A stretch of DNA of 37,328 bases from Nitrospira sp. (GCA_020430245.1 JAGQKG010000008.1:1-37328); one strand, 5' to 3'; shown: positions 1 to 37,328, counted from the stretch's first letter. The notes: a model not told the origin generated them from the sequence alone. Program-made: numbers and translations.

Positions 1-75
1 CTACATCTTTTCGCTATGAATAAAGCAGAGGTTTATGAAATGACTATACTTTAGAAGAAGCAAACCTGATAAAAG

Positions 76-516
76 TTATATAAATAAGGTGGTTTCCGCA
101 CCGGAACAGGCAGAAATAATTGCAGGCAAGCCCATTACTTCATCGACCCCTTGAGTGACCGCTTTGGCATCGACTCCCATATATTCAAGCCCCGCGCTAC
201 AGGCGACTAATTTAAACTGGCCGACCTGACGTGCTTCCTCAAACATGTCCGAGATGAGCGGAACTTTGCGTTCACGAATCAACCGCGCGACTTCGGGAGC
301 ATGGGCGGCATATTCCGGAGGAAAATCCAATTCATTTAACCGGCCTTCCGCCAACTTTTTGATGGTCCAGAACAACAGCACCACCATGACGTCTTTCCCC
401 ATCGCCGAAGCCGTTAAGCCGAGCGTCGCCACTTGATGCAGCTTATCGTAGGTTGCATTATGTGCATAAATAACGAATCGTGGCTTACCCCCATTGTAGG
501 TCATTTCTCCACTCAT
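76..516 (-). CDS. DsrE/DsrF-fold protein (COG2210-like)
   Basis: A 146-residue soluble protein with no signal peptide or membrane segment. The N-terminus (residues about 12-48) has the beta-alpha pattern of the DsrE/TusD fold (FVIYAHNATYDKL, then an alternating helix and a hydrophobic VMVVLLFW strand). The C-terminal half has KLVACSAGLEYMGVD followed by an Asp/Glu-Val-Met-Gly segment, as in the DsrE/DsrF/peroxiredoxin-like family involved in sulfur relay or redox handling. One candidate cysteine is in ACSAG and another near the end in SACSG. The ATG at 516 is preceded by GGGAAGG about 8 bases upstream. An internal ATG 12 bases later is too close to its own GGAG. It is about 76 bases downstream of the PSP1 gene on the same strand and may share its transcript. 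The fold assignment is good; the substrate is unknown. Confidence 0.8.
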   Translation of the reverse strand: MSGEMTYNGGKPRFVIYAHNATYDKLHQVATLGLTASAMGKDVMVVLLFWTIKKLAEGRLNELDFPPEYAAHAPEVARLIRERKVPLISDMFEEARQVGQFKLVACSAGLEYMGVDAKAVTQGVDEVMGLPAIISACSGAETTLFI

Positions 517-592
517 GACGAAAACCTTCCCACCTTCCAGATCTGGCTCAGCACCCCTTTACTCAGGACCCACGTTTTTGACCACCAGAATG

Positions 593-1318
593 TCATCGTC
601 TTGTGGGACGAATTAAAGGCTGTGGTTTGCGTCGAGTGAGGGTCCACCCCTCTTCTTCATATAACAAACAACATTTCATCCGGCCACAGACCCCGATCCG
701 ATGGCTATCCATGCCATTCATAGGTACGTCTGCCCGCCCTCGAGGATAAACGGGCTTAAAATCAGTTAGAAAACTTGAGCAACAGAGCACCAATCCGCAG
801 GTATCAACGCCACTCAGTCGAGCGGCTTCTTCTCGACTTGAAATCTGGCGCATCTCAATTCGACACCCAAATCGCCTGGCCAGATCTTTCACCAGTTGTC
901 TGAAATCAATCCGATCATCGGCTGTATAGGTAAAGGTGAGTGATCGCTGGGCAAACGAACCAAACACTTCAACTAACGTCATGCCAAGCCCCAATTCGGC
1001 AATGCGCTCTTGACAAAATTCCTCACCTTCCTGGGCCAATCTTAGCTGGCGCGCAATCTGGCGTTCATCTTCTTCAGTGGCTTTTCGAACAATCTGCCGC
1101 ATCACACGCATCGGAGGGCTAAACGGGAGAAATTGAGGAGGGAGATAGACTTTACCAAAGGTATGATCGTTATCTAAATTCAACAAGACCCAATCACCGA
1201 CTTTCACCGTATGATCATCGGTCCGGGTTTTTTTCACTTCCCCCAGATCCCGGACTTTGACGCCAACAACAGCAACTTCTTCCGTATAGTCTATGTGGTC
1301 TTCAGATTCCTGCACCAT
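593..1318 (-). CDS. PSP1 C-terminal domain protein (RicT/YaaT-like)
   Basis: PSP1-family protein of 241 residues from the chosen start. The N-terminal strand EVAVVGVKVRDLGEV and the GDWVLLNLDNDHTFGKVY segment are typical of the family. The second half carries two cysteine clusters: C174, C179, C180 (DTCGLVLCCSSFL) and C211, C216, C217 (GVCGRMKCCLLYE). In RicT/YaaT proteins such cysteines help bind an iron-sulfur cluster and act with partners in RNA maturation; no ricA or ricF partner is visible here. The frame is open upstream to an ATG at 1399 (268 aa), but that start has no ribosome-binding site. The ATG at 1318 follows GGGAGG by 8 bases and matches the usual N-terminus. It lies downstream of the metallo-hydrolase gene on the same strand. 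Family confident, role in this organism inferred. Confidence 0.85.
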   Translation of the reverse strand: MVQESEDHIDYTEEVAVVGVKVRDLGEVKKTRTDDHTVKVGDWVLLNLDNDHTFGKVYLPPQFLPFSPPMRVMRQIVRKATEEDERQIARQLRLAQEGEEFCQERIAELGLGMTLVEVFGSFAQRSLTFTYTADDRIDFRQLVKDLARRFGCRIEMRQISSREEAARLSGVDTCGLVLCCSSFLTDFKPVYPRGRADVPMNGMDSHRIGVCGRMKCCLLYEEEGWTLTRRKPQPLIRPTRR

Positions 1319-1436
1319 GAATCGTTGCCTCCCGTAGACATGAGGTTCAATCATACCGGACTTACCCGAAGAGGCCAAGCGGGAATTCTTGAGGCTCATG
1401 CTAACGCACTACAACCCGTTCTACGGCTGGCACCGA

Positions 1437-3056
1437 CTAACGATGCTTTCGTAGAAAGGGAGGAGGGGCATGATCCAACTGATATAACCCGATCGGTTCC
1501 AGCTGATCCGATAAGTGAGACACCCGGGTTTTTCCATCGGGTCCGGCTCCAAACACATCAAACGCCTGCCCGAAATGATAGCGACAGCCAAACGGTTCCA
1601 GTTCGTTCCTCAGACTTTCAGGAGGATCCCAATTCGCGGTGAGCAAAGCCGTCCGTGCGGGATTACGCCCACTGAACATAAACGATAAATGATCGGGATA
1701 CCAATCCGCACCTCCTGTCGCATAGGAGACAAAGAGTTTGGCTTGAGCCGTTCGACACAATTCGGCTAAATAAGCATTGGTCAAAAACCCGTTTTCTCCC
1801 ACCTCCAACCAGGTTCCCGGAGGAGAGAGACAGGCATATGCCGCATAACTCCGGACTTCTTTGAGTTGTTGTTGGGAGGCAAAAACCAAGGGAATCGGAC
1901 CATATTGTGACACTAGATTGTGCATAACCCTGTCTTGCAAAGCCGAGCGGCCATCATTGGTCGGCCCGCTATCGGCATGCACCAGCGTATTCCGCCCGCG
2001 GTCCGTCACCAAATAACAATTTCGCGGAAGTTCCACATCACATGGATCTTCACCGAAAAACGGCACCGATATCACCTGAGCGTCACCCACACGCCAGCTT
2101 TCCCCATGGGCTAACTCCCTGACCTCCGAAAAACCTAATTCTCTGAGAAGGGACAGATAATCATAATGTAGCGTCTTCCGGTTGCGTCGACTCGGCACAA
2201 AGATGGGCACATCCTTGGGTAAATGGTACAAGGTACGAGGATCAACATGATCGTCATGATCATGAGTGAGAAAAATTCCAGCCGGGCGCGGCAGGAGATT
2301 GGCCCATAGAGATGGAACAGGCGACTCCGCGAACCATGGCATGAGCCAGGGATCAAACCATAAAAAACTATCCTGGTGTCGGTACATCAAAGCCGCATGA
2401 CCCAGATGCACCACGTCCTGATCCATCGTGACTTTCCGCCAATGTGCCTCAATGGAGGTATTTGGAGCGATGGCGAGACAATCATGGTCTTTCAAAAGGG
2501 TAAAGAGCTGCGCCAATTCCCGCTCCAGATCTCGCCCCCTTGCCTGAGCTACCGTTTGAATTTCGCTCATCGTATGCCGGCCATTGAGAAAACCGAGGAA
2601 ATGCCCCACATTCGCCCCGATGGGACGCTCAAACCCAAAGGGGATCGCTTGCCGCGATACAGAATTAAAAATCCGCAATCCTCCATACGTCATCCTGGCC
2701 GAGGCGGTGGGATTTTTAGGATAGGTCCAATGAAAGGTCCCATCGGATTTCCGTCCGCACTGAATATGTCGTTGTAACGGAGGACGGCTTTGCACCACTT
2801 CCGCATAGGCATCCTCCAAACGACGGGATAATTGAGGGTCATCCAGGGAAGCCCGTTTGGCCATGATGTCGCTGATGGCAGTCTCAATGCCACTCAGCAT
2901 GATCTCATGCACCTGATGAAGACTGTTGACGACCTCCGGGTCTACCCCGCCCAAAAACGGGAAAGGTCCGGGCGGTTCGGCACTCTCCAACTGAACCCAG
3001 ACCCAGGGGTTCAGTCCGACTAGCTGCGTGGGATCAATGGTCGTCCAAGGATTCAT
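1437..3056 (-). CDS. Metallo-beta-lactamase-fold hydrolase with N-terminal extension
   Basis: A 539-residue cytoplasmic protein. The C-terminal half (about 213-539) is an UlaG-like metallo-beta-lactamase domain: strand VVHLGHAAL, a Phe-Asp-Pro-Trp turn, the metal motif THDHDDHVD (His265, His267, Asp269, His270) and a later HADSG (360-364) offering further ligands. The first 200 residues are not part of this fold. Residues about 145-195 (NVGHFLGFLNGRHTMSEI then a helix and LLKDHDCLAI) resemble a PqqD-like winged-helix binding module. Residues 1-110 are unrecognised. No clear Shine-Dalgarno precedes the ATG at 3056. Gene order is MBL, PSP1, DsrE on one strand. The substrate cannot be told; related proteins with this large MBL domain include lactonase-like and oxygenase-like enzymes. 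Hydrolase fold certain, PqqD-like part tentative. Confidence 0.8.
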   Translation of the reverse strand: MNPWTTIDPTQLVGLNPWVWVQLESAEPPGPFPFLGGVDPEVVNSLHQVHEIMLSGIETAISDIMAKRASLDDPQLSRRLEDAYAEVVQSRPPLQRHIQCGRKSDGTFHWTYPKNPTASARMTYGGLRIFNSVSRQAIPFGFERPIGANVGHFLGFLNGRHTMSEIQTVAQARGRDLERELAQLFTLLKDHDCLAIAPNTSIEAHWRKVTMDQDVVHLGHAALMYRHQDSFLWFDPWLMPWFAESPVPSLWANLLPRPAGIFLTHDHDDHVDPRTLYHLPKDVPIFVPSRRNRKTLHYDYLSLLRELGFSEVRELAHGESWRVGDAQVISVPFFGEDPCDVELPRNCYLVTDRGRNTLVHADSGPTNDGRSALQDRVMHNLVSQYGPIPLVFASQQQLKEVRSYAAYACLSPPGTWLEVGENGFLTNAYLAELCRTAQAKLFVSYATGGADWYPDHLSFMFSGRNPARTALLTANWDPPESLRNELEPFGCRYHFGQAFDVFGAGPDGKTRVSHLSDQLEPIGLYQLDHAPPPFLRKHR

Positions 3057-3128
3057 AGCAAGGTAAGTGGGAGAGAAAACCCCGTCGTGTTTTGTGAAAG
3101 GAAGGAACCCCCAGGGTTCGACTCTTCC

Positions 3129-3539
3129 CTAATGCAAGTGGATTGAGGGTTCAAACAACACCTGAATGGTATTCAAATCCGGGTCCGAGAGATAAAACGA
3201 ATAACTACCGTCACGATGTTGCTTCAGAGGTTTCACGATTGTGACCCCCTGTTTCGTGGCTTCGAAAAACAGCGCGTCCACACTTGACGGAGAATCCATT
3301 ATAAACCCCAAATGATCCAACGGGTGAATCTGGGAAAGGTTAAATTGACTTAACTCTTCAGAGGTCACTTGATGCAACGCGAGATTATCATAGCCCGTAC
3401 TGAGGTAGACATTTTCGGTGTCGGGCTTCCACACAACTTTCATATCAAACAGTCGTTCATAAAACCGCTGGGAAGCCTGAACATCCCGGACCCGCAAGGC
3501 CAAATGTCGAAGACCACGAGTTTTCCTTTTTGTCTGCAT
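3129..3539 (-). CDS. VOC/glyoxalase superfamily protein
   Basis: Single-unit pair of beta-alpha-beta-beta-beta modules typical of the vicinal oxygen chelate superfamily. The first half starts LRHLALRVRDVQASQRFYERLF. The second half starts PLDHLGFIMDS and ends LSDPDLNTIQVLFEP. Candidate metal ligands are the His of LRHLAL, the His of LDHLGF and the Glu of LFEP, so a metal site looks intact. Such proteins act as lyases, dioxygenases or antibiotic-modifying enzymes; the substrate is unknown. A GTG at 3581 would add 14 residues (150 aa in all) but has no ribosome-binding site and would overlap the small upstream ORF. The ATG at 3539 (136 aa) places the conserved first strand about 10 residues in, as usual, and leaves 10 bases after the small ORF's stop. 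Start choice moderately sure. Confidence 0.82.
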   Translation of the reverse strand: MQTKRKTRGLRHLALRVRDVQASQRFYERLFDMKVVWKPDTENVYLSTGYDNLALHQVTSEELSQFNLSQIHPLDHLGFIMDSPSSVDALFFEATKQGVTIVKPLKQHRDGSYSFYLSDPDLNTIQVLFEPSIHLH

Positions 3540-3549
3540 CTCAATTCCG

Positions 3550-3783
3550 TCAATGGATAAGAGGGAGACCACATCGCTCACGAGTATTGTCGGAGAGAGG
3601 CATCATACCCAGGACCCTGAGACGGAGCAAGTTGCCGAACGATTGCCGAAGAAACCTCAGATGTGTTGAAAGTTCCGCCTTAATCTGTGCTTCCCTTAGG
3701 CCTCTACCGACCACAACCAACTGTTCCCTCCGGCGACGCTCAACCAGATCTCTGGGAAGCCCAAGTTTGGCCTCATTTCTCAA
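3550..3783 (-). CDS. Small basic, charged protein of unknown function
   Basis: A 77-residue reading frame starting at TTG (3783-3781) with an almost ideal ribosome-binding site, GGAGGAAAAAG directly before TTG. The product begins MRNEAKLGLPRDLVERRRRE and is rich in Arg, Leu and Glu with helix-like periodicity through THLRFLRQSFGNLLRLRV. No signal peptide, membrane segment or known motif is seen. Its TGA stop at 3552-3550 lies 10 bases before the ATG of the VOC gene, suggesting translational coupling. The frame could be extended upstream to ATG 3813 but without a ribosome-binding site. An overlapping plus-strand frame exists but lacks a comparable start signal. Not recognised as any family; the main support is the start signal and spacing. 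Confidence 0.45.
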   Translation of the reverse strand: MRNEAKLGLPRDLVERRRREQLVVVGRGLREAQIKAELSTHLRFLRQSFGNLLRLRVLGMMPLSDNTRERCGLPLIH

Positions 3784-3894
3784 CTTTTTCCTCCGGAACT
3801 TTTGACCTATCATTCATGAGCAACCGGAATTATGGTATTTTATAAGTGGAATAATTCACAAATTGCTGTCCTGTCAGAAAAATTGGAGGAAAAG

Positions 3895-4758
3895 ATGGTA
3901 GGAAGAATGAGGAATCAACACATCGGGTGTATGGGGGTAGGAGCGTGCCTACTGATCATCGTGGCAATTTCCGGTACTGTGAGCGCTTCTGAGCCCCCTC
4001 AAGAAATTATCGGAAAAGACGGTGCGCCAATGGTCTTGATTCCGGAAGGAGTTTTTCCCATGGGCGTACCCAAAGCGGCCCGTGATGGGGGATTGGACGA
4101 GCGCCCGAATCATGACGTGTTTGTGGACACCTTTTATATGGATAAGTATGAGCTCACAAATGGCCGGTATCTTCAATTTGTCACCGAAACCGGTCACCGC
4201 ATTCCGCAACATCCGACTGATCAAAAAAAGGGACTGTGGAAAGGGAACATGATGCCCGAATCGGTCACCGACCTTCCGGTCATCAACGTGGACTGGAATG
4301 ATGCCGAAGCCTACTGCCACTGGGCTGGGAAACGCCTTCCCACCGAAGCCGAATGGGAAAAAGCCGCCAAAGGGCCGAACGACTGGCGCTTTCCCTGGGG
4401 TGACGTCGAACCCACGCTGGAACATTTGAATTTCAATCAATCCTGGCGGGGAGAGGCCACGTTGACCCAGGTGGGTATTTATGAGAAAGGTAAAAGCCCC
4501 TATGGTATTTACGATGTAGCGGGCAATGTCTGGGAATGGGTGGATGACTGGTACGAAGCGGACTATTACGCCAAAAGTCCTGCCCGGAATCCCCCAGGAC
4601 CCGAAACCGGCACATACAAAGTTTTGCGGAGTTCAGGCTGGCAGGGGGAAACACCCCAGGTCCGAATCTTTACGAGGATCAAAAGTCTTCCAACGGACCG
4701 CAATAATTCCACGGGGTTCAGATGCGCCCAGGATCTACCTGCTCCATTAACTCGCTAA
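3895..4758 (+). CDS. Secreted SUMF1/formylglycine-generating-enzyme-like protein
   Basis: Protein of 287 residues. The chosen ATG (3895) follows GGAGGAAAAG; an upstream in-frame ATG at 3832 lacks such a site. Residues 1 to about 33 form a signal peptide (basic start, hydrophobic ACLLIIVAISG, cleavage near VSASEPP). The rest is one FGE-sulfatase (SUMF1) domain: MVLIPEGVFPMGVP, DERPNHDVFVDTFYMDKYELTNGRY, LPVINVDWNDAEAYCHWAGKRLPTEAEWEKAAK, FPWGD, YGIYDVAGNVWEWVDDWY and a terminal STGFRC. The stretch usually reading LRGGSW is LRSSGW here, and the cysteine pair used by true formylglycine-generating enzymes near it is absent. It is therefore more likely a binding or otherwise diverged member than a sulfatase activator. 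A HemD-like gene follows after 27 bases. Confidence 0.85.
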   Translation: MVGRMRNQHIGCMGVGACLLIIVAISGTVSASEPPQEIIGKDGAPMVLIPEGVFPMGVPKAARDGGLDERPNHDVFVDTFYMDKYELTNGRYLQFVTETGHRIPQHPTDQKKGLWKGNMMPESVTDLPVINVDWNDAEAYCHWAGKRLPTEAEWEKAAKGPNDWRFPWGDVEPTLEHLNFNQSWRGEATLTQVGIYEKGKSPYGIYDVAGNVWEWVDDWYEADYYAKSPARNPPGPETGTYKVLRSSGWQGETPQVRIFTRIKSLPTDRNNSTGFRCAQDLPAPLTR

Positions 4759-4785
4759 ACCGTTTGCCACTCTGGAAGTACTCCC

Positions 4786-5670
4786 ATGAGCGGTGAACCA
4801 CCCAATGTCGGCTTTCAAGGACTCCGGGTCGGGGCTCTTGAAAGCCGAATGGCCACCGAAATGGAACGCTTGATTGTCCGGCACGGAGGCGTGCCCGTTG
4901 TCGCCCCATCAATGAGGGAACTTCCACTATCGAACAATCCCCAGGCGCTAGAATGCGGTGACTCCTTGCTGGCGGGTCATGTCGACATACTGATCCTGCT
5001 CACCGGAGTAGGATTTCGAACTCTGCTGGACGTTGTGCAGACCCGGTATGCACTTGAGGCAATCACCGGCGCCTTGCGCAACACGGTGCTTGTGGTGCGG
5101 GGCCCCAAACCAACCCTGGTATTAAAACAACTCGGGATTCAGCCGAACATCCTGGTCCCCGAACCCAATACCTGGAAAGATACTCTCGTTGCCCTTGATG
5201 CATCCTACCCCGACGGGCTCCAGGGCTTACGGATCGCGGTCCAGGAATATGGGGTCAGTAACCCGGAATTTTTAGAAGGCCTGAGGGAACGGGGAGCAAC
5301 AGTCCGACCGGTTCCCGTCTATCGGTGGACTTTACCTGAGGATTTGGCACCTCTGAAACATCTGCTTCAAGAAGTCATGGATGGGGTCATTCCTGTTTTG
5401 TTGATCACCAACGCCATCCAAGTAGAACATCTCGTCAAGGTGTTAGAAAGGGACGAAAAGATTAACCTATTCCGAAAAGCGCTTCATCGCATGATGGTTG
5501 CCTCCATTGGCCATCTGGCAAGCGAACGGTTACGCCACTATGGGTTCCCTGTGGACCTTGAACCTTCTCACCCCAAAATGGGGATCCTGGTCAAAGAAGC
5601 CTCCCAGGCCGTCCACACGATCCTGGCCACGAAGAACGCCCCACCAATGAGGGATACACCCGCACCCTAA
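4786..5670 (+). CDS. hemD: Uroporphyrinogen-III synthase family protein (HemD-like)
   Basis: A 294-residue soluble protein with the two-lobed pattern of HemD. Residues about 12-30 read LRVGALESRMATEMERLI, followed by VPVVAPSMRELPL and a DILILLTGVGFRTLL segment. The second lobe begins LRIAVQEYGVSNPEFLEGLRERGATVRPVPVYRW and ends with VASIGHLASERLRHYGFPVDLEPSHPKMGILVKEA. HemD closes hydroxymethylbilane to uroporphyrinogen III in tetrapyrrole synthesis. The start ATG follows GGAAG by about 7 bases. It is 27 bases downstream of the SUMF1 gene, and none of the usual heme genes (hemA, hemC, hemB) is adjacent. It may thus be a stand-alone copy or a HemD-like paralogue. Fold assignment good; enzyme activity inferred. 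Confidence 0.8.
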   Translation: MSGEPPNVGFQGLRVGALESRMATEMERLIVRHGGVPVVAPSMRELPLSNNPQALECGDSLLAGHVDILILLTGVGFRTLLDVVQTRYALEAITGALRNTVLVVRGPKPTLVLKQLGIQPNILVPEPNTWKDTLVALDASYPDGLQGLRIAVQEYGVSNPEFLEGLRERGATVRPVPVYRWTLPEDLAPLKHLLQEVMDGVIPVLLITNAIQVEHLVKVLERDEKINLFRKALHRMMVASIGHLASERLRHYGFPVDLEPSHPKMGILVKEASQAVHTILATKNAPPMRDTPAP

Positions 5671-6549
5671 TCCTTAGAGAAGACATCAGACATTTACTCT
5701 CCTACTTTCGAATTTCTAGATGCGAGCTCAATTGAATTGAAGAGTTTGGTTATCGAAGCTCAACAGTCTTTTGTGATTCCAATCAACTTCCAAAATCTTC
5801 CTTTGGCTGTATGCCTTCCCTTTCGCAGCTGACGGACCCTTGCTATCTGGTCTTTGGGTCGGACATTCTTACGAACCGACAGACTTTGTTTGGTCGCAGG
5901 GAGTTAGGTCTCCCTCCTCAAGTTCCCGTTCGTCCCTTCGTAATATGGCCAAACGGAATATCAATCGATTTAGGTGGGCGATCAACCGCTTTTCCTGCCA
6001 CACCACCATACGCATCCGTTCCGATACGGCAGTCCGGCGGGTTAGAAGCCCTCGGAAATCCGTGGAAGCTTGATACCGGAGCCTTTGATATGACGATTCG
6101 CCGCGAGCAATTCGGGCGCTTCCTCGTCAGCCCGTTCTAGATGGATCCCTCCGATCTCTGTCTTGTTGCCAAGACAGACGCCAGGCCTCCCGAGATACGC
6201 TCAAATGCCTGCAACGCAGGACCGTCAAAGGTACAACCAGCGTCCTTGACGGAAACAGACTTCGCGAATCCAGACTCCCTCGTACAGCACGGTATGGCTC
6301 GTATCTGATTTGAGTGCATCGACCCTTGCAGGCATGGGTTACTCGTTTCCCGTTAGGGAAGGAATAAATGCTGGCGGCTTAACACTCATCGGACTCGCTG
6401 TCTGTCAGGTAAAGACCCCCAGCAGGCTGGGAGGTATCCAGGAGCAATTTTTTATGAAATCTTGACTCATACAGATAAACATTTATCTTTCTCTTCGACT
6501 CTACCTCTCCTCCATACAATCAAGGGGAAAAAAGCAGGGTATACACTTT
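5671..6549. other. Gene-poor stretch between hemD-like and P460-like genes
   Basis: About 880 bases with no convincing gene. A 109-codon open frame (5811-6140, plus) and a few shorter ones have no ribosome-binding site, no hydrophobic or domain pattern and unusual composition. The 6150-6460 part is more GC-rich and could be old coding debris, but I could not place it in any family. The 3' half of this stretch would receive transcription from the convergent P460 gene. Confidence 0.4.
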
Positions 6550-7146
6550 TCATTTCTGTTGAAGTACAGGGTAACCAAACGAGTAAATCCATTTGTCCGC
6601 ATCAACCGAATTATCTCGAGCGAGGTTTCTGGCCGGGGTGTGACACGGAAGGCAATCTATTTTGTAATCCTTGGATACCGTGTGTTGAGGATCATCAGGA
6701 TTGAAGAGGGACCATCCCCAACCATCACCCCACAGGCTTGATTCCTTAAATCGCCCTTTCGTATCCCTGACCAACACAAACCAGCCTTTGATGGTGGTGG
6801 CGTGACCGACCGCTGGGCCAGTAGTCATCGACATGGTATCGGCATTGAGAAGCTCTTTCACCAACACCGCCCCGTCGGGGAACCGATTTTTCTCGTTGTA
6901 ATACTTGATCGTACCCGGTTGGGTATACACAACGTGGTATTCCTGCAAACCAGGTGCACCTTCCACCTTCGCGTGGGCCCACGTACCAAGAGTGGGCCAT
7001 TCCCTGTAATTTTCAGGAACACTGATGGCCCCGGTTTGTGGGTGAACGTTGGGGGCAAATGGCTTGGCTTCATTCGTCATCGCCCATCCTGCCAGACTGC
7101 CCAAACCCAGGATGAGGACGGTTCCTATGGTTACCACCAGTTTCAT
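6550..7146 (-). CDS. Cytochrome P460 family protein (periplasmic c-type heme protein)
   Basis: A 198-residue protein with an N-terminal signal sequence (MKLVV, hydrophobic to about residue 22). The mature part matches the P460 family layout: ENYREWPTLGTWAH, YHVVYTQPG, FPDGAVLVKELL, a GWFVLVRDTKGRF strand, a Trp-rich GWGWSLFNPDDP, and a C-terminal heme c motif CLPCH (165-169). P460 proteins act in the periplasm of ammonia and methane oxidisers and others, oxidising hydroxylamine or NO-type compounds. I could not assign the heme-crosslinking lysine. The ATG at 7146 follows GGAGGAG by about 7 bases; an ATG five codons upstream would begin inside that site and is rejected. It lies downstream of the YHS gene but separated by a strong hairpin terminator, so expression may depend on read-through. 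Confidence 0.88.
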   Translation of the reverse strand: MKLVVTIGTVLILGLGSLAGWAMTNEAKPFAPNVHPQTGAISVPENYREWPTLGTWAHAKVEGAPGLQEYHVVYTQPGTIKYYNEKNRFPDGAVLVKELLNADTMSMTTGPAVGHATTIKGWFVLVRDTKGRFKESSLWGDGWGWSLFNPDDPQHTVSKDYKIDCLPCHTPARNLARDNSVDADKWIYSFGYPVLQQK

Positions 7147-7172
7147 ATACTTCTCCTCCACAGTTGGTATCT

Positions 7173-7216
7173 AAAAAACTGCTGAGGCCCGTCACATAGG
7201 CTGTGACGGGCCTCAG
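7173..7216 (-). terminator. Rho-independent terminator after the YHS gene
   Basis: On the minus strand a perfect 15-bp stem (CTGAGGCCCGTCACA pairing with TGTGACGGGCCTCAG, arms at 7202-7216 and 7182-7196) with a 5-base loop is followed after CAG by six T residues (7178-7173). It begins 11 bases after the YHS stop codon and ends about 27 bases before the P460 start. This is a textbook intrinsic terminator, here inside an otherwise co-directional gene pair, so it may set their expression ratio. Confidence 0.88.
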
Positions 7217-7226
7217 TCAAGTTTCC

Positions 7227-7688
7227 TTATAAATCCGACGGCGCCTTATCTTTGATTTCTTTCCAATTGGCCTCGGACTGTTTGAGGTAGCCCGGAATAT
7301 CCTTGGCCCACTTGTTTTGGATATCCCGATCCAGGTTCAAATACAGTTTGCCCTGAACGATCTTCCAAGCTTCAGGATCGGACACGAACTTTTTCCCGAC
7401 CGCCACACCATAGGCACAATATCCACCGTACGCGGGCACATACTTCCCGGGGTTGGCCTCAAAAATTTCCTTGTGCTCTTTGGTAGCAAAGGCATAGGTC
7501 ACTCCCCTGTGCTCGGCCACGTGGTAACCGGATCCCCTTGTCGGTTTACCATCTGTGAAGTATGCAACCGGGTCATAACCGCTGATTCCAGGAGTGCTAT
7601 TGGTAACATCCCCCGCGAAGGCGGGTGTAGCCGCTATGGCCAAGAACATGACAAACAGGGACCCAAAGACTGTCTTCATCATTTTCAT
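7227..7688 (-). CDS. Secreted YHS-domain protein
   Basis: A 153-residue protein with a clear signal peptide (MKMMKTVFGSLFVMFLAIAA, cleavage after TPAFA near residue 25). The mature part holds a YHS domain: ISGYDPVAYFTDGKPTRGS (35-53), TYAFATKEHKEIFEANPGKYVPAYGGYCAYGVA (64-96) and a second half ending in a charged helix. YHS proteins are small, often metal-associated periplasmic proteins; the conserved Tyr and Cys of YGGYCAYG are present. The ATG follows AAGGAG by 8 bases. It is divergent from the tetR gene (232 bases apart), with a -10-like TATACT and a perfect palindrome upstream, and is followed by a strong terminator. Likely controlled by the TetR protein; biochemical role unknown. Confidence 0.9.
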   Translation of the reverse strand: MKMMKTVFGSLFVMFLAIAATPAFAGDVTNSTPGISGYDPVAYFTDGKPTRGSGYHVAEHRGVTYAFATKEHKEIFEANPGKYVPAYGGYCAYGVAVGKKFVSDPEAWKIVQGKLYLNLDRDIQNKWAKDIPGYLKQSEANWKEIKDKAPSDL

Positions 7689-7728
7689 GATGGATCTCCT
7701 TTTTGAAGAAGAAGGGTTAGTAAAGTTT

Positions 7729-7734
7729 AGTATA
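7729..7734 (-). promoter_or_regulatory. -10 promoter box of the YHS gene
   Basis: On the minus strand TATACT sits 41 bases upstream of the YHS start codon, giving a plausible 5' leader of about 34 bases. The -35 region at a 17-base spacing (GGTTCA) is poor, which suits an activator-dependent or weak promoter. The call rests on the -10 match and position only. Confidence 0.5.
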
Positions 7735-7745
7735 CAGATCTGTAT
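7732..7745. promoter_or_regulatory. Putative TetR operator (14-bp perfect palindrome)
   Basis: ATACAGATCTGTAT is its own reverse complement. It lies in the divergent region between the YHS gene and the tetR gene and overlaps three bases of the YHS -10 box, a classical place for repression by a dimeric TetR protein. It is about 176 bases from the tetR start. Assignment to this TetR protein is inferred from adjacency. Confidence 0.6.
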
Positions 7746-7920
7746 CCTTTATGAACCCTAGTCATCTGAGTTTTTGTTTCGTTACACTTATTTTTCAGTT
7801 GCTTTAACATTAGGAAACACTGCTCAAACCATTGGGATTCAAAAACAAGGATGATAGATGCCTGTCAGAGTGATTTGTTGGCCCACAAAATTATATGAGT
7901 AGTCTTGAAGGTCTAGGTAA

Positions 7921-8517
7921 ATGAAGCAAAAAGGCTTGCGCACCACAAAACGGGAGCAACTCATTCAGGCCGCTTTGCCCCTATTTGCGAAAAACGGGAT
8001 CCATGCCACGGGGATCGACACCATCGTGGAACACTCGGGGGTGACAAAAAAAACCTTATACGCGCATTTCCGCTCAAAAGAGGAATTGGTACTCGCAGCG
8101 TTGCGACACTATGACGGACAATTTAGAAATTCGTTCATGCGGCAAGTAGAAAGGAAGGCGCGCACTCCAAAGACTCGCTTGCTGGCTATTTTCGATGTAG
8201 CGGAAACCTGGTTTTCGCAACAGAGTTTTTATGGATGTCTGTTTATCAATGCCGTTGGTGAACATTCTGCCCCCGACACCTCACTCCGTTACGTCTGCAG
8301 CGATTTCAAACGGATGATGACGGAGTTTATTTTCGAGCTCTGCATTAAGATGAAAGCGCGAAATCCTCAGCAGTTAGCCGAGGAACTCGCAATTTTATTG
8401 GAAGGGGCAATCGTGACAGCCCAAGTGTCTCAAAAACCCAACGCAGCCAAAATTGCCAAACGCGCAGCATCAGTGCTGATTGAAAAGCAACGATCACATG
8501 AACCACACCAAGAATAG
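7921..8517 (+). CDS. TetR/AcrR-family transcriptional regulator
   Basis: A 198-residue regulator. The N-terminal domain is typical: TKREQLIQAALPLFAKNGIHATGIDTIVEHSGVTKKTLYAHFRSKEELVLAALRHYD, with the helix-turn-helix at about residues 28-50. The C-terminal ligand-binding part has TRLLAIFDVAETWF, YGCLFINAVGEHSAPDTSLRYVC and a long helix region. These resemble TetR proteins that sense small electrophilic or aromatic compounds, though the inducer cannot be read from sequence. The start ATG is preceded by AGG at short distance. It is transcribed divergently from the YHS gene, with a palindromic site between. A decayed copy of part of its C-terminal domain is found near 13,957. Family certain, target inferred. 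Confidence 0.92.
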   Translation: MKQKGLRTTKREQLIQAALPLFAKNGIHATGIDTIVEHSGVTKKTLYAHFRSKEELVLAALRHYDGQFRNSFMRQVERKARTPKTRLLAIFDVAETWFSQQSFYGCLFINAVGEHSAPDTSLRYVCSDFKRMMTEFIFELCIKMKARNPQQLAEELAILLEGAIVTAQVSQKPNAAKIAKRAASVLIEKQRSHEPHQE

Positions 8518-9548
8518 GATCAAATATCGAGAAGGATGGTTAGGTATTTCTAATTGTTTTGATGATCATCACTCGTCAATCGAAAGCTTCCTAATTGAGG
8601 CCAACGGAAGGTCTTTTTGGCTATTCTCCCCGTCATGAATAATATTCAGCGGGCAGCTGTATATATCGGAAAGGCTTCAACTGAGGCTATCTTGGTCCTA
8701 TAGGCTCTCTTGTATGTTTACTTACAACCGAACACCGAAATTGTCCGCTTGTGATTCAGCGAAATACCATACATACGCGATGTACAACCCATTTTGAGTG
8801 CATGTATGGCCTCATCTACAATCCAGAACTTCCTGACATAGGAAATGTTCCCGAGTTCACTCAGCCGGCAAAAAATAAGTGAGAGTACCCATGGCAGCCC
8901 TATGCTTATGTCATGGAGAACAAATTGGTAAATTTAGGGGTGCTTTTGTTAGACTACATTCTTACAAGGGCTCAGTAGGGCTTCACAAGAGCGGATGCAT
9001 CTTTCGTAATCTTGTCCTACACCTTCCAAATTCAATATTCATACGTTTCTCGAACTGAATAGTCATTCTTTGAAATCATCCCGCTGTTTCGAGAAACTTA
9101 CCAAGATCCGACCAATTAGATCGGGCCTTTGATTATTCTCTAGGCTCAGGTTACAGATTGCATCCATGACAACATGCCAAGCCCCGAAAAAATACCCTTC
9201 CACATCCAATCAAAGAAATAACGATGGGATCTGAGTTTTAAGGAATATCTTTGTGTGGCTATGACCATTCCAGGCATTGCGTATCTCCACGATGGGCAAT
9301 CGGATCAGCCTTTTTTAAACTGTCCTTTTAGAATATCCAGCCCGCCAAATACCAAAGACCACACATTCCGTAAAATTGTATTTGCCAGGAGCTCTCCTTC
9401 TGGTTTATCTTGTTGAGTTTTGAGCATTCTCCTTTTATCTTAAGAGAGCTGAGTATCCCTGTTTTACAAGAAGGCCTCGATGAAGTTCACTGAATCGTAA
9501 GTTGTAAATATCTCGAGATCCCCTACACATGAGAGAGGAGCGTTGAGG
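8518..9548. other. 1-kb intergenic stretch without recognisable gene
   Basis: No open frame here has both a ribosome-binding site and protein-like composition. The sequence is AT-richer than its neighbours and broken by stops in all frames. I see no tRNA, no clear terminator after tetR and no long repeat. It probably holds the promoter of the desaturase in its last 100 bases, but no convincing -35/-10 pair was found. Confidence 0.4.
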
Positions 9549-10538
9549 ATGCCAGAAATCCAGCGGATCATGGTGGGCTCATGGAAACTGTTGAAGTCCC
9601 TGTTTGATAGCCAAGAAGCAACAGCACTAGCCTCCCATAAAAATGGTCGTGACATAGACCTGGTGCGCACGATCCCATTTCTGGCCTTACATGTTGCCGT
9701 CCTCGCAGTCTTTTGGGTTGGGTGGAGTCCAGTGGCAATCGCGGCTGCCGTGTCCTTGTATATTGTCCGAATGTTCGCTATTACCGGATTTTATCACCGT
9801 TATTTTTCACACCGAACATTTCGCACCTCACGAGGGATGCAGTTCCTGTTTGCCTGCCTTGGAGCCAGTGCTGCCCAACGAGGTCCTTTATGGTGGGCGG
9901 CTAATCATCGCCACCATCATGCCTATTCTGATAAACCAGCAGATGTTCATTCTCCTGTCATCCGCGGTCTCTGGTGGAGCCATATAGGTTGGTTTTTAAC
10001 CCATGACCAACTCGCGACAAAATTGAATCGTATCAAAGATTTTGCGCGATACCCAGAATTACGGTTTCTGAACCGTTTTGACACAATTGTGCCAATTGGG
10101 TTGGCAGTCATCCTGTTTCTCTTGGGAAACTGGCTGGGGAGCTCCTATCCAAATTTGGGAACGAGTGGATGGCAAATGTTGGTGTGGGGTTTTGTAATTT
10201 CGACTGTTGTCCTGTGGCACGGTACGTTCACCATCAATTCCCTCTCCCATCTTTTCGGTAGCCGCCGCTATGCAACATCAGACCATAGCCGGAACAACTT
10301 CCTTCTTGCCATCATCACCTTAGGTGAAGGATGGCACAATAATCATCATAAATATTGCAGCTCCGCCCGGCAAGGATTTCGATGGTGGGAAATTGATGTC
10401 ACATATTACCTACTGGAGGGACTCCAATTCTTCGGGATCATCTGGGATATTCGTCCAGTACCCGCTTGGATACTGAATCACTCAAATCTTGATCAGGTGG
10501 ACCAGGATACCGATTCAGCCGAGAAGATGGCGATGTAG
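9549..10538 (+). CDS. Membrane fatty-acid desaturase (delta-9 acyl-CoA desaturase type)
   Basis: A 329-residue membrane di-iron enzyme that introduces a cis double bond into fatty acyl chains. All three histidine boxes are present: HRYFSH (83-88), HRHHH (120-124) and HNNHH (263-267), with the additional conserved NSLSH (230-234) and GEGWHNNHHKYCSSARQGFRWWEIDVTYY. Hydrophobic pairs at about 40-80 and 178-225 fit four membrane helices. An in-frame TTG two codons upstream exists, but the ATG at 9549 is 8 bases after GAGGAG and is preferred. It stands alone, with long non-coding DNA before and a separate lipoprotein gene after. A weak stem (AAGGCAT, 10569-10575, with ATGCCTT, 10591-10597) lies downstream. 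Confidence 0.93.
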   Translation: MPEIQRIMVGSWKLLKSLFDSQEATALASHKNGRDIDLVRTIPFLALHVAVLAVFWVGWSPVAIAAAVSLYIVRMFAITGFYHRYFSHRTFRTSRGMQFLFACLGASAAQRGPLWWAANHRHHHAYSDKPADVHSPVIRGLWWSHIGWFLTHDQLATKLNRIKDFARYPELRFLNRFDTIVPIGLAVILFLLGNWLGSSYPNLGTSGWQMLVWGFVISTVVLWHGTFTINSLSHLFGSRRYATSDHSRNNFLLAIITLGEGWHNNHHKYCSSARQGFRWWEIDVTYYLLEGLQFFGIIWDIRPVPAWILNHSNLDQVDQDTDSAEKMAM

Positions 10539-10746
10539 ATACACCAATGCCCCAATGGATTTACTTTTAAGGCATTCTGCTATATGAACCATGCCTTGTT
10601 TAAATTTACGGTTCCAGGCCTTCCCTTTCTCTCTCTTCCCCACCTTTCTCAAGCAAAAAAATCATCATTCTCGTGAAAGATGCACCCACTTGGAAGGGTG
10701 ATGTATGATAAGTCTATTGGCTCCCGACTCCTTGTGAGGTACGAAC

Positions 10747-11769
10747 ATGTTCCGCCCTTGTGTCTCCCTCATGACGATAGTCCTCGTAACCGCTCTGACC
10801 CTTCTGCTTGGATGTTGCACAGCCTGGCCCTTTTCCATAATTGAGCCGGTAGAATTCACTGTTTACCAGTCAGGTGATCATATCTCGGTTGCCTTGGATT
10901 TAGAAAATCTTCCCGGCGTCACCAAGGTGAACTACTACTGGTATGGTGAGTTTGACGATATGCTGCGAGAATTTGTCGAGGAAAAATTAGCCCTTGTCGC
11001 CACGGCAAAAAGCAATCCAGCCTTTGGCGGAAAGATCCTGATTCCCGAAGAAGCAATAGGCACCTATCGGCTTTTGGCTGTGGCCGAACAGGGTGGCAGA
11101 CAATCCCAACATGAATCCTTAGCCATCTTTGATGAAATACTGATTCAGATCGAGCCAAACGCTGAACTCCTCGAAATAGATTTTCAAACAGACAAGCCCC
11201 TGAGATTGGGACGAGCCAGCGGAACCCGAGTGTATGACCAAGTAGACTTTCTTGGAAAAACCTTTGAATTACCAGTGATTGGCCGATTCTCAGACGGAAT
11301 CACCCGTTCCCTTCGAGCCCAAAGCACAGGAACCACCTACCACTCTACCGACGACAATATTATTTCTGTCAACTCAAATGGGATGCTCCGGCTGGTGGGG
11401 AACGGGGAAACCATGGTCACCGTAAAAAACCGCAATCAAGATGCCACCCTCGATATTCTGGTTGAGGTCAACGATGAACCGAATCACCCACCGGTTTCGG
11501 ATCCCGGCAAAACGCAAACGGTCTTTGCGGGGGCACGGGTCATCTTGAATGGCTTAACAAGTTATGATCCCGATGGCGGCTCTCTCCAGTACCATTGGGA
11601 ACAAGTACGAGGCAGTAAAGTCCCGTTGCTCGACCCCTATTCCGCACAAGCCAAATTTTTGGCCCCGTTCGTAGTCGAAGAACGGCTCTTCCGCTTCACG
11701 CTCAGAGTCACGGATATTCAAGGTGCCGACAGTCTACCTGCCTCTGTCGACGTCATCATCACGCCCTAG
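10747..11769 (+). CDS. Lipoprotein with Ig-like/PKD-like domains
   Basis: A 340-residue protein exported as a lipoprotein: hydrophobic h-region TIVLVTALTLL and a lipobox ending LLGC with Cys23. After an N-terminal region of unknown fold (about 30-165) there is a segment like a bacterial Ig-like group 2 repeat (about 170-240: GRFSDGITRSL, DDNIISVNSNGMLRLVGNGETMVTVK). A PKD-like domain follows (about 245-340: PVSDPGKTQTVFAGARVILNGLTSYDPDGGSLQYHWEQ and FRFTLRVTD). Such domains give adhesion or scaffold roles at the cell surface. The start has GAGGT 7 bases upstream. A perfect 20-bp palindrome begins at the last base of its stop codon. Function unknown beyond surface location. Confidence 0.8.
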   Translation: MFRPCVSLMTIVLVTALTLLLGCCTAWPFSIIEPVEFTVYQSGDHISVALDLENLPGVTKVNYYWYGEFDDMLREFVEEKLALVATAKSNPAFGGKILIPEEAIGTYRLLAVAEQGGRQSQHESLAIFDEILIQIEPNAELLEIDFQTDKPLRLGRASGTRVYDQVDFLGKTFELPVIGRFSDGITRSLRAQSTGTTYHSTDDNIISVNSNGMLRLVGNGETMVTVKNRNQDATLDILVEVNDEPNHPPVSDPGKTQTVFAGARVILNGLTSYDPDGGSLQYHWEQVRGSKVPLLDPYSAQAKFLAPFVVEERLFRFTLRVTDIQGADSLPASVDVIITP

Positions 11770-11788
11770 CTGTGAGGCGCCTCACAGC
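11769..11788. repeat. 20-bp perfect palindrome at the lipoprotein stop codon
   Basis: GCTGTGAGGCGCCTCACAGC is fully self-complementary and overlaps the last base of the TAG. As RNA it forms an 8-bp stem with a GCGC loop but is not followed by a T-run, so it is at best a rho-assisted terminator or 3'-end stabiliser. As DNA it is a symmetric site for a dimeric protein. Confidence 0.6.
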
Positions 11789-12874
11789 ATGTACAGCGCG
11801 AGACAAAAGCCAGACGCAGTCGCACCTTTCCCTGACCCTGCAGCCTCTAGGGCAACTGTAAGCCTCAAAGGGTAAGCATCCCTTTTCTGTTACTATATTT
11901 GTCATTCATCAGAAAATATTTTAGAACACCATAATCCTGCATGGAACACGAGAATGGGAAACTAGTATGCAAGAAATCAGAAGACGGGAATTGAAACAAT
12001 TTCGTTTCCCAGCTAGCGGAGACTTCGATCAAGAGGGAGGACGGTCATGCCAACATAAACCTCTTATTTTCCATTTTTCCCGCTTGTCACCTCGCTAATC
12101 AAGGTCGTGATGCTGCAGGAAAAGGATGGGAAATTCGACGATTTACCAAGCACCTGAATCCATACTCAATGTGGGTGGCAGGCTTTCCCAAGCCAAGTGG
12201 GGTAGAACAAGGTCAAAGATATTTCCGACGATACATCAGGCATTTTCTCAATACTTGGGAAGTCGATAGAACTGAGCGATTGTCGAGTCCGTGATGAATT
12301 TTTTCATAAAAGTCCAGCTTCAGACTTTCTTGCAACAAATTCCGAGGTTTGGCAATCTCCTCCATTAGAACAACATCGAAATCTTTAGTTTTGGTCCTCC
12401 ATTTTCAAAAAACCAAGAGAGGCGCTTTAAATATCCGTCCTTTAATCCCTTAAACCAGTGAGAATGAACCCCATCAATGACAAAACCCAAGGGAATTGGG
12501 ATCTTTATACCTTGTAAAAATAAGAAATGTTCAGTAAGAACACACCTCCTCTTCTCCTTGGATCACCCTCAATGCTCGCAGCAAAATGAAAGTCAGGCTG
12601 GAGGCTGTTCACCATGCCTTGAATACTCTTTCCTATAAAATAAAAGGTAAAAGGTGGTTAATTAAGTGAAATGAAGAGTACGAAAACCTCTTTTTCAATT
12701 GGGATCCAAAAGTACGGAACCTCGCTCACACTTCCACAAGATTATGTGGAATGCATAGCAAATCCCCTTATGTGGCGAGATTCGACTCACAAAAGTAGGG
12801 CAATTATAGACTGTCATTCAAATAGATGGGAGGGCGATTGCCGATGCCCAAGTTGAAAGCAAGCTGATGGAAGG
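11789..12874. other. Intergenic stretch without recognisable gene
   Basis: About 1.1 kb with frequent stops in all six frames. The longest frame (12671-12856, 61 codons) has no ribosome-binding site or recognisable pattern. No RNA gene or mobile-element end was found. The last few hundred bases may be the lost 5' flank of the broken lipoprotein gene that follows. Confidence 0.4.
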
Positions 12875-13801
12875 GTGGCTTGGTTGTGTTACCCCCTACT
12901 GGCACTCACTGTGCTAAGCGCTTGCCTGGGAAAGCTTGAAACGAAATCCACATTCACCAAACCATGTCGCCCGGATTGGCAACAGCAAGCGGGCCTCTCG
13001 GAAGCAGCTCTTCCTGATTCAACTGTGAGCCATGGGCTCCCGGTTTTGGTATTTAATATTCCTGACCACCTTCTTTCCGATTCGTTCTTCTTGAGCGTGG
13101 CCCACACCGAAGAAGAGGTCGCATGCCTTGGGGATCTAGCCTCCAAGTTCGATCTTGTGCTGGTTCAAGAAACCTTTGTCCCTCCAGCACAACTCGCCCA
13201 ATACACCAAACATGCCTGGATAAATCACCCATTTTTCACCGAAAGCGGTGGTGGGGACTGGTGGCCTCTTCGAGCCATGAGCAACATATGCTTGAGTCCC
13301 GAACTCCTGATGCTCGCCCGCGAACAACCTGAGTCTATCTACTCAACACACCATAAAACCTTTGTAGGCTGGAATACCGACCTGAATTAAGCCGGGGTTT
13401 TCAAGCTTGTTCAATTCCCAACATTTTGGGCACTGAATAGCCATATGGACGCAGGTCGTGATGAAGCCAGTATTGAGGCCAGGACTCTGCAGTTTAGACA
13501 GCTTACTGCAGATATTAGGTGTTTCGTTTCTCCTGAAGCACCATTGCTTGTCAGCATGGATACGAATCTTCGACCAGACCATGAGGAACGCGATGCAGAA
13601 ATTTTGAAAGAGCTTCTTAACGCGAACGCTTTAACCCTTATACATCGAAACGGACCTGATTTAATTGCCGTCAGAGGAATCCGCACAGACCATGCCCAAT
13701 CCCTTCCATTCGATGACACCCTTAGCGATCACAACGCCCTGTCCGTTAATATGTACTCACCATTCAGGTTGGAGTCACAAGGCTTATCAGGCTCCCATTA
13801 A
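12875..13801 (+). pseudogene. Endonuclease/exonuclease/phosphatase-fold lipoprotein, broken by an in-frame stop
   Basis: Two open segments in the same frame are separated by one TAA (13388-13390). The first starts at GTG with a lipoprotein-type signal (LLALTVLSAC) and continues with typical EEP-fold blocks: PVLVFNIPDHLLSD, FDLVLVQETFVP and GWNTDLN. The second holds NSHMDAGRDEAS, LLVSMDTNLRP (a DxN-type motif) and LSDHNALSV, the SDH motif ending the catalytic core. Together they give the metal-dependent phosphodiesterase layout with Glu (QE), Asp-Thr-Asn and Ser-Asp-His present. The residues expected around the mid-domain GLAIFS motif are poorly kept (RAMSNICLSPELLML). The GTG start has no proper spacing to a ribosome-binding site, so the 5' end may be damaged too. 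Best read as a decaying gene. Confidence 0.7.
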
Positions 13802-13924
13802 TGTTCTGGTGACTCCCCGCCTCTTTTTAAATGGATCAAGTCGTTGGCTCTTTACTTTGGGGATGGTTTGTTAAGGACAACTCATTTTTTAGGGGAATGT
13901 GAATGGGCATTTAAAAGATTTCAT

Positions 13925-14030
13925 TGCCCTTCTAGTGATTACCAACACACCTGCCCCCTCACTCCGATACGTCTGCAGCGTTTTCAAGCCCATAAGGACG
14001 GATTTTATCTTCCTCCAGTTTAGGAGGTTT
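13925..14030 (+). pseudogene. Fragment of a tetR-like gene
   Basis: Bases 13957-13987 match 8279-8309 inside the tetR gene at 29 of 31 positions. Looser similarity continues on both sides and, in translation, PAPSLRYVCSVFKPIRTDFIF parallels the regulator's SLRYVCSDFKRMMTEFIF. No DNA-binding domain or start signal is left. This is a decayed piece of a paralogous TetR C-terminal domain. Confidence 0.6.
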
Positions 14031-14091
14031 TGTGCAGAATTCTCAAAAATTAATGAAAGAACTCGGGTTCTTAACTGCTCAATTGGCAAAT

Positions 14092-15684
14092 TTATATCTT
14101 TGTATTGATGTAGACTTTTACTCCAGGATTGAAATCCCTTCCGAGGGAATCGAACATTTTTTCATCCAGGCTGATGAAACTCGCATCATTATGAAGATTT
14201 TCATCCGCCAAAGTCCCCCGGTCAACGATGATGATTTTGGCAAGAGACGATTCCACCTCTTCGACAGTTTGAGACCTCTTCGACCTACCATGCCAGGGCA
14301 CGTGCATCAGAAAGGCGGTATAGGAATCAATATTTTCCAACCCGCTTGTCGAAGCAATTGGGCCCCTGATATGAAGGGCATTCAATTTTTCCTTCAGGAT
14401 TTTGGCCGCCTGGTAACTGGGTCTCTCCGGAAAGAAAGGTTGGGTAGCGAGGGGAAAGAGAAAAGATAAGGAAATAAGGGACAATGCCATAATATGAAGA
14501 ATTTTCTCCTGACCGGACCGACGCTTGGCCAGATACCCCACAAAGCCCAAACTCCCGCCAAGAAGAAAAGGGTAGACGGAAAAATAATATCGCCTTTCTC
14601 CTCCATAACCCGGCAAATAGATCACCACAAGACACCCAATGAATATCAATGCCCATCGCCAACGATCAGAGCGAATATTCTGTCTCCACGGAGTATGAAA
14701 CATAAATCCGAATATGACCGAGACTAGGCCCATGCCCAGCCAGTCAAAGTCCTTTAGCATGCGTATAGTTTTCATCACATTGCTATGAACGATCCGCAAT
14801 TGATGACGAAAATTTTCTGTGCTTTCAAGCGGGGACCAGTGTGAGTACTTTTTCGAGATTGGATCCTCCCAGGATGAAAGCCGGCCCTGTTCCGGAATAA
14901 GAAAGTCAGAAAAAGTGGGATGTCCCCGCCGGATACCAGCCGGACCCATGACGGCATGACTAATTCCAGCACTTGTCGAAAACACAGGTTTTCCGTACTT
15001 GAGGGACAGTATGAGAATCCAAGGTCCAGCGATAAGCATTAACCCAACGATGGTGATCACAGCGCTACGTAGAGCATGGGTTAGACTAACCTGCTGACAA
15101 ACCGTCCATAACAAGCCTGCCGCCACAATCAGAATAAATGCAAATGGCAACCCAGGCGCTTTCGCTAAATAGGCAGCTCCGAATAAGAGCCCGGCAGAAA
15201 ATTGGACGGATGGCTTATCGCACCACTCAGGATGCAAAGTTCGGCTTATGGCCAGACAAAGAATGCCACTCATCAGGAGGTCCGGAGTAATCCCTTGAAC
15301 CGCCCAGTGGACACTCATAAAAACAACGATCCCGAGAGCCACAAACATCGCGGAGGATCCAATCCCCAAAACCCGGAAAATCGCCAAACAGCCCATGAGA
15401 TACACAATCGCCGACACCCCCATGGCCATTTGCGCAGCGGATAACGGTTCTTCCACCAAGCCAAGCAACGGGACAATGATCCAGCTCAACATCGGCCCCC
15501 AATAACCGGAAACGGCTAAATCGAACTGCCCCGATGCATAATATTGGGCAATTCGAATATAGGAAATTCCATCAGTGCTGATCCAATCCTGATTGACCCA
15601 ACCAGCCCAAATCAGCAACCCAATCTGAAGAATAAAGAAGCCGAACATGGCTCTGGAGAAATCTGGCCGATTCATTTCATCCAT
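14092..15684 (-). CDS. GT-C-like multi-spanning glycosyltransferase
   Basis: A 530-residue membrane protein with about 10-12 hydrophobic segments. It has the GT-C hallmark after the first helix: an acidic loop STDGISYIRIAQYYASGQFDLAVSGYWGPMLSWI, with Asp preceding the GxSY motif. This is followed by helices such as SAIVYLMGCLAIF, MFVALGIVVFMSVHW and AGLLFGAAYLAKAPGLPFAFILIVAAGL, and a soluble C-terminal tail (about 430-530). Enzymes of this fold take a sugar from a polyprenyl-phosphate carrier and transfer it outside the cytoplasmic membrane. It lies 445 bases downstream of the UbiA and HAD genes on the same strand, which could supply such a donor. The start ATG lacks a strong ribosome-binding site; an ATG three codons later is an alternative. 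Acceptor unknown. Confidence 0.75.
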   Translation of the reverse strand: MDEMNRPDFSRAMFGFFILQIGLLIWAGWVNQDWISTDGISYIRIAQYYASGQFDLAVSGYWGPMLSWIIVPLLGLVEEPLSAAQMAMGVSAIVYLMGCLAIFRVLGIGSSAMFVALGIVVFMSVHWAVQGITPDLLMSGILCLAISRTLHPEWCDKPSVQFSAGLLFGAAYLAKAPGLPFAFILIVAAGLLWTVCQQVSLTHALRSAVITIVGLMLIAGPWILILSLKYGKPVFSTSAGISHAVMGPAGIRRGHPTFSDFLIPEQGRLSSWEDPISKKYSHWSPLESTENFRHQLRIVHSNVMKTIRMLKDFDWLGMGLVSVIFGFMFHTPWRQNIRSDRWRWALIFIGCLVVIYLPGYGGERRYYFSVYPFLLGGSLGFVGYLAKRRSGQEKILHIMALSLISLSFLFPLATQPFFPERPSYQAAKILKEKLNALHIRGPIASTSGLENIDSYTAFLMHVPWHGRSKRSQTVEEVESSLAKIIIVDRGTLADENLHNDASFISLDEKMFDSLGRDFNPGVKVYINTKI

Positions 15685-16129
15685 TTTTTATTTCGCCCTC
15701 ATATCCATTCATTTTTAGACTCCTGATGCCTCAAATGCTGGTAATTCCCTATGTCACAAAAGGCCTACATAATTCGTGGTCGGGAATTTCCTCATATTTG
15801 AACCCCTTCCTTATGTTGATTCTCCACAATTTCAGCAGGCATTGGGGCAGAATCATCCCCCGTGGCAGGAAGGATCCCAGAACTGTGAAGGGATCATCTC
15901 ATGCATGTCAGTATAGTTTCTCCGGAAGGCATTGCAGTCAAACGAATTCAATTTTCCTCAACGCATGAAATGATCACGCGTAGCACAAAGTTTTATTTAA
16001 TTCTTCGGAATCCCTGCATAAGTCTGAAGGAATCTTTGGTGGTTGCCTTGTCCATCACCTAACGAAAATACACACACAAACCTAAGCCTCGGGTATCCTG
16101 GAATCATTTGGCTAGACAGATAACCGCAC
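15685..16129. other. Intergenic stretch upstream of the GT-C gene
   Basis: 445 bases between two co-directional genes with no plausible ORF; the only longer frame (15726-15968, plus) lacks a ribosome-binding site. It should contain the promoter or leader of the GT-C gene, but I could not identify a confident -10/-35 pair or terminator. Confidence 0.35.
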
Positions 16130-17119
16130 TTACTTTCCACCAAGTGTCCAAAGAGGGGGAATGATGGCTGGATTAACATTAAACAACTCATACAAAAACG
16201 GAATCTCAGAAAACATAAGCAGGAGAAAGAGCAATGTGCTCAATCCAACATACACAACAAACCCCCCTTCCTTGTACAACTTTTCTGGATTTTGAACAGG
16301 GCTATCCTTAAGCATGCCGACCTTCAGATAGTAGGTCAAAAATCCCGCCCCAATAGGGACAAAAAGTATCAACTCCATATGATATCGGACAAGAAATATT
16401 CCAGATACAAAGGAACAAGCCATCGCATAAAAGAACATACTCAGCAATAAACGATTTTCGGTGTAATACCCGAACGACTTTCGATACCCCCGTGCACGTA
16501 TCGGATCATCAATACGCCGATACTCGGCAAATCGCTTGGTTGCCATGAAAAATGCGCCAACCATCCAATAGGCCAACATAAGTGAAAGCGGAGGGATGCT
16601 ATTGGTTACAAGCGCAAACCACCCGAGCAACAACCGAATCGGATTATTCAGTGATTCAGTCAGCACATCTAAATAAGGAAGATCTTTGGTCCGTATCGGG
16701 GGAATATTGTAAATGAGGCCGCTCACCAAAAATAACAGGGCTGTCGTCCCAAAATATGCATTTAGGGAAAAAGCAAGAACGATCCCTGAAGCCCCCAATA
16801 AGAACCATTCCATCCAGGCCCAGCTGGCCTTGACCTTCCCGGAAGGAACGGGACGATCCTTTTTCACTGGATGGAGTCGGTCATAAGGCGCATCGAGTAC
16901 TTCGTTTACTACATAATTGCTAGAGGCAATTAAACAGGTAGCTGCGATAGCCACGAGCAATGGGAAAAAACTTTTCCAGGCGAAGAGTTCCGGCTCATAA
17001 AACAGGGCAAGCACGATGCCAAGAATCATAAAGACGTTTTTAAACCAATGGTCGATTCGGGCAATCTGGACATAAGGCCAGAGTATCCGAATAACATTAG
17101 ATGGCTGAGTGAATAACAT
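16130..17119 (-). CDS. UbiA-superfamily prenyltransferase (decaprenyl-phosphate phosphoribosyltransferase-like)
   Basis: About 329 residues with 8-9 membrane helices. The signature starts after the first helix: ARIDHWFKNVFMILG, then the first Asp-rich motif NYVVNEVLDAPYDRLHPVKKDRPVPSG (N-x-x-x-D with the K/R-P-x-S-G tail) and the second region YNIPPIRTKDLPYLDVLTESLNNPIRLLLGW. The HWFKN start and overall look are closer to the phosphoribosyl transfer branch that makes polyprenyl-phospho-ribose than to ubiquinone enzymes. The frame is open upstream to 17341, deep inside the HAD gene. I chose the ATG at 17119 because it gives the usual family length and only a 23-base overlap with the HAD stop; an ATG at 17176 is possible. 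The shoulder-to-shoulder layout implies translational coupling. Confidence 0.8.
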   Translation of the reverse strand: MLFTQPSNVIRILWPYVQIARIDHWFKNVFMILGIVLALFYEPELFAWKSFFPLLVAIAATCLIASSNYVVNEVLDAPYDRLHPVKKDRPVPSGKVKASWAWMEWFLLGASGIVLAFSLNAYFGTTALLFLVSGLIYNIPPIRTKDLPYLDVLTESLNNPIRLLLGWFALVTNSIPPLSLMLAYWMVGAFFMATKRFAEYRRIDDPIRARGYRKSFGYYTENRLLLSMFFYAMACSFVSGIFLVRYHMELILFVPIGAGFLTYYLKVGMLKDSPVQNPEKLYKEGGFVVYVGLSTLLFLLLMFSEIPFLYELFNVNPAIIPPLWTLGGK

Positions 17120-17825
17120 CGCAAAGGCCTCTAAAATTAGTAATAGAACGATATTCTGTTTTTGCATTCTGGTCATACCCGCAAGATGTTCTGCGGGAAA
17201 ATATGACGCACGGCATTCCGGCAGCTTTGGCACCACACGCATCGACGTCGTGTCGATCACCGACATACAACACCTGCTCTGGATCAAGATTCCAGAGGCG
17301 ACAGGCATAGAGAAACCCTTTGGGGTTGGGCTTAAACGCATTAATCTCCGGATCCGTTCCGCATAATTCCACCGTTAATGGAACATGAATCCCTAGCCCT
17401 CGCAGTTTTTCTCTTACGGGGTAATCAGAAAAAACTCCCGTATAAAGACCCCTTTCGGCTGCCAATTGGAAAAATTCTCTCATACCACGACGTCGACAGA
17501 TCCTGAGATATTTCAAAGGGCGACGGTACATCCATTCCCTTACAACCATCTCCACCTCTCTAGAGGTCACATAGACTTGTTCGGCAACAAGAGAATATTG
17601 AAAGCTCACCAAAGGGACACGCGGATCTTTCATGGTCCGCAGCGCTTCACGTCCCTCTCGGAAACATTTCAAAATTCTCCAGACACCCAGAGCCTCCCGA
17701 ATAGAACCTAACGCAAACGGAGCAGCAGACAACTCAACGGCCATTAGGCTACGAAGATATTGTTGGTGATATAACGTCCCATCAACATCGAGCAAAACGG
17801 CTCGAATCTGGTGAACTCCTTTCAC
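17097..17825 (-). CDS. HAD-superfamily hydrolase
   Basis: A 242-residue phosphatase-type protein. Motif I is LLDVDGTLYH (Asp nucleophile and acid/base), motif II GVFSDYP, motif III the Lys of FKPNPKGF, motif IV VLYVGDRHDVDACGAKAAGM. A helical cap inserted after motif I (about residues 20-100) fits subclass C1. It probably removes a phosphate from a small metabolite, perhaps a sugar phosphate or the phosphoribosyl product of the neighbouring UbiA enzyme. That link is inferred from the 23-base overlap with the UbiA gene. The start is GTG with GAGGAG about 11 bases upstream. No other gene lies upstream for 1.2 kb, so this heads its own operon. Confidence 0.85.
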   Translation of the reverse strand: MKGVHQIRAVLLDVDGTLYHQQYLRSLMAVELSAAPFALGSIREALGVWRILKCFREGREALRTMKDPRVPLVSFQYSLVAEQVYVTSREVEMVVREWMYRRPLKYLRICRRRGMREFFQLAAERGLYTGVFSDYPVREKLRGLGIHVPLTVELCGTDPEINAFKPNPKGFLYACRLWNLDPEQVLYVGDRHDVDACGAKAAGMPCVIFSRRTSCGYDQNAKTEYRSITNFRGLCDVIHSAI

Positions 17826-19090
17826 GACCCAGACTACTCCTCGAAATCAGGAAAATGGCTATTCAAAAATTGACCCATAAAAGCTCGTGAATAGGATATG
17901 TAGTGTGCAAATACTTATACCCATCAAATTATTGGATGATTGTACAAAAATCCCCTTCATTTACTCTCAAGAATTCGTCGATTCTACAAGCAAGATTCGT
18001 TCCGCAAATATATCGGAAGCCAGAATTACTGGCTGAACAGAAATTATGCACCACCGGGAGACTGAATCCAACCATCCTGGTTACGCGAAGTTAAGCGAAG
18101 TGCAGGACATCTGAGTGGAGTGTTATGTCTTCGGTAGTCTCTTTCCATGGAAAACACAGGTTTTTTCTGGCGACGGTGATAGCCTGAACCAGTTTGTCCA
18201 ACATCCTCATCGTCCACTTTAAGAGGAAGAACCCATTGGCTAGGGGGGATAAAACAATAAAGCGCCATTGGAACCCCCCTATAGGGTTGTAGTCTGGTTT
18301 CCAGACTATTCAGCCTTTTTTCTCTACTCCTATAATGAAATGGAGCCTGGAGGATTAGGGAAAGGCTATTGTCTTTGGCCTTCTTTGAGGGGAATGGCAA
18401 TATCTATAAGACTATACATGAATACTCGTATTCGTACTCCACGCTGTACCGTATTATTTCTGAGGAAGGTGAAGCTAGATTATGGTCCTTTACTCTTAAT
18501 GGCTGGCACGAGAAAACGTGATTAGTTTTCATGAAGCTGAAAGCATCATAGGGGTCTATCATGCATGGCAATGATGAGTTTTCCGGGGTACAACTCATAC
18601 CCATGGCATTTAGGGGTGGGGAGTTTCGCCAACGTTCCCCTGACTAACTATCGTGCATTGTCTTGATCTCCGTTATACTTACACTTGTTTCTGAAGGAAT
18701 GCATAGCACTTCAAATACATGCCAGGCAAGACCTTTATAAAATCTTGGGCAAAATGTTCATTTAAGATCTTCTAGGTATGGCCTAGACTCTTTGACCACA
18801 CGAGCAAACCCAATGTGCCTTAAACAAAATACCCAGGGTTAAATTGGTCTCTTGAGAGGGGTAAATCAATAGCTCCAATAGATTGATTTTACTGATTCAA
18901 ACCTGGCATTTTTAAAATTTGAAGATAAATCAGAATGATCAAACTCTACAAGGGTTCTCTAGAAACCATTAATGATTTGTGAGACGCCAAATTCCCTGGA
19001 CATACCCCCTGGTCTCCTTCCAAGTAGGACACGCCGGTGCCATGGCCTCGGTTTCACCTATTCAATTGATTCCGTTATAGGGAGCAAAAC
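17826..19090. other. 1.26-kb intergenic stretch between divergent genes
   Basis: No credible gene is seen. Two adjacent small hairpins occur at 18272-18308 (AACCC/GGGTT, then TAGTCTGG/CCAGACTA around a TTT loop), followed by a T6 run 8 bases later, but no gene precedes them. The rest is AT-rich. The last 20 bases carry the ribosome-binding site AGGGAG for the next gene. Promoters for the HAD gene and the AlkP-fold gene should lie here, but none stood out. Confidence 0.4.
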
Positions 19091-20596
19091 ATGATTGCGG
19101 CCATCTCATTGGAGGCCCCATCGCTGTCCCTTATCCAGCAGTTGATCGCTGACAACCGAATGCCGCATCTCGCAGCTCTTCAACGAGAAGGCGAGGTCGT
19201 CAGCCTCGACCCACCATTTCTTGATGGAGCGGTTTACGCCACCCTCTATACCGGTCAACATCTGTCGGAGCACGGGATTTACTCCTTATTTACCTGGTCT
19301 GCTCCCGAGCAAAAGCTCCGATTGTCTCACGAGCTACTGTCAGATGACACTCTGTTCCGACGCCTGGACCGAGCAGGCAAACGAGTCCTTGCCATTGATC
19401 CACCCGAACATCCCATCCAGGAACTGGCCAACGGTGTCGTGGTGAGTGGGTGTCAGTTTCGATCACGCGTCCACTTGGCTAAGTGGTCGCGTCCTCCGAG
19501 CTTGGGCAAGGAACTCTTTAACCTTCTTGGCAAGACACCTAGAGGTGAGGAAACCTTTGGTCAGCCATCGCAGCACCATCTCCTCCACCTGCGGGAAATC
19601 CTCCTGCAAGCCCCCAGCCGCCTAGCTCGTGGAGTTGAACGATTGATGGAAGAAAGGGCCCCCGATGTACTCTGGTTGCACATGGCTGCGATCCACCTTG
19701 CGGGGCACCAGCTTTGGGATACCGCGTCCGTTGACATCATCGGACAGTCCTCAACCGGAACGAGTCTGCTGGAAAAATCCCTGATTGACGTATATCTTGA
19801 AGCCGACGCAGCACTTGGTCAAATAAGAAAAACTCTGCCTGACAATGCAGATCTCCTCGTATTCTGGGCCAAGGGAATGGGCCCGGAGACATGTCGGTCC
19901 GATCTTCTTCCCGAGATGCTGGAACGGATTCTGAACCCCCGCACCATCGTCCACACGTCATCTGGAAATGACATCCTGACGAAGCTGCGTTCGATCGTAC
20001 CCACCTCGCTTCGATCTAAGGTCGCAGATGCACTACCCGATTCACTTTCACTCCAACTTACAGCTCGACTGGGAACAATAGGGAAAGACTGGAAAGCGAT
20101 ACGGGCCTTTTCTTTACCCTCAGACGGCCCTGGATTGGTTCGGCTTAACATCCACGGGCGGGAGCGGAATGGGATCGTCACCGAATCCGAAGCAAAAGTG
20201 CTCTGCGACGAGATCATCGAGGGCCTCCAAACCTTTTGCGACATTGATGGTAAAAAGTGCATTGTGGGCATTGAACGACCCGGAGACCATTTGCCTCCCG
20301 GCCCCAAACTGGACGGGCTTCCCGACCTGGTTATCCGATGGAGTGACGAACCATCTACGAATCTACGCGGCGTGACCTCCCCGGTATACGGTACAGTGTT
20401 GCGCAAAGGTGCGGGGTCAGGGCGGTCGGGAAACCACATCCCCGGCGCCCGCGCTATTATCGTCCCGCGATCGGGAACGTATCGCACGATCAAGGGCCGA
20501 AATCCGCATCTGGTTGATCTGAATGCAACGGTCTGTGCAGCAGCTGGGGTGCCCCACAATGACCTTCCCGGCCAGTCACTTCTCGCATATCACTGA
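19091..20596 (+). CDS. AlkP-fold (type I phosphodiesterase/nucleotide pyrophosphatase-like) protein with altered active site
   Basis: A 501-residue cytoplasmic protein of alkaline-phosphatase-like fold. The frame is recognisable: MPHLAALQREGEV, then ATLYTGQHLSEHGIYSLF (50-67), GVVVSGCQF, a middle strand DVLWLHMAAIHLAGHQLWD, LLVFWAKGMGP (255-265) and a late SGNHIPGARAIIVPRSG. Compared with active relatives several metal or catalytic positions differ. The usual N-terminal Asp is Glu (ISLEAPS), the nucleophile-bearing loop reads PPFLDGAVYATL without a Ser/Thr at the expected place, the Asp-x3-His pair is HLAGH, and the SDHG motif is WAKG. The late His is kept. It could be a non-catalytic or shifted-chemistry member. 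AGGGAG lies 7 bases before ATG. A glycosyltransferase follows 295 bases downstream on the same strand. Confidence 0.7.
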   Translation: MIAAISLEAPSLSLIQQLIADNRMPHLAALQREGEVVSLDPPFLDGAVYATLYTGQHLSEHGIYSLFTWSAPEQKLRLSHELLSDDTLFRRLDRAGKRVLAIDPPEHPIQELANGVVVSGCQFRSRVHLAKWSRPPSLGKELFNLLGKTPRGEETFGQPSQHHLLHLREILLQAPSRLARGVERLMEERAPDVLWLHMAAIHLAGHQLWDTASVDIIGQSSTGTSLLEKSLIDVYLEADAALGQIRKTLPDNADLLVFWAKGMGPETCRSDLLPEMLERILNPRTIVHTSSGNDILTKLRSIVPTSLRSKVADALPDSLSLQLTARLGTIGKDWKAIRAFSLPSDGPGLVRLNIHGRERNGIVTESEAKVLCDEIIEGLQTFCDIDGKKCIVGIERPGDHLPPGPKLDGLPDLVIRWSDEPSTNLRGVTSPVYGTVLRKGAGSGRSGNHIPGARAIIVPRSGTYRTIKGRNPHLVDLNATVCAAAGVPHNDLPGQSLLAYH

Positions 20597-20891
20597 AACT
20601 TGCAGTGATGGAAATCCAACCGAATTACCCAATTTTAAGTAACCGAAAGCCTAATAACGTTTCCTAGATAAGTGTCCGATGAATGCTCGCCTATGAACGA
20701 AATCTTATGTATTTGGCTGAATTTTCACTTAAATTATGCTAATTTTTTAAGGATTGAGACCAACCCTCCCGCAAACTTCGCCAAGAGTGAAGCGCCCCCC
20801 AACAAGCTAGAGGGTCATCTTTAAAACAGGTGGTCTGAGCAAATTACCGCGTTTTTTCTCAACAAGTTGAGGGCGATCCTTCACTGTTCTC

Positions 20892-22064
20892 ATGAACAAA
20901 ATAAAGGTATTGTATGCCTATCTTGGGTTTTACCGCGATGCCGGAGGAGAACACTCTCCGTTGGGCCTTGCCGAAGAACTTGATCGCGAGCGGTTCAGTT
21001 TCGAATTGGTGACGTTGATGCCGACCACCTCCACAATCGGCGCAGCGGTTCAGGCAACAGGTTGCCCCATCCACGAGCTCGGACTGGGCATTCCGCGTTG
21101 TTCAGAGCCGGTCCGCATAATCAAAGTTATCAAAGCCTTTTATCAGACGTTCCGCAGAATTCAACCGGACATTGTTCAAACGCAATCAGGCTTTTGCAAC
21201 GTGTGGGCCCGATTGGCAGCCAAATTGGCGGGCGTGCCCATCATCATCATGACGGTTAATTTTGATGAACCAAAACCGCGATGGTTTCTGCGGCCGCTTA
21301 TGGGTGCCGTGCATCACTGGTTAGCCACGAGCACCAAAGCCTATGTCTGTATCGCTGAACATTTGATGAAGGAACAGTTACAACCCTACGAATGGGATCG
21401 TGCCGAAATCATTGACCAATTTTTCGATCTTAAACGCTTTTTGGTGGGCCGCACCGATTTACCGGAAATCCGAGCCCTAACCAATCCCGCTCATCCAGTA
21501 CTCGGCATTGTCGGACGGCTGGAATACGAAAAAGGGCATAGGGTGGCAATCGCGGCCATGCGGAAAATCGTGGATGCAATACCGGGCGCTCGCCTCCAGA
21601 TCGTCGGGGTCGGCAGCTTGGAACAAGAACTCCGAGACCAAGTGGTGGCCCTGCAACTCTCGGAACACGTCAAATTTGCCGGTCACCAGACTCAGATTTG
21701 TGAGATCATGTCCCATATGGACCTTTTGGTGATCCCTTCATACAACGAAGCGTTCGGTTTGGTGGTATTGGAGTCGATTGCAGCCGGGGTACCGTTATTA
21801 GGGAGCCGCAGTGGTGCCTTCCCCGGGATTCTTGACAACGGGAAATACGGGACCTTGGTCGAACCATCAGACCCTGACGCGTTGGCCGAGGCTGCCATTG
21901 ATATCATCCGTAACCCGGCCCCAGCAGTGGACAAGGTGAAGATGGCTCGAATTACCGTGCTCAAGCGGTATACCAAAGAGGAAAGCGCCCGGCAACACGC
22001 TCGTCTTTATGTGCATTTAGTTGAAAATCTTGAGGAAAAAATTAAAGAAACCTCCAGAAAATAG
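20892..22064 (+). CDS. GT4-type glycosyltransferase (copy 1 of a tandem duplicate)
   Basis: A 390-residue GT-B enzyme of glycosyltransferase family 4. The N-terminal domain begins KIKVLYAYLGFYRDAGGEHSPLGLAEEL with the glycine loop and a TQSGFCNVWARLAAKL helix. The C-terminal domain has HPVLGIVGRLEYEKGHRVAIAAMRKI, LQIVGVGSLEQELRD, and the nucleotide-sugar motif NEAFGLVVLESIAAGVPLLGSRSGAFPGIL with the E-x7-E pair. It transfers a sugar from a nucleotide donor to a growing polyprenyl-linked glycan on the cytoplasmic face. It closely resembles the gene at 23,769: 7 differences in the first 60 residues. There is no good ribosome-binding site before the ATG, which starts the same way as copy 2. Donor and linkage cannot be read from sequence. 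Confidence 0.88.
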   Translation: MNKIKVLYAYLGFYRDAGGEHSPLGLAEELDRERFSFELVTLMPTTSTIGAAVQATGCPIHELGLGIPRCSEPVRIIKVIKAFYQTFRRIQPDIVQTQSGFCNVWARLAAKLAGVPIIIMTVNFDEPKPRWFLRPLMGAVHHWLATSTKAYVCIAEHLMKEQLQPYEWDRAEIIDQFFDLKRFLVGRTDLPEIRALTNPAHPVLGIVGRLEYEKGHRVAIAAMRKIVDAIPGARLQIVGVGSLEQELRDQVVALQLSEHVKFAGHQTQICEIMSHMDLLVIPSYNEAFGLVVLESIAAGVPLLGSRSGAFPGILDNGKYGTLVEPSDPDALAEAAIDIIRNPAPAVDKVKMARITVLKRYTKEESARQHARLYVHLVENLEEKIKETSRK

Positions 22065-22111
22065 TAATTTCCTGGTTAAACTGTTCGGCCCTCTTACAGA
22101 CCAACGGTAAA

Positions 22112-22384
22112 ATGATGGTATCCAGCAACATGCCCCACAATAAGGTGTTGCCCAGTTACAATGTATTGGGCGTGTTGGCCTTTAGCTATTTTCCGGTCAT
22201 TATTTCGAAGAGTAATGTGGAAGAGCACACAGACGCGAATGGAAGAGAGAACTATTAGGATCAAGCCAAAGAGGTTTTACGAAAGTACAACGATATCCCC
22301 GCCATATCCTTAAATCTATTTCCCAAAGAGGGTGAATTTCGGTTTACTTACGATTTTCTGAAACACCCATTGAGTAATTTATGA
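22112..22384 (+). pseudogene. Gene remnant of unknown family (one in-frame stop)
   Basis: Forty-eight and 41 codons in one frame, separated by a TAG at 22256. They read like protein: MMVSSNMPHNKVLPSYNVLG, a hydrophobic VLAFSYFPVIIS, then DQAKEVLRKYNDIPAISLNL and FPKEGEFRFTYDFLKHPL. No family is recognised. It lies between the duplicated glycosyltransferases, downstream of copy 1, and is probably the worn remains of a gene once present there. Confidence 0.4.
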
Positions 22385-22468
22385 AAATGGCGCACCCACT
22401 ATTCCACTCTTTTAGTATCGCGCCCTAATTTAAACCGGAGGCGGGAACCTCAACATACCCTGGCAGAG

Positions 22469-23326
22469 TTAGGGGCGTGTAAGAATCTCTCCCCGTTTAG
22501 CTTTTAAGGCATTGGTTCGAATGGCATGATCAAATATATGGCAAAAATACATTTGCTCTACCCACTCGGCATTGCGAAATATTCGCCTTTTTTCGAGAAA
22601 ATTGAACTTGGTAATTTTCCTGCATTCATGTCCATTATTAAATTCCTCAATGGCCAGGAGTTCACCGCAATATCGATTGTGTAGTTCTCGTTTAACATCA
22701 TCAAAATACATTACCACCATCGGAAGGTACAAATCAGAAGGCCCATTAAATATAGTCAAAGCGTCCACTGTACTACTATAGTAATCCAGATCCACAGAGA
22801 TGAAACCAATCGGAGCTCGGACATCGCTCAAAAACCCTTTTATTGTATCCTCCAGGTTTCCGAAATTGATGCGCGCATTTTCAGGAAGCTTTCTTAACAG
22901 CAAATCCTTATCCTGGAGAGGGAAATCGCCCTGACTATAGTACTCCGGGTGATCACGGAAGTCTTTTGGGGGGGGCAATCCCAGCCCAGTATCGAATCCG
23001 ACGATATCGAACTTCACCCCTGTTATATCAGTGATTCTCCTGCCTACTTCGCACAGGTTAAGCAGCCCCGACCCATTAGCGACCCCAAATTCAATTACCG
23101 TCAGACAATCAACATTAATTTCTCTTGCAAAGTCTGCCGCTCGGAGCAGCCCAAATGCGTGATATCGCCGTTCTATCAAATCGAAATCGATTTTGGCTCT
23201 GAGGCTTCCGAAGAGAGCCACCAACCCTGAAAGGAGGTTCAGGTGGATTGGTTCCGTAAGTCGATCTACAAAAATGTTCCGGAGAGTGTTGGGTTCTCGA
23301 AGATTTCGCAGCAAATACCTGACCAT
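22469..23326 (-). CDS. Class I SAM-dependent methyltransferase (TylF-like)
   Basis: A 285-residue protein. The SAM-binding core is visible: VIEFGVANGSGLLNL (motif I, Glu-Phe-Gly), KFDIVGFDTGLGLPPPKD, and the acidic strand PIGFISVDLDYYSSTVDAL, which in TylF-type O-methyltransferases supplies metal-binding Asp residues. MVVMYFDDV follows at the next strand. It likely methylates a sugar hydroxyl, either on a nucleotide sugar or on the glycan. The start is preceded by AAGGA about 9 bases upstream. It is on the strand opposite to its neighbours and sits exactly between the two duplicated glycosyltransferases, so it must have its own promoter. Fold confident, substrate unknown. Confidence 0.8.
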   Translation of the reverse strand: MVRYLLRNLREPNTLRNIFVDRLTEPIHLNLLSGLVALFGSLRAKIDFDLIERRYHAFGLLRAADFAREINVDCLTVIEFGVANGSGLLNLCEVGRRITDITGVKFDIVGFDTGLGLPPPKDFRDHPEYYSQGDFPLQDKDLLLRKLPENARINFGNLEDTIKGFLSDVRAPIGFISVDLDYYSSTVDALTIFNGPSDLYLPMVVMYFDDVKRELHNRYCGELLAIEEFNNGHECRKITKFNFLEKRRIFRNAEWVEQMYFCHIFDHAIRTNALKAKRGEILTRP

Positions 23327-23768
23327 AAGCTCTGATCCTTCATTTACTCACTGTTCAGCAGTTCATGACGTGTATGCTTTCCATGATTGCCAAAGGGTCC
23401 CATGGACAAAGAAGACTGAAGATCCTCCCTTTGAAAACCAGGATTTTCTGCTCCCCAAAAGAGAGTTTATTTTTTCGAATTTCGAGTACTTTACTAAAAT
23501 TTTTCCATAAAGTCTTTCGTGTATGTCTCCTGAGGTCATCTATAGAGTCACCGGCAAAACACTTATCGATGAGGCCCGCAACCCAGACACGATTATTTTG
23601 GATTTTTGTTGCCCGGCTCAGAGACTGGACCTGCCACTTCGCACCGTTGATCACCCTTTTCCCCTTTCGGCCAAAAACTAGATAGTACATATTCACGTGG
23701 ATTTTCACTCATACCCAGCTATTTTATTTTAGGGATTGAGACAAACCAGCCGAGAAGTTTCGGCTAGA
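23327..23768. other. Stretch between the methyltransferase and GT4 copy 2
   Basis: Contains a 117-codon minus-strand frame (23355-23708, GTG start) rich in Lys/Arg with no ribosome-binding site and no recognisable domain. It could be a diverged or decayed gene upstream of the methyltransferase. The last 50 bases repeat the pre-gene sequence of copy 1 (GGATTGAGAC followed by AACC at 20,751 and 23,733), marking the duplication boundary. Confidence 0.35.
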
Positions 23769-24914
23769 ATGGAAAAAATAAAGGTATTGTTTGTCTATCT
23801 TGGGTTTTACCGGGATGCTGGAGCGGAACAGACTCCACTGGGCCTTGCCGAGGAACTTGATCGGGAGCGATTCAGTTTTGAGATAGTGACGTTGATGCCG
23901 ACTACCTCCACAATCGGCGCTGCAGTTCAGGCGACAGGTTGCCCCATCCATGAGCTCGGACTGGGCATTCCCCGTCTCACAGAACCGGTCCGCATAATCA
24001 AGGTTATCAAAGCCTTTTATCAGACGTTCCGCAGCATTCAACCGGACATTGTTCAGACGCAATCAGGGTTTTGCAACGTGTGGGCGCGATTGGCGGCCAA
24101 ATTGGCGCATGTTCCCGTGGTCATCGCAACTTTAAATTTTGGTGGGGAGCCAAAACCACCATGGTATATGTGGCCGGTTATGCGTGCCATGCATCACTGG
24201 TTAGGAACGAGCACCGACGCCTACGTCTGTGTTGCTCAGCATTTGATGAAGGAACAGTTACAACCCTACGAATGGGATCGTGCCGAAATCATCGATGGCT
24301 TTTTCGACCTCCATCGTTTTCTTGCGGGACGCCCCAATTTGCCGGAAATCCAAGCCCTAACCAATCCCGCTCATCCGGTTCTCGGCATTGTCGCAAGGCT
24401 CGAATACGATAAAGGCCATAGGGTGGCGATCGCGGCCATGCGGAAAATCGTCGATGCGATACCAGGCGCTCAACTCAAAATCGTCGGTGCGGGCAGCTTG
24501 GAACAAGAACTCCGAGACCAAGTGGTGGCCTTGCAACTCTCGGAACACGTCGAGTTTGCCGGTCACCAGACTCAGATTTGCGAAATCATGTCCACTATGG
24601 ACCTGCTGTTGATCCCTTCATACAACGAAGCATTCGCTAGGGTAGCGTTGGAGTCAATTGCGGCCGGGGTACCCCTATTGGGAAGCCGCAGCGGTGCATT
24701 TCCCCGAATCCTTGAAAACGGGGAATATGGTGCGTTGATCGCCCCAGCCGATCCTGACGCGTTGGCGGCGGCAGCAATGGAAATAATCGCTAACCCGGCC
24801 CCGGCATTGGTTAGATTGAAAAAAGCTCGAACTACCGTGCTCAAGCGATATACCAAAGAGGAAAGTGCCCGCCGATACGCTCGTCTTTATTTGCGTTTAA
24901 TTGGAAATTCTTAG
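23769..24914 (+). CDS. GT4-type glycosyltransferase (copy 2 of a tandem duplicate)
   Basis: A 381-residue paralogue of the gene at 20,892, starting MEKIKVLFVYLGFYRDAGAE. The same GT-B layout is seen: LNFGGEPKPPWYMWPVMRA in the N-domain, HPVLGIVARLEYDKGHRVAIAAM and LKIVGAGSLEQELRD, with the E-x7-E motif now NEAFARVALESIAAGVPLLGSRSGAFPRIL. Changes cluster in the 125-145 region and in the loop after the first Glu, which contacts the donor, so sugar or acceptor choice may differ between copies. I aligned the start to copy 1. An in-frame TTG at 23736 would add 11 residues but is not conserved because copy 1 has a stop there. No strong ribosome-binding site is present. Confidence 0.86.
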   Translation: MEKIKVLFVYLGFYRDAGAEQTPLGLAEELDRERFSFEIVTLMPTTSTIGAAVQATGCPIHELGLGIPRLTEPVRIIKVIKAFYQTFRSIQPDIVQTQSGFCNVWARLAAKLAHVPVVIATLNFGGEPKPPWYMWPVMRAMHHWLGTSTDAYVCVAQHLMKEQLQPYEWDRAEIIDGFFDLHRFLAGRPNLPEIQALTNPAHPVLGIVARLEYDKGHRVAIAAMRKIVDAIPGAQLKIVGAGSLEQELRDQVVALQLSEHVEFAGHQTQICEIMSTMDLLLIPSYNEAFARVALESIAAGVPLLGSRSGAFPRILENGEYGALIAPADPDALAAAAMEIIANPAPALVRLKKARTTVLKRYTKEESARRYARLYLRLIGNS

Positions 24915-25034
24915 GCAAAAATTGCGAAAAAAATTCAGTTACGTAATAATTACCTGATCGAATGTAGGGATTTACACAGGTACAGCATTCCAATTGCAAT
25001 CTCTCTCGTAAACAAAGCAACTGGAGGTACTTCC

Positions 25035-26003
25035 ATGCTTGAAAAGAAGCGCTCTGGAATTAGCCACAATTCCGAGCCGATGGTGAGTGTGCTGATTGTC
25101 GCCGACCATGATACAGATCGCCACGCCGAGCTAGCGGATCTCCGCAGCTGTTTGCAAGCGCTCGCCACACAGGATGTGGACGAACCCGTTGAGTTTTTGC
25201 TCGTCGAAACAGAAGAGGGCGCTCGAAAGCTTCCTGCGGATTTGCTGGCCGAGTTACCTGGCTTAAAGGTGATCGGAGTGCCTAACGATGCGACCTATGA
25301 GCAAAAGAACGCTGGGGCTCAGGCTGCTCAGGGGGAAATTATAGCCCTTTTGGATGCAGACTGCATTCCGGTTCCAGGCTGGCTGAAGTCACTGATCACC
25401 ACATTTCGGGTACACCCAGAATATGTTGCAGTGAGCGGTCGCACCATGTATGAGGGCAAAACTTCCACTGAGCGATGCCTATCGGTCCTATCCCGCGGTT
25501 TTCTCGATCCAGGAAAAGAAGGCCCAACCCGGTTCATTTCGAATAACAACTCCGGTTTTCTCAGGAAGGTTTACGAACGGTTCCCGCTCCCGGAGAAGGA
25601 AGGCCCTTACGCGGCGCAATTACAATCTGCAGCTATCAGGCGGGACGGCGGCCATTTTCTCTTTCAGCCAGCCATGACCGTGATCCACGACTTCGAAGGC
25701 TGGTCAATGGAGCGGGATATTCGTTGCCATATCGGCTGGGCCACTATCCGTATCCGTCAGGTCGATCCCGGGTTGCGATTTAGCTGGCTCCTGCGGCTCG
25801 GACAGGCTTCAATTCCTTTATTTTACATAGGCAGAGTTATTGAGAGCTTGGGGACGTGTTTTCGAGTCGGCCGTCAATACGGTTTACGGCTGACGGACTA
25901 TCCAGTCGCACTGTTACTCACGTTTTGGATACATTTTCTCGAAATCAAAGGCATGCTGTTAGCATTCCGGCACCAGCGAGTAGACCAAACGAAATATCGC
26001 TGA
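25035..26003 (+). CDS. GT2 glycosyltransferase
   Basis: A 322-residue GT-A family 2 enzyme. The N-terminus has VSVLIVADHD, and then EIIALLDADCIPVPGWL (107-109 is the DxD-type metal motif). NNNSGFLRKVYERFPLPEKEGPYA and a basic tail follow. Two or three hydrophobic stretches near the C-terminus (FSWLLRLGQASIPLFYIG, YPVALLLTFWIHFLEI) may tether it to the membrane. The start has GGAGGT 7-8 bases upstream. It lies 120 bases after GT4 copy 2, and its stop is 5 bases before the next gene, so the two downstream genes are likely co-translated. It adds one sugar to the surface glycan; donor unknown. Confidence 0.85.
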   Translation: MLEKKRSGISHNSEPMVSVLIVADHDTDRHAELADLRSCLQALATQDVDEPVEFLLVETEEGARKLPADLLAELPGLKVIGVPNDATYEQKNAGAQAAQGEIIALLDADCIPVPGWLKSLITTFRVHPEYVAVSGRTMYEGKTSTERCLSVLSRGFLDPGKEGPTRFISNNNSGFLRKVYERFPLPEKEGPYAAQLQSAAIRRDGGHFLFQPAMTVIHDFEGWSMERDIRCHIGWATIRIRQVDPGLRFSWLLRLGQASIPLFYIGRVIESLGTCFRVGRQYGLRLTDYPVALLLTFWIHFLEIKGMLLAFRHQRVDQTKYR

Positions 26004-26008
26004 CCACT

Positions 26009-27121
26009 ATGGCCAAGCTTTTCATTGCTTCGCTGGTTGACCCGGCTTCGCACCCGGGTGGTGCAGGGACTTACACTCGCGGACTCCTTTCCGCGCTGGG
26101 GAATAGCCACGAGGTCAGTTTGGTCGCTCCTCTTCACCCGCCCCCAGGCCCATGGTATCGGTCGCGCCAAATAATGTCGTTGGCCCGGTCGTACATTTCT
26201 GAACTTCCAGCGTTGACATTGTTTACCCGTCAGCCCGAGTTTAGGTTGAGAATTCGCAAAATCGCGCGATCCCAGCTTTTCGATGCAGCCTTGATCAACG
26301 GCGGGGACATGTTATGGGCTACCAAGGAGTTACCGTCAGAAATCCCCACCATACTCATCGCGCATAATCTTGAACACCAGGTACTGACTCAAAAACTGGC
26401 CAACTACCCCTTCCTTTCACATGTCCTCAAACGAGAAATTATCAAGCAACGTCATTACGAAATCGAGGGGTTCCGCCGCACCAGAGGGGTTATATTTCTT
26501 TCGGCGACGGAAATGGCTTGGGGTTGTAACCAAGTCCCAGGACTGCGAGCGCTTCATGTTCCGCCGATGTTTACCAATCCTCCTATAGTTCGTCAGCCGC
26601 AGCCCAACGGCCATCTACGGCTTGGATTCCTTGCCGATTTCGCTTGGTGGCCAAATCGCCAAAGTTGGAAATGGCTCATGGATAAGATTCTTCCCAAAGT
26701 GCACCGCCCGATCACGGTTCATGTTTTTGGGCGGCAGAGTGACCAGATCCCCACTCGTGGCAGAGTGATCCCCCATGGCTTTGTCCAAAATCTTCGGGAG
26801 GTATGGGAACAGGTTGATATCATGATTTGTCCCATTCACGAAGGTGCCGGTGTGAACATCAAGCTTGCGGAGAGTCTATACAATCGAATGCCAGTTCTCG
26901 CGACCACACTGGCAGTACGCGGGCTCGAATGCCCATCCGGACCTGGTCTGAGGATCATCGATAGTGCTGATGAGTGGGTTGCGTTCTTAGGTTCCTCTCA
27001 GGCTGATCTGCTCGCGGCCGAAATGCCATCGGAGGAATTAAGCCGACAATTTTCTCCCGACCGCCATAGAGAAAAGCTGGAAAATTTCCTCTCGGAGGTA
27101 ACCCGAGGTAACCCGAGGTGA
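26009..27121 (+). CDS. GT4-type glycosyltransferase
   Basis: A 370-residue GT-B enzyme starting MAKLFIASLVDPASHPGGAGTYTRGLLSAL, which holds the glycine-rich N-domain loop. Later signatures are PTILIAHNLEHQVL, GHLRLGFLADFAWWPNRQSWKWL, VIPHGFV, and the family motif HEGAGVNIKLAESLYNRMPVLATTLAVRGLE with the Glu pair. The frame is open 51 codons upstream into the GT2 gene. The ATG at 26009, 5 bases after the preceding stop, fits the fold start; coupling replaces a ribosome-binding site, which is absent. The 3' end contains a 10-base direct repeat (GAGGTAACCC twice, 27095-27114) just before the stop. Last gene of the plus-strand run. Confidence 0.86.
   Translation: MAKLFIASLVDPASHPGGAGTYTRGLLSALGNSHEVSLVAPLHPPPGPWYRSRQIMSLARSYISELPALTLFTRQPEFRLRIRKIARSQLFDAALINGGDMLWATKELPSEIPTILIAHNLEHQVLTQKLANYPFLSHVLKREIIKQRHYEIEGFRRTRGVIFLSATEMAWGCNQVPGLRALHVPPMFTNPPIVRQPQPNGHLRLGFLADFAWWPNRQSWKWLMDKILPKVHRPITVHVFGRQSDQIPTRGRVIPHGFVQNLREVWEQVDIMICPIHEGAGVNIKLAESLYNRMPVLATTLAVRGLECPSGPGLRIIDSADEWVAFLGSSQADLLAAEMPSEELSRQFSPDRHREKLENFLSEVTRGNPR
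27095..27114 (+). repeat. 10-bp tandem repeat at the end of a glycosyltransferase gene
   Basis: GAGGTAACCC occurs twice in tandem with a third partial copy (GAGGTG) before the stop codon. Small local duplication affecting only the last residues. Confidence 0.7.
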
Positions 27122-27436
27122 AGAATTTATAAAATTGGTACAGGACACACCACTCTCAGGCTATTGTGAACTTTTCGTATGTGCACGCAGACTCAGTGGA
27201 TTACCACAAGTAACCAAGATACGCTGACAGCGTCTTCTCACTTAAGATCACACTCTTACCGTTGAGAGTAAGCTTGCCGATCTCTTCGCCCCCTGCTGAG
27301 CCCATGCCACCTGAAACCAACAACACATCTGAAAGGTTGAAGGGGAAAAATGATGGGTGCCCTGCCCCTGAACTCATTTACTCTTCCCCTGGAAGGGCCT
27401 TGGGTCACCATACCTCGAATACCTTTTGCACCCAAC
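27122..27436. other. Convergent intergenic region
   Basis: 315 bases between the plus-strand glycosyltransferase and the minus-strand flippase. An imperfect hairpin around 27219-27236 (ACGCT-GAC-AGCGT with flanking partial pairing) and CTTAC/GTAAG at about 27255-27272 are the only candidates for bidirectional termination; neither has a good T-run. No gene is seen. Confidence 0.35.
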
Positions 27437-28912
27437 TCACATTTCCTTTCGTTGTTCCATGGATACCGCTCTTCCTCTTACAAACGAACGAGCGAGTGCA
27501 ATTTCGTCGCGACTGAATTCCCACAAGACCAGATAGGCCAGAATAATCACCACTCCAATAGACCCAATTTTAATCATGAGCAAAAGGCCCGCGGTTGGCC
27601 ACATCACTGCCAGTGTATAGCCCAATAGGCTGATGAGGGCACTACGCCATAACGTCCCAATTGGCGGGGAAATAGCCCAAAGCCGGTAGATCGCAAACAG
27701 GGAAGCCAAGGCACCAATTCCCTGACACAAGGCTGTCACCATGGCGGCACCCAGGGCATCGAATCGAGGAATCATCACCAAGTTTCCGATCACCACCAGC
27801 AAGACCAGCGGGATACTTAAATATATGGTGAATAGTGGAGCACCTGAAGCGGTCGCAATGACCACGGCTACTGAGACCATCACAAAGGCGATGGCTCCCA
27901 AAATCAACACCCCCAGGATTGGACCAGCAGGCTCGAATGACTGACCAAACACCAAGGTGACAATCTCAGGAGCAGCGCCCGCAATGAGGGCTCCAAACGG
28001 GAATAAACCCACCACCATTCTCATCGCACCCAATCCCATACTTTTTGCCTGATCGGTTTTTCCCTCAAAAAGAAGACGGCTCATGGTCGACAGTAATAAT
28101 GGAGAAAACGACATCCCGAACAGACCAGGAATGATCGACAAATTCTGAGCCGCACCATAGATTCCTGCCTGCTCCAGTGTTCCGCCAAGAATTTTCAGCA
28201 TAACTAAGCCCATGCTGGAAAAAACAAGGAACAATATGGATGAGATACACAGCAGAATACCGAAGTCATAAAATGGGCGAGTGGGAATGATAATCTTGCC
28301 AAAGAGGGGAGGCCTCACATATCGACGGCTCATAGCGAGTTCGACCAGGGACGCTCCAATACTTCCAAGTATAGCGCCAGGAACGGAGAGGCCCATTTCA
28401 ACCAGGAACAAAATCAGCAGGAGCCTGGCAATCCAACGGCAAGCATTCGTCACCGCTTTCTGCCGAAAATTACCAATTCCCACGAGGATGCTCTGATGAG
28501 CTTGAGCCAGACTACTGATAGGAATGTGGAGGGCAAAGAGGGCGAGATACGGCGCCAGCAGCGGCTCATCGAGCAGCCAGGCAAGAGGAAACGATAGCAG
28601 GCCTAATAACACCCCTCCGCCAACCCCCGCAAGGAACTGCAACCGGATGAGGGTGCTGCCAACCGGAAGCCAGTGTTTCGCTTCCCCAATAAACTTAATC
28701 GCCGGACGAGCAAAAAATGAGTTGATCCCGAGCTCCACCCATCCAAACAACGTTGCAGAGAGGACCAATATGCCATAGCCATCCGTTCCAAGCCGTCGGG
28801 TCAGGAACCCTGCGGTAATGAGTCCCGTAAGGGGAAACAGGAGCCCTGCCAGAAAAACCCGGACTGTTCCATCAACAAGATGGCGGCCTGGTTGGGACGA
28901 TAAGGGACTCAC
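27437..28912 (-). CDS. Polysaccharide flippase (Wzx/MviN-MATE type)
   Basis: A 491-residue integral membrane protein with about 12-14 helices evenly spaced, starting VRVFLAGLLFPLTGLITAGFLTRRLGTDGYGILVLSATLFGWVELGINSFFAR. This is the classical opening of polysaccharide transporters (MOP/MATE superfamily). It flips the undecaprenyl-linked repeat unit across the inner membrane. The start is GTG (28912-28910) and its first bases overlap the stop of the SGNH gene by 3-4 nt (GTGA), indicating translational coupling. It is the last gene of the minus-strand run and is followed by the convergent region. No Wzy-type polymerase was found beside it. Confidence 0.9.
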   Translation of the reverse strand: MSPLSSQPGRHLVDGTVRVFLAGLLFPLTGLITAGFLTRRLGTDGYGILVLSATLFGWVELGINSFFARPAIKFIGEAKHWLPVGSTLIRLQFLAGVGGGVLLGLLSFPLAWLLDEPLLAPYLALFALHIPISSLAQAHQSILVGIGNFRQKAVTNACRWIARLLLILFLVEMGLSVPGAILGSIGASLVELAMSRRYVRPPLFGKIIIPTRPFYDFGILLCISSILFLVFSSMGLVMLKILGGTLEQAGIYGAAQNLSIIPGLFGMSFSPLLLSTMSRLLFEGKTDQAKSMGLGAMRMVVGLFPFGALIAGAAPEIVTLVFGQSFEPAGPILGVLILGAIAFVMVSVAVVIATASGAPLFTIYLSIPLVLLVVIGNLVMIPRFDALGAAMVTALCQGIGALASLFAIYRLWAISPPIGTLWRSALISLLGYTLAVMWPTAGLLLMIKIGSIGVVIILAYLVLWEFSRDEIALARSFVRGRAVSMEQRKEM

Positions 28913-29907
28913 TGGGGAAACTCTGGTTGGTGTTCCACATACAGAGCTAATGCTTCCCCGATTCGACGATGAACCGCAGGGGAAGGATGCCGGTCAAACC
29001 GACTTGCCTTATACTCTTCAGGGGTAAATTCTTTTCCTAGATATGACAAATCAAGATGTCTGATACCGTCTTCGGTCAGTCTGTCAGGAAGAGAACCCCA
29101 GGCATTTTCCTCCATTCGTGGAAGGAGCGCAATCAAGTGAGACAGTCCATATTGATTTGCGGTCTCCTTGAACTTTCGAATGTAGCGGTAGGAGTCGGGA
29201 ATCTCGCCGCGTGAAAGCAGTGGGTCAATATTTTTAGGTGGGATACTCCAGCGTGAGCCGATATCCCTGAGCACATACAGCAGGCGAACTCCCCTCAAAA
29301 CCTCTCCGACCGGAGAATCAAGAAGAATGGCAACATTTTGACCAACCAGATAACCAGCTGAATCAATAATGGGGGTCCGGTCGAGATTCAGATCAGGCGG
29401 AATGATAGCCATAACCACCAAATCCGGCTGAATATCCACTATACGGTGTTGTAGCATGGCGGCCATCTCTTTCACGCTATAAGCCGATACACCGAAATTA
29501 AATACTTTCACGGTCAAGAGGTTTTGTTGTTGATTAAGAATATTTTCCAGAACTACGGTGAAAGTCTCGTCAATATCGGGGACACCTTCTCCAAACGTGA
29601 CGGAATCCCCGACGATCGCAATACGATATTCCTGTGGTCGTTTGGTGCCATAGACCATCCCGGAGACTTTTGAACGCAATCCCAGGCTATCTGTGTTAAT
29701 AAAAACAAGACCCCGGGCTCTGGCATGCATAAGGTTAGGTTTATGTATGTAGGGTATATCCTCGCTCAGTTCAAATGACGTATAGATTGGATCATGAATA
29801 TGATGCTCCGAATACCCCCAGATCCTGACCCCAATTTCCAAGAGGAGTAAGGTTACGAGAAGCAGATACCCAGCATAAAAAAGAGTTCTTTTCAATCGTT
29901 TTGGCAT
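28909..29907 (-). CDS. Membrane-anchored SGNH/GDSL hydrolase
   Basis: About 332 residues from the chosen ATG. A basic start (MPKRLKRT) and one hydrophobic helix (LFYAGYLLLVTLLLLEIGV) anchor it. The soluble part has the SGNH block I YRIAIVGDSVTFGEGVP (Ser nucleophile), block II near VFNFGVSAYSV, a D-x-x-H-like end FDRHPSPAVHRRIGEAL and block III LVVMAIIPPDLNLD. Such enzymes esterify or deacylate glycans, for example O-acetyl modification. The frame is open far upstream into the GT2 gene, but the ATG at 29907 has GAAGG 8 bases before it and gives only a 14-base gap after the GT2 stop. It overlaps the flippase start. Catalytic triad mostly visible, substrate inferred as the surface polysaccharide. 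Confidence 0.83.
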   Translation of the reverse strand: MPKRLKRTLFYAGYLLLVTLLLLEIGVRIWGYSEHHIHDPIYTSFELSEDIPYIHKPNLMHARARGLVFINTDSLGLRSKVSGMVYGTKRPQEYRIAIVGDSVTFGEGVPDIDETFTVVLENILNQQQNLLTVKVFNFGVSAYSVKEMAAMLQHRIVDIQPDLVVMAIIPPDLNLDRTPIIDSAGYLVGQNVAILLDSPVGEVLRGVRLLYVLRDIGSRWSIPPKNIDPLLSRGEIPDSYRYIRKFKETANQYGLSHLIALLPRMEENAWGSLPDRLTEDGIRHLDLSYLGKEFTPEEYKASRFDRHPSPAVHRRIGEALALYVEHQPEFPQ

Positions 29908-29921
29908 TGATGCTGCCTTCT

Positions 29922-30857
29922 TCAAGCCAACCGTTGCGGACTTTGGCCAGGCCCAGCCATGTAGCCTATAAATTCTCCGGCTGCATGACAACACACGAGG
30001 AGTGCGAGTAGAGGCAGACTTGCAAAGACTTTCCCCAAGACCTCCTGTTTGCCCATTAGAGACCTGAGAGTGGACCACAAAAGATAAGGAGGGAGAATTG
30101 CGGTAGAGCCAAGACGAAGGATACGGCCCATACCCCCCAGTTCTTCCAGCCGAAAGCCTGCGATAGATCGGCCGTTGTGAAAATGAGCGGCGAAGGTCCC
30201 CCCAAAACCATGTGACTGAACATGGGAAACAAGGAGACGGTCGTCAGCCATAAGCACTTCCCCTTCCTGGCGAAGTTGTCGGGTGAACAACATTTCCATC
30301 ACCCCAAGCTGAGAAGCCATTCGGGAAACAACCCGACGCTTATAAGAAATATTTGCCTGTAAACAAATTCGCTCGGAAGGTCCGTTCCTAATCGGAGAAA
30401 CGAATGGCGCAAACACTAGAAAAAAATTTGCCCAATCCATCAGTGAAGTGGTGGCTCCATTTTCAACCACCCCACCAATCGCAGCAGCATCGGGATAATC
30501 CTTGTGGGCTTGAATGACCTGCTCACACCAATTGGGGGCAACCCGACAATGATCCTCCGTAATGGCTATGATTTCTCCTTGTGCGTGAGACATGCCCAGT
30601 TTCCGGAGACCGAAAACGGATGCGCCCGGGTTCTTTAACCACATGAGTCCCTTGTAGAACTCTTTGTCCATCTCAGGAAGCCCTCGACCATGACCGTCCG
30701 CCACCAGAATTTCGGCTCCGACACTTTTGGATTGCCCCAAAAGAGAGTCTAAACAAGCGCGTATCTCCGGCCAGGGTTTCGTCGTTGCAACCACGATTGA
30801 GAGGGGTATGGTTGAAGCTGTTGTGGAGCTGCGCGAAGAACTTGTTTCGGTTTGCAT
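29922..30857 (-). CDS. GT2 glycosyltransferase
   Basis: A 311-residue GT-A-type protein. After a Ser/Thr-rich start (MQTETSSSRSSTTAST) comes PLSIVVATTKPWPEIRACLDSLLGQS, a typical GT2 opening. LRKLGMSHAQGEIIAITEDHCRVAPNW follows; its metal motif is EDH rather than DxD, as in some GT2 branches. GVMEMLFTRQLRQEGEVLMADDRLLV and a C-terminal hydrophobic pair (LASLPLLALLVCCHAAGEFIGYM) complete it. The frame extends upstream into the GT4 gene, but the ATG at 30857 lies 2 bases after that gene's stop and has AAGGGA about 9 bases upstream. It sits between GT4 and SGNH genes in a tight operon. Donor sugar unknown. Confidence 0.83.
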   Translation of the reverse strand: MQTETSSSRSSTTASTIPLSIVVATTKPWPEIRACLDSLLGQSKSVGAEILVADGHGRGLPEMDKEFYKGLMWLKNPGASVFGLRKLGMSHAQGEIIAITEDHCRVAPNWCEQVIQAHKDYPDAAAIGGVVENGATTSLMDWANFFLVFAPFVSPIRNGPSERICLQANISYKRRVVSRMASQLGVMEMLFTRQLRQEGEVLMADDRLLVSHVQSHGFGGTFAAHFHNGRSIAGFRLEELGGMGRILRLGSTAILPPYLLWSTLRSLMGKQEVLGKVFASLPLLALLVCCHAAGEFIGYMAGPGQSPQRLA

Positions 30858-30859
30858 AC

Positions 30860-32113
30860 TTAGGAATCCCTTGTTTTCGGCGAATAACTCCCTGAGACCT
30901 CTTGATAACACTGTAGAGTCCGCCGCGCCGTGTCCTCCCATCGGAATGCGGCAGCTCGTGCAAACCCTTCTTGCCGATACCGGTCACGGCAGGCCCTGTC
31001 ATTGAGCAATTGATCTATGGCATTGGTCAAAGACTCCTGATCATCAGGAGGGACAAGTATTGCCGCCCCCTGGAGATTTTCAATTAAAGACGATGTTTGC
31101 GAGCTAATCGTGGGGACTCCGCAAGCCATCGCTTCGAGTGGGGGAAATCCGAAACCTTCTTGCAAAGAGGGATACACGAAGAGGGTAGCACCAGCATACA
31201 CCAACGGCAGGTCATGTTGGTGAACATATCCCACCAAATGGACTCTGTGCTTCAACTCAGGACTTTCAATCTGTTTCAAGACCGCATCGTACCCCCACCC
31301 CAAACGGCCAACCAACACTAAATGTTCCTTCGTCTTTCCCATCTTCACCAACTGCTTGTAGCTCTGGACCAAGAGTGGGAGGTTCTTACGCGGTTCGATG
31401 GTCCCGACATAAAGAATGTAGGATGCAGAAATACCCAGCCGTTCAAGAGTATTCTGAATCGACTGTCTCGGATAAACTTGGAATTCTTCGCCGATACCCC
31501 CTGGGATCACTCTCACCCTCTTACGGGAAAGATCCGGAATCCAATGATACATATCCTTTTGAGTGGAACCCGACGGAACGGTGATCAGATGGGCTCGTCG
31601 AATGCTCCACAAAAGAACCTGACGGTAGGGGAAGCTGCGACGCAGAAGAATGTGACATTTCGGGAGAGTAAAAGAGGTCATATCGTGAACGGTGAGGATA
31701 TGGTGCTGGCTTCCTCGCACCATAGGCATAATGAATGAAGGGGAATGCACGACATCGGCCTCCCACCATCCAACCAAGATCGGTAACAGAACCTGTTGAA
31801 ATAGGAGCCGGACTGCTCTGGAGCGTCTACTGAGAGGAATAACTCGAAAATTTTCAGGGAGCAACCCGACGAATCGGTTTCGATCTTCCCAATTCACATA
31901 GATGCGATAATGGTTCCATTGATCGACTTTTCCCAAATAAAGGACAAGTTGGATCATGTACCGGTCAACTCCAGTTTCGTGGGGCAACAAAGCCGTCAGG
32001 TCAAGGGCAATTCGTCTGCGACCATGAGGGATGGAAGTCAATCCGCCACCCGACTCAATGGCACTTCCCTCTTTCATCGGATTCGCGACAGCCATGATCG
32101 ATATTGGGTCCAT
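30860..32113 (-). CDS. GT4-type glycosyltransferase
   Basis: A 417-residue GT-B enzyme of the mannosyl/rhamnosyl-type GT4 group. Signatures are RRIALDLTALLPHETGVDRYMIQLV (N-domain), ADVVHSPSFIMP, ITVPSGSTQKDM, YILYVGTIEPRKNLPLLVQSYKQL, HLVLVGRLGWGYD, and EGFGFPPLEAMACGVPTISSQTSSLIENLQGAAILVPPDD with the E-x7-E pair. The start ATG has AGGAGGT 11 bases upstream, a slightly long spacing, so a later ATG could be used, though the N-terminal loop needs residues from about 30 on. It is the first gene of the four-gene minus run; IS debris lies directly upstream, so its promoter may come from the inserted DNA or the gap at 32,114-32,611. Confidence 0.87.
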   Translation of the reverse strand: MDPISIMAVANPMKEGSAIESGGGLTSIPHGRRRIALDLTALLPHETGVDRYMIQLVLYLGKVDQWNHYRIYVNWEDRNRFVGLLPENFRVIPLSRRSRAVRLLFQQVLLPILVGWWEADVVHSPSFIMPMVRGSQHHILTVHDMTSFTLPKCHILLRRSFPYRQVLLWSIRRAHLITVPSGSTQKDMYHWIPDLSRKRVRVIPGGIGEEFQVYPRQSIQNTLERLGISASYILYVGTIEPRKNLPLLVQSYKQLVKMGKTKEHLVLVGRLGWGYDAVLKQIESPELKHRVHLVGYVHQHDLPLVYAGATLFVYPSLQEGFGFPPLEAMACGVPTISSQTSSLIENLQGAAILVPPDDQESLTNAIDQLLNDRACRDRYRQEGFARAAAFRWEDTARRTLQCYQEVSGSYSPKTRDS

Positions 32114-32611
32114 GGTCGCTTTTTACCTCCTGAACGCATGCCACATGCCCTGTGCTTCTAGTGCATGCACCACGAGAGAACAGGCCGAGACAACTGGGAT
32201 CTCGTAGTCACAAATACCATAATTTCCTGCCCATCCAAGGCAATCCTTCAAACTTATAATTGTCTTTCCGACCACATGCATAGGAATGAAGAACACCCCC
32301 AAGGAAGGTTATCCATGCAAAAAGGTGTTGCTCGGTCCTGTTAAGGATACGATGACTGTGCCATACCCGCAGTTGCGTCGGATATCGACGTGCATCAACC
32401 ATCCTTTAAGGTCATGCATACCTCGCATTCGTTGATCAAAGAGCATTTGCCCTTCAGTACGGTGAATGGCCTCCGACTGCATTCTCCCCCGAAAATGCCC
32501 GATTACGGCTGGCAATGGGTGAGATAGATAGACCGCTCGTCCCCAAGCAGCATAGTTTTTGGAGATGAAACGGGTCACCCCCTGACCGGGTTCGACGTGG
32601 GAAGGCAGAAA
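32114..32611. other. Gap between IS3 relic and GT4 gene
   Basis: About 500 bases. One minus-strand frame (32309-32578) shows protein-like stretches (HPLPAVIGHFRGRMQSEAI, WLMHVDIRRNCGYGTVIVSL) but belongs to no family I can name and lacks a ribosome-binding site. It may be a gene fragment cut by the IS insertion. Confidence 0.35.
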
Positions 32612-33366
32612 TGGACCCCGGTTTTTGGACAGTCCGATAAGTGAAATTTCTGCCTGTCATTACGCTGCCGTCTTTTCCTTTGTATTCCCAAAGTACAGGG
32701 CATCGGGCCTCTGGCAATTCAACATTTGATGCCGACGTTGGGCCTTATCGAACTGGAAGTACTGAGTTACCCCCTGCGAAGTGCTGCGGGGGATTCATAG
32801 GCTCGCAGATCGATATCCTCATGCTTCACGCTGCGCCATAACCGTTCAACAAACACATTGTCGACCCACCGCCCTTTGCCATCCATGCTGATATGAATGG
32901 TCTGACTCCGGAAGACTGCTGTGAAGGCCTCACTGGTGTATTGGGCGCCCTGATCGGTGTTAAAGATCTCCGGTGGCCCATAGCGCATGAGAGCTTCTTC
33001 CAGAGCTGCGATACAAGCTTCGGCATCCAGCGTGTTGGACACCCGCCAGGCGAGGACCCGGTGAGAATCCCAATCCATGATGACGGTCAGATACATGAAG
33101 CCTTTGGCCATGGGCACATAGCAGATGTCACGCGCCCACACCTGATTGGGTCGATCAATGATGAGGCCCTTGAGGAGATAGGGGTAGATTTTATGCCCGG
33201 CCCCTGGTTGACTGGTGCGCGACTTCGGATACATGGCCCGGAGGCCCATCTGCCGCATCAACCGGCGCCCCTGCTTCCGATTGACTCGCTCCCCTCGCTG
33301 GCGGAGTTCTTCGCCCAGACGCCGACTCCCATAAAACGGCCATTGCAGAGTGTCATCACAATCCCC
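32612..33366 (-). mobile_element. Truncated IS3-family element
   Basis: Remains of an insertion sequence of about 755 bases. One end with an IS3-like terminal sequence, TGGACCCCGGTTTTTGGACA (32612-32631), is preserved downstream of the transposase. The other end, with orfA and the start of orfB, is missing: homology stops at a TGA near 33,367. No second copy of the terminal sequence was found nearby, so the element cannot move by itself. Confidence 0.8.
32660..33366 (-). pseudogene. IS3-family transposase OrfB fragment, frameshifted
   Basis: The reading frame shows the rve integrase core: FYGSRRLGEELRQRGERVNRKQGRRLMRQMGLRAMY, then RPNQVWARDICYVPMAKGFMYLTVIMDW with the first Asp, PPEIFNTDQGAQYTSEAF with the second Asp, and DNVFVERLWRSVKHE with the Glu, so the DDE triad is complete. 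After PAALRRG the frame ends at TAA because a run of five C (plus strand 32770-32774) is one base short. The neighbouring frame continues with VTQYFQFDKAQRRHQML and on to LYFG before TAA at 32660, the normal C-terminus. The N-terminus is cut off as well. A homopolymer sequencing error could explain the frameshift but not the 5' truncation. Confidence 0.85.
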
Positions 33367-33543
33367 TCATGGGGCAAGGAGTCCCCCGCTGACAGCGGGA
33401 AGTGCCTTCACCCACGGGCTCACGCCCCGTGGTCCTCGGCGCTGGCTTTGATAGATCATGGCATGGTAGATCTTGAAGGGCTCCGATTCGCTCTCTCCCA
33501 TATATGTTGGTTTTTTATTTGATCCCTGTATCGAGCATTAGAT
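33367..33543. repeat. Hairpin-rich junction, possibly from an IS200/IS605 end
   Basis: Three closely spaced hairpins flank the IS3 relic: CCCC/GGGG around 33363-33374, CCCGCT-GAC-AGCGGG at 33385-33399 and CCACGGG/CCCGTGG at about 33412-33432. Read on the minus strand they resemble the structured 3' ends of TnpB-type IS200/IS605 elements, but no tnpB or tnpA is present, so the assignment is tentative. Confidence 0.3.
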
Positions 33544-34743
33544 TTAAACTACCCCTGTCGAGTGCGTATCCGGGTTCAGGCAAAAAACATCTTCATTTTC
33601 AAGCTGGTGGATATTGACAGTATTCGTTGCCCCTTTCTCATCATGCATCAATTGGCGACCAGACTCAGTCAGGAGGTAAAGACGATGTAACCCTCCGATC
33701 CAAAGAGATTGACAACCCTGAGATTCGTCCGCATAGATTGCAGACAAATGTTCTTCATCCCTAAAGATAAGGCCCGTGTGTGAAAAGAAATCCTTCACCA
33801 CACCGTTGACACTATTCCAACGGATCAACAGATCATAATACGAATGGGGATTGTCACATAGAGCATCTCCCCATTTTCGTTTGTAGCGAAGCAATCCGTC
33901 ATGCAGAGAAGACCGAGCTGCTCCAAAATTTACCTCCGCACACCCTAATTGCCGGGCATGTGCAATGCTGTGATAATAGAGCGCCGCCATGATTCCCCTC
34001 ATCTTCAGCGGAAGTTCCTCCTTCACTATGCCTAGGGCCTGCATGTCAAGGATGTCCTTATTTCGTACAAAGAGCATACCAGCAAGAGACTGATTGTCTC
34101 TCATGATCCAGAGGATCCCCCCTTTTCGGCTAGACCGCCGCAATTCCTGCCGGCCTCTGATAATGGCCATCGCTCCGTGACGGACATGGGAAAAGGGGGC
34201 GTACATTGATTCATAAAACTCGTCAAACCGTTCATCCCCCTCAGTCACTAAGGGATATAACTTGTGCCTCCGGGCCAGGCGCATATCCTCCCGGATACTT
34301 CGTTTGCCGCGTACCAACCCATCGAGATCGCTGGGAACGGCAAATCCCATGCGGACCCATTCAGGAACCGCGAGATAATCCTTTCCGAAGAATTTCTGCG
34401 CTGATAATCTGTCTGCACGAACGATAGTCAGGTCGGCTGATGCGCGTAGGCGATCCAACAGAGCCGGTAGTTTCCGTAACGACACATTTCCAACTAGCTC
34501 ACGTTGGGGTTCACCAAAGAAAAACCTGCTTGGCAAATAGCTAACCCAGGGATCATGCCCTGCCACCAACAGTGTTCCCATTTGCCCAGATTGAAGGGTG
34601 GGCCCCCGCAACAACATGACTGGGATCCCTCGTAATCCCAGACACGCCCAAGCGTAAAAACCATAGCGCGGGACCAGCGTACGTGCCTTTCCGGAAAGAC
34701 GGGAGATGACCCACTCGATTACTTTATTTTTTAACTGATTCAT
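33544..34743 (-). CDS. FemAB/GNAT-like acyl- or aminoacyl-transferase
   Basis: A 399-residue protein of the GNAT/FemAB type often found in exopolysaccharide loci. The middle has RSIREDMRLARRHKLYPLVTEGDERFDEFYESMYAPFSHVRHG, a signature of these proteins, followed by GGILWIMRDNQSLAGMLFVRNKDILDMQALGIVKEELPLKMRGIMAALYYHSIAHARQLGCAEVNFGAARSSLHDGLLRYKRKWG. That block has the acyl-binding strands of the GNAT fold. The N-terminal part has a further partial GNAT-like unit (residues 60-130). It would acylate an amino sugar or amino group of the glycan. A TTG 9 codons upstream has no ribosome-binding site, while the ATG at 34743 has GGGCGGGGATGGG in front. It lies 119 bases downstream of the PaaK-like pair. 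Exact acyl donor unknown. Confidence 0.78.
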   Translation of the reverse strand: MNQLKNKVIEWVISRLSGKARTLVPRYGFYAWACLGLRGIPVMLLRGPTLQSGQMGTLLVAGHDPWVSYLPSRFFFGEPQRELVGNVSLRKLPALLDRLRASADLTIVRADRLSAQKFFGKDYLAVPEWVRMGFAVPSDLDGLVRGKRSIREDMRLARRHKLYPLVTEGDERFDEFYESMYAPFSHVRHGAMAIIRGRQELRRSSRKGGILWIMRDNQSLAGMLFVRNKDILDMQALGIVKEELPLKMRGIMAALYYHSIAHARQLGCAEVNFGAARSSLHDGLLRYKRKWGDALCDNPHSYYDLLIRWNSVNGVVKDFFSHTGLIFRDEEHLSAIYADESQGCQSLWIGGLHRLYLLTESGRQLMHDEKGATNTVNIHQLENEDVFCLNPDTHSTGVV

Positions 34744-34862
34744 CCCATCCCCGCCCTTTTTTTGATTCAACTGGCCTCAACCACATTCGCAGGGTTTAGT
34801 TATCGTGGTTTCTACGAAACCATGAAATGTCAGGTTTCAGGACGCCACTCCCATGCCGGCTC

Positions 34863-36182
34863 TTATCTTAAAGAACACGGCTTTAGATTTACGGCCGAAA
34901 AGATAGCGTGTGTCTTGCCCGTGCCATCCGTCGGCCATGGTTTAACAATTTTGATCGAAAGATCGGTCTCACCAAGAAGCTTGCGGAGATGACCCAGAAC
35001 AGTCAGATGAACATGCGAATTAGGGTCCATGTTCTTGAGCCCTGGGTGGCCGTTCAGGGCGTGGCAGGTGAGTTCAAGCCGGAACTTTTTTAGACTGTCC
35101 TGATAAAGGCGATATTCTCCAAGACGAAGCGTTCCCGCGAAGTGGTCAAGTATCGTTCGGGTCGTGAGGAGCCGTCCATCTCCGAGTAATATGGAGGCTC
35201 GTTCGCGCCCTTCAATTGAACCTACCAAAGAAAGTTGCCGACCGCAGGAACATCCACCCGATGCAGCTATGGCAAGGTCAGCCGTGTTGTACCGTATGAG
35301 CGGCATCGTCCGGGCACGCAAATCCGTCACCACAATTGTTCCTAATTCGCCCGGATGGGCCGGCATCCCATCCCGCAAAACCTCAACAAAATGTGTATCC
35401 GCATTCACATGGAACGACTTACGGTGCTCGCATTGCCAGGCAATATACCCGACCTCGGTCTGGCCATACAGCCCGACCGGTTCACAGCCGAAGACTCGTG
35501 AGACCAAGTGACGGGTCTCGGCATCTATTAGCTCTCCTGCGCAAAACACCACATTTGGTCGCTTAAGTGTAGCCTGCGCCGCTTCGCTCGCTCGCGCAAT
35601 CCGGCGAAGGGCGGTCGCCGTGCCAACCACTACATCAGCCTTTGCCTCCAACAATTGAGCCAACTGGTCCTCGATGGGCCGCACCGTCGAGATCCACGTC
35701 TTGCGAGAGATACCGAAGCGCTGCAGAATGTGCGATGGACCCGGTTTTATCTGAAATTGGGCCGTGTTATGGCGCCAACGAAATCCATGCTCAAACCAAA
35801 TCCGCAGTCCTACGGCTCGTCGCACACGTTCCTCGAGTGGCCGTTTCCAAATCCGTAGTGCCGCACCTGATGAGCCGCTGGTCTCAAGATAGGTACAGGA
35901 AGATGGGTCCACTCCCCGCGCCAGCAATTCACCAAGTTTTGCCGCCTCGCGCACCATGGGAGCCGTGATGATTGGAATGCGATCCAGATCCAGAATGCCT
36001 CGAATAGCCTGGACATCCACCCCCCCTTCGTCCCAAACTCGCCGGTAAAAGGGGACGTTACTGTAGGCATGGATGATAGCGTCGCGGAACAAACGATCCT
36101 GTAACGATTTGAGATTGGCAGGAGAACGTGTGACGTTCGACCTCAGATCCATTAGGCACTTCCATGTGCGCAAAATTTCCAT
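34863..36182 (-). CDS. PaaK/CapK-like adenylate-forming protein (copy 1)
   Basis: A 439-residue acyl-adenylate enzyme of the phenylacetate-CoA ligase family, the CapK branch common in capsule and exopolysaccharide loci. Blocks: FYRRVWDEGGVD, ATP P-loop LETSGSSGAALR (99-110), a FEHGFRWRH segment, YGQTEVGYIAWQCEH (239-253, the adenylate-binding A5-type motif), TMPLIRYNTADLA (292-304), and the zinc-like GGCSCGRQL (309-317). It activates a carboxylic acid to an acyl adenylate or acyl-CoA. The start ATG is immediately behind the stop of the upstream paralogue (TAG then ATG), with AAGG 7 bases upstream, so the two are translated together. A FemAB-like protein follows downstream on the same strand, a plausible partner that uses the activated acid. 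Confidence 0.85.
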   Translation of the reverse strand: MEILRTWKCLMDLRSNVTRSPANLKSLQDRLFRDAIIHAYSNVPFYRRVWDEGGVDVQAIRGILDLDRIPIITAPMVREAAKLGELLARGVDPSSCTYLETSGSSGAALRIWKRPLEERVRRAVGLRIWFEHGFRWRHNTAQFQIKPGPSHILQRFGISRKTWISTVRPIEDQLAQLLEAKADVVVGTATALRRIARASEAAQATLKRPNVVFCAGELIDAETRHLVSRVFGCEPVGLYGQTEVGYIAWQCEHRKSFHVNADTHFVEVLRDGMPAHPGELGTIVVTDLRARTMPLIRYNTADLAIAASGGCSCGRQLSLVGSIEGRERASILLGDGRLLTTRTILDHFAGTLRLGEYRLYQDSLKKFRLELTCHALNGHPGLKNMDPNSHVHLTVLGHLRKLLGETDLSIKIVKPWPTDGTGKTHAIFSAVNLKPCSLR

Positions 36183-37328
36183 CTAAAGCCCTTCCCTGCC
36201 GGAGACAGGGTGCGGCTCATTTGCAGTCCCGACCTTCGAGATGATCATCCTGGTCTTCTCTCCCGGAATTAACCGGATCTTTTCGACTCGCTTAACCTGC
36301 AGATGGATTTCACCAGGCAAGGCAGCTTGAAGATCGGATTTGATCCTCGAAAGAAGACTTTGAGCGTTATTTGCCACAACAATTTGAAGCTGGACTTCGT
36401 TCATCTCTTCTTGCAAAATTCTCCACTGATGTAGCTCATCATAGCGCCCCAAAACCTCGTGAAAAAATGGCCAGAAGATGCGCTTGCCGTCCTGCAAAGC
36501 TACTGAATCTACCCTTCGGCCATAGATTCGCCTGAGAAGAGGAAGAGTGCGTCCACACGAACATAGTGTGGTCTCAACCTCGGCCAGATCGCCTGTTTCA
36601 TAGCGAATCATCGGCATGGTCCACATACCTAATGCTGTAGTGATGATTGGGCCAGGTTCCCCTGAAGCCGCAGCAACCTCCACAATATGGCTATCGGCGC
36701 TCACGTGAAATCCAGAACGACGCTCGCATTCCCACGCGAAATTCGAAAGCTCAACCAATCCGTAAACGTCGATAGGATCCGTTCCCAGCACATGCCGAAC
36801 CAGTTTGCGCGTGGCCGGCAAGAGGGTTTCACTATCGGAGATGATAAGGCGGGGTGCGGGAAAATTGAGCCCCAGCGTTTGGACAGTTTCCGCCAAGGTA
36901 TGCAGCGTACCCGCCCCTGCAACGATCACGTTCGGCCTCGTTTCAACCATGCGTTGTGCCCAGAACTCTGGTGGGTCCAGAATCGAACACCACTCTTTAG
37001 GAGCGACACCAAGCCGCTGAACAAAAAATCGCCGACCAAAAGTCATGCGAATTTCAAGGGTTCGATCAGTCCAGCGAAAGCCATGTTCGAAAAGAATGCG
37101 CCAGGCAACAACCCGCTGCCACTGGTGATCTTTGGCTCCAAGAAAGATTCGCAACGGAGTTCCTGTCGAACCGCTCGTTTCAACGACTCCACATTGATGG
37201 GGATCAATCCCCCGTGCAACGACTTCTTCCTGGCTGGCTTGTTTGAGCCGATGTTTTTGAAGAATCGGGATGTTGCCTATATCATCTAACGAACGGAATT
37301 CCTCAGGGTGATACCCTGCTTCCTTGTA
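36183..37328 (-). CDS. PaaK/CapK-like adenylate-forming protein (copy 2, 5' end outside window)
   Basis: At least 381 residues; the frame is open through the right edge of the window, so the N-terminus is missing. An apparent start at 37154 is only an internal TTG. Visible blocks: GNIPILQKHRL, the P-loop VETSGSTGTPLR, FEHGFRW, YGLVELSNFAWECERRSGFHV (the position of the usual YGQTE has Val-Glu), TMPMIRYETGDLA and LCSCGRTLPLL. It shares most of these with copy 1, which follows without a gap, so the pair arose by duplication. The replaced Gln-Thr in the adenylate loop suggests a different acid substrate or weaker activity. Same strand as copy 1 and the FemAB-like gene. Confidence 0.83.
   Translation of the reverse strand, partial: YKEAGYHPEEFRSLDDIGNIPILQKHRLKQASQEEVVARGIDPHQCGVVETSGSTGTPLRIFLGAKDHQWQRVVAWRILFEHGFRWTDRTLEIRMTFGRRFFVQRLGVAPKEWCSILDPPEFWAQRMVETRPNVIVAGAGTLHTLAETVQTLGLNFPAPRLIISDSETLLPATRKLVRHVLGTDPIDVYGLVELSNFAWECERRSGFHVSADSHIVEVAAASGEPGPIITTALGMWTMPMIRYETGDLAEVETTLCSCGRTLPLLRRIYGRRVDSVALQDGKRIFWPFFHEVLGRYDELHQWRILQEEMNEVQLQIVVANNAQSLLSRIKSDLQAALPGEIHLQVKRVEKIRLIPGEKTRMIISKVGTANEPHPVSGREGL

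Follow-up and report, generated by a model that had tools for sequence, protein, structure and literature searches.

We analysed a stretch of 37,328 nucleotides, hereafter the window, which corresponds to contig C501 of a Nitrospira sp. assembly (4.05 Mb, 88% complete) from the order Nitrospirales. The three open reading frames of the original prediction were all confirmed at their stated place, on the minus strand, and, with the gap between the second and the third, make up the following features:

17097 to 17825, minus strand: HAD-superfamily phosphatase (PF00702/PF13419), 242 amino acids from a GTG start; proposed 5'-phosphatase of polyprenyl-phospho-ribose-5-phosphate
16130 to 17119, minus strand: putative UbiA-fold polyprenyl-phosphate phosphoribosyltransferase, 329 amino acids from ATG 17119
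15685 to 16129, minus strand: gap between the UbiA and GT-C genes, poorly conserved in an alignment of 7 relatives
14092 to 15684, minus strand: putative GT-C-fold membrane glycosyltransferase, 530 amino acids, with a moderate AlphaFold model; proposed outer-face user of a lipid-linked pentose

Pfam profiles recognize the HAD protein (PF00702, 62.6 bits at a cut-off of 26.4) and the UbiA protein (PF01040, 95.5 bits at a cut-off of 34.2); the third, GT-C-like protein has no match in Pfam or NCBIfam. The 23-base overlap of the HAD and UbiA genes, part of the original prediction, holds with a UbiA start at ATG 17119, the mechanical reading frame of this gene starting at 17341 and comprising 403 amino acids. 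The shorter start is supported by the relative G019, whose UbiA frame lacks any start codon further upstream; the same 23-base overlap is found there. No conserved reading frame was detected in the 445 bases between UbiA and GT-C in the alignment of 7 relatives. As this gap is poorly conserved, the two genes are adjacent, yet may not share a transcript. An Rfam scan of the window returned no RNA family, and promoter and terminator scans gave results near chance.

Based on sequence comparison the UbiA protein is nearest to the mycobacterial decaprenyl-phosphate phosphoribosyltransferase (DPPRS, Rv3806c), as had been proposed, and not to the enzymes of quinone or heme O synthesis. Among the NCBIfam models, NF008977 (DPPRS) ranks first by a wide margin with 97 bits, compared to 41 bits for the heme O synthase CyoE and 26 bits for the proteobacterial quinone enzyme. 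While DPPRS is thus the best-ranked family, the score lies below the curated cut-off of 234 bits. The other two models of the group NF008976-8 are likewise matched below their cut-offs (62.4 bits vs 207 and 55.8 vs 474), as is the fused family PRK08238/NF006088 (84.1 bits vs 351), HAD and UbiA being separate genes here. The assignment is further supported by PDB entry 8j8j, the structure of Rv3806c, which is matched with E=2e-9 by the single sequence and with E=1.7e-23 by a profile of 41 UbiA relatives, the next other UbiA structure following at 1.2e-11. The AlphaFold model of the UbiA protein (pLDDT 93) also has 8j8j as its best fold match, with other UbiA structures close behind and the Archaeoglobus UbiA structure at an almost equal fold score. 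Since a fold search alone cannot part DPPRS from other UbiA enzymes, the fold was not taken as proof.

In the PRPP-bound structure of Rv3806c the PRPP site includes R22, K28, Y70, N73, D77, K87, R90, Y138 and K143 (PMC10994848). Following the alignment to chain 8j8j, the equivalent residues of the window protein are R21, K27, Y69, N72, D76, K86, R89, Y137 and K145, the match to K143 being less sure because it adjoins a 3-residue insertion. Nine of the 12 PRPP/Mg contacts are invariant across the 41 relatives, which come from many phyla. Two PRPP contacts are changed in the window protein (Q135 to Gly and Y157 to Asn), and the equivalent of Rv3806c K208 is Lys here and variable elsewhere. The motif reads NExxDxxxD, compared to NDxxDxxxD in DPPRS and in the Citrobacter protein ORF15. 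Its Glu73 is invariant in the 41 relatives, and the equivalent Asp is important in ORF15 (PMC11127046). In a quick tree, without bootstrap and with long outgroup branches, this UbiA branch is placed beside, not within, the clade of DPPRS and the fused proteins. We found no description of the branch in the open-access literature.

To follow the pairing with the phosphatase outside the genus we took the best 80 UbiA relatives from a scan of genome contigs, picked by UbiA similarity and not by their neighbours, which gave 76 loci outside the genus. Neighbouring genes were sought by profile searches over all open reading frames, and loci ended by a contig end were counted as being without HAD. Among the 76 loci, 35 have a HAD gene next to UbiA, a raw share to be read in view of how common HAD genes are, and about half of the loci have no HAD neighbour. 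The neighbouring HADs are of at least four types. Outside the genus, the window-type HAD (type A) lies directly upstream of UbiA in 14 loci, and in one more it is 898 bases off. A YqeG-like HAD (type B) is found in 7 loci, directly upstream of, overlapping with or fused to UbiA, a HAD-IB protein (type C) adjoins UbiA in 11 loci, and the PRK08238 phosphatase domain (type D) lies 480-618 bases downstream in 2. The conservation of the gene pair that the original prediction called for is therefore observed, and direct co-oriented adjacency at this share of loci, drawn from many phyla, is difficult to explain by chance. In the window-type HAD the catalytic motifs D13xD15GT, S133, K165 and G189-D190...D195 are invariant in 17 aligned proteins. 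On the quick UbiA tree (no bootstrap, long outgroup branches) the HAD types are clustered, yet several changes between them are needed.

The best reading of the module, to which we assign a probability of roughly two in three, is a split polyprenyl-phospho-ribofuranose synthase, consisting of UbiA and a HAD 5'-phosphatase, that feeds a periplasmic GT-C enzyme; we infer its substrates, the order of the steps, the flippase and the acceptor. On the cytoplasmic side of the inner membrane, the UbiA protein would load a polyprenyl phosphate, probably undecaprenyl phosphate, with 5-phosphoribose taken from PRPP, and the HAD protein would remove the 5'-phosphate to yield polyprenyl-phospho-beta-D-ribofuranose. 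The lipid would then be turned outward by a flippase, and the neighbouring GT-C enzyme would add its ribofuranose to a polysaccharide that is probably made by the glycan locus at 19-37 kb. For the first two proteins, the conversion of PRPP to a polyprenyl-phospho-pentose, as originally envisaged, is what the intact HAD motifs, the conserved PRPP-site residues and the conserved pairing best agree with. The 19-37 kb locus holds several GT4 and GT2 genes and is a likely source of the acceptor. Within the window no SMR/GtrA flippase genes were found, such genes being located on other contigs only, nor does a dedicated flippase gene adjoin the module. A Wzx-like gene is located at 27437-28912.

The GT-C step is the least secure part of the module, although plausible. 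The AlphaFold model of the third protein is of moderate quality (pLDDT 69.9, pTM 0.75), and a Foldseek search with it returns ArnT (5ezm, E=5.5e-5) followed by PglB and OST, with EmbA/B and AftD lower and weaker. Asp38, located after the first helix, is nearly invariant. UbiA, HAD and GT-C co-occur in one and the same set of seven genomes of the genus. HAD is adjacent in six of these; in the seventh, G004, GT-C lies beside UbiA and HAD on another contig end. Of the proposal that a downstream GT-C enzyme uses the lipid-linked pentose, the GT-C-like fold and the place beside UbiA in seven genomes thus stand, while the use of this lipid is put in question by the 445-base gap and by remote homologues away from UbiA.

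These two observations would be expected if UbiA and HAD make lipid-linked ribose and the GT-C enzyme uses another donor, being a mere neighbour in a general glycan locus. Elsewhere in the phylum, genes remotely homologous to this GT-C (25-31% identity) lack a nearby UbiA or HAD gene of the window type, and many other glycosyltransferase genes are present in the window's locus. We nevertheless regard this reading, though appreciably probable, as the less likely one, given the co-occurrence of the three genes in the same seven genomes and the arrangement around more distant UbiA proteins. In G007, whose UbiA is 79% identical and runs up to the end of its contig, a PMT_2-like gene other than the window's GT-C (a weak match of 19 bits) overlaps UbiA by about 21 bases, and in many distant loci a PMT_2 gene directly follows UbiA. 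PMT_2, a GT-C family, is matched by 27 of 28 membrane-protein genes near the UbiA branch, most of them directly downstream; as the 28 genes were chosen for transmembrane content, this share is not unbiased. A GalE-like epimerase was considered as a marker of a xylose-type system and rejected, since it lies between UbiA and PMT_2 in one locus only (L091) and the other members of its cluster look like ordinary nucleotide-sugar enzymes.

The split synthase feeding a GT-C enzyme is expected to deliver ribose rather than arabinose, because DprE1 was not found in the genus. The analogy to the mycobacterial arabinan donor, drawn in the original prediction, therefore fails at its last step. Homologues of DprE1 elsewhere in the genome were sought by domain, protein and family model, and none was found. 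The window's genome, 88% complete, encodes no ALO-domain protein, and a DprE1 protein query against it returned only a 25% identical fragment with E=0.004. Across 21 genomes of the genus, the window's included, the best score of the DprE1 family model is 65 bits, compared to 369 bits for the DprE1-like protein of G032, a genome of the same family. This best match in the genus is a 501-amino-acid protein in G011, and the matches in the genus are weak and partial. In Pfam the G032 protein matches FAD_binding_4 only and not ALO, so that the ALO search is weak by itself and the weight falls on the searches by protein and by family model. The result thus extends over the window's genome and 20 other genomes of the genus, two of which, G011 and G019, consist of a single contig and carry the same module.

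An arabinose donor would require DprE1 and DprE2 encoded away from the module, which would together turn the ribose on the lipid into arabinofuranose by epimerisation, as the mycobacterial enzymes do. DprE1-like genes do occur elsewhere in the family (G024, G025, G032, G034 and G036), together with a DprE2-like gene in G032. All five of these genomes, however, carry a fused HAD-UbiA gene within about 0.6 kb of the DprE1-like gene by coordinates, and these genes accompany the fusion and not the window-type pair. The fusion of G032 reaches 504 bits with NF006088 (cut-off 351; two fusion examples reach 504 and 605 bits). Its neighbour scores 369 bits with the DprE1 model (cut-off 500) and matches DprE1 structures at E=1e-80, and the reductase scores 170 bits with the DprE2 model (cut-off 250), another SDR model scoring higher. 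The same genome holds both systems, i.e. the fused HAD-UbiA as well as a UbiA and a HAD of the window type, the latter two 2.8 kb apart. Taken with the searches above, which covered DprE1 in an assembly that is 88% complete, this makes an arabinose donor quite improbable.

Least probable, and very improbable, is an ordinary UbiA prenyltransferase of quinone, heme or other prenylation beside a housekeeping HAD, which would agree with the shared UbiA fold and with the near-equal Archaeoglobus structure, but not with the profile ranking, the conserved phosphate contacts K28 and Y70, the HAD pairing across phyla or the separate UbiA on C255 of the same genome, whose Pfam score is much stronger (205 bits vs 99 for the window UbiA).

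The split ribofuranose synthase with its GT-C enzyme belongs to a kind of pathway that is already known. In Citrobacter the PPPRS, HAD phosphatase and GT-C steps were shown by mutants, in vitro assays and NMR, with the flippase predicted only: the HAD-UbiA protein ORF15 makes polyprenyl-phospho-ribofuranose, the GT-C enzyme ORF12 uses that lipid, and candidate three-component systems were reported in further species (PMC11127046, 2024). In view of this work, which also cites a Pseudomonas pilin system, the earlier remark that few descriptions of the route exist beyond Actinobacteria is outdated. The window module resembles the Citrobacter youngae O1/O2 system (ORF15 HAD-PPPRS, ORF14 flippase, ORF12 GT136) in its HAD phosphatase, UbiA and GT-C proteins and in lying within a polysaccharide locus, and the ribose form of that system in having no DprE epimerase (PMC11127046). 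It differs in encoding HAD and UbiA separately, in having NE where ORF15 has ND, and in lacking an adjacent flippase gene. The combination of a HAD phosphatase, here a putative phosphoribose phosphatase, with a PPPRS-like UbiA protein, as found in the three-component systems, is present with intact motifs and conserved pairing.

Like the mycobacterial Rv3806c route, the module has a UbiA-fold protein, here a putative phosphoribosyltransferase, in which most PRPP-site residues are the same, and a putative transferase of the GT-C fold (Emb/Aft in mycobacteria). In contrast to that route, the window's phosphatase is a HAD protein unrelated to Rv3807c, DprE1 was not found in the genus, and the UbiA protein forms a separate branch. 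The PPPRS of Pseudomonas aeruginosa for pilin arabinosylation is, as cited in PMC11127046, likewise a Gram-negative polyprenyl-phospho-pentose route; unlike the window module it is described there as using arabinose and a different phosphatase. What seems new, as far as sequences tell, is a distinct UbiA branch below the family cut-offs with NE for ND, phosphatases that are split and exchangeable, and a wide spread over phyla.

The branch occurs in Planctomycetota, Desulfobulbaceae, Myxococcota, Acidobacteriota, Nitrospirota and others. It may represent a new, widespread class of polyprenyl-phospho-ribose synthases that on repeated occasions acquired a 5'-phosphatase from one or another HAD subfamily, and likewise one or another GT-C enzyme. 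Surface glycans decorated with ribofuranose would then be common in these phyla; we consider the odds of this whole reading to be even. To our knowledge no such glycans have been described in them. If true, a pathway proven in an enterobacterial O antigen would reach into a large and so far uncharacterised branch of enzymes, and nitrifying, planctomycete and sulfur-cycling bacteria would be predicted to make lipid-linked ribose and glycans that bear ribofuranose. Phosphatase swapping around one conserved synthase would provide a simple marker by which to recognise such systems, and it predicts the 5'-phosphate of the intermediate.

The PRK08238/NF006088 fusions combine the same pair of activities, but they are fused and occur with DprE1, whereas the window pair is split, scores 84 bits and lies in a genus in which DprE1 was not found. 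The HAD domain of the fusions also occurs as a protein of its own beside the window's UbiA branch: in NPIRA01 and NPIRA04, both Nitrospirales, a UbiA gene of this branch is followed by a separate HAD that matches only the phosphatase domain within NF006088. This protein shares 28-45% identity with the phosphatase domain of the fused HAD-UbiA proteins (41-45% for the fusions of G024 and G034, less for the others), indicating that one phosphatase type serves both UbiA branches.

Asparagine-synthase-like and acetyltransferase-like genes are repeated neighbours of the UbiA branch represented in the window, for the most part in Planctomycetota. UbiA relatives with such neighbours include those at loci L073, L078, L080, L084, L091, L094, L098 and L101, among others. 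Because these genes recur near the UbiA branch, they suggest a conserved surface-glycan locus. The window itself contains, around the module:

3832-4758, FGE-sulfatase domain protein gene, far side of the GT-C gene
6550-7161, cytochrome P460 gene, same side
9543-10538, fatty-acid desaturase gene, same side
12875-13801, plus strand, interrupted gene
19091-37328, glycan locus with phosphodiesterase-like, GT4, GT2, Wzx-like and GDSL-like genes
20892-22064 and 23736-24914, two GT4 genes matching the same families
27437-28912, Wzx-like flippase within the glycan locus

The two GT4 genes have similar beginnings in the congeneric genome G011. The interrupted gene carries an in-frame TAA at 13388-13390, reflecting either an assembly error or a real loss; its counterpart in G011 is one unbroken 320-aa ORF (L053:8065-9027).

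In genome G007, a different PMT_2-like gene comes after a 79% identical UbiA, with an overlap of about 21 bases between the two (L054:12752-15378); the HAD partner of this UbiA would lie past the contig end.

Other genera of the same family have a mycobacterial-type arabinose-donor route, as loci in which a fused HAD-UbiA gene adjoins a DprE1-like gene. That of G032 (L057:7314-12443) also holds DprE2-like and GT87 genes; the same adjacency occurs in G024, G025, G034 and G036.
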